Assembly (NCBI RefSeq): GCF_963678975.1
Contig: NC_089272.1
Location: 61,950,574-62,014,573 of the forward strand
Reading direction: 5' to 3'
Source: Dysidea avara
Lineage: Eukaryota > Porifera > Demospongiae > Dictyoceratida > Dysideidae
Length of the DNA: 64,000 bases
Below are positions 1-64,000 of this stretch, in pieces; within the stretch, counting starts at the first letter, position 1, and each line of letters starts with the position of its first letter. The notes below the pieces were generated by a model. That model did no database searches. It was not told the origin of the DNA and was given only the letters and a program-made list of their open reading frames with translations. The position numbers and the translations under genes are program-made.

Positions 1-890
1 TTATCGGCAAATAATTTCCTATCTGTAGCTGATACTTGCAAAATCACTTTATACCGGCTGCTACCGATTATTATATAGAGTAGTTGAATGGAACACTGCA
101 TATAAATGAATGGGCTTCATTTATCTGAACAAATTCACTTTTCTGATCACTTTATGATTGAACTAGCACACAGGTGTTCAGATAATGGAGGTCCTACTGT
201 ACCATCTGTACAAAGCTGGTGTTACTGTTATATCTGATAGATTCTGAAACTATCTCATTTTCTTTTTGTCTTAAGTGTGGCCATTGGTTCCTCAAAAGTT
301 ATGTAGGCGTATAGTCTTTGTGACTTTTGTCTGTAGCTTTTAAAGCTTGTGTCAGATCATGGACAAGAACTGCATGTTGTGTGTCATTTAGTTTGAACAG
401 TGTACCTTGTGTGTGTTCTCTGTGTACAAGTCATCTGACAAGTAGTGAGAAAAATGTGAACCTTGGTGGTCTTGCAATGTTTTGTCCTTAAATTTTATTG
501 TAAGTCATTGTATACGGCTCAGAGTTCACTGTACTACTCTGTGGCAACAGACGAAATATAGTTTGTGTGTGGTAATTATTGCTCTGGTGTTGTGAGTGAC
601 AAATTGTAGTGCAGATGACATGTACTGTGTGTCTCATGGTATTTTTGGGAAGGGGACCATGGGCTCTAACCTGGCATTGTAGATCACAACGATAAATGAT
701 GTAGCAACTCTTCAAACAAAAGGCTTCAACAATATGCTGGCCTTTACACATTATACTGTTCTACTAAAGAAGTCATTTTAGCATTCATTGTTTGGTAGTC
801 ATGGTTTCATAGTACATTCATTGTATTTATGTTCATAATAAAGCGTAGCTGTGATGGTTTCAATGTTCACCCTATTATGTTCCTTCACAG
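1..890. other. Probable L40 intron and repeat DNA
   Basis: No coding exon is recognisable. Bases about 80-235 hold a dispersed repeat (gagtagttgaatggaac ... gttcagataatggaggtcc). Its relatives lie near 2565-2670 (tagagtagttgaacaga) and at the 3' end of the LINE near 37530. The minus-strand open frame at 488-751 has no recognisable content. Confidence 0.5.
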
Positions 891-984
891 GTGTTACGCT
901 AGGCTGCACCCTCGAGCTACAAATTGTCGTAAGAAGAAGTGTGGCCACTCCAGCAACTTGAGGCCAAAGAAGAAGCTCAAATAA
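891..984 (+). CDS. RPL40 (UBA52): Ubiquitin-60S ribosomal protein L40 fusion, last coding exon
   Basis: After a 3' splice site (ccttcacag) the exon opens with the last base of a split codon and reads [12 protein letters not shown], then [14 protein letters not shown] and a TAA stop at 982-984. This is the C-terminus of L40, the zinc-binding large-subunit ribosomal protein made as a ubiquitin fusion in animals. The visible cysteines belong to its zinc finger. The ubiquitin part and the start of L40 are not seen in bases 1-890, so the upstream intron runs to or beyond the window edge. An AATAAA hexamer overlaps the stop codon (980-985). The protein is very conserved, so the identification is firm; only the upstream structure is unknown. 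Confidence 0.95.
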
Positions 985-985
985 A
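980..985 (+). promoter_or_regulatory. Candidate poly(A) signal overlapping the L40 stop codon
   Basis: AATAAA spans the last two bases of the final Lys codon, the TAA stop and one following base. No other clear AATAAA is seen soon downstream. If used, the 3' UTR would be only about 20 nt. Its use is an inference. Confidence 0.5.
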
Positions 986-2068
986 CTATTTGTGTAGTGT
1001 GTGATTTTGAACAGCTAATTTTGTTTAATGTCTTTATTGATGATTAATGTCTGAAAAAGCAAAAGGATCTGTTACTATAGTTACAGTGTAACCTCTATAA
1101 TCCGACCCTAATTGGGATAAGAAAATTGTGTCAGATTAGCAAGGGTATACAAAACAATGTCATTGTAGGGGTGTTCTGGATTATAGAAGTGTTGGATTAG
1201 AGAGATTTCAGATTGTGTTTTCTTTTGTGGAAAATCTATGTTCAACCAAGGTAGTAGTGGTTAATAAGTGTTTTGTGTCACCTATTAGCACCTCTTAATG
1301 TAACCAACTATTCCACTATCTTTTCAACAGTATATTCTCTACAGACAGGCATAGGTCAACCAGTCAGAAATTTCTGCAAAATAGAAGGCACTTAAATTAA
1401 TGCCAAAGTTAGGTTATGGTACAGGTGTTCTGTTAGGGAACCATTTCATAATCGTTAGGGAATTGATTAGTAACATTAAGGACAACCGATACTAGTGCCA
1501 GGGTGCTGTGAAGGCATCTGGTCAATATTGTTTTGTGGGAAGATAACGCTCCTTACTATACAGTACTAAGATATCCCTTAACTTATATGAATTGTTTCTT
1601 ATGTATCAGTTGTACTGCACACACATCTAGATTGGTGTCAGTATTGTGACCTAATTCACTACTTTGATTCTGCAGTCTTGCCAGGCAGTTTTACAGTATA
1701 AGCCAGACAGGTGTATTAAAAAAACTTGCTTTGTCAGGCAGGTTGTAATAGTTGTGCCACACGCTGAGGGAAGAAACTCCTGACTTCTCCCATTCACCAC
1801 TAGCAAGCTGATGTGGTATTGTCCTATTATTCTGAGCAATAAAGAAAAACAAGCAGTTAGCTTTATTTACTGTACCATTAATTTCAAGTCATTGAAGCAC
1901 AGTCTGAAAATAACTCTGCGTTGTCTATTTCTGGTTAATTAAATGAAAACTTTACAATTTTCTTGAAGGCATAAAATGACTGCTGTATGGAAAGCCATAT
2001 CTTTCATAAACAGCCTATTTGCTATTAAAAGATAAGGGTAAAATCAGAAGGTAATAAGCTATACTTAC
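985..2068. other. No gene seen; short dispersed repeat
   Basis: The stretch 1087-1205 has inverted ends (ctataatccgacc and ggattatagaagtg) typical of a small fold-back repeat. The open frame 1651-1839 (-) has no recognisable domain. Nothing else is supported. Confidence 0.4.
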
Positions 2069-2363
2069 TTGTTGGTATTCACGTTGTTGGGTTTCCTCAT
2101 TTCTAACGACTACCGACTCCTGGTGTGCAGGCAGACCAGGTTCAGTGGCACTTTCTGTGAGACAACACAGATACTTGTTCCACCAATCTCTTCCCTTATA
2201 TGGAAGAACTTGTACAATCAAATCAATCTTTTCTGATCGAGTAAGTGCCCTACCACACAATTTTTCTGACTCATCATCAGTCAGCAAGTCTTGTTGGTTA
2301 AGATATGGAGTCAGGATTAAGACTTGTATGAATATTGTTGTGTTGCGCATGTAGAGCACGTTT
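2069..2363 (-). CDS. CARD (caspase recruitment domain) exon of an unassigned gene
   Basis: One exon of 295 bp is bounded by a 3' splice site (ttcatag) and a strong donor (gtaagt). It enters in phase 2 and leaves in phase 0. The peptide has the CARD helix pattern: a hydrophobic helix 1, then LNQQDLLTDDESEKL, then EKIDLIVQVLPYKGRDWW followed by the F/L-rich last helix (NKYLCCLTES). CARDs are death-fold adaptors that pair with other CARDs in innate immune and apoptotic signalling. No caspase, NACHT or kinase exon of the same gene is visible nearby. The candidate exon at 4451-4657 on the same strand could belong to it, but that is a guess. The identification rests on motif memory only. Confidence 0.6.
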
Positions 2364-3136
2364 CTATGAACTGCTCATGATAGGCTAAATAACAATACAA
2401 GTGGCATAAATATTAATCATTATGTCATGCAATTCTATGGTTATCATTACGTGCAATTTCTCCACATATTGCATTAATAGAGTCCTTACACATCACTTAG
2501 ACTTTGTGGATTAAAATTTTGGTTTAAAAATACAGCAGGATTATAGTATTTTAATGTATGTTCTATTAGAGTAGTTGAACAGAGCTTTAATTAGGGTTTA
2601 TTTATCCAGACAAAATATCGTAACACTTTTGTAATTGAACTGCCATAGAGGTGACTTATAGGATAAACTGTAAGCAGATGGACATGAGTTCAATTGCATT
2701 TAAAACTTTAGCACTACAAAGTGTGCCTTTGTTAATTGTGGATAGAGTTTAGCCAGTTCTATTTAATGTGAAGTGCCCATGTTATGTAAGAGCACATAAT
2801 TATATAATAATTATGTACAGCATGCCATAAACTGCACAAATTTCTGTAAAAAAGGTACGAAATAGTAAATTGAAAAAACGTTTTACACCAGTGGTATGTG
2901 GTATTCAAACCTGCAACTTGCTGTACAGGTGTTGAACAATTTGTCCTATGGTATACTAAGTAATGTACCTCAAGCTATTATCATCAATGTGCCATGGAGC
3001 TGTTGTGTATCTCCTGCAAGTTGTGTATGCCGTAGTGTGTATATACACATCGCGCGCTGTACCACTGATGAACCGCCATTTCTCATGCTTATACCAAGGG
3101 ACTCTTTCAAAACAAAGTGCATTTCCTTGTAATTAC

Positions 3137-3488
3137 TAGGGTTGGAATGAATGTACAAATACATCCTCCAAAGCTTCTTTTCAAAATGTTACCGAAGCTT
3201 CAAAGTTTTGTTGCAAATGTCATGTCAACTGTTAATGACCACAATTGATGGTTCTTAGGGTGTACACTGTAGCACAAACTCCTACACTTTGTTATAGCAC
3301 CAGTATAGCCATTGTTTAAACTATAATTACATCAAAAAATATGTAAATGGCAGCTCACACAAGGAGTGATAATACTTGTGCAACTGGTTTAACATGTTGG
3401 TATCCATGGTAACGAAGCTTTGGTGGAGTAAAACAGCATCCGGATGCTATGGACCGAACGAAGCTTCGAACTATTTGTCTCAAACCTA
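3137..3488. mobile_element. hAT-type MITE with perfect 8-bp target duplication
   Basis: The terminal inverted repeats begin TAGGGTTGGAATGAATG on the left and, read inward from the right, TAGGTTTGAGACAAATAG. The internal sequence carries repeated GAAGCTTCGAA-type motifs. The element is flanked on both sides by GTAATTAC (3129-3136 and 3489-3496), an exact 8-bp duplication as expected for hAT insertion. It has no coding capacity. Confidence 0.85.
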
Positions 3489-4450
3489 GTAATTACGCTA
3501 AAAATCTGCCAATCTCCAGTGAAACCCATGTTTTATTGGTTTGTTCTGTGACTACATAATTAATATACACTGAATGGTATAATGTGCGATTAAGTGGTAT
3601 ACAATTCATGCCCTGCCTTGTCTATAGCATCTAGCTATATAGGCATTAAATGGAATAATGTTGCTGTTATTCAAATGTGTCACCTTTACAATGTTACTTT
3701 TATATCTTGTGGTCCTTGATAGCTTCTACAGCCATTGAAATTCTCTTTGTTTGAACTAACTTTGTATAGTCATCAGTGCCTCATCAGGACCTTAATTACA
3801 GCTTGAAGTACAGTAATTGCAATTTGAAGACAGCCTATAGAGCACTAGATGGCTGCCTAATTTAATTGTACCTATTTTCAGTAAAATGGAACTTTTTTTC
3901 TTTATTTAGGCACCAGTAAATTAACCTGTACAGTTATTTCAGACTTTTCTTCTGAAGTTTAAAACTTGTACTGGAATGCCAATGCGACAGCATGCAGGTG
4001 GTAGGCTGCCGAAGTATTATTGTTGGTCTTACAGTTCAATATCAAGTTGATCCCAAGGTTGTATTCAATGATGCGTGCTATCAGTATACCAACAAAACAA
4101 TAGTCACTGTATCTCGCGCAAGGGAAGGGGAAGGAAAGGTAAGAGATAAGTGACAACTTATTGGAATCATCTGGGACATGTTTACACATAGGTATCATAA
4201 GTGTAAAGCTTCATGATCTATACAGCACTACAATGGTTGTCCACCTTAGAAACTACTTCTTCAATCTTATACAAATTAAACTCATTCTAATGCAACACAC
4301 ATCTAGATTATCTACTGTAACATTGTCATAGTTTGTGAAGTTAGTGTGTATAAAGTATCAATGGGCTGAAAATTGCTGAATTACAACTTCCTTAAGCCAG
4401 TAAGTGTCATCAGTTCTGCAGTCTTGCTGGATTATTTTTGTAAAGCTCAC

Positions 4451-4657
4451 CTGGGTTGTCACTAATAGGTCTATTAAAACATTGGCAATGATAAATTGGC
4501 TGTAATAGTCCACATTGTGAACATCAAAAGTTGTTAGCAGAAACTCCAAAATGGAGAAATAACTGCCGTACATGAAAGGGAAGACATTCAGAACTTCATA
4601 AATATTCCGTATTTTTTCTATGTTCAACAACAAAGTAAAACAAGCAGTGAGTTTCAT
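4451..4657 (-). CDS. Possible exon, function unknown
   Basis: An open frame of about 69 residues ends at a plausible donor (cccag then gtgagc). It reads as amphipathic helices, for example IRNIYEVLNVFPFMYGSYF and FIIANVLIDLLVTTQ. It lies upstream of the CARD exon on the same strand, so it could be part of the same gene. The 5' boundary is not determined and the composition is AT-rich, so chance is a real alternative. Confidence 0.2.
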
Positions 4658-5243
4658 TTAGCCATATTTGAGTGACTACAAAGCTGTTGAGGAAGGTGTG
4701 GTCCAGGTGCTTCTGGAATTTGAACAACTTTACTTGTGGTTGATGTATAGCTCACAACCTATGATGTTTCTCTAGCTTTATCTGTGCTTGGTGAATGGAT
4801 TTCATGACCACTCTTATCACCAGTTAGCGTCTCTCCAGTGTCTGTATTTTCATTTGGTTGGCTGGTCACTACCACATTGTTGCAATAGCAGCAATGCTAT
4901 AGTGCAATAATCACCACTGCTATTTTATATCCAAGCTAAGGTCACAATTTTCTTGACATCACATGACTGCTGTATAAAATATAAAACAGCATGTCCTTGG
5001 TTAGTTCTTGGAGATATGACAAAATTAATAATAATACACCAAGATATGATGTAAAATGGGGAAGGTAGCACATTCTAGTTGTCAAAGTGCATGAGGATAC
5101 ATTTTTAAGAGTTGATGAAGTGCATTTCAACCTTTGATTTCAGTTTCTGACACGTAGAAGGAGCTGTGGGTTGAAATGGTTCATTGCAGCTCAGCTACAC
5201 AAAAGTTTGTGCGGTGCTTTAATTTCATCTCTGACCTTTAAAT

Positions 5244-5479
5244 GTGACCGGATTTGTGAAAGGGGTCTTCCACACACATCAAATTTACGAACTTAGAAAT
5301 TTCATAACTTGGAATTGCAAAAAGACATTGACTGGAAATTTAATCAGTAGTGTGCACCAACATAGGTGAATGGATGCAGAAAATTTCAGGTTTGTATCTT
5401 TCTTGAACATGAAGTTATGGTCTTGCAAGTTCATAGAATTGGATGTGTGTGGGAGACCCTTTTTTCAAATCCGGTCACA
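5244..5479. mobile_element. MITE with GTGACCGGATTTG inverted ends
   Basis: The left end reads gtgaccggatttgtgaaagg and the right end is its inverse (ttcaaatccggtcac). The inverted similarity extends inward through the ggtcttccacacacat stretch. A second copy with the same ends is at 44079-44560, and partial ends occur near 11905 and 59940. No open frame of note. Confidence 0.75.
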
Positions 5480-5944
5480 AATTATGAAACCTGGTTCCCA
5501 TGCACTTTCATGCTATAATACTAGCTACGTACATGTATATAAATATTTAATCTAAGATGACGGTGAAACTCTATAATAGAGCAGCTAGCTATGAACACAA
5601 CCATAGTTAGCTTTGAATTGCCATACTTGTGTGTTATATACAATAACATATAGTAATGCCTATAATATTTAAACTCTAGATACTGATAGCAGTAGTTTTA
5701 CTGCATCCAGTTAATCATTGTAAATTGCAGTTATACTTTTGGTAATGTCCTGTAGTCTCTGTCATTGACAGTGTATTTGAGTTAATAGGAAAGTTATATC
5801 ATGTGATGTTATAACATGTATGTAGCTCAGAGCATTTAGTTTGCTAGCTGTAGCAGGATCATTTGTGCATCATTAATTTGCATGGTGCTATTGGGCAGTT
5901 GCTATGTCCACTCTACAGGAAGGATTGTGGTATGTCTTGTGGTT

Positions 5945-6306
5945 CTTGTCAGATAGTTTGGCTTGAGCAGCAGGACAAAATGGTATTTCTTTAAGTTGTG
6001 TTGTACTATAGGAAAGTTGTTGTGTTTACTACTCAGGAAATTGCTGCAGGATTACGATATTTCCCATAGCGGAGTTCAAGGTGCTGTGCGCTGAACTTCA
6101 GGATAAGAACAGAGAATATGGAATTTATTGTTAGATAGTGTGGCTTGAGTAACAGGAGAAAATGGTATTTCCTCAGGTTGTCTTGTACTATAGGAAAGTT
6201 ATTGTGCCCACTGCTCAGGAAAGCTGCTGGATATATGATATTTTCCATTGCGGGGATCAGATGTTGTGTACTGAAGTTCAGGATAGGAACAGAAAGTATG
6301 GAATTT
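5945..6306. repeat. Tandem duplication, two units of about 180 bp
   Basis: Unit 1 (5945-6125) and unit 2 (6127-6306) share ordered blocks: ttggcttgag, aaaatggtatttc, gtactataggaaagtt, ctcaggaaa, gaacttcaggata/gaagttcaggata and tatggaatt. They are clearly diverged, so the duplication is old. The small open frames here are not conserved between units. Confidence 0.75.
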
Positions 6307-6309
6307 CCC

Positions 6310-8071
6310 TAAAATGCACACATGGTGTGGGCAAATGCCTAAGCACAGATTATGAATCTGGTTTCAGGAAATTCCAAATTTTTTTGCAGTGAAGCTTGTA
6401 TTGGTGACTTGGTGTAACCATGCATCTGTCCAACAACTCTTCCTCAATTAGCATCTCTGTCTTGCACTTGAATTTATTCATGGATGATATTGCAATTTGA
6501 TTAAATAGTACATGTAGTATATACTCCTATGGCATTTTTGGGATATAACATAGTTCAAGTTTGCTCCATTGAATAGTAAATGTGAGCAATTGTGTCCTGC
6601 ATACCATATATTAGCCCCAAAATGTTTAGCTATTTATTTTCTAACTAAAGAAATACCAAGTAAATTGGTAAAGTTACGTATTCCTTTCATTAGCCCATCA
6701 GGGTCAGCCTCTCGTAGATTTCATACATTGTACTAATGTACAGTAAACTGAGCAAGCATGATGTATATTATTCTGAACACCTATCAAAACCTCATCAGAA
6801 GGAATTTTATATAAATCTTATGAATTCCTAAATTAATAGCTACCAATCGCTAACCAATAGTGCACATTTAATAATCAATGAAGCAACTCTATATTATGCA
6901 GCCACAATATTTAATGCACCAGCTGCATGTAAATGCCTACATGATCTGGTATGTGTGAAGTGTCAAAAGGTATAGTTTAATCAAAATGGATGATTCCATT
7001 GCTACACCTAGTACTAGCTACACCATTACCATACGTGTGCATTGCACTGTAAAGCTTTAGCGTGGCAATGTTGTTCTGATTTTACTGTTACTTGCACAGC
7101 AAAAAAGTGTTCCAATACTACTGTACTTATAGATATAAAAACTCCCTTTGCCAAGACAAAATCGACTACAAATCTATAAAAGGCTCCAATGCTATTTGGT
7201 ATTTGGGCCTGTGGTCTGTTTTTGTCTGAGTCTAGGTAAAATGTTTAGAAACACTGAAACATAGACAAAATGAATTATAAATAAATACAGACAGTGCATA
7301 AAATATGCTGTGTTGATTTTCATTTTGCAACATTGGAAGTCTAGGTTGAAGATACATGGACATACACAACTGCCAAAGATGGTAAAGTAGCATGCACCAT
7401 GTTAATCTAAAAATGTGTCACAAAATCAAAAAAAAATTGACTGTGGTAAGTACATACTGCAGCATATGGTGTCAGCTAATGACATTTTACTTTCCTTATA
7501 TGCACCCTGTGTCCAATAATTGGTATTTCATTTTAACTGTGATGACACTTGACAGACTATGTATAATAATGTATTGTACGTTTTAAAGCATTTGGGTACA
7601 ATTACAACTGATTCAGTTGTGATTAAGACATTAAGACAAAGAAAATTATGTCTATTGTGTTAGAAATGCTTCCAATAACCTATCAATCTCAAAATCATGT
7701 GTGGATAGTTAACACAAATCTAATGAGGTCCTAGGTTTTGCAATTTGTGATATCAGAAGAACAACAGGTATTTGGTGCTGTGCAGTGACCATCTACTATG
7801 GCACTTTCTACACTGTAAAAGTTTTCAAATACTTTTGAAAATAATCACATGCAGTGCATTCCGGTTCAACCAATGCACACAATGCCTCTTGTTAGTGGCG
7901 GTTAAATATACAGCTATATGGTTACAGGTTAAAACTACCAGTATATGATTATGTTAACACTTGCTTGTTTCTTCAAAACACTGATGCTATAAAAATTCTA
8001 TGATCTAAAGCTAATTAATATAAGCATATGCAGTAAATTCTATAGGTAGTTTCAGTCATTAAGTTTCCTTA
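6310..8071. other. No gene seen
   Basis: AT-rich sequence without recognisable exons, long inverted repeats or RNA genes. The short open frames do not resemble proteins. Confidence 0.4.
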
Positions 8072-10192
8072 TCACAGTTCACTGTGACTATGTTGCTTTG
8101 GTTCTTCCATTACCATCACGTTACCTTCTTCATCATCATCCACCAGGTGAAGTTCCATGGTGATTATGGCTTTTCCATCTTCCCCAACAAATTCAAAATC
8201 TTTTTCAGTGTTATACAGATCAGTGGGTGCTATACCATGGCCTTCATAGTTTGCAGTGTTGTCATTACTAATATCATCCAGGTCTGTGATACCTCCATGT
8301 AAAACTATATTTTCACTATCCCACGTATGGAAACCAGGGATATCACGAAAGCGTATTAAAAATGGTTGTTTGTAAAATTTGTCATTATCAATGGAAACTG
8401 TTGAGTCAAGGCCATCAATACCAGCTTTCCAAACTCCAAAGTGAGCATTAATAGTCCTCTTTTTTATTTCTATTGAAAACTCTCCAAAGGGTTCAATTTC
8501 CATTCCATTCCCATCCTTGCCCATGAATTGAAAAGTTCCAAAAAGTTCATACTCAACCAAGACTACAGGCTTATGCTGTGGGTGGTAGAGGGTTATGTGT
8601 ACATAGCCATCATCACCATCAAATTCATACATCTTTGGTGAACTGATCTCATCCAAGTCTATTGGAACATTAGAAAATCTACCTATTCCATCATCAGGTG
8701 TAGAACTATCTGCTTCCATCACATACCCATCTATTATCAAGCTGTTCATCGTAGGAAAGTATAATCCAAATTGCTTTGAAAAAGAGTCGCCCAACTTTAT
8801 CTGTGTATAATCGTTCCAGACTGTACGTGTTGTTCCATCTGCTGTTACATTGAAGTATCCATAAGGCTCATAAGAGTCTCCAGGATCATCAGAAGTGTAC
8901 TTGAACTCAAATGTACCACTTAACTCTTGCATTGAAGCATCATCTACTACCGGGTCATAATACTGACCCATTGAAAGCCCTATATCATCTGAGAGATAAT
9001 CACATGCACTCAACGTAACTAAATTTGATAGCATTACATGGTCAAAACCCAATGCATTTCCCTTAGCAAAGCAGTCATCAACATCAAATTCAGTATTTCC
9101 ATCTACTTCCCACATGTTAATGAATACTATAAAGCTGTGAGGGTATTCATTTTTGTAATAGATTTCAATTTCATGGTTTGTTTCTGCTTGTTCTTGATAG
9201 TCATTAGATTCTCTCTGAGCTCTTGTTAAATCGAACAGAGGAAATGCTGGGCCTTGTATTTTTGGTAGCTGAAAGTTGATGCCTTCTATTGACAGCAAGG
9301 ATGCTTGTGGTAATATATACAATTGACCGTATGGATCTTCAAGCCTGCCTATAGTTCCGTCAAATAAGTACCAATAATCCTTCACCTTTCTGTAGTACCC
9401 TTCCCTCGTAGTGTCTTCAACTACTGTTTCTAGGTTCAAACTGACCAAGAACACGCCACTTATTTTTGTCATTTCCCTTTTAAGAAAAAATAATGTAATC
9501 AAACCAAAGTTTTCATACATATCTTTCAATGCAAGTACACACTCTATTGTCTCTGCAAGGTTTGTAGCAGGGGTTGGTTTGAGTAACTTGTAATACCCCA
9601 GTGCATTAAGGGACTTAGCAACACTTTCAGGATTGATATCAGTGTCAGTATCACTTTCTGTTGCATTTAAATCCAAGTTGAATTCCAAATCTTGTAAAAC
9701 TGATCGATAATATTCTTTAATTCCTTCACAAATAGTACCCTGTTCATCTTCTTGTAAATTGCACTCGATTTCTATCCTACGACTGCTTTCAGTCTTGTTT
9801 ATGTTAAATTCCACATTAAAGTAGAAAGGTTCAGCAAAGGCAATGTAATCATAATCAGTCCTTTCAAAGATTGTGTGAATGTCATGCCTACTTCTTCCCT
9901 CGAAGTAATGGACCTTAATGAAACCTTTGATTTCAGATCTTTGAAACAATCCATCTGCTTTCCTTATAATTTCTCCCACGCCCATTTCAGTGAAAAATTT
10001 TAAGAAGTCAACGTCTACACGAATACCATCGTACACTGCAAATAATAGAGCTCCACTCAACCTCACCCTTTTAAATTCAGATCTCATGGAGGATCCAGTA
10101 GCGTTGTCTTGGCTTACTGTGTTCTCTGCTTTGGATGATAACACAGCGATGCATAAGAAAAAACAGAAGACGATTGTTAAATGGCGACCCAT
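8072..10192 (-). CDS. Secreted, repeat-containing protein of unknown function (706 aa)
   Basis: A single uninterrupted frame starts MGRHLTIVFCFFLCIAVLSS, a clear signal peptide, so the product enters the secretory pathway. No transmembrane segment follows. Two acidic repeat units lie at about residues 425-541 and 551-684. Each has a GTF(E/Q)F strand, YGYF/FGEF, a mid-unit FxLxF stretch, then an Asp-rich turn and a xxDGxxxITLxLxxV ending. A weaker third copy may span 246-365. The repeats look like beta-sandwich or calcium-binding-like modules, but I do not recognise the family. The C-terminus is acidic and ends PKQHSHSEL. The gene has no introns, unlike tubulin and the 46-62 kb gene here. Its first bases are duplicated in inverted orientation immediately upstream. 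Confidence 0.8.
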   Translation of the reverse strand: MGRHLTIVFCFFLCIAVLSSKAENTVSQDNATGSSMRSEFKRVRLSGALLFAVYDGIRVDVDFLKFFTEMGVGEIIRKADGLFQRSEIKGFIKVHYFEGRSRHDIHTIFERTDYDYIAFAEPFYFNVEFNINKTESSRRIEIECNLQEDEQGTICEGIKEYYRSVLQDLEFNLDLNATESDTDTDINPESVAKSLNALGYYKLLKPTPATNLAETIECVLALKDMYENFGLITLFFLKREMTKISGVFLVSLNLETVVEDTTREGYYRKVKDYWYLFDGTIGRLEDPYGQLYILPQASLLSIEGINFQLPKIQGPAFPLFDLTRAQRESNDYQEQAETNHEIEIYYKNEYPHSFIVFINMWEVDGNTEFDVDDCFAKGNALGFDHVMLSNLVTLSACDYLSDDIGLSMGQYYDPVVDDASMQELSGTFEFKYTSDDPGDSYEPYGYFNVTADGTTRTVWNDYTQIKLGDSFSKQFGLYFPTMNSLIIDGYVMEADSSTPDDGIGRFSNVPIDLDEISSPKMYEFDGDDGYVHITLYHPQHKPVVLVEYELFGTFQFMGKDGNGMEIEPFGEFSIEIKKRTINAHFGVWKAGIDGLDSTVSIDNDKFYKQPFLIRFRDIPGFHTWDSENIVLHGGITDLDDISNDNTANYEGHGIAPTDLYNTEKDFEFVGEDGKAIITMELHLVDDDEEGNVMVMEEPKQHSHSEL

Positions 10193-10490
10193 CTGTGTAG
10201 CTACAGCTCCTGGCTCAAACTAGCTATAGCTATGGCTATAGCTATGTTTTTTCCCCATCTGTGTAGCTACAGCTCCTGGCTCAAACTAGCTATAGCTATG
10301 GCTATAACTAGTTTGAGCCAGGAGCTGTAGCTACACAGATGGGTCGCCATTTACGATGGTATTCGATGGTATTCGATGGTATGGTGTACGATGGTATTCG
10401 TGTAGACGTTGACTTCTTAAAATTTTTCACTGAAATGGGCGTGGGAGAAATTATAAGGAAAGCAGATGGATTGTTTCAAAGATCTGAAAT
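10189..10490 (+). pseudogene. Head-to-head inverted copy of the 5' end of the secreted-protein gene
   Basis: A block of about 50 bp (catctgtgtagctacagctc ...) occurs directly at 10189-10242 and 10255-10305. It occurs again inverted at 10306-10340, followed by ATGGGTCGCCATTTA as in the real gene. The copy then skips most of the signal-peptide region, shows a small stutter of gatggtattc, and continues from GTGTACGATGG for about 100 bp (residues 53-89 of the gene) almost unchanged. It stops where a MITE is inserted at 10496. The near identity implies a recent event. No complete protein is possible. Confidence 0.85.
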
Positions 10491-10495
10491 CAAAG

Positions 10496-10690
10496 CAGTG
10501 GCGGATCCAGGGGGGTTTCATTGGTTTCCACGGAAACCCCCTTTGAAAAATGATTGCGTAACAATTAAATGTTTTAATTATCGCGGCGTGCGTCTCGATC
10601 GAGATACTGTAATTAGAGCAGTCACAGTAGCTACTAAAGTAGTGTGTAGGAAGTTTTTAATATATTTTATGTACTATTACTAGGCTGTGA

Positions 10691-10734
<44 letters not shown>

Positions 10735-10849
10735 GTCTCACCTTACCAAACCAGACGATGTAGTGCAAACGTTTGCGTATCTCATGTCAATATATATCTC
10801 CACCTTCTAAACTGGAAACCCCCTTTATAAATTCCTAGATCCGCCACTG
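10496..10849. mobile_element. hAT-like MITE with 5-bp target duplication (copy 1)
   Basis: The ends are CAGTGGCGGATCCAG and its inverse (ctagatccgccactg). The flanks are CAAAG on both sides (10491-10495 and 10850-10854). A poly(T) run of roughly 45 bases sits inside, near 10688-10733, and a copy of the dispersed motif attagagcagtcac is at about 10612. It interrupts the inverted gene copy. Confidence 0.85.
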
Positions 10850-11115
10850 CAAAGGCCTATGTAGGTGTAACGTTTGTAGGGAACCTCGATATATTTACAA
10901 TGGACTCACACTTTAGCTAACTCTAATTTGATCAACCAAATTATAAACCACAGTAGCTAGCTACAATGTCGACATACCCCGTCCCCGGTAGCTACAAACT
11001 AAAGAATAGCTACCGCGGAAGCAAATTGAGCCAAATTTAATTCTATATGCGTGCATTCGTAATAATAATGCATGTATGCAGTTGGTAAGCTAACTTCCTT
11101 GATGCTAGCTGTGAG

Positions 11116-11210
11116 CAGTGTTGGGCACTTATGTAACGCGTTACGTAATCTTAATGCAGAAACGAAGTAATATAACGCGCTACATTTCTTATGCTACATT
11201 ACTTATATGG
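11116..11210. mobile_element. Truncated CAGTGTTGGG element end
   Basis: CAGTGTTGGGCACTTATGTA and an AACGCGTTACGTAAT stretch match one end of the full elements at 19430-19900 and 39539-40019. The other end is missing. Confidence 0.6.
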
Positions 11211-11361
11211 CATATACCATATACATATCCATTCATACATGTAACATGTCAACAAGAAAATTCAAAACAAGCTGGTGGAATCTCTTCCCACTTTAGGAAT
11301 TGCATTCTGACAGATCAGTTAAATACTCTAATAGAACAATCATTGAATTGATATACCTTAA

Positions 11362-11666
11362 CAATGGCGGATCCAGGATGGGGCATTTGAGGCAAATCCC
11401 CCCCCCCTTCAAGAAATTGCATACAAGATCGAGATACTCTAATAGAGCAGTCAATTACTCTAATAAAGCAGTCACAATGTTCATGAGGCAGTGTAGCTTA
11501 CCTATGAAGCTATAAATAGGATTTTATTTTACATAACAGACGTGATATAGTTGGTAAGGATAACTAGCTATTATTGTCGTGACCTTTTTTTTTTTTTTTT
11601 GGTCTTCAACTGGCCATGGTTTTCAGAAAGGTGCCCCCCTCTTTCCAAACTCTGGATCCGCCCCTG
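11362..11666. mobile_element. hAT-like MITE with 5-bp target duplication (copy 2)
   Basis: The ends are CAATGGCGGATCCAG and the inverse ctggatccgcccctg. CTTAA flanks both sides. Inside are a C run, a T run (11585-11600) and two copies of the dispersed motif (near 11440 and 11457). It is the same family as the element at 10496. Confidence 0.85.
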
Positions 11667-14600
11667 CTTAAGATGATAATTGTACCTATAACTGTGTAGT
11701 TCCTCTTGTGTTGTACTGTACTATAATTATGTGAAATGTAATACTATTGTTAAATGTATTTAGCATAATATGATCTTACTAATTACTTCTAAAACGGAGC
11801 AGAAAGTACAATAGAAAGAAATGTGTATATAACTGAAATCTGAGTCTTGATCAGTGCATGTACATAGCATAGTATATTGGCACAAATATTATCAAGGACG
11901 GGCATGACTGGATTTGCAAAAAGGTACCTTTTCCACACATTTTACTTAACAGCAAACAAAATGATATTTGTCTCTTTATATACTGATTAACTTGTTCTTT
12001 GTTTCAAAATGCAGTCTGATACTTTAGCTTGATTTAAAGTTATGAAGCTTTAAAGTTACAAAATGGGTCAAATTTTATTTGTGAAAAAGGTATACATGTG
12101 TATGTAATATAATGTATTTATTATTAGAGAGTATTTGATTACAACAGTTTTGACATTCATATAAATCTATAGCTATTTTTTTGGCTAGTAATATGTACAG
12201 CAATGTCTCAGACCATGCCTGTCTGCATGCTGAAAACAACATCTTTTACGTGTTTGCATGTACAAATAATACACAGTAATATGCAGCAGCAAGATCATTT
12301 GGCCATATAATACATTACATGTACTATAACACATGCTAGGGTTGCAAAATATATACAAGCTTGTATATGGTCTCACTGAGTTATATGTGGCCTAGCGTTA
12401 GGAGAATTCCTATGTATATTATATGCTAATACATGTCCCAAACATCACCCCATTCCTTCAGATCGCTTAAAATGATGAAGAAAGCATTATTCTTTGTTCA
12501 CATAACACAAACAAATGATATTATACGTCAATGAAAAATGTACGCAATAATTGTACTTTACAGTCCTGGCAACTCATAACTGGTAAAACCTGCAAAACAC
12601 ACAATCACGGTACACTGCATGTCTGTATATGTTTTGTACCAGCTCACCAAGATAAATGCAGTACTTCCATAAGTTGGAGTATTTCAGTTTGTCACAAAAA
12701 CACACTGTATGGAAAAGAAATATATAATCAGAAATTGAATAAAGCGTACATGGCAGTAGCTCAATTCAATTAGAGTAGTGCTACCTCACAACAATTACTA
12801 GTAACTACTACATAGTTAAGTGGCTGACAGTTGGTATAATTATTATTTTCATTGTTAAGTCACATCTACGTATGTAAGCATGTACTACATGTTTAACCTA
12901 TTAACATTTAGCTATGTACAAAGATGCAACGTGTGCTAGGACAGAGTCAAAGAAAAATACACATTAAAAGTATTGGCCACAAAGGAGAACAATTTATCTT
13001 AGAAAATGGTATCCAGAGTTTGCTTCGATGTCCAGAGTCCCATTACTGGTCAAGTGGCACTAAGAAAGTTGTGGCTAACAAATTTCACCCACCATTTCCT
13101 AAGATAGTGACACAATGAAATAATAACTTTAAACGCAAGTTTGAATGATGCAATAGAAACCTCAACTTACTACTGCATCATTCTAATGCCACCACTTCAT
13201 GTGTTTATACTTCAAAGATGCTAGCTTCCAGTGTCTTTGTACACATGTTAGTGGTGTGTGATATAGGATATTTTCCTATCACAATTATTGTGCACAGCAT
13301 ATCATGATACAATACATATCACGACAAACAACTCATCACTCAGCTAGTGTGTTTACACTGATAACACTTGTAGCAGTGATGTACTAGGAGTACAATACAA
13401 CATGGTACATGACCAGCATACAACATTGCAAGCTCTTTTATCAAAAAAGCACAGTGTACAATGACATCTTGGGTACATTTTTCTCTAAAATCTATACCTC
13501 AGCTTATATCACAATAATTATAAAGATTTTATACCATATCACAATATAAAAAAATTTTATCACAATATATTGATATATATCCCATATCGCACATCACTAA
13601 TACATGTGTATAGCAAGAAACTTTTATCCCTTCCACATTATTACAATACAGTCAAGCATACACTGCAGGGCAGTGGGGTAGGCCAAAGAGTGAGGGGGCC
13701 AGCGCAGCTATAAGTTGAATACCAAAAAAAAGTCACTGCCTGCTGACAATAGCTACTCTCCACCAATTATATCTCCTTATTTATAACTACACATACGTAG
13801 CTAAGTAGCTTGGTACACTGCTTCTCTGAATAGCGTGACTGCTCTATTAGAGTTGCCAGATCCTGACTGTTCTATTAGAGTATCTCAATCTTTCTAGCAA
13901 ACAGTGTCCCATAAAAGTGGCATGCCCCCCCCCCCCCCGTCTCCACCACCTATGATACACTGTCAATAAAAGTGTGCAGAGGTACATATGTAGTACTAGG
14001 TCAGACACAACAGAACAGAAGTAAAACTTGCAACGTCAGCTATTATGAATGGCCATCCTATTATACTACACTCCATGTACTTGTATGACAACTTTTTTTC
14101 TTTTCTGAAAGGTACGTACATACATACATACATACATATACACACTATATGCTCTCCAAAAGGCAAAAATAATAATATACTTCCATGCACAATACATTGG
14201 TGAAAAGATAAGTTGCTATGGTAACAATGTTACACCCTCAAATTTTTACACATAAACATGACCCTTTCCTACCAGATGTCATACTTTAAGAAGAATGCAA
14301 CTCTTGGCATGATTAACCTTTGAAGTTTGAACTTTGATGCAAGATTCCCATTGCTTGGTATCTTCCAATGTAAAGTCACTGTATATATTGTGAAAACAAT
14401 AATCTGTGTTTCTTGTTCAAACTTCCATATATGTACAATAAAATTAACTCAGTCAGCCAAAAAATTATTTCATTTTAGTAAGTAGGTGGCTCCATCAGGC
14501 AGATTACTCTGGTGTATGACATAATACACATTCGTAATGTAAACATTGACTATATGACATAATCATAAACACTGATTTGCATAGTCTTGCTTGTTATGTG

Positions 14601-15011
14601 TGCTACACTCAAATTAAACTGCTGTGGCATGGTACACAGCACACCCCACAAGGGGCCAGGGTTGACAAAGAGATGAACATTTGCAATCAACTAGTGCTAT
14701 GCTCAGTGGAATGTGCACATGTCCATTTAGTCCATGATGCTCACAATTACTAGCAGAACATGTCGTGAACACCTGATGAATCAGAGTTCGTATCTTGAGG
14801 TCCAACTTTAGTTTGTTAAACTTTCGTGAACATTTTTTGAAGGATACACAGAAGATTCGATTAGTACTGAGCCTACTATTTTGATTAAATAGAACATAAT
14901 TTTCATGATTAAGAGATTTCATTTTTAAAATGTAAAACGGTTAAACAATTGATCCCTAGCCCCATGATTACGTTACGCATCATTTTAATGAAAGCTTTTT
15001 AACACACCACA
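11667..15011. other. Gene-poor, repeat-rich stretch
   Basis: No exon with recognisable protein similarity. A diverged element may span about 13660-13965; it has a 14-base C run at 13926-13939 and two inverted copies of the dispersed motif at about 13838 and 13865. A catacatacat microsatellite is near 14116. The open frames at 12531, 12924, 13996 and 14614 lack recognisable domains. Confidence 0.45.
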
Positions 15012-15015
15012 TTAA

Positions 15016-15753
15016 GGTTACGGGATACTGAGCGACTGTCAAACAAAAATTTTATTACGTAATTAAGGCGGGCTTGGTGTTGTTGTGTTGTGTATCAGCT
15101 GGTAACAGGCTTAAATTGTTGGGAGAATAATAGCGTGCTGACTGGACAGGTACAAGGTACAAGAAAACACACATAACAGTACAAGATAACATAGAAACAA
15201 CACACTTAGCAACTGGCGCAGCTGTAAGCGCATGCGTAGTTTTGCTGACTAATGGCGATATTTTCCTGAACCAAAAATCAGGACTGTCAAACTAGTTGTT
15301 AACATTTTGTATAAACAGACTACTAGTTTGGCTTCTTGTCTAGGTCCTGACGGAGCCTTTTGTTAGAAATAATGTTTCTAGTGCTTGTGATATCAATTAA
15401 AAAACAAATTTTGTGACCAGTGTCTTGCTTTAGGCCACATTGTAGTCATATTTCAACAACTATATGCATTATTCACAAATCCTCTTGTCAGTCCCTCACA
15501 AGTGATGTTCTTCAAATCTTAGAATTATTAGTAAGTTCTCATGGCTCTTCATTGGTCTGATTTTTGGTTCATAGTTTTCACTAATTGGCATGGGGACAAC
15601 TCATGTTTCCATAACAACATTTGAATTTCATGTCGCTTAATGAGAAGTTAAGAATGCATAAATATTTGATAACAATGCATTAAGAAAAATCAAACCCCTA
15701 ATCATGAAAAATGATTGATAGTGTACATGTGGGGTTTACAGTATCCCGTAACC
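15016..15753. mobile_element. TTAA-flanked inverted-repeat element
   Basis: The ends are GGTTACGGGATACTG and the exact inverse CAGTATCCCGTAACC. TTAA is immediately outside both ends (15012-15015 and 15754-15757). A TTAA target is used by the piggyBac and Kolobok superfamilies, so this is probably a non-autonomous member of one of them. No transposase frame is present. Confidence 0.8.
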
Positions 15754-15757
15754 TTAA

Positions 15758-16725
15758 CACGTACACTTTGTGAATGGCTCACCAACTAAATAGAAGTTTC
15801 CACAGGATGTACTACTCTACATGCATTACTGCATGATCACCAATCTCATATTGCTGAGGGGGAACCAATTAATTGTTAGACTTCTTCACATTCCTTGGAC
15901 AACTATATAGAAAAAACAACATAATCACTGTGAATACACTTTGTTTGTTTACCTGGAGCAGTCACTGTAAACTAGGTGCTGCACTATAAAGTGAATGTCA
16001 CATACCGTTCAGTTGCAAGCTGTGCAAATTCAGTATAATATAATGGTTACTATAGCAACAATCTTTCACCACACCCACCTTACAGAGCTCACACTTGGTG
16101 AATGATATGAAACACTGAGTCACACCATAATGAAGGGCTGCTGGTAACTAAACTCTGGTTACTACAGTAATGTAACACACACACATACACACACACACAA
16201 AGCAAATAATTATTAGCTACTGTACCATTTTCACGGTCACATCGTTAACCCATGATACTATACAGGTACAACACATCATACATGCAAAACCTCAGGTGCC
16301 CACAATGCTACATTTAATGGTTGACAAGTAAACACCCAAATTCCTACCCGGTGCTCTCCAGATATATATATAACACACACAGACAATTCAAATTTGCTTC
16401 TTTGTAGCTAGCTTTAGCCAAACTAGTAATTCTTCACTGTAATGCTATAGCGTAGTGGTTAATGACAGTTTCCCAGAATGTTGGCTCTCTGTACTATTTG
16501 GGATATTTCCAAAGTTATGTCCTTGCTGTGTGTTATTACTTCATTGCTGGATAATAAATAAACAGATGTGGGTACTCAGATCCAGCAGTGCAGCACACTT
16601 GACAGAGAGTTCTGGGGTGGTGGCAACTTATACTGTAGTCACTCCTTTCAATTCACAATGTGTTAAAACACAAAATTCACTGTTCCATTTTCATGACGTC
16701 ACATGTAGCTATACGTAGATACAAC
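15758..16725. other. No gene seen
   Basis: The stretch holds a CA-rich microsatellite (16170-16200) and a short AT repeat at 16365. The open frame at 16455-16718 is not recognisable. Confidence 0.4.
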
Positions 16726-17035
16726 CAAGAGTAAATAATGGAAGAGAGAGTATCCAACTGCCATATACTGCATCAAAAATGAGCACATCAAGTAGAGAAG
16801 CCATCCTGTAGTGCTTTCAAAGACAGTGTTGAATGAAGTAATAAACACTTGCTAGGTCAGTCTGTTTGTAGTGCCCAGGCATGATTTGAAGTCAAACAGT
16901 CTGAGCTAGAAGGTGTTTATTACTTCATTCAACACTTACTTTGATAGCACTACGGGATGGCTTCTCTACTTGACGTGCTCATTTTTGATGCAGTATATGG
17001 CAGTTGGATACTCTCTCTTCCATTATTTACTCTTG
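16726..17035. repeat. Long palindrome / fold-back element
   Basis: The left arm begins caagagtaaataatggaaga and the right arm ends with the inverse, ccattatttactcttg. The arms are about 125 bp each with high identity around a short unpaired centre. The small open frame at 16913-17140 starts inside the right arm and is not a gene. Confidence 0.85.
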
Positions 17036-17858
17036 ATACAACTGATTGGAATCATAATGGTATTTTCACAAACCATAATATTAACATTTTTTTGTAAGCC
17101 ATGGAAATACATCCTGTGGAAACCAATTAAGCCATTATAAACAAGTTGATGTGCTACTTCTAAAAATCAGTCGCCATGCAGCTAGCTAACTCATCTAGAA
17201 TTAACTATAGACAGTATATGCTACTATGAATTAACCAACTATGTACTACTATTTTACAATAGGGTAGTTTTGGGTTGTGCAATAATATTATTAGCTAATT
17301 CTCGTATTTCGTAATTCATGAAATATTTGTAATTCGTTAAATTATGTTGCTATGCACTGCTAAGGAAGCGTTTGGTAAACAAACCGCTTTTACCAACATA
17401 TTACGCACAGAAGTATCTTCTAACCTGTTTTATAGTGTGACTAACATGTTTTTTTCCATAAATTCTCTCGACAAAGCCTCAAAGCTGCTCTTCATTTTCA
17501 TTCATGTACGTTAGGGATACGCCCCCTTTCAACTCGAAGCGATAGGCTATTCGTGGTAGTGTACGAGGCCTGCACCGTTGTTTTTCAGTTGCTAAACGCC
17601 TGAAAACCTCAAGGGGAAGGTAGTCTGAGGAAAGTCACCACACCCGTATTTCAGTCCGCCGAAAAGAAACCACCTCAGAGCAAAGTTCACCTATGCAGAA
17701 GTTTAATATAGACTTCATTTCACTTTTACTTCTTACGTAAAAGCTGCTTTTACCATTATTTAACGATTTTGCTCACGTGGGTGCGTACGGACAAACATAG
17801 ATAGGTAGATAGGTAGGTAGATAGGTACACACACACACTTTTACGAAAACAATTTCAG

Positions 17859-17917
17859 TAAACCAGGTGCGCGCCCACAGCCGGCCTTCGGCCGGCTGTG
17901 GGCGCGCACCTGGTTTA
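17859..17917. repeat. Perfect GC-rich hairpin, 28-bp arms
   Basis: The arms TAAACCAGGTGCGCGCCCAC... and ...GTGGGCGCGCACCTGGTTTA pair without mismatch around a 3-base TTC loop. The GC content contrasts strongly with the AT-rich surroundings. Confidence 0.95.
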
Positions 17918-18344
17918 AAAAGGCAAAGGGCAAGGGCATTTGATCTATGCTGTCCAGGGAAAATAATCTGCATTTACAGATTATAGCAATTTCAGTTGAA
18001 CTCCTCTGTCATTCAAGGAAACAACAGTAGTAGTTGAGTTTGGATCCTTACACATTATATTGCAAGACCAATGATTTGACTTCAATGCCACCTCATCACT
18101 GCCCCACTTGCACACTCTTCTCTCACAGGTTGATATATACAGTACATACGTTCACACTACACTGTAACTACACGCATACCACATACTGTAAGCGGCAACG
18201 GTTTGGTGGGACTGAATGACGTTAGCAAATTTGGCAATTTACAACTTAGCTATTATATACCATCTGAGATTGGCTATATAGCAAATGTGCTAAACTTTTA
18301 TCCACCAAATTAAATGCTTGATAAACCAATTTGCCAAATCTTGT

Positions 18345-18440
18345 CTCTCTCACACTCACTCACTCATTCACGCACGCACGCACACCACAACACACACGTG
18401 CACATACGCACACACACCACAACACAACACGCACACCTCT
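18345..18440. repeat. CA/CG-rich microsatellite tract
   Basis: Runs of cactcactcactc, cgcacgcacgcac and cacacac make a low-complexity stretch. The open frame across it (18314-18709) is therefore not credible as a gene. Confidence 0.7.
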
Positions 18441-18983
18441 TCGCCACCTGTCCATCAGTCCTCCTGACCCCCCGGGGAGTCTACCCACCAGGCCAGTGGA
18501 TGCTGAATAATCCAACTAACTACAACACTGTCTATTTAGTCCAGATGAGCAACCTCCAAAGAGACAGACAAACCTCTGGGACGATAGTGGGGCCTGGATC
18601 ATTAATAGACCTGGTGAAAAAATGTAAAGCAGTGTACACACACACCACACCCACACCCACACAAAAAGCAAAGTCTTCAGCTACTGTATACACAATCACA
18701 CCTATCTAGTGAACCAGCACTGGGACATCTGTGTACTACTGAGATGCTGAGTCAGTGCAGGCAAATCTTCTGGAGCAGGACTAGATCCTGCAGGAGGCTG
18801 TGCCATGTGTCATGAGTGAAGGTCTGGGTACCCAAAGTTCCAACTGAACTTCACCTATTGTTTGAGATGAGTATTTGATTCCCAGTAAACACCAAGTACC
18901 TATATACAAATGGGTGGGCTGCTTTCCCAGTTGACACCAGGTCATCATGCAGGTTCCCATTTAACAGCTGGGTACGTACACAC

Positions 18984-19036
18984 AGTCTCACGCCACCCGC
19001 CCCTATACCAAGAATAGGGGCGGGTGGCGCGAGACT
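18984..19036. repeat. GC-rich hairpin, 23-bp arms
   Basis: The left arm agtctcacgccacccgccc... pairs with the right arm ...gggcgggtggcgcgagact with one mismatch, around a 7-base loop (accaaga). It resembles the hairpin 1.1 kb upstream in being GC-rich and nearly perfect. Confidence 0.9.
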
Positions 19037-19429
19037 AACACATACACACATACAAAGCCCTCAGCCTTCAGCTGCCATTGATACATTACCTGGTGAATTA
19101 CTGGACCATGGCCAGTCATGAAGTGCTATTGAGTCAGCACAGGTATATATGTCTCACAGGATTAAGTATGGGCTGTCATCCAATCTGGGCCTCACCCATT
19201 AGGTGAGACATCGACAGTGGAAATTTGCTTACCCATTTAACACTTGCATGCATGTTCACCATTGGTAGCAGTGGCATAGGATAACTAAACTAGGTTTTCA
19301 TGTTGGCTGGCTTTGCCACTGTTATTTAACAACAGCAACTGGGCAAGCATCAAACCTGGATCCTTCATTCCACGTACCCCCTGTATTATCTGGGCTCTAT
19401 ACATACAGTATCTGACACTAGCACACTAG

Positions 19430-19900
19430 TAGTGTTGGGAGTAACGCGTTACGTAATATTATTACTTTTGTGGTAACTAAGTAATATAGCTATAAAAACA
19501 GGTAATATAACTCAAGTTACTTCACTTACAAATGTAACGTGTTACCTAAGTAATATAGTTACTGTAACGAATCTAATATTACGCAATATTATTACTACGA
19601 GTAACGAAGTTACTAATCTCGTTAGTAATCCACTGAGTAACGCCTAGCCACAACAAAGTAATGAAGCCTACTGAATGAAGCTTATTCACCAGCTTCTTAC
19701 TTATAACCAAGATTTGCACATTGTCCAACAATGCAATCATGTTACGTGATAAGATGGTAGTTTCACACGTGACAGTGGACACAAAGTGTAATATTATTAT
19801 AGTTACTTTATTTTATGGGTAATATGTAACTGTAACTAAATAGTTCAGTTGCAAGTAATATGTAATGAGTTACTTTTAAAAAGTAACTTGCCCAACACTG
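19430..19900. mobile_element. hAT-type MITE with CAGTGTTGGG ends (copy 1)
   Basis: The ends are TAGTGTTGGG (one terminal change) and CCCAACACTG. An exact 8-bp duplication CACACTAG flanks it (19422-19429 and 19901-19908). The inside is full of gtaac/gttac motifs. It is the same family as 39539-40019, in the opposite orientation. Confidence 0.9.
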
Positions 19901-19908
19901 CACACTAG

Positions 19909-21146
19909 TATAACATAAAAATGGGTTAACCTACGTACTATCAACTGTCTGCAGGAGGACCAGATGCTGGACTATCAGCCTCCCTGATGTCATTGGAAAC
20001 CAGCCCGAGTGTTCTGGTCTAGGGATGAAAGCTATTATGTATCAGCTAACCAGAGAATCAGTCTCAGTGACTTCAGCCACTAGGGAGAAGCTCGACAAGA
20101 AAGTCTTGCAGAAAGTAGTAGCAGGAGTTCATAAGCCCGTAGGGTTCCTGGTAGTAGTGATTGTGGGAGACCAGCGCTGGATAAGTAACCTAGACTAGTA
20201 TACTATTCTACTGTTCACGTTACACCATAGATAATATACGTAAACATACTATAGTCTATGACTACACTCAGCTCCCGCCTCCCGGTGTTATGAGTGTTTC
20301 TCTATTTAAGGCACATTTGACAATATGAGTATTTCTCATTTTAACGTACGATACTAGGTTGAATACAGCTCCCAGCAACCATTGCCCATCTGAACACCGG
20401 CCTGGCCGGGTAGTGCTAAAAGCCGGAACGGAACCAATTGGGGCGCGCCAAATAGAAAAATCATTTTAAACGGATTTTGTACCGTTTCCAACTGCCACAC
20501 AGTGACTAGAATTGTGCTAGAGTTCGTTTCCTTCTACTTTTAGGCATTCTAGAAATCGTGCTCTTGGAATTTCTATTTAATGCCCGACTCGTGGCATATT
20601 GTGTGCTTACCAATCCATCAAATTCTGTTTAATCCTGATGTAGAATTACTTCCTTGTCATTCTAAAAGGTAAACTACTGTAGTATTTTCATGTTATAGTC
20701 GTGTCCAAGCCTTTAGTTACAGTGAGGATGGTTTTCTGAAGCCTGCTAGTATTGGCACGAGTTAACCAGTGTATCTTAGTGGCTGTGAATTATATGCTTA
20801 CAAAATTATAGTTTAGCAGGTTAATGATAGCTTTTCAGCGTAGGTGATTGCAAAATGCATTCTTGCAGTGGGCATTAAAAGAAACTTCGAGCAACTTTAG
20901 CATAATTCTAGTCACTAATGTGATAGTAAGAAACGGTGTACAATCTGTAAACCACGCAATTTGATATCAAACCTCAGGTAGCACACCATTATCCTTTTGT
21001 AGCAACAGAAACAGTGCAAAGAATGATACACAAACTTGCAGTGATACGAGATCAATTATGGTATTTGATTCCTGATTAAACAAAACAAGGAACATGTTTA
21101 TAAATGCTATCCTACTAGGTAACTGTGTTCAGTTTAGAACTGTGAG
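19909..21146. other. Intergenic, no gene seen
   Basis: No recognisable coding sequence between the MITE and the tubulin stop codon. The last few hundred bases should contain the tubulin 3' UTR, but no canonical AATAAA is obvious on the minus strand. Confidence 0.4.
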
Positions 21147-22710
<1,564 letters not shown>

Positions 22711-22837
22711 GTTTATTAGGAGTTAAGTGATATTGATATTACTAAAGTGATAAATTGCCAATGACAATGAAGCACGAAGAGACAGAATAACGAACGTCTG
22801 TATCGCGTATCAATTGAAATGTCACCTTCCCACGAGG

Positions 22838-22845
22838 CTTTTATA
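22838..22845 (-). promoter_or_regulatory. TATA box of alpha-tubulin
   Basis: TATAAAAG on the minus strand lies about 130 bp before the ATG, leaving room for a 5' UTR of roughly 100 bp. A second TATATAAA-like stretch is about 15 bp further upstream. The role is inferred from position. Confidence 0.55.
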
Positions 22846-22860
22846 GCGCCTAGTTTATAT

Positions 22861-24349
22861 AGTGGTTGTCATGGCATCATTGTATACTCAATTTTGATTG
22901 GCTAGAATTGCAATCAAATTTTTGAATAGACGTCTAGGAGAATTTGTGATTTGCGCATACTCGAAGTATACGGAACACAACCAAAACGTGAAGTGACTGG
23001 ACAGAAAACATGAAAAAGCAGCTCTACAATGAGGTACTCTTATGTATTAACGAAAGTTTAGAATTGGTTGCTAATGTGTTTTTAAAGCTTTCTAAGTGAG
23101 AAAATTCCCCAGAAAATTTGCTAAGAGGGTGGTTTTGCTCATGCCCATGTCTGATACGGACATTGGCATAATCATAGATTATCGTGAGAGGTCCCCTATA
23201 TAATCTATGCTTCCAGCAGGACTACAGTATTTGATTCACCCATTGAACAGATGTCACGGATGTAGCTTTCGCAACCAATTACTGGACTTAATCAGGGCCG
23301 GTGGAAGCTCTTAGTGGCTGGTCAGGCAACAAGCCAGGTTTTGATTCAGGGATTGTGATGAGTGGGGAATCGCTAAGTTCACCTATTCCATGTTGAGTCA
23401 CGTGATCTTCTGTTCCTATGTTCTATTAATAGAACTATAAACACTGACTGCTCGAATTTAATAGACATATTATCAATCGTAGTATTTTGTGGAAGCCTGA
23501 AGAGTTGGACGGACGAAAGCAATTACCCTTCCGTATCTCATCAGTCCCCATCAGGCAGTGCATCTGAAACTTGTGACTCGCCAGTACAGAGAAATTACTA
23601 CACATTGTGACACCAATGAGTCACAGTATTATCTGTGCCAGCTAGACTCAGGTGATGGCAAGGATCAGTAGAACTAATAGAGAGCCTGAACTTGGATTGA
23701 ATATAATGTAAGATGCACCTATATCGATGTTGTGCTTAGGTGTGAACTTGTCAGCCTGCAACAGTGCATACAGTGGGACTCTTGACATTTTTTTTTGTCT
23801 ATTATCCCCACCAGATGTAGAACTGTAGCCTGCAAAGTGTGGCCCACACATCTAGCACACAATTAACATCAGCAAGTGCATATTCTGTGCAATTGAGTTT
23901 TGTCAAGCCACTGCAAGCATTATGTCTCCCTAAGCCAGTAAGACTTTGTACATGCACCTGAATCCATGTATCTGATATAATCATCTCTGCTGTGCTTTGT
24001 AATGATTTGGACACTTTTATAATTGCACCTGTGCATTATAATCATACATGATTTCTGCACAGTACACAATAATATAATAATAACCTCAGTTTGTGACAAA
24101 AAGGTAGACCAAGATAACTCTTTCAGATATTTACTCCATTACATTTGCAAGAGATCAAGGAGACTTAAATGCCCACTGTACATGTGCTGGACAGCATTAG
24201 CGAACTTCCAGTTTGGACTTCTTTGAGGCAGTGCAAGGATTCCATAACAATGTTCTGGGGTAGATTATTCCACTGAAGGGAAAAAGGAAAATTTAAAACT
24301 ATGCACTCTAGTATTTTAGTGGCTTTACTAGCAACTTGTTTTGTGTGTT
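22861..24349. other. Tubulin upstream region, no further gene seen
   Basis: The first hundred or so bases are probably tubulin promoter. Beyond that I see no exon. The part nearest 24,350 may be the worn 3' end of the adjacent LINE. Confidence 0.4.
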
Positions 24350-25480
24350 TGTTCCAGTTAAGGTATTGATCAATGACTATACACCTAGATATTTAACATG
24401 AGTGACCTCTCTGATTGTAGAGTTGTCAATGTGGAAATGGTATGATATTTATCTTGTTTGTTATTTGTAGGAAATTCACATTTAATTGGATTAAAGGTCA
24501 TAAGCCACTTGTGTACCCACTGTGTTAAGGAGTCAAGATCACATTGTAATTGATGGCAGCCCTCCATGGAGTAAATATTTGAGTAAAGTATAACATCATC
24601 AACATAAAGTCAAACTTTACTTGAGACATGTAAAGGAAGGTCATTGATGTAAATCAAATTAGTAATGGAGCCAGGACAGTTCCTTGTGGTACACCAGATA
24701 GCACGTTACATGAGTCACCTTGTTTATTATCTAATACTACTTGTTGTGATCAATCAGAAAGGAAGTTCTTAATCCAAGTCAAAAGGGGTCCTTTAATACC
24801 ATTAAAATTGTAACTTGTGGAAGAGACGGGAGTGGGGGATCTTGTCAAAGGCTTTACAGAAGTCAAGCAGCAACACATCACACTGTCCTCGTTGGTTTAA
24901 GCATTGTGCAAAGTTGTATCTCACAATTCCTATGCTGCTGGAAGCCATGTTGTTCATCTCTTAAAGCTTGATGATGATTCAAATGTTCAAACATACTAGA
25001 GTAGATAACATGTTCCATGATTTTTGAGCACATACATGTTAGTGATACAGGACGCTAGTTGGTAGGGTCCTTCTTACTGCCTTTTTTATATACTGGAACT
25101 ATCAGAACAGATTTCCATATGTCAGGTATATGGCTCCTTGGTTCAGTGATGTTTGGAAATTTATAGAAAAGGTTATAGAAAGGGCAGGGGAAATTTCATT
25201 TGCTATCTCTTGAGAAAGTAAGATGGAAGATTGTCTGGGCCCTTTGTGGGGCTTTAAGTTGTGGAGCAATTAAGATATCCCATCAGAGTGTATGTGAATT
25301 GGTGGAATTTCAGGAAGAGGGTTACCTTCTAATACTGGTACATTAGTAGTGTCTTCTTGAGTAAAAACTGAAGAGAAATATTCAGCTAGAACATAGACAG
25401 AGTGCAGTCCTCCAATAAAATACAGTGTTCACAAGTATCTGTAAGAATCGATAGTGGAACAAGGGATACAGAATGTGTGT
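24350..25480 (-). pseudogene. Decayed non-LTR retrotransposon (LINE) reverse transcriptase
   Basis: Read on the minus strand, the region shows reverse-transcriptase landmarks in order but in shifting frames with stops: LLLDFCKAFDKIPHSRL near 24,860, GVPQGTVLAPLL near 24,690, YINDL then YVDDVILYS near 24,600, and a thumb-like DLDSLTQWVHKWLMTFN near 24,510. These are motifs of CR1/Jockey-type LINE ORF2. The many stops and shifts show it is dead. No endonuclease domain was located, so the copy is probably 5'-truncated. Confidence 0.8.
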
Positions 25481-26154
25481 GAATACAGGATTTGCATTAA
25501 CTGAAAGTATCAAAAATTTGTTCCGATTATAGATACTACACATTACAGATGTTGGCCAAAATTCTATCTAGGCTTGAATCTGTTGTACATGCACATTTTC
25601 TTGATTTAACTTTTCAGTATTTGACTGTATTATTTATTTTGTTCTTGTTTTGTTTTATTTGTGTCCATAGAATCTTTGACATGTTTATTCAACCAGTTTT
25701 GTAGATAATTGGATTGTTTACAAAGCTGTTTTGACATTAATGGATGTGTTAATTAGACATTGATGACATTTATGCCACTGTGTTCTTTGTAGTATTAACA
25801 ATAATGTGTATATACATGCATTGGTTATATAAATGCTCTTACATGAAATAACCTCCATGATAGTACAGTGCTATCATTAATGTGCAGCAGACTTGGCTAT
25901 TAACTTATTATTATGCATGTACGTGTACAGTGAAACCTGTTGGTCATGACACTTGAAGATGAGGATACCTGTATAATCTGGACACTTAAAGGTATCACTT
26001 AAACATCTTGATAATCAGGACACTATACAGTCAGTTGGTTCCAACATCATGTCCTTAATGCAAAGGTTTCACTGTCATTCAGTCGCTCACATCAAACAGT
26101 AAGTGGCAATTTATAAAACAAAACAGCCCAACTTAGTCTTGACATACAAGAATG
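25481..26154. other. No gene seen
   Basis: AT-rich DNA. The part near 25,930-26,060 (gaaacctgttggtcatgacac, ggacacttaaaggtatcac) looks like another worn repeat. Confidence 0.35.
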
Positions 26155-26164
26155 ATGCATAAGT

Positions 26165-26608
26165 AGGGACCCGCCGATTATGCTGGCATAATTATGAGCA
26201 TAACAGGTGTCTGAAAGCATTGAGCATAATGCTAGCATAATAGGTAGAATATTTGTGTAATAGTATGAATTCTTACTTATCAAAATAGCTATCACAGAAA
26301 GATCGATATATCTAATAGAACAGTCAGTAACTCTAATAGAACAATCACATAACTGACTGTTCTATTAGAGTATATCGATCTTTTCTGTGATATGCATTTT
26401 GACAAGTAGGTTTGTGCTTCAGCCACTTATTATTTATCCATAAACTGGAAATTATTAGCAGAGCATGAGAACTGAGGCATAAATAATTGGGCATAATTTG
26501 AGCGCATAATAGGTAAGTATTGAGCATAAATTTAAGCATAATAGGTAAATTTTTGAACAGTGCAGCATAGCATAATAGGTTAATTATGAGCATAATCGGC
26601 GGGTCCCT
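26165..26608. mobile_element. MITE with AGGGACCCGCCGATTATGC ends and 10-bp target duplication
   Basis: The ends are AGGGACCCGCCGATTATGC and its exact inverse. ATGCATAAGT lies directly outside both (26155-26164 and 26609-26618). The inside is rich in gcataat units. An inner inverted repeat around 26290-26400 carries agatcgatata and the dispersed motif in both orientations. A 9-10 bp duplication would suit a Mutator-like mobiliser (inference). Confidence 0.85.
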
Positions 26609-26618
26609 ATGCATAAGT

Positions 26619-27364
26619 AAATTGAGTACACTATAGCTACTTGTTCATACAACCTAGCTGGTTGCAATTGGGCTTTTAGTGATCCAAAATGGTCATGCAA
26701 GGTTTAGGATTAATACTCCACCGCATAGTATATAGCCTGTAGAGGTGGGATAATACAGGATTGGAAAGTAACAACAGTATGCATAATACATTGGCTTAAA
26801 ATGTCATGATACAATAATTGCGATAATTATTAGAAACCAGTACATGTCAGATTTTCTTAAGACGGATCATAATACTAACATTTTTGTAAATTGGCATCTA
26901 CATACTTTCTATCAAAATGTAGTATTCATGTCACTACACCAGATAATTATGTTGTGAAATGTCAAAATAGTAAAATTTGTATTCACTCTATATGGTGATT
27001 TATTGATATCATTGTCCCGTCTCTAATAACCTATTAAGCTGTAAAGAACATCATAGTAGTATGCAATACTTATAATATATAACCAAGGGAAGATCACGAA
27101 CTGGAGCGCATTCAGTGAGCATACTAGCTGTAGCGAGTAACATCTTCACACCACCATTCTTCTTCTACACCCTTTTCTATATCACCAGCAGAAGTGTCAA
27201 ATAAACTTTACACAGTGTGTTTGTATTGCAATAATATCATGAAATCTTTATACCACAAGAATGCACTAGTATGTAACACTGATATATTACAGCAATATAA
27301 AAGAGCAGAAGTAACAAACACATGAAGGCACAACATGCCACACATGTACCAAAAATGACAAAAT
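26619..27364. other. No gene seen
   Basis: Intergenic AT-rich DNA 3' of the transposase-derived gene. No terminal repeat of that gene could be recognised here. Confidence 0.35.
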
Positions 27365-27902
27365 TCAACTTGTGAGTTCAATCACAGAATGAGTGCCTGC
27401 TAAAATAGGATGATCTGTGCAAACCTTTCCAGTAGTGAAAGACACAAATGCATCATAATGATGATTTTCAAAGTACATAAGTTCAAAGTGGTCTGGCATC
27501 ATCAAAGCAATGCTTGCATCAACATCAGGTAATACAGGAAATCTCAAATTGCACGTTCTTGAGCTATAGATGGGTCTTACCACTCTCCATTTAAAGCCCT
27601 CTGAGTCTTCAGTACAATAAAATACTGGCGTTTGAAATATAGTGGCAGTAGCAAGTACTTCAACATGGGTAGCCCAAGTTTTTGGTTCCCATACATGTTT
27701 AATTTGCTCTTCTATTGTGGCTTCGTTTACACCAGGTAAGTTGAAAAAATCTCTTTGTTTAGATTTTCCATACGATACACAACACTCCGTACTGTGGGGT
27801 GCTCCTCTTGTGTTCCAAATAACTGATAAGAAATTCCTCTATAAAAACAGTTCCCATCGCCAACCATCGTTACTATTGCTCAACCACTTTTGTCATAAAT
27901 GA
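27365..27902 (-). pseudogene. OTU-type cysteine protease segment, frameshifted
   Basis: The minus strand reads MVGDGNCFYRGISYQLFG with the catalytic Cys, then EEHPTVRSVVYRME. A frame change near 27,775 follows, then DFFNLPGVNEATIEEQ, HVWEPKTWATHVEVLATATI, and finally ENHHYDAFVSF with the catalytic His. This order fits OTU deubiquitinase-like domains (DGNCxFR, then W-G-xxEL-A-like, then HY). A TGA lies seven codons before the first Met shown. Its acceptor (tatttag) is only about 50 bp from the end of exon 5, so it is either the same transcript or a second frame of the same element. Confidence 0.75.
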
Positions 27903-27955
27903 TAGTATGTTGCCCTAAATATAGAATAAATAATAACAGGTAAAACCATTTGTCA

Positions 27956-28180
27956 TTATCGTGCCGTCTTTTTGTTTTTATTCCAAGTAGATATCATGGC
28001 ACATTTTCGTTTGACACGGCATTGCTTCAGAGTGCCTGATCCACCATACTTAGGCTTATCCTTACAGTATTTACTGACACCACATTCTTTTACTGTACAT
28101 CCTGAACACTTATAGTACCTTCAGCGTGCATTTCTACCTTCTGTTGCTGGCTTTGCTCCTTGTATTTTAATACCACTAGC
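27956..28180 (-). pseudogene. Exon 5: CXXC-type zinc finger with a stop codon
   Basis: The exon continues in phase from exon 4: ASGIKIQGAKPATEGRNAR, an in-frame TGA, then YYKCSGCTVKECGVSKYC followed by KDKPKYGGSGTLKQC and KRKC. This is the CXXC finger that binds unmethylated CpG in proteins such as CFP1 and DNMT1. One expected zinc cysteine (in CGxC) is Ser here, and the TGA sits at what is normally a basic residue. It then meets a TAA. It is non-functional as read. Confidence 0.75.
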
Positions 28181-28238
28181 CTACATGAAAACAAACATCA
28201 ATATTCACTTCAGAAAATTGCACATCAATATAGCTTAC

Positions 28239-28568
28239 ACTTTTAGCCAACCTATCTGCCTTAATTCCAACCCTTGTTGAAGATCTTTTCTTTCTTTGCT
28301 TCATTTTCTTCATGGTAGAACACTGCAAGGTCAATTTAGCTCGTCTTATTTTTCTACATGTATACTGCAATAAACTCTTTGAGTTTGGGCGCAACAATAA
28401 TCCTTCAGACTTTGGGAGCTGTGCATGATACTTCCAATATAAATCATTCAAGTCAATCCTCAGCTGCTGTGCTAATAGAACATCAGCATCTGTCAAATTA
28501 TATGTTAAATTTTCAATCGTTTTCAGAGTGATGCGAGCTTTGATAGATTCTTCGGTGATGTTAAGTTT
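28239..28568 (-). CDS. Exon 4: helical linker of the transposase-derived gene
   Basis: An open 110-codon exon, phase 0 at both ends, with acceptor tgtag and donor gtaagc. It reads KLNITEESIKARITLKTIEN, then LRIDLNDLYWKYHAQLPKSE and a basic KKMKQRKKR stretch. I do not recognise a domain; the basic run could be a nuclear localisation signal. Confidence 0.6.
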
Positions 28569-28715
28569 CTACATAAATACCAACAAGTGTAACAAATGCA
28601 CAAGTGTATAGCTAACCACTTTAGTCATAACAAATGCAGACAGGTACATATTAGCTAACTCAGAGTTTATTTTACTATAAATATTTTTTGTTTGTTTTAA
28701 AAATGGTCCTATAGC

Positions 28716-28815
28716 CAGGCCTAATATATTTTGTGGAATGGACTTGCAGACTGGACTCACAGACTGAGCTGGAAGCAGCTTAATAATAATCCAGGCATTA
28801 TCTATCTCTTGTAAG
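28716..28815. repeat. Single arm of the GGACTGGACTCACAGACTGAG repeat
   Basis: The stretch matches, in the same orientation as 29310-29401, the sequence that forms the outer arms of the palindrome next door and of the element at 47336-48023. The open frame 28569-28826 crosses this repeat, so it is not a reliable exon. Confidence 0.7.
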
Positions 28816-28872
28816 GTTGGAGTCACTATTAACTACAGCTTACTGGAAGAACAAGATCCTCCATTAGAAGAG

Positions 28873-29401
28873 ATAGGTAATCCCTGGATTATTGTCAAGA
28901 AGCTGTTTCTAGCTCAGTCTGTGAGTCCAGTCCACAAAATACATTAGGCCCTATTAGCCATGAAATATACCCTAATATTTAATCTCAGATAGCCAAGTTA
29001 AATTTTATTTTTTTGGGAGACATCCACCCTGATTTTTCAGATTGTTATAGTGCCTTGTAATATCATACGGCCAATGTAATGTCTCAAACATAATTTTTCA
29101 GCACATTAAGTATAATAAAACAAACATAATTTTTCAGCACATTAAGTATAATAAATTATACTTAATGTGCTGAAAAATTATGTTTGAGACATTACATTGG
29201 CCGTATGATATTACAAGGCACTATAACAATCTGAAAAATCAGGGTGGATGTCTCCCAAGAAAATAAAATTTAACTTGGCTATCTGAGATTAAATATTAGG
29301 GTATATTTCATAGCGGCTAATAGGGCCTAATGTATTTTGTGGACTGGACTCACAGACTGAGCTGGAAACAGCTTCTTGACAATAATCCAAGGATTACCTA
29401 T
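28873..29401. repeat. Near-perfect 0.5-kb palindrome
   Basis: Bases from ataggtaatcc at 28873 are matched in reverse complement up to ggattacctat at 29401, with only a few differences over arms of about 245 bp. The left arm has an extra tandem copy (about 37 bp) of the centre-proximal sequence (aaacataatttttcagcac). The outer third of each arm is the repeat also present at 28716-28815 and 47336-48023. It lies in an intron of the transposase-derived gene. Confidence 0.9.
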
Positions 29402-30181
29402 AAGCAGAATGAGCATATTTATATGATACTCCTAGGACTCATCCATTTATGTGAACAACATATAGTAAGAACGTTCACTGCTGCTGACCACAAGTAACCA
29501 TCATCAAGTATGTCTATAAATTAAATCCAGTGGTTCTGCTCTTATTGATTGGTTTGACTGGTCAGCCAGTGCAGTACAGGCTATTGCAGGGGCAGTTCTA
29601 AACAATTTGTTGACTGGTTTTCAATTCAAAGGCAGAAAAGCCTATCAGAGGTTGGGGTCCATTCTGAGACATTTTAATTAAGCAATTTTAGCTAAATATG
29701 AATAAAAACACTGTTTTACAGTTAAATCAAGTATACAGAAAGGCTTGATGCATTATCAAACAGTTGCAGAAGTCAGTAGCTTAATGGATAATTATTTTAG
29801 AGGTGCTTAACACATTTAAGACTTGGAAGAACTGGAGAGAAGCAGTTTATGTAGTTTGTAGTAATACACCTTGTTTTTAAATTAGACTTAAATTTGCTCA
29901 CCTTTTTCGATTTAAAAAGCTGACTGGTTTGGAAACCCTTAGAACTGGGCTATTGGTTTGGTTGAGTGGTTGTATATACTGGCCAGAATGAGTGATTAGC
30001 TACTCACTTGAAGTAGGCTATTAGCCTGAAAATAGGCCTTGCAGTTCTATAACTACATGTATCTGATATGGAACTGTGGGTCTATCAAAGTGTTGCTCAA
30101 TAGAACAGTTGTGTTCTGTATCAATTTTATAGAAACAATTTTGTTTTGATCCTCCCACACATATATATATATATGCTGTAC
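29402..30181. other. Intron remainder, nothing recognised
   Basis: This is the part of the intron between exons 3 and 4 that lies outside the palindrome. An (AT)n run next to the exon 3 donor is the only distinct feature. Confidence 0.4.
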
Positions 30182-30856
30182 CTGTCGCTTAGGAATAGAT
30201 GGTAAACAAGCATCATTGAAGTCGTCAACCTCAGTTTCATTGGATGATTGGTGATCAACATCAGCAGGCGTACTCTCTTGAGTGTGACTGGTGTATTGCT
30301 GAACAGCACTACTGTCTGCTGAAAGGTAACAACTGTCTTGGTAACTCTGTGGAAGCATTCGCCAATTCCATTCTGGAAAATGCTCAAATATTGAAAAAAA
30401 ATGTTTACAAGGAATACGATGCCTTGCCCAATCTTTACATTTACACTCTGGTTTCTGAAAGTTCAAGGTATACACTTTGTCAGTATTTGTTTTACGAACT
30501 TCAAAGTTTCCGTCACCTAATGAAGTGATATCTTCAGCTGAAAACTTATGGCTCTTCAATTTTCTCTGTAGACAGTGAAGAATAACTGACTTTGGGCGGC
30601 CTTTAAGGTAGGAAGGTATTGTGTCACTGTACGACCTGTAATCTTCTGACAGTTTGTAGTTCTCAAAGACATACTTCTGGTTCATGTCAGGCAAAAAGCG
30701 GTCTATTAGCAATGTAGCATTACCACACATGTACAGTGACAGAGACTTTCGCTTGGGAAGGTAAGAATATTTTAGTGTTTTGTTAAGTGCCTCTGTGCCA
30801 TTGTTTGTATCTACAGCAGCATAATATGAAGTATCTCGAAAAGCATGAGCCCATTT
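30182..30856 (-). CDS. Exon 3: transposase C-terminal part and SWIM zinc finger
   Basis: An open exon of 225 codons runs from acceptor ctgcag to donor gtac. It opens KWAHAFRDTSYYAAV and then DTNNGTEALNKTLKY, whose Glu fits the third DDE residue. Later comes ECKCKDWARHRIPCKHFF, a SWIM zinc finger (CxC...CxH) as found at the end of MULE transposases. It ends in an acidic tail and PKRQ. It is joined in phase 0 to exons 2 and 4. Confidence 0.8.
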
Positions 30857-31528
30857 CTGCAGAATAAAAATAGTTTATATCAAACTAAACAGTCTAATGG
30901 ATACTAAAGAATAAAATTAAGGGATTAAACATGTGCATGGAAAATAAAGCACGACAGGAATGTCAAGAGCCCATTACATCACAAGTAAAGCCACACTTTA
31001 TAACTTTTACTGGGGCTGTATAGTAGTTATTGCCAACTACCATACAGTCCAAGTAAGGTAGCATATATTTTTATGACAAACAGCAATAATGAACAGATAG
31101 GCACAGCATTTCACACTTATTACTGAAGCCACCATTAAAGTTTTCACCTGAGATAGAAATATCCAAATAGATAATTATATTGATATTGTACTTTCTAGTA
31201 TATTTCAAGCACCTAGGTAACTGATTCAAGTTTCACCCAGCCATCAGAGTATCAATGTCCATAAAATCCCTAGAATGTTGGAACAAACAGTTGGCTAGTT
31301 TCCATCGTTAGAACATCTCAAACGTGATCAACTGTGCTGTCTGGGGTTGGGGAGGGATTGTTTGTATACTTGTAGAAATAATGAGCATTCTTTTAACAAC
31401 TATTTTATTTTCCATTTAGAAGCCTTGCTACCTAATGGAAACACAGAACACTTTGACCACTACACACAAGTATTGAAAGTACAATATGAACAATTATAAT
31501 CATGTATATGTATGTATGTATAGTTTAC

Positions 31529-32842
31529 CTCAGGAATATTAAGCCAATTGGATTCTAGCCAAGATCGAACTTTGTAATGCTTCTTGTATAAACTTGATGA
31601 CTTCAAATTGTCTACTGCTTTGGCATATCCATCTGTTTGATCATCTTCATTGTTTGATGAGGGAGCCCAAGCGCATTTCCTTAGTAGGACAAGTAGCTCC
31701 TCTGCTTCCTCCTTGCTTAGACCATTGTGACTAGTGTTAACCCATCTTGTCCATGCCTGCACTCTGTGAAAGTCACATAGAAATACAGATGTTGCAGGAA
31801 AGGTTTGCTCTATGGCCTTAAACTCTGCTTCAGAGTAATCACATAGGAAAAATGGAGGTTTCCAATCTGGATTCCAACCTTTGAGAATTTCTAGTGCTTC
31901 ATGTATAGCTTCAGCTGTTTCATGTTGGGTCACAAACTCTGCTACCACACAGTAGTTCACATTTGTCCTAACACAAACAAAGAATAGGGGAAAATCGTAA
32001 CGCATTGTTTTGTAGGTTGCATCAATCAGGGTGACACAATTTCCATATGTACACATCATGTTTTGCTGCCACTTTTCCTGGTGTATCCACAGTAAACTTT
32101 GAGAAGCTGGTTTTACACCACCTTTCACAGCTTCCTTGTCATCTAAATATGGTCGAAAAAAGTGAAACGTATCTTTATTGTTGGCCTTCCACTGTTTGAT
32201 TTTTTCATTCAAGTTATCTTGATCAAATTTTGAAAGCTCTAATCCTTGTTTAGCCAAATAAATATATGGTTGCGAATATCATCTATGGTTGGAAAATATG
32301 AACGATTCAACTGATCGGGACAATTCTCCTTCATTTCTGACTTTATGTATTCTCTTAAAGCCCTTTTCACTTCTTGTGCATTCGTGGCACCCTCGTGAAC
32401 AAGTTGTATAATTTTCTGAGCAACCATTGGGTGAACTCGCTGTGCCATGAGATTTCATTTCAAAATTATGCTTGGTATGAGCAGCTTTCGATGGCAGGGA
32501 CACATGGTATAAAATTACTATTTTTATAGGCTGTTGGCTTGCTAGTGCACTTCTAAGACTTTCCAATTTGCTTAGCTTAAACTTTCGCAAAGCGTAATCT
32601 GACATTTTTTGTGCTTCATCTTGTGAATATCCATAGTCTGGAAAGACTTCGAATTCCCGAATAGTTATTGTAGCAGGACAGTCCTTTTTTCTTGTTGTTT
32701 GTATTACAGGACGATCTGTAGTCCGGTCCTTAGGCTTGAAATAGTGGGGCCCATATTGACAGTCCAATTTTTTAATCCTAGAAGGTCTAACAGGCTGGTT
32801 ATCAAATGTAACTCCATCTTTATTCCAATAAAATTTGCAGTC
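31529..32842 (-). pseudogene. Exon 2: CARF-like N-terminus and MULE transposase core
   Basis: After the acceptor (atgcag) the exon reads DCKFYWNKDG, KKLDCQYGPHYF and KKDCPATITIREFEVFPDYG, resembling the calcium-responsive transcription factor N-terminal region and MULE DNA-binding regions. The transposase core follows: LIDATYKTMRYD with the first Asp, FLCDYSEAEFKAI with the second, and VFLCDFHRVQAWTRW. The catalytic Glu is in exon 3. Frame must change near 32,450 (between HNFEMKS and MAQRVHPMVAQK) and near 32,262 (RNHI to YLAKQGLELS), so this copy cannot make the protein. Confidence 0.8.
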
Positions 32843-34339
32843 CTGCATGTACATAAATGGCATTTCAATAACCATGCTTTTACACATAATTTTAGTACAA
32901 AACACACATGATTATGAAATAATCAGACACAATAAACATTTGTGCAGAAAGCGCACAAGTAAACATTTGATTTGTTAATGATAAATTGAATTTACAAACT
33001 ATTGTAAGGAAAATGGTGTCTGGAGCATAAGCTCTGCCCATTTGTCACATACATACTTTATATTGTCGAGCATATCATTGCCATAAAAAGCCGTGTGATT
33101 ATACAGAGTGCATTACAAAAGCATAGCTTGTATGGCACATAAATTTAACTTAAGATGAAACCTATTGCCCTGTGGTGCTAAACAAAACAAAGCAACTGTA
33201 CAACTTGCATTTGTAGACACATATCTAAAAGACTGGCTATAAGATATAGTCAACTAAAAGCCTGTATGTAGACTATGTACTCTTACAGCTAATCTAGCCA
33301 TTGGACTTCAGGATTTCATATCTGCAATTACTGTAAGCTTCTCAATATGAAAACCATATTTGCTACCTAGCTAATTACGTAGACTTAATTATTGCATAGC
33401 TATACTTTAAAGTGCTACATATAATAATATTAGTGCTATTATTTGGTGAAGTATATACACTCTAGAATTGGTCTGATGCAAGTATTTCAGTGGATAGGAC
33501 ACTTTGGTTGCTAGATGCTTTAAGGTAAGAACTGATGAAAACTCCCAAGTATCTGACTACTGATTAAATATAGTTAGGTTGGTTTGTAAACACTAAATCA
33601 AGAATAAAAGTACATAACTGGGCCTACTAAAACTACTACAACTCGACTACATAATATTAACAACAAAAGCAAAAGGCTGGTTATAATCATGTTCTGTACA
33701 AAGATCAAAGCTCATTCCAACAACTCAAGTCATTGTTGAAGCTTCAAAGCCCAGCATCTCAAAGAACACTAGTCTCAACATGCCCATCCCAACTCCAAGA
33801 TTTAAACCTTGGAATTTTACTTCTGGTGCAATTCTTGGAATTGGGATAGGTGGTACCAGTATTCAGACTAATTGAACACCTACTTTAACTGAGCTCTCAA
33901 CAAATTACACAGAAACTATATAAAAATGTGATTAGATGTTGGCTGAAAACAAAAACACAAAGTTTCAAAGGGTGGTAGGATTAGCAAAAATTGTCTTCAA
34001 AATAGATGTGGACTACTATTAAAGAACAGGAGAAACAAAGTTATAGGACTGTGCTGGCTCCTTAGTGGCTGATATATGTAGCTATAGTAAAATCAAAACA
34101 TTTAGCCATCTATAATGGAAACTATAACAAGTCAGTCCAGTTTACTGATTCTAGTTAAGCCTGATCCTTATCACCATTTGGATTTGTCACACAACCCAGA
34201 AAGATAGTACCAGTCCCAATTAGTATGGGTAAACAAGGAAAGGTGATGAGCTGTGCTGTACACTCTTCTGTCCACTATTCATTAATTCTTGCTAATGTGC
34301 CGGGGCTACTCTAGTGATGTAATTGATAAACTAACTTAC
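32843..34339. other. Probable intron 1 of the transposase-derived gene
   Basis: The stretch is bounded by the GTAAGT donor at 34334-34339 and the acceptor at 32843-32845. No exon or element was recognised inside. Confidence 0.45.
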
Positions 34340-34510
34340 AGCGTTTACAGAGCCTGTGTTTGCTGAAGATCTTCTGGTCCCCCAAGTAGTTACTGTATCC
34401 CTTTTATATTTTTCTAAAAGATTATCTAAATCACTAACTGTACCATCGTAGTATAGCCCTTTCGACTTCTCTAAGCCATCCATCCAAGACTTTTTCTCAG
34501 TCATCATCAT
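34340..34510 (-). CDS. Exon 1 of the transposase-derived gene
   Basis: It starts with three consecutive ATG codons and reads MTEKKSWMDGLEKSKGLYY, continuing to a LLEKYKRDTVTTWGTRRSS stretch and a GTAAGT donor in phase 0. That matches the phase of exon 2. The start codons directly abut a MITE (34512-34947), so the original promoter may have been displaced or the start may be further upstream. Confidence 0.6.
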
Positions 34511-34511
34511 A

Positions 34512-34947
34512 AGGCCCCTATTTGGTGATTATATTAGTTTCTCATCCAGCCTTTCTAATTATTATGATGCGGGCGGGAGGGTATTACCATTATGCCATTA
34601 TTTTCACACTGATGTACAGACCTTGTCCAAATTGTCTTTCTTTCTTACTAAAAACATTTCCTTCAGCTGATTCTACTTTTCGTGATCGCCAACCGTTTTT
34701 CGACAGTCAACTGAAAGTGAAGTCGATAGAACACGATTGCAACTGGCACTGCAGCAATTTGCTAAGGAAAACAACAGTTCTCCTGGCGATATATAGCGAA
34801 TTGTAGCGTTCATCAACAAAAAATTATAAGAGTTTGGCATCACGTGTTCTTCTGAGCATGCACAGAGTAAATAATGGCTTACCATGCGGTAGCTTGAGAA
34901 GGATGCGGGCGGTGGATGAGAAACTAATAATCACCGAATAGGGGCCT
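34512..34947. mobile_element. MITE abutting the start codons of the transposase-derived gene
   Basis: The ends are AGGCCCCTATTTGGTGATTA and the inverse taatcaccgaataggggcct. The next 15 bases inward (ttagtttctcatcca) also pair. I could not find a convincing target duplication. No gene inside. Confidence 0.75.
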
Positions 34948-35569
34948 AAAATTTCGAATTTTTAGTGTTTGTAAACCACATTCTGAAGCAATTTTAGCAC
35001 TTTACAAGAGTTGATTTTAAGATATTGCTTCATACATACACTGACTTTTGTAACTTCCCTAGCTGTCACACTACCTTTCTATATGTTGTAAAGTCTAATT
35101 TCGTTTATAGAATTGATCAAGTTTTTACAGGCTTTGCCTTCTTACCTGTACCCCCAATAATAATAATAATAACATACCTTTCAGCAGAGCTGGAAGAACG
35201 ACCACCTCACTGGTCATCACGTGCTTCGATCATTAGATGCACGAATATAATAGAGGATAAGCAAGTGGTAACGTGAAGTCGGTTGCACATCCTTTTACTG
35301 CATTAAAGGTTAGAATGGTTGGTGTCTGTCTAGAAACATATAAATTAGTGTATGTCATGACGACGTAACTACTATATGGAGCTACCTTATTAGTGTGTAG
35401 CTATATTAGCTTAGCTAGGCATGCGCTCACATGACTGGCTTGGGCTGTGAAAATCTGCTACGGCAGTGGCCGTAGTGGCCGTAGTGCTTACACCGGCCCT
35501 GTTAATGGAAATGGTTCCAACTCGTTCCAACTAAACCTAGCCATAGATAATATATATTATCTATTACCT
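34948..35569. other. No gene seen
   Basis: Intergenic. A small ggccgtagtggccgtagtg repeat at about 35,466-35,492 is the only feature noted. Confidence 0.35.
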
Positions 35570-37560
35570 AGCTAAGTCGTAACAACCGCAAACCATGGAT
35601 TAACAGAAAGTTGATGCAACTAAGGAGGCAGAAACAAAGGAGCTACAATAGAGCTAGATCAACAAACCAACGCTCTGCCGTGACTGGGCCCATTTTAAGG
35701 AATTGAAGAGAAGAATGCAGAGAGAATGTCACCGGCAATTCGTACAATAAGTACATGTCAACTATCATCAATGAATCCCACGAAAGAGGGAAAAAGAAGA
35801 AATTGTTTAGCTATGTAAAGTCACTTATACTGATTACTGTGGAGTGTCAGCATTGCAGAAGGATGGTGTACAGTACAATGAGAACCAGGATAAAGCCAAT
35901 ATATTAAATGAATATTTTCCCACCATTTTTACTAGCAATGAACATCCGAACCCCAGCTTAGGACCCAGCCTTTATTCAACCATGCCTGATCTTGAAATCA
36001 GCGAAGCTGGAGTTTCCCATTTACTCAGTGATTTGGATCCATCTAAGTCCAATGGTCCAGATAAACTTCCTACAAGACTATTAAACTTACTATCAAACGA
36101 AATCTCTCCTAGCTTAACTTTACTTTTTACTGTCTCCTTGCACCAAGGAACTGTGCTGCAAGACTGGAAGAAAGCACTGGTAACCCCATTGTTTAAAAAA
36201 GGTGAAAGATCAAACCCAGCAAATTATCGTCCTATATCCCTTACTTAATTATGTTTGTAGCAAGATACTAAAATATATCATTCATACAAATATTATGAAA
36301 TACCTATTAAACCATCATATATTGTCAGATGTTCAATTTGGGTTTCGTGAGAATCACTCAGCAGAACTGCAATTGATTAATGCTACTCATGATTACTTGA
36401 ACAATAGAAGCCAAACTGGTGTTATTTTGCTAGACTGTAGCAAAGCTTTTGACAAGGTGCCCCATCATCTCCTTCTATTGAAACTAGAACATTATGGAAT
36501 ACAAGGAAGAGTACTAAGTTGGATCACTGATTTCCTGTCTGACCACTCTCAACGTGTTGTTTGTGGAAGTTACTCCTCTGAGCCTGTTAGTGTTGTTAGC
36601 GGTGTTTCGCAAGGTAGTGTGATAGGGCCCTTACTCTTTTTAATATACATTAATGATAATAACACAACACTTGTCATCTTCATGTCGCCTCTTTGCAGAC
36701 GATTGTGTCCTTTACAGACGGATAGATTCACCTGATGACATAAATTTGCTACAACAAGACTTAATACAACTTGAAATGTGGGAAGAAAAATGGCAAATGA
36801 AATTTAACATTAGTAAATGTACAGCGTTAACCATTACTCTAAAACAGCACCCATTGATATTTGAGTACTTTTTACATGGACACAAACTTGCTGCAGTCAC
36901 TGAAAGCTAAATATTTGGGAGTTGTACTCGATTCTAAGCTTTCTTTTAAACACCACATTGATGCCACTTGTCAAAAGACAAACCGCACACTCTCCTTTAT
37001 TCGTTGAAATCTGAAATCCTGCCATAAACAAGTGAGACTAGATGCTTACAACATATTTATCAAACCAATCTTTAATTATGCTGCCACAGTTTGGACATCA
37101 CACTCACAATGTCATATTAACAAACATGAAGCTATTCAAAACCGAGCGGCACGCTTTATTGTCTCAGATTACAGAAGAACAAGTAGTGTATCAGCTATTA
37201 AACATTCCTTAAATATGAAATCAGTACAATGTCAACATGAAGAATTACGATTACTATATCTTACATGGACTTGCTGAACTAGAAATGCCAAATTATATTA
37301 CACCTGCAATCACTACTACACGTGGAAATAGTATCAAATTTGTCCAGCCATCAGCACAAGTTGATCCTTATAAATTCAGTTTCTTCCCCCAATCAATTAA
37401 CTTGTGGAACAAGTTACAAATTGACAATATACTATTACCTTCAATGACTTGTTCAAATACCCTAATAGAACATACATCTTACACAAAATACTCTAATAGA
37501 ACAGTCATTTCTACTGTTAGGATAACCGAGTGTTCAGATGATAGAGGTTCAGATAATTGA
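35570..37560 (+). pseudogene. Decayed LINE (CR1/Jockey-type) ORF2
   Basis: The plus strand reads KPWINRKLMQLRRQKQRSYN and KKKKLFSYVKSL (the linker after the endonuclease). Then SNGPDKLPTRLLNLL, KGERSNPANYRPISLT, ILLDCSKAFDKVPHHLLLLK, GVSQGSVIGPLLFLIYIND, the catalytic FADDCVLY, and KYLGVVLDSKLSF follow. The C-terminal part has QNRAARFI and INLWNKLQID. Frame changes occur near 36,235, 36,660, 36,905 and 37,255, with several stops, so the copy is dead. No endonuclease is recognisable upstream, so it is 5'-truncated. The 3' end carries two copies of the dispersed motif (taatagaaca near 37,458 and 37,490). Confidence 0.88.
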
Positions 37561-37602
37561 GGAAGCACTGTACTCCGTAGTCTATATACTAATTGGCGGC
37601 TT

Positions 37603-37850
37603 ATGTTAGGGGTATCGATTTGTAAAAGTCATTTTTCAGATTGCAGACCCTTTACTTTGACAGAGCGGCGACGATATGATACAGCCATACAAGTTTACAG
37701 AGTTTTACATAATATCTCACCATCATACCTACGTGACACTTTTACGCTGTTGACATCTCTTCTCGTGCTGCTTGTAACGCTCATCGTTTATTTGTGCCAA
37801 GTTACAGTAGAACTACATTAGCTAAGATCAGGTATGTAATAGCTGTATGT
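37603..37850 (+). pseudogene. Fragment of a LINE ORF2 C-terminus
   Basis: A short frame reads RRRYDTAIQVYRVLHNISP followed by SYLRDTF, the tail pattern of LINE ORF2 proteins. A further AHRLFVPSYSRTTLAKIR-like string follows in another frame. It is probably a second, separate insertion or the far end of the neighbouring LINE. Confidence 0.6.
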
Positions 37851-38499
37851 TTGTCAGGGCACTGCTGAAAAGCAGTGTTTTTATACTGAGCAGTCTTTCC
37901 TTTTTAAAAAAAAGGGTAATGGGACGAGAGCAACAGTTTGACAACGTACTCCATACAGGATACAGTTAACTCACAAAAAGTCTGAAGACTTCAGGACATA
38001 ATTAATCAGGAGAGGAAGTTCTCGTCACTGTCCCATGGAAGTTGAAGTTCCACTGCTCATGACTGATTCACAACGGCGAAAAACCGGCAATATCACGTGA
38101 TCAAAATTAGTCACTATCCCACTAAGGACCTGCAAAGAAGGCTACTACAAGCCTGTGTATAGCAGAGAGTCAGAAACATGTTAAAATACTATAACTGTTG
38201 AATACAGAAATATCCAAGACTAGGTCTGATATGTAAGAGTGTCTATGCATGTTATCACTATGATGGGAGCTATAGTCTAACTGAAGCTGCTTACTTAGGC
38301 AGTAGTATCATCAGGCATTGGAAACAAATCACTGATAGCTAGAAACTCCAAGATCAAACCTGTGGTGGTGATAGAAACTCCAAGATCAAACCTGTGGTTT
38401 CAATGGTGCCACTGACTGAATGAAGTTTTGTGTTGTAGCTAGCTAGTTAAATTTTAAATCCATGTTTCATGTTAATGCATTTGCATCACCAATATATTA

Positions 38500-38940
38500 T
38501 GGAAAATGATGCAAATCATCAAGTTAATTCAGTCATTTCTTATTTTGATAATGATACCTGTTCATATTGTTGCTATATGACTTAGTACCTTATTCTTCAC
38601 ATATAGCATGGAAGTATAAATTGTTAGTTTTTGGCCTGCTGGCTGGTGACATTAAAAGCAAATTACATGGTACGTATCTTGACTTCATCAAGTCACTATA
38701 CAATGAGACACTGGAATCTGTGGGCTGCCTTAAATTATTTCATATATTTGTTTACATATGTAGTACGTGAAACGGCACATAAATATGAATTTATTTACCT
38801 GATGTACAAAAGTTAAGGGAAAATTGTTTGAAGCAAATCAGTTTATCAAATTGTTATAATCGTGCTTAGCATAGATAAATAATTTTAGTTCATATGATGC
38901 AGCAGCTAACAAAATGGATTTGACACTGACAAGTGTACAT
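38500..38940 (+). pseudogene. Decayed copy of the seven-transmembrane receptor gene
   Basis: The DNA tracks the intact gene at 42,590-43,080 block by block: gaaaatgatgcaaatcatca, gcctgctggctggtgacatt, gtttacatatgtagtacgtga, ttacctgatgtacaaaagtt and gatgcagcagctaacaaaatgg. It carries many deletions and frame changes, covers roughly TM1 to the second extracellular loop, and cannot encode the protein. Confidence 0.85.
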
Positions 38941-38944
38941 CTTT

Positions 38945-39530
38945 ATTCAAGTGTTGCTAACATTTTGTCGTCTCTAAATTTACTGTTGTATTATGTAGAC
39001 TTTCGAGTCTGAGGAGTATAGGTATTATAACTAGTACAAACTCTAGGATGATTTTCAAAGGTGAAATTTTGGGTGGCGTGCAAAATTTTTGGGGCAGTCT
39101 ACCATACCATTTGATAATTTTCTTTTCATTAGATCCCATGCCATTGTTAAATTAAATGATTTTTGCTATAATTTAAGGACCACACCTGTGTGATCTTCAT
39201 GATCGCTGCACATGTACGTGTGGTAATGTTATTAATGATTACAAAATAATTTTAAATAGATTATGAAATCACATTACAGTAATTAAATTAATAAAATGTT
39301 GTATGTATTTTAAAGTAAAAACTAATCCGTTAAAATAAAGGTATAGCATGTCCAATATGTACATTAGCTAACTAATTTTTGTGTATGGTTTGATTAATCA
39401 CCAAAGGGATCATAGTAACTATTAATTGGGGTCTGGTTTCTATATATATATATATATATATCAAATTATTAATTGTTTAAATGTAAACAACTGCTGTCAG
39501 CACAACTATAGTCATCTCATATAAAGCTAG
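38945..39530. other. No gene seen
   Basis: The stretch contains an (AT)n run at 39,440-39,462 and nothing else recognised. Confidence 0.4.
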
Positions 39531-39538
39531 CTAACAGT

Positions 39539-40019
39539 CAGTGTTGGGAAAGTTGCCTTTTAAAAGTAACTAGTTACATATTACTTGCAACTGAACTATT
39601 TAGTTACAGTTACATATTACCCATAAAAAGTAACTATAATAATATTACATATTATATTACTTTGTGTCCATAGCCTTAAGCTGTCACGTGTGAAACTACC
39701 ACCTTATCACATGACATAATTGCATTGTTGGACAATGTGCAAATCTTGGTTATAAGTAAGAAGCTGGTGAATAAGCTTCATTCAGTAGGCTTCATTACTT
39801 TGTTGTGGCTAAGCGTTACTCAGTGGATTACTAATGAGATTAGTAACTTCATTACTTGTAGTAATCATATTACATAATATTAGATTCATTACAGTAACTA
39901 TACTATTACTTAGGTAACGCGTTACATTTGCAAGTAAAGTAACTTGAGTTATATTACCTGTTATTTCGTTATATTTCTTAGTTACCACAATATTATGTAA
40001 CACGTTACTCCCAACACTG
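39539..40019. mobile_element. hAT-type MITE with CAGTGTTGGG ends (copy 2)
   Basis: The ends are CAGTGTTGGG and CCCAACACTG. The exact 8-bp duplication CTAACAGT lies at 39531-39538 and 40020-40027. The interior matches 19430-19900 in reverse orientation, including a shared stretch around aagctggtgaataagcttca. Confidence 0.92.
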
Positions 40020-40027
40020 CTAACAGT

Positions 40028-40938
40028 TAGATTCCTTTGAAAGCATGCATGTATGCATGCCTCCAACCCACTGCTCTAACTCCTACTACAACAACAATCA
40101 ACAGTATAAAATTCCAACAAACAGATTTTTCCAGAACCAAAGAATGGAACCTATTTCACTTGCAACCATATAATAGATGATTGCATGCTGACTAGATTAT
40201 AACCAATTCACAAATACAATCACTTCTTGTCACTATAATTATAGATAAAACACTGTATGTTTTCCTGAGCATATAGTAGCTGCATCGATTGCCTCCACAG
40301 TAATTATTTAAAATTCCCACCAGAATGTTTATTACCTGAGTTGCCCCACCCAAAACCTTTTAGTTTTCCCAAAACTATTATGATTTAATTATCATGTATA
40401 TCTGTGGTGATTACTAGTTCAGGATTTTTTGGATGTCCAGACAATCTGTATGGATTCTGATAATCTGCAGCAGTTATATAGATGCATGTAAAATAGGCAT
40501 GTTTAATTATAGCTCAAATTCTCAGTAGGCATTGCATACCGTAAACAGGGAAAGTGTTGCTGGGCAAAGTTTTACAGTTAAGGCTTTCCAAGACTATTCA
40601 TGGTAAATGTTTTGTGGTAAAGCTTATTTATTTAGCAGGTAAACTTTCCTGTTTGCCTTTAAACCACAAGAAGCGTGAAACGTTCCCATTTACAGTGCAT
40701 AATTCCTTATTCACACAATAATGCTAGAAATTCATGCGGGTCTTATGTGAGAATGGCTGATAAGCTAAGAATTTTCAGATGAAATAAAGCGTGGGAATTG
40801 CAATCTGTTATAGCTTGTAGCAAGTCGGGGTCTTGTTACATTTAGACAATAGCATCCGGAGAACGCTATGATATTTGCAAAGAAAGCAGGATTTTTATTC
40901 TGATGTAAACTGGAAATGGAAAAATCGTCATATAAATG
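40028..40938. other. No gene seen
   Basis: Intergenic AT-rich DNA. The minus-strand frame 40765-40971 runs into the next repeat and is not supported. Confidence 0.35.
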
Positions 40939-41709
40939 TACCCTAGAGTAAAACCCTTGTATAGAGGCCACCTCTTAAAGACCACCTCCGTACAACAGAC
41001 CACTTTGTAATTAGATCTCAAAGGTGGTTAAAGCATACTGATATTATAAGACGGCTTCATGGTCACGCACCTTTTATAAAGACTACCCTCTTTACAAAGA
41101 CCACTTCTCACATTGTAATAATACCTAGGTTCCAAACATCTATTTCATGACTTATTAAAACAGCTAGGTCAGCTAAAAAATACGACGCATCATCTCCTTA
41201 CGAGACCTCATTTTTCGTTGATACAGTAGTATAGGGCAGCCAATAATTGATTAAGGATGTAGTGTACTAGCCACATTTCACTTGCATGGACTAGGTAAAT
41301 TCTGGTACAAACTAAGCAATAATGGTAGATGACTTGAGTGAAGTGTGGACCAAAATATGGGAGATGACATTGACCCATTTGTGTGAGTCATGAAATATGA
41401 AGCTTATCATGTAAAGAGGATGGTCTTTATAAAAGGTGACCATGAAGTGGTCTAATCAATTAGATTATCTAGTATACCTTAGCTATCTCTAGAATCTAAT
41501 TACAATGTGGTCTTTCGAGGCTTTTACCCTAGGATCTTAAGAGCCTAGCTGTTTTGATAGTCATGAAATAGATGCTTGGAATCTTAGCTATTATTACAAT
41601 GTGAGAGGTGGTCTTTGTAAAGAGGGTGGTCAAGTGGTCTTATAAGGTAAGCTATCTTTGAGATCTAATTATAATGTAGTCTTTGTATGGAAGGTTTCAT
41701 TCTAGGGTA
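40939..41709. mobile_element. Compound fold-back element with taccctag ends
   Basis: The outer ends are taccctagagtaaaaccc and the inverse-like ggtttcattctagggta. Inside are repeated ggtctttgtaaagagg / cctctttacaaagacc blocks in both orientations, plus a third partial copy ending ttttaccctaggatc near 41,535. It looks like one fold-back repeat with another nested or recombined inside it. Confidence 0.7.
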
Positions 41710-42263
41710 TGCTTATATTATGACGACTTGACCATTTCCGTTTTCCATTTCCACTGTTTCCAATTGCCCTTTATCCACTGAAGAATTCTAGCACACAGGT
41801 GTCTCACCAGAATGCCCAAATACTCCTTCTGCATGACATTGTCTAATCATATGTATATTTGTGCAATGTGAAAGTTTGTAATCATAAGCTGCAAAGTTAT
41901 ATACATATGGGCGCACAAGTATCATGTAAGGAGCGCACTTAGTTATGTACATAATGGCTTTAGTGCTAAACCTTATGTGAAGATTTTGTTACATGATAAT
42001 GATAACACAAGTTCTTTAGAATAAAATGATTTGCACTCAGATGTTCACATTCAGTTGGCAATGAAGGTTTATTAAAACCATACATATCACTTGTTTATCA
42101 TTAATGATGAATTCAATTATGCATGTTAATTGTATGTATAGGGTTTTTCCATACATTCTTTATGGATTCTGGTTCATTGAAATATGCAATGTTGGCATAA
42201 CTCAAATTCTTATGTCATCACTACTGCACCACAAAAACAGTATACCTACAGTAACAGCTTTAT

Positions 42264-43478
42264 TTGATAGTAGGCATGATGATTTCAACGGTTAAGTTTG
42301 CATGTACAATAGCCATCAGTATTGTAGTGTGTGTTACAATGGTGGGGACTACAGCAGTACGGAAGAACTGTTCTCTGGTAGGCAGTGATGATATTATTGG
42401 GAACAATAGCACTGAGCTGGTGTCCTTGAATGTATCTCAGTATTGCTTTGTAAATGAATGTGCTGTTCAGATCCATGGGTCAAAAGTGTTGTTGAGCATA
42501 TCTGAAGTATATGAGGACCATGTACTAGTAGCAGGTGATAGTTCTATGTTGTACTTGGTATCTTCAAATGGCACTGATTGCTTGCTTGAAGAAAATGATG
42601 AAAATCGTCAAGTTAATTCATTTCTTATTATAGCTGTATTGTACCTGTTCATTGTTGTGCTGAGTGCCATCAATATTGTTCTTCATCTGTTAATTAAAGA
42701 GTTACGGAATGTTATGGGAATATTAATTGTTTGGTTTTGTATTGCAACAGCTGTGACCAGCCTGCTGGTGACATTAAGAGCAATATACACTTATCTCCAT
42801 CAAGTTAATGAGAACACTGGCATCTGTGCTGCCTTCAACTATCTTATTCCCATCTTCGTTTACATACGTGAACTAGCACGTGTCATGATTTTGTTTCACT
42901 TTGCTTACCTGATGTACAGAAGTCACAAAGTTAAGGGAGAATTGTTTGCAGCAAATGAAAAGTGGTTGCTTTACAAGTATCAAATTACTATTATCGTGCT
43001 TACAGTTTTTGGCTGTATAACTTTAATTCCGTATGATGCAGCAGCTAGCAAAAATGGATTTGACACTGACGATGGTTACTGTACAGGTGTTCCTGTTATT
43101 AAAGGATACTATGCCATTGTACTAACTAGTCAGCTGGTCTTACTATTAGTTACTCAAAATGTCATTTTTGCTGTTGGGATTGTGCTTTACTTCAAGGTGA
43201 CGAGAAGCTGCTGTGGGAAAATAACTAAAGACTTTCGTGTTTCCATTGCACTAATAGCCACAACAGGAATTGCAGTTGCCATTTACAACATCTTATTTGT
43301 GGCTGGAGTTTCTTCATACGTAATTCTTGCTGCCGTGAATACCAGTACCATCATTGAGCAAGTTGTGTTCTTGGTGATGTTTTCAACTACAAAGAAAGTA
43401 ACAGATTATTGCAAGAGAATTAAAGAGAAATACCGGACTGGTACCATCAAGAGTACTACTAACACGTACTCATTTTAA
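42264..43478 (+). CDS. Orphan seven-transmembrane receptor (404 aa), adhesion/Methuselah-like
   Basis: The gene is intronless. Residues 1-30 form a signal peptide (three Met candidates at 1, 5 and 6). An extracellular part of about 85 residues follows, with Cys 36, 62, 66 and 105 and N-glycosylation sites near 35, 48, 56 and 102. Seven hydrophobic segments then lie at about 119-143, 150-172, 187-217, 230-247, 271-300, 315-338 and 344-365. Cys 188 before TM3 and Cys 263 in the loop before TM5 fit the conserved GPCR disulfide. The cytoplasmic tail is short and basic. The family B2/Methuselah-like look is an impression, not proven; no GPS cleavage motif is visible. A broken copy lies 3.7 kb upstream, so the gene was duplicated locally. 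Confidence 0.8.
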   Translation: MIVGMMISTVKFACTIAISIVVCVTMVGTTAVRKNCSLVGSDDIIGNNSTELVSLNVSQYCFVNECAVQIHGSKVLLSISEVYEDHVLVAGDSSMLYLVSSNGTDCLLEENDENRQVNSFLIIAVLYLFIVVLSAINIVLHLLIKELRNVMGILIVWFCIATAVTSLLVTLRAIYTYLHQVNENTGICAAFNYLIPIFVYIRELARVMILFHFAYLMYRSHKVKGELFAANEKWLLYKYQITIIVLTVFGCITLIPYDAAASKNGFDTDDGYCTGVPVIKGYYAIVLTSQLVLLLVTQNVIFAVGIVLYFKVTRSCCGKITKDFRVSIALIATTGIAVAIYNILFVAGVSSYVILAAVNTSTIIEQVVFLVMFSTTKKVTDYCKRIKEKYRTGTIKSTTNTYSF

Positions 43479-43479
43479 T

Positions 43480-44078
43480 TGTAATATTATTTTACCGATT
43501 CATGTGTGTACTGTAAAATGTACCTGTATGGCAGTTATGTACATGTAGCTACACATGCCATTGAGCATGTACATAATGATATAATGTGAGTAAACATTGA
43601 TGCATCTTATCTTAACATTGTCTTTACAATAATAATGATTGGCCAGTTTCTGCATGTTAATGCATGCAGTCACAAGTATACCATCACTAGCCAATAGTTG
43701 TCCATGTGCTATGTATTAGTGTGCAGCCTGTCAGCATGTAACAGAGAGAAAACACGTCAACTATAATTTGTCAAATACATTCCAGCATGCTTGTTATAAT
43801 TATTACCCTTTAAATATCAACACACAATCTTGAAGCCACACTTTTACACATCAGTCAGCCACATTATGCATATGGTTCATCTGAAAACTATATATATAGA
43901 CATTCTTTAAAATCTAGTTAACAGTAATTGTCAGTACCTGTAATTGTCAACTCTTACTGGTTTTCCTGCCAACATACTGCATTTTGCATGTACTAGTCAG
44001 TATTGTCCAAAACTACTACACTGTATTACTACTAAACCAATAGCAAGATTCACACAAAGCGCTTCACCAACACATAGG
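43480..44078. other. No gene seen
   Basis: This should include the receptor 3' UTR. No canonical AATAAA was noticed. Confidence 0.35.
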
Positions 44079-44560
44079 TGGCCAGATTTGTGAAAAGGGG
44101 TCTTCCATACCCATTCAATTCTATGAACTTGGAAGACCATAACTTAGTGATAAAGAAACACAGTAACCTGAAATCTTCTTCATCCACTATGCATGTTGAT
44201 GCTCATAACTGACTAAATTTTAATTCAATATCCTTGTCCAATCTGCAGTTATGAGTCAACAAAGTTGGTACAGTACCACCCAGAGGTAACATTACAATAC
44301 CTCGCGAGTGCTCAACAACTCGACACAACGCACGACTGGAATACATCACGTGCAAAGGCACGCAGTTACTGGAGCAGTCACCAGAGGAAGCTTGCGTGTT
44401 GTCGCTACAAGTGGTGAGTTAGTTAGCACACACATGCCAAAGAAATTGTGGGTCGAAAATTGGCTACACGAGTGTCAACTGCTCGCGAGTGTAACATTAC
44501 CTCTGGGCAGTACTGTAGATTGAATGCATGTGGAAGACCCCTTTTTGCAAATCTGGTCAC
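44079..44560. mobile_element. GTGGCCAGATTTG MITE containing a second, nested element
   Basis: The outer ends gtggccagatttgtgaaaag and ttgcaaatctggtcac match the element at 5244-5479. Inside, at about 44281-44515, a second inverted pair (cacccagaggtaacattac and gtaacattacctctgggcag) bounds a more GC-rich segment. The open frame 44308-44523 lies within that insert and is not a gene. Confidence 0.75.
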
Positions 44561-45712
44561 ACAGTGTAAACCATACAATGCAAGGCAAGTTTAACAAGGA
44601 AATGTTTTGTCTTGCCGTTCAGTATAATTTTCTTCTTAATTTAGGTATTCCACACTATAACACAAATACTAAAGCATTTAGTCAAAACTTCCAAGTCAAA
44701 TTAGCTTCTCGATCATCAGTTGCAGATTCATCAAAATTTCCCTCATAAAATATTTGCACTTTTCTATGATTTCTGTAACTTTAGAGTTGCTAATTGATAA
44801 TTAGAACTTATAGATTAGATTATCAATTTTGTTAAAGACATGGGTACATAGAAGGCATCGCCTGCAAAAGTGCTCCCCACACACACAAACATACAAATAT
44901 ACGTCCACAACACATTAACAATTACAACAAGAGACAAAATAGAACAGTTACAATACAGAGTTTACACAAAAAGAAAACGATGAAGTGCAGTTGGAATGCA
45001 ATTGGATTTGACGGTTGTAGGATATGAAGGGGAATGGTGTTCCATAGGAAGGGAATGTTGACAAAAAAAAGAGAAACAGCAAGGAGTAATAGTTGAGGAT
45101 GAGATACAGTCATAATGACATCGGATGAGATCTAGTGGTGTTGAAAATCTGCTGTAACATGCACATACTAACTTTGGAGAATATGCATAATGGTATGTAG
45201 CTATACCCTATGGTTATACAGTATTTTATATTCTGACATAATTGTTACCACACAACACCATGCAAGATACACAATTTTAAAGCCATTAATACTTCATGAT
45301 TGATGAATGATATGAAAGTATCAGAAGTTGATACAAAAATATTTAAAATAGCTATATCCCCGTGTATGGAGACTCTTTAACTATATCACATTTCACAAAG
45401 ATTGTGAAACTATAAGTTTGCAGTCATACACATGTCTATTTCATTCCACAAAGTGTCCATACATGTTAACAGTTGTTGATTGACTGCAGAAATCAAAAAT
45501 TATGCTGCACAAAAAACCACATGCTTGAGAGTAGTCAATGAGAATCAGCAGCATCCATTTTAAACAGTTATCTTGCACTGCCCGTGACAGAAAGTTTCAC
45601 TGGTTATGTCCATACAAATGACTTTTACATACTTGTATTAGGATTCAATGAATAACTAACCAGAAATCTACTGTACTACTATCTACATTATCATTGTAGC
45701 ATGAAAACATAT
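44561..45712. other. No gene seen
   Basis: The minus strand near 44,920-45,150 reads like a LINE tail (LDLIRCHYDCISSSTITPCC, then QHSLPMEHHSPSYPTT), but with stops. Nothing else is supported. Confidence 0.35.
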
Positions 45713-45718
45713 TTTATT
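45713..45718 (-). promoter_or_regulatory. Candidate poly(A) signal of the ARM-HNH-like gene
   Basis: AATAAA on the minus strand lies about 180 bp after the stop codon of the last exon I recognise. Position is the only evidence. Confidence 0.4.
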
Positions 45719-45895
45719 TAAAAACATAGCTAGCTCTACCATATACATATATTGTGTATTTAATACATCTCTGTGTTACAGGGAAAAAAACTTTTGGTAT
45801 ACACAACTAACTATATCCAAAGAAAAACCCTGCATGTGTGTATAAAAGTATATATAACAACTACAGCTACGTACCACTGTTAACTTTGAGAATGT

Positions 45896-45962
45896 CTAGT
45901 ATTGTTTTCTGCTATTGCAGTACCAGCAAGGAGGCACACAAACATTATCCTTAATCATCTTC
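45896..45962 (-). CDS. Exon 7: vestigial finger and stop
   Basis: After a good acceptor (cttttttcag) the exon continues in phase as KMIKDNVCVPPCWYCNSRKQ, one Tyr and TAG. The CVPPCWYC start is the same finger as in exons 4-6, so this appears to be a decayed fourth cassette now serving as the last exon. Confidence 0.55.
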
Positions 45963-48900
45963 CTGAAAAAGAAAAAAATAATGTTGACTATTAATATTAA
46001 TGCAAAGCAAATAGTTCATTTCATTGTGCACACTACAATTACATGTACAGATTTAATTGGCTCCAAAAAAATACTAAATATCCTGAGATGTCAAATTACA
46101 GGCCGCAGCTTGCACAATAAATTGTTACTTAGTAGTGCCTTATTGCTGCAGGCTAAGTTTATGTAATGACACACTCACACTCCTACACACAAGTCTTGAT
46201 TTTTGGCCACATAATGGAGTACAGTATAATACTGTATTACATTATTTTTAGCAAACTAGGCTTGCACCACTTTCTCCAGCACTTACCCTAATACATACAG
46301 TTGTCAAGAAATACTAAAATACACTCTAAAAACAGTCAGTGCTTGTTGATTTTGAAAACATAAATTTGAGCTATAGTGTATAGGCTTGATTTTTGAGCAT
46401 TGATCAAAAGCAAAATACTTTTAAGGAAACAAAATTATCAATGCAAATAATATTAGAAAAGTCAAAAGAAGTGCTTAGTTTTTGAATTTGTACTATATAT
46501 ACCGTATTCATGATGGTCAAGGCACAGCCTTAATTACCCATTGGCATGTATGATCAGCTAAAGACATCCTTTTACTTATAGGGATACAAAGCCACCTTCT
46601 TTTACAATGCATAGAAGATGGCCATTTTTCATCACCAATATAATAATACTTGCATTCATGCACATAAATGAAATGAACTATTCCTTACAGCGTATCTAGT
46701 TGAAGTGTGGAAACATCACATTTAGCTAGAGTGGATCTAATGATCTCTCCAACAGGTTCCAAGGTCAGAATCTGCTGTAAGTAATTTAAGCATTTCATTT
46801 GATCTGCTTTGTTCTGGTATTGCAGTGGTTCTTTAGGCTCAAACGTGGTGTGTGAAACATAAAACCCAAAAGTCAACTGCCGTAGTGAATTAAACTGGTG
46901 ATAGAGTACATATGGCATACTACATGAGTCAGTGTTCACACAGACAAACAAGATATACTGACCAAATCTGCCACCTTTCCTCTTGTATTCACGACTCACA
47001 TGAAATACTACACAATGTCCCTGGGGAAGTGTGACACCACAGTCTACTCCATTGGGATTGTTTGTGACTTTATACCCACAAGGTAATATGTGAATAATGC
47101 CTGGATTCTGATAGATGATTTTTAGACAATCCTCACTGCAGTGTAGAATGCTTTCACCATTAATACTGGTTGTAATGCTCGCCGGTTGAAGGCAAACGCA
47201 GCAACGACTTTCACAAAACCAACAGTGTGGGAAACACTTAATATCCACTGCTTTTGATCTAAGGTAAAAAAAATAAGCACATTTAATAAATTCAACATAA
47301 TGTCAATTGGAGGATGATTCTACACATCATCTATGTAGTTTACTAGCTATTTCATGGACTGAATTCGCAGACTGGACTCACGGACTGAATTGGAAACAGC
47401 TTGTTAACAATAATCCAAGCATTATTTATAATTATCTCTTGTAACGCTGGGCACACCATTATTGAGCTACAACTGTTGGTACTGCCCTTCCTCATAAGTC
47501 ACAAAGGTTGTGTGTGCACTAAAGTATTAAAATATTCACAAAACACGCGTACAAGTAGTGATATAGGCTATTATTGTAGCATAGGTTCATTCCTTTGTTG
47601 CTCCAGTACACTTAGCACTAGTGTTTATAAGCTTCAGTTATGAGCCAGTAAGTTAACCTCGAAATCTGGGGGCAAGACTACATAGCCACATAGCTAGCTA
47701 ATGCCACCCACCAACTCAATATCAAATCGGTAAGTTTATACCAATCTGTATCCGTGTATTTACCATAAATCACGGCTAAACGGTGTAGGAATAGCTATGC
47801 CACTCTACAAAGCTATGGCTCAACTACTGGCATGCTTTTTTCTATTAATTTAGGACATGCGTGACCTTCATGACTTAAGAGGAAGAACAGTACCAGCAGT
47901 TTTAGCTCAATAATGATGTTCCCAGCATTAGAAGAGATAGATAATGCTTGGATTAGTGTTAAGAAGCTGTTTCCAGCTCAGTCTGTGAGTCTAGTCTGCA
48001 AAATATATTAGGCTGTTTACTACATATTACAACTATATTCTGAGGTGTGGCATTGCATCTTACCACTAAAATATTACTTGGTTGATCGCAGTTCATAAAG
48101 GAGAAAAATTATTACAGTGACAGTAACTGCATACCGTTATTAAGGAAGAGATTACTGTAAACTACACAAGAAATGTAGCAGATAACATTTAAAACTTAGC
48201 AGGGGACATGAATTATTGTGTTTTAGTATGACATGTTAGAGTTTCTAAAACAGTCTGCATCAGTTTTATGTCCTCATACACATGTCACATAGCTACTAGT
48301 AAGAAAACCTCTGAATTATTGAATATGGGTAGGTCATAGAGAAGCAAATCTTTATGTTAAAATCTTTGTTATAGGGTTCACATTGCCAGTTGATGATATA
48401 TTAGCTTTCAAGTCCCTCTAGGCAGTGGTTAAAGAAATTTTAATCTCACAGTAAAATTGTAATGCACTTGCCTTACAATGATGCAGAACATAAATCTATG
48501 CATGGTTCTGTTATCAGCCCTTATTTAGCAGCCAATTGCAGTACCAATCAACATGCAAATAGTACATGAACAGTACGTAGTAATAATAATGTGTTTTAAC
48601 ATATGCACAGTTGTCCAAACTTAGTGACTGCACATGTCCAAATTGAAAGGATATTACAACCTAGTTATCTCTTTACTTAAAGCAATGATGTTGTGTACTG
48701 ACTAATTCAATATTCTGAATTACACAGCATATACAGTACCCTTAATTGCATTTATGACTTTGTCTTCTAAAAAGCACACTACCTTGACCACAAATAACTT
48801 ACCTAGCACGATGAAGTAAAGATGTAATGTCTGTGTAACCCCTTCTCTCCAAAGCTGACTTTATTCCATCAGGAATATTATAAATCTGAGATTTTATCTG

Positions 48901-51900
48901 ACCCATATATAACTCAGCAGCAACATCACCATTGCATAGTAAGCCTTCTACTGAAAAGTCTTCAGTGGATATATAAAAGGCAATATTAGCTATAAAATTC
49001 TTCTGTGGCATATAGTCATGAAGCAAAGCGTACACCTTCTCATTATCATCAAGACACAAAACTATTGTTAGTTCAGATGATACTTCACCTTCTCGAGTAT
49101 TTATTGAGCCACTTGTATGCAACAAATGACGGTGACCTTCAGGTAAGGTCACCTTGTTAATCCCTGATCCTTGCGGGAGGCTCCTGTTAACGGTGAAACC
49201 CTCTGGCAAACTGTTAAGCACAAATGGAGATGATTTTTGCTTCTCTTCACAAAGACTGCTGCAGAATTTGCCTTGATCAGTGACAGTGAAACAGTTGATG
49301 CATCTCTTCTGGCAATACCAGCAAGGAATCTGACACCGTTTATCAAGCAATTCCCTATATAAAAGTGAACAGAACTATATAGCTACATATTTTGCTAGCA
49401 ACAAAACAGAATGACAGTATGCATGTACTGTTTGTGCCTCCATTATTTAGCATCACTGCCATGTTTATATTTAGCTGCATTATATTGGATATCTTATTGT
49501 TTCTGTTCTGTTTTGTACAAATGATATGATTATTTAAATCTCAAGTAATACTAGAAAAAAAGCTTGCCAAGTAAAGCATAGTGGTGAATTTACATGTAAT
49601 TATCATACAGTGTGGTAGTACTGTATATTAGGGATCATGAAGGTTTGGGCTTTTCTGGTCAAAATACCACCCTAAAACCAGCCTCACAATACATTCATGG
49701 CACCTTGGCAGTATTGGTTAGGTATAACCAAGCCCAAAAGTGCCTTCAGTGTGACCTGAAACACATCCAAAAGGTTACCACGAAACTAAAATATATATAT
49801 ATATATATTAGTGGAAGTTTCTACTGACTGACTGACTGACTAGTGCCCTTCAGACAAGCAGAACTCGATAACGGCTAAGACTACAGGCTTGATTCTTTCA
49901 CTGTTCAATGTCACTTCATCCAGAGACGTGCCTTTGACATACCCTAGTACACACAACATGGACTTACCTAAGTTACCTTTGTCCTTCTTTATGTCCTATT
50001 TCTGTTTGCTGACAGCTCAAGGTGTCGATTCGTGGTAGCTAGCGTAATGGCCCGTGATGGATTCCCTAAGGGAGTTGTTTGTATTTTCCATGGCAACTGC
50101 TGAGGTGGTTCTTAGTTTGTAATGCTGTAAATGGGCTGAACATAGCCAAAAGTGAAGTGTTGCGAATCAGTAATTGATACGTAGTTAGGGTGCACAGATT
50201 GTCTCTATTTTTCATGGTGACTGGATTGATTGCAGAGGTGCTTCTCCTAATATTGTTCTTCATTTGTAGTGCTGTGTAACGGGCTGAACATAGCTGAAAA
50301 AGAATGGCAGTCTGGTCTCTATCTGGATGAGATCGACCTGTGCTGTTTCTGAAGAGTGACCAAATCTGCCCTTAGATGATACATCCCCTTAAACATCTTA
50401 TTGTAGTGAAAAGAACAAGTAGCATCATACCCATCCCATTGCAGCTGTGTAATTTGAGTCTCACTTATCAGATAGCTGGGTGCTTGTAAAAAACTGTTGC
50501 TTCATTAGCCATTCTCTCTGTGGCTGGGAAAATTAAAGGAGTAAAGGAACTGTATTGAACTTCATACATGTGAACTTCATACAGTCACTTCTTACTTGCA
50601 TTTTCTGTAAATGGCCCTAGTATTGGTGGACTTTGATGGTACAATTACTTGGCATGTGTGGGTTAAAAACTTTTACATCAATGTAGGCCTTCTCACAATG
50701 ACCTCACCAAAATCCATTAGCTGAAATGACTAGGTGAGTGCCATTTTCAGTGTTTGAAGAAGCTAGAATGAACTGCTCACCTGTGACTGGTTGTAAATGG
50801 GGTCAACTGCAACCTCATGACAGACCTCAGTCAGTAAACTACATGAATCTCATTGTGATGGAAAGCCACCCTTGGGACATGTAAAAGAATGTTCAAAAGT
50901 GAACTTAGTTCCACAGGCACAATGCTGGCTGGATCCCATCCATATCTGAGAATAACAGCATCATGGAGAGCAGTTTTGTGAAGGGAGAAATTGTGCTCCT
51001 GCAATGGAAGGACAGTCAGAGGCCAACTCAATTGATGTCTTCAAATTAATAGTAGCTTCTCATGTAAAGTGGCTCTGTTGGAAGAAATCATGGAAAGTTT
51101 CAAGTGGTGAATTTCAGTTTTTATAGAGAATTGCTTATCTTGAATATCACTTGAAAAGGTACCAGACTGAGAAAACAGAGGGGATTGCAAAGGCTTGGTA
51201 ACTTTATCAAAGGCAGAAAACTTGAAGTCACACATTCCGATGGGGTTGATAATACCCGTACCACCAATTAAGGTGGGAAGAGCCAACAAATCTCTTTCTA
51301 AGTCACCAGGTGGTGAATGGCCAGGTAGACAACTACAGAGCAATTCAGCTCTAGCTATTATCTGTCATGCAGTCATCCATTTGGACAATGCATGAAAATA
51401 TAAGGAAGTAAAACATGTCAGATATTGTTCGTGTCATAAACGTACGTACCAGCCTTATATGGAACATCAGAAAATCACTCCCGGCTATTGTTCGTACATA
51501 CCAGCCTTATATGGAGTGTCAGTAAATCATGTCAGTTATTGTTCGTGTTATGAATGCACGTACCAACTTTATATGGAAGCATTTGTAAGTTATCCGTGTT
51601 TTCTTGTAATTGTCTGTAAACGAGATATACATACCATTGACTCGCTAGTGTGGGGTTCGCTCAGGCTCATCCCAATTAAGTAAAGTATTTAAGACTATAT
51701 TAGTAACCTATTATATGTAGCGGTCTTGTGTCATTCCATGGTCTGCACAATGGGTGACATGTGGTGGGTACGCATTCCAAACAATTACTTTAATGATAAT
51801 TCATCAGTTTTGTAATCAACTAATCAAAACTTAGAAACTGCACCGAGCCAGCTAGACCTAACAGTATAAAGTTCTGTGTCACTTAATAAAATGAATCAAA

Positions 51901-54900
51901 GCATTTGAACTGTCAAACTACGACAAACTGCTTTCCCATGGATATTGCCCAGGAAAATGTGAACACTCAAGCTAAAGTGGTACATATACATAAAAAAGTC
52001 AGTATAAGGAGAGTTTCAAATTATTGTCTTGGACTATATTGTTTAAAGTTTATTCCAGAAATTTTGATGCTATATTATAATATGATAATCACATGTTTTG
52101 TAGCAGCATGAATTACTATGTACTGTAGCAACATGGGTAACTATACCATTCATCAGACTGAACAATCCTTTCCATCTGTTGCTTTGACAATTTCTGCATC
52201 AACAATGCTGGGACTATCCCACTGGAGTAAAAACTGTCAACAAAGACAGTGTGAGAACCATCGTGGTTTGAGCCAGGAAGAAGCTCCATCAGTTGAAGGT
52301 CTTGTAAAGATATGAATATTCCAACTGAAAATTGCTCAATCAAGCTGTGCAGATGGCAAATTACATAAGGTCTGAAATCATAGTCACCAACAGACTTGCA
52401 TAAAAACACTGTTAAATCTCCTGAACGATCTTGGTCACCCTCATCTATAAATTCTGTTGTGCCATGAGAAATTACTACATGATTTTCAGGCAAATTCACA
52501 TAACAAGAGCCTTGGAATTCATTTCTGATCTCAAATCCTTCAGGGAGAGCATTCTTGATAGGAGGTGGTTTAACCAGCTTGGCCTTACAGGTCTCACTAC
52601 AATATGTGTATTTCTTACGGTATCGTTCCAATTCATAAAAAGACTGTGTAAAGCAGACATCACATTTGTTACAGCAAAACCAACAGAGAGGGACACATTT
52701 ACTGATCAGCTGGACATTTCTGAAAAAAATCACCCATAAATAAAAAGAACTCAAAAAATATAGTATTATACAGTAAATATGTCAGATCTAATCACACATA
52801 TGATAGCTTGAGATTACACAGTTACATAATATTATGCATGTGGCATTCTAGAACTAGTAAAACAGCTAAGAAAATTTCTCATAATTATTCAGCCTTATAT
52901 ATCTAATTAGGCCTGCACCGATTATGCCAGCATAATTTGGGGCATAATAGGAAGCCAAAAACATCAGCATAATGACAGCATATTAGGCAAACTTTTTGTG
53001 CATTGGTTATGTGAGAAGCTGAAACTCTGCCTATTTTACATGATGCAGAATGGGATAGTGTGCAAACATGGTAAAAATCAGATTTACATCTACGTTGTGA
53101 AGAGAAGATTAGTTGAAGATCGATATACTCTAATAGAACAGTCACCGCATAATGAAATATCCTAATAGAACGTTCACAGATGCATTGGGTACTCTAATAG
53201 AGCAGTCAAGACACAATTTTATATGAGCATATTTGGAGCATAATGGTGCACAACTGGGCATAATTGGAGCATAATAGGAGATATTTTGGAGTAATGCTCA
53301 AAAGTATAATAGGCAATTTCAAAAGCATAATAGGCTCAGGCCTATATCTAATGAGGTACAGTAACTAGCTGTCTACCTAGAGTTATGAGGTTATGAGTTC
53401 TACCAAGAGGGGTACATTTCTTGTTTATGAAGACAGTACATGTATTCTGCTACACATGTGCTGAGTATGATTGTAAAGTGAGCCTTCATATAGCCAATTA
53501 ACAGAATTCATTCAACTGACTCTTTCACGTTCAACAATATGAATGCAATTACACTCTGTGTGTGCACCATATGAATGCAATTAATCATTTCAAACAGAAG
53601 ACCATAAATGATTGGATATTCTCCCTACTACTAGAATTCTTTAATGTCTGCAATCCACTTTATTTTATTTTGTGCAAAATATTTTTATGATAATTTTTTG
53701 TGTGTAACTTCACACCTTACACCGAACAAAAATTATTTCACATGAGAGTACCTCAATCTTCTGCAGTACTGGTAGCTACTACTACAGTGGTATTTTTAGC
53801 CACATCTAGCCAATAACTATAGTACTAGCTAAATGCAGTAAGCTACATAGTTAATACTTGGAAACTTTCTATAGCTGTGCAAAACAAAAAATTGTGTAAG
53901 AAAATTTCGTAAATTTGGTAAACATAACCTTACACAACAAAAATACAGAATAGATGTATTTCTATTTTTCACATAAGTCAAAACCACATGCACGCACACA
54001 CGTGCACACACAGAGATACATACATGCACACACACGCACACACACTACACACAACACACTCTATACCTCAATTGTGATGCAATAAGATCATGTACTGTTG
54101 CGCCAACCTCCTTTAATAAACCTGAGAAAAGTTTCTGGAATATACCAGATGATTTTAGATTAGCTAAGAGATGGTTTGCATAAACTTTGGGATGTTTATC
54201 TGGAAGGAGTTCATCTGGACTGAGATTATTGGAAGATATAAAATATCCTACATTCATGTGAAGGCCTGGCATGAATCTGTGTTGAACAACGTAGGGCCTA
54301 TCTTTCACATAACCTCCTTCACCATTTCCAATACAGAGAAAGTGGGTAACTCCTTCTTGGTCAAATTCTTTAGAGTTGAGGGTTTGGTGGAGCAACAGTT
54401 TGTGCCCAACAGGTAAAACCAGTTGATTTGGTTTGTTCCTATTGATCAGTATATCAGGTGGCAGAAAATTGAACACCTTGGGGAATGCAGGATCAGATGA
54501 CGGTTGGAAGCCATTTCTTTTAATGAATTCTTTGTCATTCCTCACAGCATCCTCCATACCAAACACCTTTTCTAAAACTCCTGGTTGGGAGTCATTAAGA
54601 CTGGTAGCCTGTAGCCGTTCCTGTGTAACTTGAATGTCAGTTACCTCCAGTGTTTCAGCGGCCAAGGTGAGTGAGTTCCAGACAAATAAAGGTAGTTTCT
54701 GTAACCTTTCACTTTCGGCAGGTACAATGAATACTCCTGACTGTGGATCAATAATCCTTTCTTTTGGCAGAGTGGACTTTCCACCTGGAAAAACTGTGAC
54801 TATGTTTATGATTCCTAAGTGGATAAGCAAGTGGTTAGCAATTCTGGGAATACGACAGTGATTTAACTTCTCGTCATCTTCAATCAAAGAAATAAAGCCA

Positions 54901-57900
54901 GGCATATTAAGCAACCTGTGCATTGTGGATGAAATGCTTAAACCAGTTTCTGGTAAAGAAAGTGGATTGACAAATATGGCAATTTCAGGATGATCCACAG
55001 CTGTGTCGTCAGGATATAGCAAACTTTTACGAAGGTTAGTAAAAACTTTGTATAAAACATTATCATTTAAAAATCCCACCATACCTTTTGCGTTAATAGC
55101 CAATGCTCTAAAAACCAAACCAGTTGAAAACTGGTATAACCACTGCGAGTATTTTATCTGAGCTTCCCTAGATGGATTATCAACATCGCTTTTCTCATAT
55201 ATTAAATGAAAGAATTCTTTGGCAAAATGACTTTCGTCTTTACTTAGAAGGTTCTCACATTTACTACACAACATCCACCAAGCAGCTTGTCGAGGTGTGT
55301 ATTCTTTATAGTCACTAGACCCGTCTAAAGAGCAATAAACTTTCTTAGATGACGATGACTTAACTCCTTTTGCAAAGCCTGATAGAACAAAGTTTGGGAT
55401 AACATGACTACTTTTTAGTTGGCTCTTAGAATGGCAAAGTAGACAACGTTTACAGGCACTCAGATTGTTGGTAACTCGTATATATTCAACCATTGCAAGA
55501 TCGAAATACTTTCTCCCTTCATCATCGATCATATTCTCATCCATCAAAATTCCTAAAGTTATGATAGCTTTTTTCACATCAACCAAGGTATCTTTCTTTT
55601 TATGCAAAGGCATATCGGCCTCTTTGTAGGCACTTGAATACTTTCTTGCATTTCTGAACTTGCAATAGAGTGATTTGCCAATGTACAGCTGAATGGTGGA
55701 AATGTTTTCACTTTTGCAACTAGTTTTGTCCATTTCAATTTCCTTCAAAACTGACTCACAAAGGGAAACACATTCGTTGTATCTTCCTCCATGATAGGCA
55801 ACTTGTAGATAGCCAATTGTACTGGAAATATCTGCAAAGTAAATAAAGCAATTCATTAATGTGGTCACGTACCTATTATATTATTATGTATGCAATTCAA
55901 TTGCAGCCATGTAAGTACAAAATAGCCAAGCTGTGAAAAAGGGTGCGGTCTTTCAAAAATAGGCTAGTATGAAAAAGTTGTGATGTCAAAAGTGATGGCC
56001 AAGAAATGACTGCAATGATTAATTCTGTAACACTGTATCATTTCTTAGTCACCACGTCTTTTTGATACTAGCCTATTTTTGGAAGGCTGCACCCTTTTCT
56101 CACAGCTTAGCTGTTTTTGAATTAGATATCATTTCTTTTCGCATTTGTATATACTAACTTTTGTCTTTTTTATTTCTCTACATGTAAGCAGAAGAAGTAG
56201 ATTTTAGACTTCAGACCTCAGGGGTCTATGTAATTTAGTAACCCAATGACCCTGTGTTGTGGCACCTGAACAAAGCGAAGGCGCTACTACAGGGCCTGAG
56301 GGTTACTAAATATGTAGATCCCTGCGGTCTGAAGTCTAACTTATTTAGATAATTTATGTAGCTGTTGTACCTTAACACTCTTGACAGCACAGAGAAATGT
56401 AGCATTAATTAGTAGAAACAAGCCATCACTCCACTTGTTACAGGTTTATAACTAAGTTACAGGTGGCGTTGCATTGCCAGCGCTACCAGTGCAGGTGTGT
56501 GTAATAAAAGTATAAGTAACTTAGACACCTCTAAAATCTACCACAAAGGGTCTAAATGACATTTGTACAATTATGAAATTAATTTTGGTATCAGTTGTAT
56601 GTTGCATCTAAATGACTGCTATATTAAGTGATGTCGAAATGCACTTATTACAGTACATGCATGTATGGTTTACAGCCCAATTTAAACAGGATACACTTTG
56701 ATTTGTAGTTTACTGACATGTGCAACAAGTTTGCATAAGCAGTTGGCATTACAACAAATCACAGTATCGCCACAATAATAATGACTCTCACATACATATG
56801 TTTACTATTTTAACTATTTGATTTGACAATTTACGTAGTAAATACTCTAATAGAACACACATTCTTTTTTCTGAACACTTCTAAAATACAATGTACATAG
56901 AATGTTCTAGAATTTCTATTGATAGATCTACAAAATTTTACCATTCTGGTGTAGTAAACTAGAAATTAAGTGAGATGAACATTTGACAGCAGTGACAGAG
57001 TGGTAAAGGGTTTAGGCATATAGGTCTGGAGGTCCTTGGTTTGAACCGAGGACAATCTTTTGCTGCTTTTAATTTAATATTTCTCAGTGGCTGGTCTATT
57101 AAAGTATCTCAATTCAAATGTTTGGTTTTTGCTTTATACATATCTCCTTAGCTACGGTAATGTTATAAAGAATTTAAATACAAGTACAACTTCCTAATGT
57201 GTGCAATTTACTAACAATAAAGGGAAATTTACTGACTGTTACTCAACAGTTAAAAAGTCTACATCTCTTTCCTTTGGTATGCCCCCTCACATATACATAC
57301 ACAAGAAAACAATTGAATATCCCTAGAAGATATCATCACTCAGCAAGTAAACTATGTAGGACAGTTTATTAGACTGTTATTTTGTAGCTACTGATATAGT
57401 TTGTTTATATCCATTGTATATATTTTATTGATGCCAAAACAGCTGGTTGACAATTACTGTCCTTTTTTAATTTGTTGGTAAATGGCACATACTGTATGTT
57501 ACAGCTAGTATAAATGTGACCTAATTCTCTCGAACATGTTTAGTGCTTTTGATTATTTATTTCAAAACCACAAGTTGTTTATAAGAGTTGCACAGATACA
57601 TACGTAAGATACATTTATTTAAGTGTGACATGAAAATTAAAAACTACTGTTACCTTTTAGCGGGTTCCAGCCTTCAATTCTAAGTAGTGCACACCTTGCA
57701 GCTGGGAAATTGTCTGATCTTAATCTTAGCTCTTCAAGCACTTCACGATTATTACACAGCAATTCTTTAGTGCTATCATGTGTGGCTAATGTCCAAAGTA
57801 TTTCCAAAGTTTCCAGCTTGTCATCTTCACTGTCTGCTTTAAGTAACTTGGTGAAGGAAGATAGAACTTCATTTTCAATGAAAATCTTGGCAATTGTTTC

Positions 57901-60900
57901 ATTTAAAGCCAATCCCCTGGCACCTTTTAGCAATTCCAATAAGCTCACTGCTATGTAGTTAAGCATAATAGGCTGAGGGGATTTACTAAAAGCAGCAGCA
58001 ACAGCAGTAACAATTTTGGCCAAGAGAGGTGCAATTGCCTCCTTGGAAACACACACAACATCCTTATCAGCATCTGAATTCATCAAACCAAGAATAATTA
58101 GAGCTGGGATGCTAACTTGAACAAGAGAGGATTGTGAGTAAGACAACAAAATATCTTGTGCCTTGTACTTCCAGTATACATCTAGGATCCCTCTCGCTGA
58201 TTCACAGAGTGCACAGTTTTCTAAAGTGCACAAGGCGGTCACAGTTAAATATTCTTCTGTCTACATGAATAAAGCAAATATTATTATAATACACTCACCG
58301 AATGACTACCATTTAAAGTTGTTGAGACTATACACTACAAATCTGCTAAATTGGTAATATTTGCTTCACTAAAATGACGATGACTGCAAGGGATGTGGTT
58401 AACCCATTTTGTTTAAGATTGTACCTGTCCAATTACACCAGCGTAACTTTGAGTATGACAGATAGGTTAACTTAAACAATAAGGCAGCATAATACTGTAG
58501 GAATGATTTTCCGCTAACTAGAATTAGCTCATTTTCCTGTATGAAACACCCTCAGGGTAGGGTCATCTTCGATATCAAATTTGAGTTAAATCGGTCCCAC
58601 CATCTTTGAGATATGTGCCTTCATAGTTTGTCTTATTTTCTTCATCTTCCATCCATTTAAAAAAATTCCCTTAGCTAAGGAAATATAAAACCCAAAAACC
58701 TGCCTCGAATTTTCCTCACAATGACATGACAGTATTGGTTGGGTAAAATCAAGCCCAAAAGTGCCTTCAGATCAACCAGAAACATATTTGTCAAGTTGCT
58801 ACAGAATTTTAAATTTTTATTTGATGGAATTTTCTACTGCCTGCCTGATGCGTTCAGTCAAGCATAGCAGAAAACTGGGTACAGCTACAGCCCTATACTT
58901 CTTTCACAAATGCATTTCAAATTCACTCAAGAAAAACCTTTGGCATATTGATAAACATATAATGCATGCGCTATTGTCTTACCTTTTATCCTTCTGTACC
59001 AGTAAAGGTTCTTCATCAATAGTAGGGCTTCCATCCACAGGCATAGCTACACATTATGCAATATAGCATAATGTGTACACCAGTGGACACATGTTGTAGA
59101 TGATGCAGTGATTGGTGAGCTGTCCAATATCATCAGAGACAATAAGCGTTTGTTTTTAGCAAAGTTAATTGGCTTAACTACTTGCATTTCTGAACATATG
59201 CTGTGACCAACACTGTTCACTACAGGCACAGATCCAGACTAGACTTCTAAAAACAGTCCTCAAATCTATAAATGATTCCAATAAAGGGGAAGTTCCACTC
59301 TTAATGGTAGACTCCCCTGCAATGTTTCACTGTTAAATCTTACCACTTAGGCCTTTAGAAATGCAACTGAAACCTCTAATAGTTGCTGTAATAGCTTTAG
59401 AAGATAAAGACAACAATAGTTTAGAGGTGCCTATCATATAAAATTAGCAGTTTCAAGTGATATTTGAAGTATTACTGCTATAAACAAAGATAAAAGTGTT
59501 TCACTGTTTTGTCATTGTAATAATTGTTTAATTGAAGAAAAACTTTTCAACAGTTCAGTAAAAGGGGGTTCCATGGAATCTTTTGAGCTCCCCCAGATCC
59601 ATCCCTGCACTAGATGCTTCCCTTGTTTGCTTCATCATTATCCAGACTGATAGCATGCTTTCATTCATTACTTTCTTTGTGTTTCTTCACATGATATGTC
59701 AAGCAAACCATATTATAGCTATAGCTACATAAGTGCTACTAATACCATACAAACAAAGTTATTGAGTGAACTAGTTTTAAGCTAGATAACTTGATGAACT
59801 TCTAAGTGAATTTAATACAGTTTAGCAATACTTTTTGGTGTGCTCTATAGTTTTAGCTAATTGGCAAAAAAATTGCTAACTACTTGCATATACTAGTATA
59901 AGTATAGTGATGTCATTAACTATAATTGTGTAATATTGTGACTGGTTTTGTGAAAAGCGATTTTTCCGTGAACACATCCAATTCGGTTCATAGCTAGCTT
60001 CAGACAGATTGAAGGAAACTAATGACTTCAAATCTAATCAATATATAGTTAGCACCAACATTACTAAATGGATGAAAAGTTTTAGGGCTACACAGCTCCT
60101 ATATGGATTAGTGTTAAAAGATCTATTTTCGGAAATCCATTTAGATTATTATGCAGTGTTTAGTGGTCAAGAACTTGCAGAAAAAGTTCACAAACAAGTA
60201 CAAGAAAAGATTAGGAATTTTAAACTAGAGTAGGGACAATGTAGTACCATGATAAAAAGTACTGAAACAAGCTGGATTGAGCAGTATGTAATGTCCAGTT
60301 GCTGTAAAATGTAAAACAATAAGAAGCGAATATTTCTACTGTGCGTGGAAATTTGTTTCTTGTTGTTTTACAGCATTTGGACATTACATACTACTCCAAT
60401 CCAGCTTGTTTCAATACTATTTATCATCATACTAAATTGTACCTACTCTAGTTTAAAATTCCTAATTTTTTCTTATACTAATTGTTAAAAAAAAAACTGG
60501 AATTTTCCACTAGAGTAGGGACCATAGCACATCGATAAAAAGTACTGAAACAAGATGATATTAAATTAATGAGAAGCATTATATCCCTACTGTGCATTTC
60601 CATTATGATATCTTGAGCACAGTAGGGATATAACAATTCTTATTGTTTTACTGTGATTTAATATCGTGCACTACTCCAGCTTGTTTTGGTACTTTTATCG
60701 ATGTGTTACAGGGTTTTTGCTAAGTATTTCGACTCTAAGCCAAACTGGCCCAACCCAGACATATACTGCTCCACCAGTAGTATACCACTGGGCCAATCAG
60801 CTCATGTTTGATGTACAAAGCTGAACTAGTGCTGAGAAAATTGGAGCAGAAGCCATGAGTTTTGTGGGTCATTTTGTGGTCACAATGGGCCAATGGAGCG

Positions 60901-62204
60901 CCATATTGCCTTATCAAATACCCTGATGTGCTATGGTCCATACTCTACAAGTATACCGCATCAAAAGAAAGAAATGGCGCTGCACACCCCAGCTATCAAA
61001 TATCTTCTGAAAAGTGAAGCATCCATTGTGCTTTGTTGTCAGCTATGTTCAACCTGTTACACAGCATTACGAATCAAGAACTGTTCAAAAGCATTTCTGC
61101 AATCAAAGTAGCTACTATGAAAAATATCGACGATTTCCATTACAAAGGGAAGCCATCACGTACTACAGCCAAATCGATACTTTTCACTGTCAGCTAAGAT
61201 GAATGGGACACAAAGGAGGACACTGGTAAATCCATGAAGAATGCATTGTATGTACTGCAGTATGCCAAAAGGCAGCTCTCGGGTGGAAGCGACAACGAAC
61301 AGTGAAAAGATCAAGCCTTTATTGAGTTACGCTTGTCTGAAGGCATCAGGCAGTTACTAGTAGAAAATTCTGTTTTAGAAATTTTTAAAAAAATCATAGC
61401 AACTTATTGAAATTGTTTCAGGTTGATTGTTTTAGCTTAGTTTTACCCAACCGAAACTGCTTCTTTGTCGTCAGGGAAAAGCGAGGCTGGTTTTTTGGGT
61501 TTTTTTTCATGGGCCACACCCACACCTTTGTGGTCCCTACTATACAGTACTGTATGATATTGATTTGAGCCATATTTCTCTGAGTAACAAAGTGACTAAT
61601 ACTTTAAATGTATAACGTTATCTTAATGCAAGAACTACACAATTACAGTACTCTATTCCAGGGTTTTGCTTTGCTCATCACATATACACTTTTCCACAAT
61701 AACTTACTACTCTGCTAAAATTAAACACCACATTGAACAGCAAAGGTTATTTGAGAATTTATACCATACAGCCAATATCGAACGATACACAATACAACTT
61801 ACACTGTGAACAAACTGTAATTTTCCAGATTTAGCAAGCTGATTCATCAACTTTGTAATGTATCCAGCTAAGAGCAGATCACTGCAAAACAACTCAAACA
61901 TTGAAGACAGTGAAATACATGCAGAGCAGAGGGTTGCAATGCATGGCCAATTCTGTGCAGTATACTCTTTCTGTAATGTCTTCATTACACTTGTAAACAC
62001 TGCTGCAGTACTAATTGATGACAAGTGCTGGCCAAACTGTTGTTTCTCTGTGTCGTCATTTAACTGACTAGCCAAGGCAACAATGCTTTTTATAGCATCC
62101 TTCACTTGTGATAAAATATCTTTCTTAAATCCATTTAAATCCGCTGATGCTTGTTTTAAAAATTCAGTAGCAAGGGTTGCCTTTTGCAGTACACTTTCAT
62201 CCAT
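45896..62204 (-). CDS. Large multi-domain gene: ARM-like, TPR-like, HNH-like, four LPxGH repeats (about 1511 aa)
   Basis: Seven exons join in phase with GT-AG borders: 61803-62204, 57654-58260, 54067-55831, 52147-52719, 48803-49354, 46689-47258 and 45896-45962. They total 4536 bp. Domain order by residue: armadillo-like helices (1-336), TPR-like helices (about 337-460), an HNH-like Cys/His domain (about 463-580), a mixed region, then LPxGH repeats at about 800-925, 925-1116, 1116-1300 and 1300-1490. The last three each carry an N-terminal CxxC finger. No transmembrane segment or signal peptide is seen, so an intracellular protein is likely. I do not know this architecture. A nuclease joined to protein-interaction repeats suggests a regulated effector, but that is speculation. 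Exons could be missing, since the model rests on phase and splice consensus only. Confidence 0.7.
46689..47258 (-). CDS. Exon 6: CxxC finger plus LPxGH repeat
   Basis: A symmetric 570-bp exon. The finger reads CFPHCWFCESRCCVCL ... HCSEDC. Then come LPCGYKVTN, VTLPQGHCVVFHVSR, ILFVCVN, PYVLYHQFN and FYVSHTTFEPKEPL. The end is ambiguous: reading on gives a TAA stop (46685-46687), but a gtaagg donor at the same spot gives phase 2, like exons 4 and 5, and leads into exon 7. Confidence 0.7.
47336..48023. mobile_element. Inverted-repeat element of the GGACTGGACTCACAGACTGAG family
   Basis: The left end (gtagtttactagctattt ... ggactgaattcgcagactgg) and the right end (...ctgtgagtctagtctgcaaa...tttactac) are inverted over about 95 bp. 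It sits in the intron between exons 5 and 6. The same terminal repeat makes the arms of the palindrome at 28873-29401. Confidence 0.75.
48803..49354 (-). CDS. Exon 5: CxxC finger plus LPxGH repeat
   Basis: A symmetric phase 2-2 exon of 552 bp. The finger reads CQIPCWYCQKRCINCF ... FCSSLCE, followed by LPEGFTVNR, VTLPEGHRHLLHTSG, LTIVLCLDD, YALLHDYMP and FYISTEDFSVEGLL. It ends in helices before a gtaagt donor. Confidence 0.75.
49610..50300. repeat. Dispersed repeat with CAAGCCCAAAAGTGCCTTCAG core (copy 1)
   Basis: The blocks cctcacaata, cagtattggttaggta, ccaagcccaaaagtgccttc and ctactgactgac recur in the same order at 58,670-58,960 and, inverted, at about 61,340-61,500. An (AT)n run and a gactgac microsatellite (49,824-49,841) are inside. 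It lies in the intron between exons 4 and 5. Confidence 0.6.
50831..51360 (-). pseudogene. Retroelement protein fragment
   Basis: The minus strand reads PGDLERDLLALPTLIGGTGI then INPIG. After a frame change it reads MSWPLTVLPLQEHNFSLHKT, ALHDAVILRYGWDP and AFHHNEIHVV. I know this order (LPxxxGGxGIxNP ... LPLxEHxFxLHKxxFxDAxxLRYGW ... RHNE) from the C-terminal part of repetitive retroelement proteins in corals and sponges. The exact class is uncertain. The copy is broken. Confidence 0.6.
51405..51590. repeat. Three tandem units of 50-65 bp
   Basis: Each unit holds a tattgttcgt block, a cgtaccagcc-like block and a ttatatgga block. The middle unit is shorter. It is a small minisatellite in an intron of the large gene. 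Confidence 0.7.
52147..52719 (-). CDS. Exon 4: CxxC finger plus LPxGH repeat
   Basis: A symmetric phase 2-2 exon of 573 bp. The finger reads CVPLCWFCCNKCDVCF ... YCSETC, a MYND-like spacing. Then come LPEGFEIRN, VNLPENHVVISHG, LTVFLCKS, PYVICHLHS and IFISLQDLQLMELLPG. It aligns end to end with exons 5 and 6. Confidence 0.75.
52908..53344. mobile_element. MITE with TAGGCCTGCACCGATTATGC end and 8-bp target duplication
   Basis: The element is flanked by TATCTAAT on both sides (52900-52907 and 53345-53352). The ends are taggcctg and caggccta. The interior gcataat units and the ccgattatgc stretch relate it to the element at 26165-26608. Three copies of the dispersed motif lie at about 53,129, 53,161 and 53,190. 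Confidence 0.85.
53353..54066. other. Intron DNA with CA microsatellite
   Basis: The tract at 53,985-54,056 (gcacacac/cacacgcac repeats) lies directly against the exon 3 donor. Nothing else recognised. Confidence 0.5.
54067..55831 (-). CDS. Exon 3: TPR-like helices, HNH-like domain and first LPxGH repeat
   Basis: The exon starts DISSTIGYLQVAYHGGRYNE, a TPR-like helix pair pattern. The Cys/His domain follows: CKRCLLCHSKSQLKSSHVIP, then about 40 residues on LCSKCENLLSKDESHFAKEF, and then WLYQFSTGLVFRAL. This C..C / SHxIP / LC..CE / E..FA / WL..F...R.L order matches an HNH-like family I know from bacterial hypothetical proteins. The His is in place; whether it is catalytic is unknown. The exon ends with LPVGHKLLLHQTLNS, HFLCIGN, PYVVQHRF and GYFISSNNLSPDELLP, the first LPxGH unit. 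It has no CxxC finger of its own. Confidence 0.75.
55920..56116. mobile_element. Small MITE in intron 2
   Basis: The left arm aatagccaagctgtgaaaaa through gtctttcaaaaataggctag pairs with the right arm ctagcctatttttggaagg through ttctcacagcttagctgtt. Non-coding. Confidence 0.8.
56205..56338. mobile_element. Small MITE in intron 2, second family
   Basis: The left end tagacttcagacctcagggg and the right end ctgcggtctgaagtcta are inverted, and the pairing continues through taatttagtaaccc / gggttactaaata. It is about 134 bp and lies next to the MITE at 55920. Confidence 0.8.
56988..57069 (+). repeat. tRNA-like sequence, probably a tRNA-derived SINE head
   Basis: An A-box-like tgacagagtggtaaagg and a B-box-like ggtttgaacc are about 40 bp apart, with a T-arm-like stem (ggtccttggtttgaaccgagg) and a following TTTT. 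The acceptor stem is imperfect (agcag ... ctgct), so a working tRNA is unlikely. A copy of the dispersed motif (ctattaaagtatctcaat) follows at 57,096. Confidence 0.45.
57075..57653. other. Intron 2 remainder, nothing recognised
   Basis: AT-rich, with no inverted repeats or exons noticed. Confidence 0.35.
57654..58260 (-). CDS. Exon 2: armadillo-like repeats
   Basis: The exon enters in phase 0 (TEEYLTVTALCTLENCALCE) and leaves in phase 1 after GWNPLK. The helical repeats include VSIPALIILGLMNSD, LNYIAVSLLELLKGARG and KLETLEILWTLATHDSTKEL, with the Leu/Ala spacing and Asn/Gly turns of armadillo folds. It continues the pattern of exon 1. Confidence 0.75.
58640..59230. repeat. Dispersed repeat with CAAGCCCAAAAGTGCCTTCAG core (copy 2)
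   Basis: Same block order as copy 1 (cctcacaatgacat, cagtattggttgggta, caagcccaaaagtgccttca, ttctactgcctgcctga). It lies in intron 1 of the large gene. Confidence 0.6.
60200..60475. repeat. Fold-back element, first of an adjacent pair
   Basis: The left arm attaggaattttaaactagag ... agtactgaaacaagctggat ... acattac/gtaatgtcca pairs with the inverse on the right (..ccagcttgtttcaatact ... ctctagtttaaaattcctaa). The open frame 60009-60233 ends within the left arm, so it is not independent coding evidence. Confidence 0.8.
60505..60716. repeat. Fold-back element, second of an adjacent pair
   Basis: agtagggaccatagcacatc, gataaaaagtactgaaacaa and tatccctactgtgca pair with agcacagtagggatata and cttgttttggtacttttatcgatgtg. 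It shares the aaaaagtactgaaacaag block with its neighbour, so the two are related. Confidence 0.75.
60717..61540. repeat. Dispersed repeat, inverted copy 3 and flanking repeat DNA
   Basis: Blocks from about 61,340 (aggcatcaggcagttactag, tagaaaattctgt, caggttgat, tttacccaacc, tgggttttttttcat) are the inverse of those at 58,670-58,960. No exon recognised. Confidence 0.5.
61803..62204 (-). CDS. Exon 1: N-terminal helical repeats
   Basis: The exon opens MDESVLQKATLATEFLKQAS and encodes alpha-helices with the hydrophobic pattern of armadillo/HEAT repeats (IKSIVALASQL, CIATLCSACISLSSMFEL). It ends at a strong gtaagt donor in phase 0. The start could instead lie upstream, since cttag precedes the ATG like an acceptor. 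Confidence 0.65.
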
Positions 62205-63422
62205 ACTCTAAGTTCCAATACAGTTATGTGTAAGTCAAGATTACAGGGAGAACAGTAGCTACATATAACCAGTTCAAAATCATTATACATGCACAGCAGA
62301 TATTGAGCAAACAATTACAACATTCCCATACACTCTAGTAGCTATAGATAGAAGATAAACTACATTGTTTACAACATATAGTAATATTTTACTATCAAAT
62401 AAGGTTAACCTCTTCTCATTATCAGAAGCTGAAGCACAAAAATTTGGTGCTCAAAAACCTTGAAACAAATTGTATACACACAAATCAAATTTAAAATCAT
62501 TATAATATTTTTTATCACTGGGCACTGGAAGGTTAAAAGGCATAGCCTGAAAGAGGTGGTATAAGAGAAATCATTGAGTTAAGTAACCAAAGCCGGACAA
62601 ATACCTATGAGTATAAATTACAACCCCAGCGTGACTTAATCTGCTGGTCACCAGACCAGTATCACACTCAGTGGTCAAGCCAGGGAGGCCACCAAAGTAG
62701 GGAAATGCTAAACCCACACAGTTCAGTTAGAATTCCCCTGCATGCCACAATAAATTATAATTATATCAATTTTACCACTCTAATAACCATGGATGCATGA
62801 ATTGTTGATCAAATAACTTATCTGTCTGTGCTCGTTTTCAAAATTACCCTGGCCTTTAGCTACCTGTTAAACACTGAGGACCCAGCAAAGATTAGTTTTT
62901 CATGAGAAAATTGAAGTGGATCATCGGCAGACAGGCATGGTCATTACCATTATCCCTGTACATGCTACAGTAGTCAGGTTCACCTGACCAAGAGCCCTTG
63001 TTTCTTGCTAACACATGCAACTTTTGTATGTTGCCCAAACATTTATGTAATAGAACTGTGAAGCACTTTAAACACCAGAAGTGTTTGTTTAAAAAGCATT
63101 TTGATACTAGCAAGAATAAGCATAAATCTTCATTACATTTAGTATGAATGATTCAAGCACACAAACATGTTTATATCTTGTACTAGTTCACCTTTTTGAT
63201 ATTAGTGTTTTTGACGATAGGGTTCAGGTGAATATGAACTAACTATAGGCTATGTTAGTGTCCTCTGCTGGGCTGCATGCACATTGGAACCATATTCTCC
63301 ATTCAGTTGCTGAGGAGTGGCTCAGTTTTTCAGTTGGTGTCTCTTGCTAAGGCCACAATTTGGTTATTTCATCAGTGTTTGCATAATTATATTTCCACTG
63401 CCATACCCAGATTTAATCATTA
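62205..63422. other. Upstream of the large gene, no further exon seen
   Basis: Promoter and 5' UTR of the large gene may lie in the first few hundred bases, but no TATA box or other element is convincing. Confidence 0.35.
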
Positions 63423-63733
63423 CAAGGGGGTGGCACTCCTATATATCCTGTACTCTGATCTTCGTCCTTGGTCAAAGTGGTCAAAGTGGTCAAAGTCGAA
63501 AAATAAGCCTTGACCTTTGACTTACGCTAAAATCTGCATTTGACTCTTGGCCAAATTCTTGCATATTTTCGTAAAATTACGTTTATGTTGCAACTCTAAA
63601 AAAAGTATCGATTGTAATATAGACTTTACAAACGAAGCTCGTCTTTTGACCTACTGCAAATTTCTTGCTTTACTTTCGTTTTGACCGAGGACAAAGATCA
63701 GAGTACAGAATATATTGGAGTGCCACCCCCTTG
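63423..63733. mobile_element. MITE with CAAGGGGGTGGCA ends and 5-bp target duplication
   Basis: The ends caagggggtggcactcc and ggagtgccacccccttg are exact inverses. CATTA flanks both sides. The pairing continues through ctgtactctgatctt / aagatcagagtacag. Inside is a triple gtggtcaaa repeat near 63,474. Confidence 0.88.
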
Positions 63734-64000
63734 CATTAGGTATTTGTCTGTATTAGTGGCATTTATCATGCTTTACAACACCAGTGAGGACGGAGAACTG
63801 TATCATGATTTTCATAGTGCTATATACAAACTTAGGTTCTTGGATCATGGCAACACCTCGTACAGGCTCTGCCTCCAGTGCTGAAATGGTAAAACTATAA
63901 AACAAAATCGGGCAAAATAATGTGGTGGTGGTGTTTACAGTTAAGGTCAGCTGGCAACCCATTAGCGAGTTCAATAGTGCTAGTTGCCCAGACTGAGCGA
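63734..64000. other. Window end, nothing recognised
   Basis: No exon or element was recognised in the last 267 bases. Confidence 0.4.

Follow-up and report, generated by a model that had tools for sequence, protein, structure and literature searches.

What kind of protein is encoded by a gene that combines helical segments, a Cys/His module and a series of repeated domains is the question raised by a locus in the sponge Dysidea avara. The window analysed, meaning the whole stretch of DNA, comprises 64,000 nucleotides. A preliminary description had proposed that seven exons join in phase into 1511 residues, and this gene structure was borne out on the minus strand, running from position 62204 down to 45896. 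Exon 1 (61803..62204) provides the start codon, with a stop in frame immediately upstream of the ATG, and the N-terminal part, which appears helical by eye (aa 1-134); it ends in a GT donor. Exon 2 (57654..58260) covers the armadillo-like repeats (aa 135-336). Exon 3 (54067..55831) is one open frame of 1765 bp, with 587 whole codons free of stops, and contains a helical, possibly TPR-like segment, the HNH-like module and LPxGH unit 1. A zinc-finger-like part followed by an LPxGH unit is encoded in each of exon 4 (52147..52719; unit 2, aa 926-1113), exon 5 (48803..49354; unit 3, aa 1117-1300) and exon 6 (46689..47258; unit 4, aa 1301-1489). Exon 7 (45896..45962) adds 21 residues that open a fifth unit (CVPPCWYCNSR), followed by a TAG stop. 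The exon lengths are 402, 607, 1765, 573, 552, 570 and 67, which give intron phases of 0, 1, 2, 2, 2 and 2. When the splice sites were read from the sequence, all six predicted introns were of the GT-AG type and the frame was kept throughout the gene. The chance of open frames as long as those of exons 1 to 6 was 9e-5, 7e-7, 1e-18, 1.5e-6, 2.5e-6 and 1.7e-6, respectively, as an independent-base estimate at the base composition of the window. Frame and predicted splice sites thus support one protein-coding gene.

Two or more genes, or the remnant of a mobile element, might have been wrongly joined in this model. About five of the six introns measure about 1.4 to 3.5 kb, and the same window carries a MULE-type transposase related to ZSWIM1/3 (31463-32278, minus strand; Pfam MULE, E 1.4e-10) and a reverse transcriptase fragment (36184-36732, plus strand; RVT_1, E 1.4e-18). 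However, the helical segment, the Cys/His module and LPxGH unit 1 all lie in exon 3 and are therefore linked without splicing. Furthermore, the LPxGH units run on through exons 4-6 with matching phase, and six open frames coincide with six canonical introns. We consider a wrong joining very improbable. Several other features were seen in the window. Minus-strand frames at 27368-32911 neighbour the transposase. An alpha-tubulin frame was found at 21150-22154 (minus strand), of which 326 residues align with PDB alpha-1A tubulin with ten differences, counted by eye; this similarity makes an animal or a near relative the likely source of the DNA. A 715-residue open frame at 8075-10219 (minus strand) has a signal-peptide-like stretch near its start, and a 407-residue frame at 42255-43475 (plus strand) has several hydrophobic stretches and looks receptor-like, both judged by eye; neither had a Pfam match up to E 0.01. 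The intron that separates exons 5 and 6 contains nested inverted repeats (47364-48002) with arms of 66 and 100 nt that are 88% and 79% complementary, and these are perhaps a small mobile element.

The C-terminal part had been described as four copies of an LPxGH domain. This was confirmed by pairwise tblastn of the protein against the window, in which units of different exons paired with each other at E values down to 4.5e-15. A profile of the units placed the copies at aa 787-922, 926-1113, 1117-1300 and 1301-1489, with a fragment at 1495-1508. These profile scores are high by construction, because the profile was built from the same units, and the independent evidence for the repeat nature is the pairwise tblastn. 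The frame of exon 7 was matched by the unit profile at E 0.005. Outside the gene, the best profile match in a six-frame translation of the window had an E value of 0.67, compared to 0.84 in a reversed control. The LPxGH landmark itself is a loose motif (LPVGH, LPENH, LPEGH and LPQGH). Unit 1 (54075..54482, minus strand; aa 787-922) lacks the zinc-finger-like front part. Exons 4, 5 and 6 each hold one complete unit, front part and LPxGH domain, between phase-2 introns and consequently look like duplicated exons; they are symmetric, since their lengths are divisible by three and phase 2 is found on both sides. At the level of sequence, one domain recurs four times in tandem in the C-terminal part, and three of the copies lie on symmetric phase-2 exons.

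The fronts of units 2-4 show a CxxC and CSxxC pattern that resembles zf-FCS (MYM-type) zinc fingers. This family gave the best Pfam match with the unit 2 front (E 0.2), with 11.9 bits against a cut-off of 22.4, and no zf-FCS match was obtained when the fronts of units 3 and 4 were compared to Pfam. In contrast to zf-FCS fingers, the unit fronts score below the cut-off, with a match in only one of the three tested. Neither Pfam nor PDB sequences gave a significant match to the LPxGH domain, and unit 2 had none in plasmids or viral contigs. An AlphaFold2 model of the unit in exon 4 reached a mean pLDDT of 68.5.

The assignment of the N-terminal half also required correction. Armadillo repeats had been proposed, and exon 2 alone indeed gave a related signal with ARM_PUB in Pfam (E 5.8e-4; 19.8 bits against a cut-off of 33) and with KAP (E 0.028; 13.1 bits against a cut-off of 25.6). 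No ARM profile scored above its cut-off, so this signal is weaker than had been stated. When the whole protein was compared to Pfam, ARM_PUB was the sole match, again below cut-off (E 1.9e-3). The proposed TPR repeats received no backing from profiles: no TPR profile in Pfam matched the segment ahead of the Cys/His module. At low confidence, AlphaFold2 modelled the initial 120 residues of exon 3 as helices (pLDDT block means 40-66). Searches of PDB sequences with parts of the protein yielded no convincing match, the best having an E value of 0.058.

The Cys/His module proved to be the part with traceable relatives. Its core (55017..55454, minus strand; aa 463-608) contains the previously described order of CxxC, SHxIP and LCxxCE at aa 466-529, followed by a further conserved Glu at aa 536. 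A search of PHROGs v4 with hmmscan matched phrog_26326 to residues 2-124 of the 284-residue module (E 1.5e-13); two weaker families were also listed, and all three are of unknown function. By tblastn, the module matched five plasmid records of bacterial and archaeal origin (E 4e-4 to 9e-3), and phages gave no match to it. Viral contigs gave no match when scanned with the single animal protein, but three loci matched when they were scanned with an alignment. A genome scan gave 43 candidate stretches, two of which were relatives. In total, 16 loci (L001-L016) were considered, among them a Cytobacillus plasmid (L001), a Halanaeroarchaeum plasmid (L003) and a viral contig (L005). The L005 relative used as query matched 12 plasmid records and one phage record; the relative from L009 matched one plasmid record and one viral contig, and no phage records.

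A profile of 15 prokaryotic members matched aa 463-608 of the animal protein with an E value of 1.3e-20 (for 10,000 sequences), and among 332 window sequences the raw frame of exon 3 was the sole other match. Residues C, C, S, H, P, Q, L, C, E, E and R were invariant in 12 aligned prokaryotic members. All of these but Q, whose placement is uncertain, recur in the animal module. Exceptions among the relatives were Gly before the His in L014, Ser for Pro in L016 and the lack of the last Cys in L015. The CxxC-SHxIP-LCxxCE-E core and a following Y..WL..F....R.L stretch are common to phrog_26326 and the prokaryotic relatives. Similarity further C-terminal is weak and is seen with the L005 relative, which matches residues 1-250 of the 284-residue query. 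Judged by these comparisons, aa 463-608 are homologous to an unnamed prokaryotic family, with weaker similarity on to about aa 710. The context of the module differs: of the 16 prokaryotic frames, 11 encode proteins 259-307 residues long, whereas the animal copy lies inside 1511 aa. Haloarchaeal members have an extra C-terminal domain that is unrelated to LPxGH by profile comparison. In the haloarchaeal L002 and L003 this domain opens with CPVC and has no Pfam match.

This homology does not by itself imply a gain from prokaryotes. The module could be an old, vertically inherited eukaryotic domain unnamed in Pfam, and the gene would then be an unremarkable member of a eukaryotic family so far undescribed. 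In the tree, the animal copy sits on a very long branch without a clear sister, grouping with L014 from Burkholderia at 70% ultrafast bootstrap, and its identity to the prokaryotic relatives is only 18-28% over the alignments; both observations would fit such a history. The relatives that were found come from prokaryotes, viruses or plasmids, but the collections searched were prokaryotic, viral and plasmid, with eukaryotic proteins covered via Pfam and PDB only, so this distribution is no real counter-evidence. We regard this history as rather unlikely. Within the libraries searched (Pfam and PDB for eukaryotes), neither the Cys/His module nor the LPxGH domain corresponded to a named family or to a well-known animal family. 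A literature search by word in titles and the beginnings of abstracts returned no description of this domain order.

The module had been called HNH-like. HNH endonucleases show the motif order CxxC, xHxIP and CxxC, with a His/Asn after the second CxxC. The animal copy likewise has two CxxC pairs framing the His of xHxIP, as in HNH_5 and HNH endonucleases, and this His is invariant in the 12 aligned prokaryotic members. In contrast to HNH endonucleases, the position behind the second CxxC is Glu rather than His/Asn, both in the animal copy and in all 12 aligned prokaryotic members, and Ser stands before the His of the animal module. Three of seven prokaryotic members gave sub-threshold HNH_5 alignments in Pfam. 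No HNH model in Pfam exceeded the threshold for the animal module or the prokaryotic members tested, and the animal module had no Pfam match even at E 5. The AlphaFold2 model of exon 3 had a mean pLDDT of 41.5 and was too poor to show a fold. Because the last His/Asn is a Glu despite the motif order and the HNH_5 signals, we refer to the module as HNH-like and not as an HNH nuclease.

The same substitutions raise the possibility that the module is catalytically dead and, stabilised by zinc, acts as a binding domain, in which case the protein would be an ordinary scaffold or regulator with no defence role. SH and Glu, where DH/HH and His/Asn would be canonical, agree with this, and so do further Cys-rich units of this protein. 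However, the same residues are kept in 12 prokaryotic members and in the animal copy, which fits an active site. The question of a defence role was addressed with PADLOC, in which the animal module matched no family up to E 5, which again agrees with a dead binding domain. The HNH-like proteins themselves gave nothing up to E 0.1 in five of six prokaryotic members; that of L003 had one weak LmuB match (E 0.024). On the other side of the argument, some relatives adjoin defence genes. Weighing these points, we consider a dead module possible, if doubtful.

For the neighbourhoods, 11 proteins from six of the 16 loci (L002, L003, L005, L009, L010 and L016) were compared to PADLOC, and the remaining loci were judged from annotation or raw frames. 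Four of the 11 neighbour proteins matched, in three of the six loci; this fraction should be read as a hint, not as a rate, because the loci were chosen partly on promising annotation. In L009, a Dsr1-like SIR2 protein (E 3.6e-83) ends at most about 0.4 kb upstream of the relative on the same strand. In this Aerophobetes MAG (2052-6780), the Dsr1-like SIR2 gene is directly followed by the HNH-like family gene, and the pair may be a two-gene defence unit. In L010, from Exiguobacterium, a type II methyltransferase (MTase_II, E 1.9e-117) ends 37 bases upstream of the relative, and the restriction enzyme of the same type II R-M pair was also matched (REase_II, E 3.6e-272). In L002, an LmuB-like (Lamassu-like) ATPase (E 5.4e-37) lies about 2.7 kb from the relative on the other strand. 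The tested neighbours in L003, L005 and L016 had no PADLOC match. According to annotation, a VapC toxin gene is located about 0.7 kb downstream of the relative in L015. The relative in L012 sits among insertion sequences, and L004, L013 and L014 have no annotated neighbours.

Taken together, we favour, with a probability of roughly 40%, a protein that combines recognition with an effector, the effector part being common to prokaryotic genes that in some cases lie in defence neighbourhoods. In such a protein, the prokaryotic-type module would be a metal-binding HNH-like fold acting on nucleic acid, in which the His of SHxIP may act as the catalytic base while both conserved Glu bind the metal. 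The LPxGH/zinc units would be binding modules multiplied by exon duplication, and the N-terminal repeats may form an assembly scaffold. The sensor/effector role in defence put forward in the preliminary description is a tentative reading, and only some of the prokaryotic relatives adjoin defence genes. A more far-reaching version, which we think unlikely, is an animal innate-immunity or genome-surveillance protein: it would have taken over from prokaryotes an HNH-like nuclease, so far undescribed, that occurs near anti-phage systems, and joined this to LPxGH as a new recognition domain of zinc-plus-beta type that multiplies as its phase-2 exons are duplicated.

The LPxGH unit may represent a new domain family. 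Should the module prove to be an active nuclease, the sponge gene would add to the cases in which animals reuse a conflict-type effector of prokaryotes, and the unnamed family of bacteria, archaea and viral contigs would be a candidate defence nuclease.
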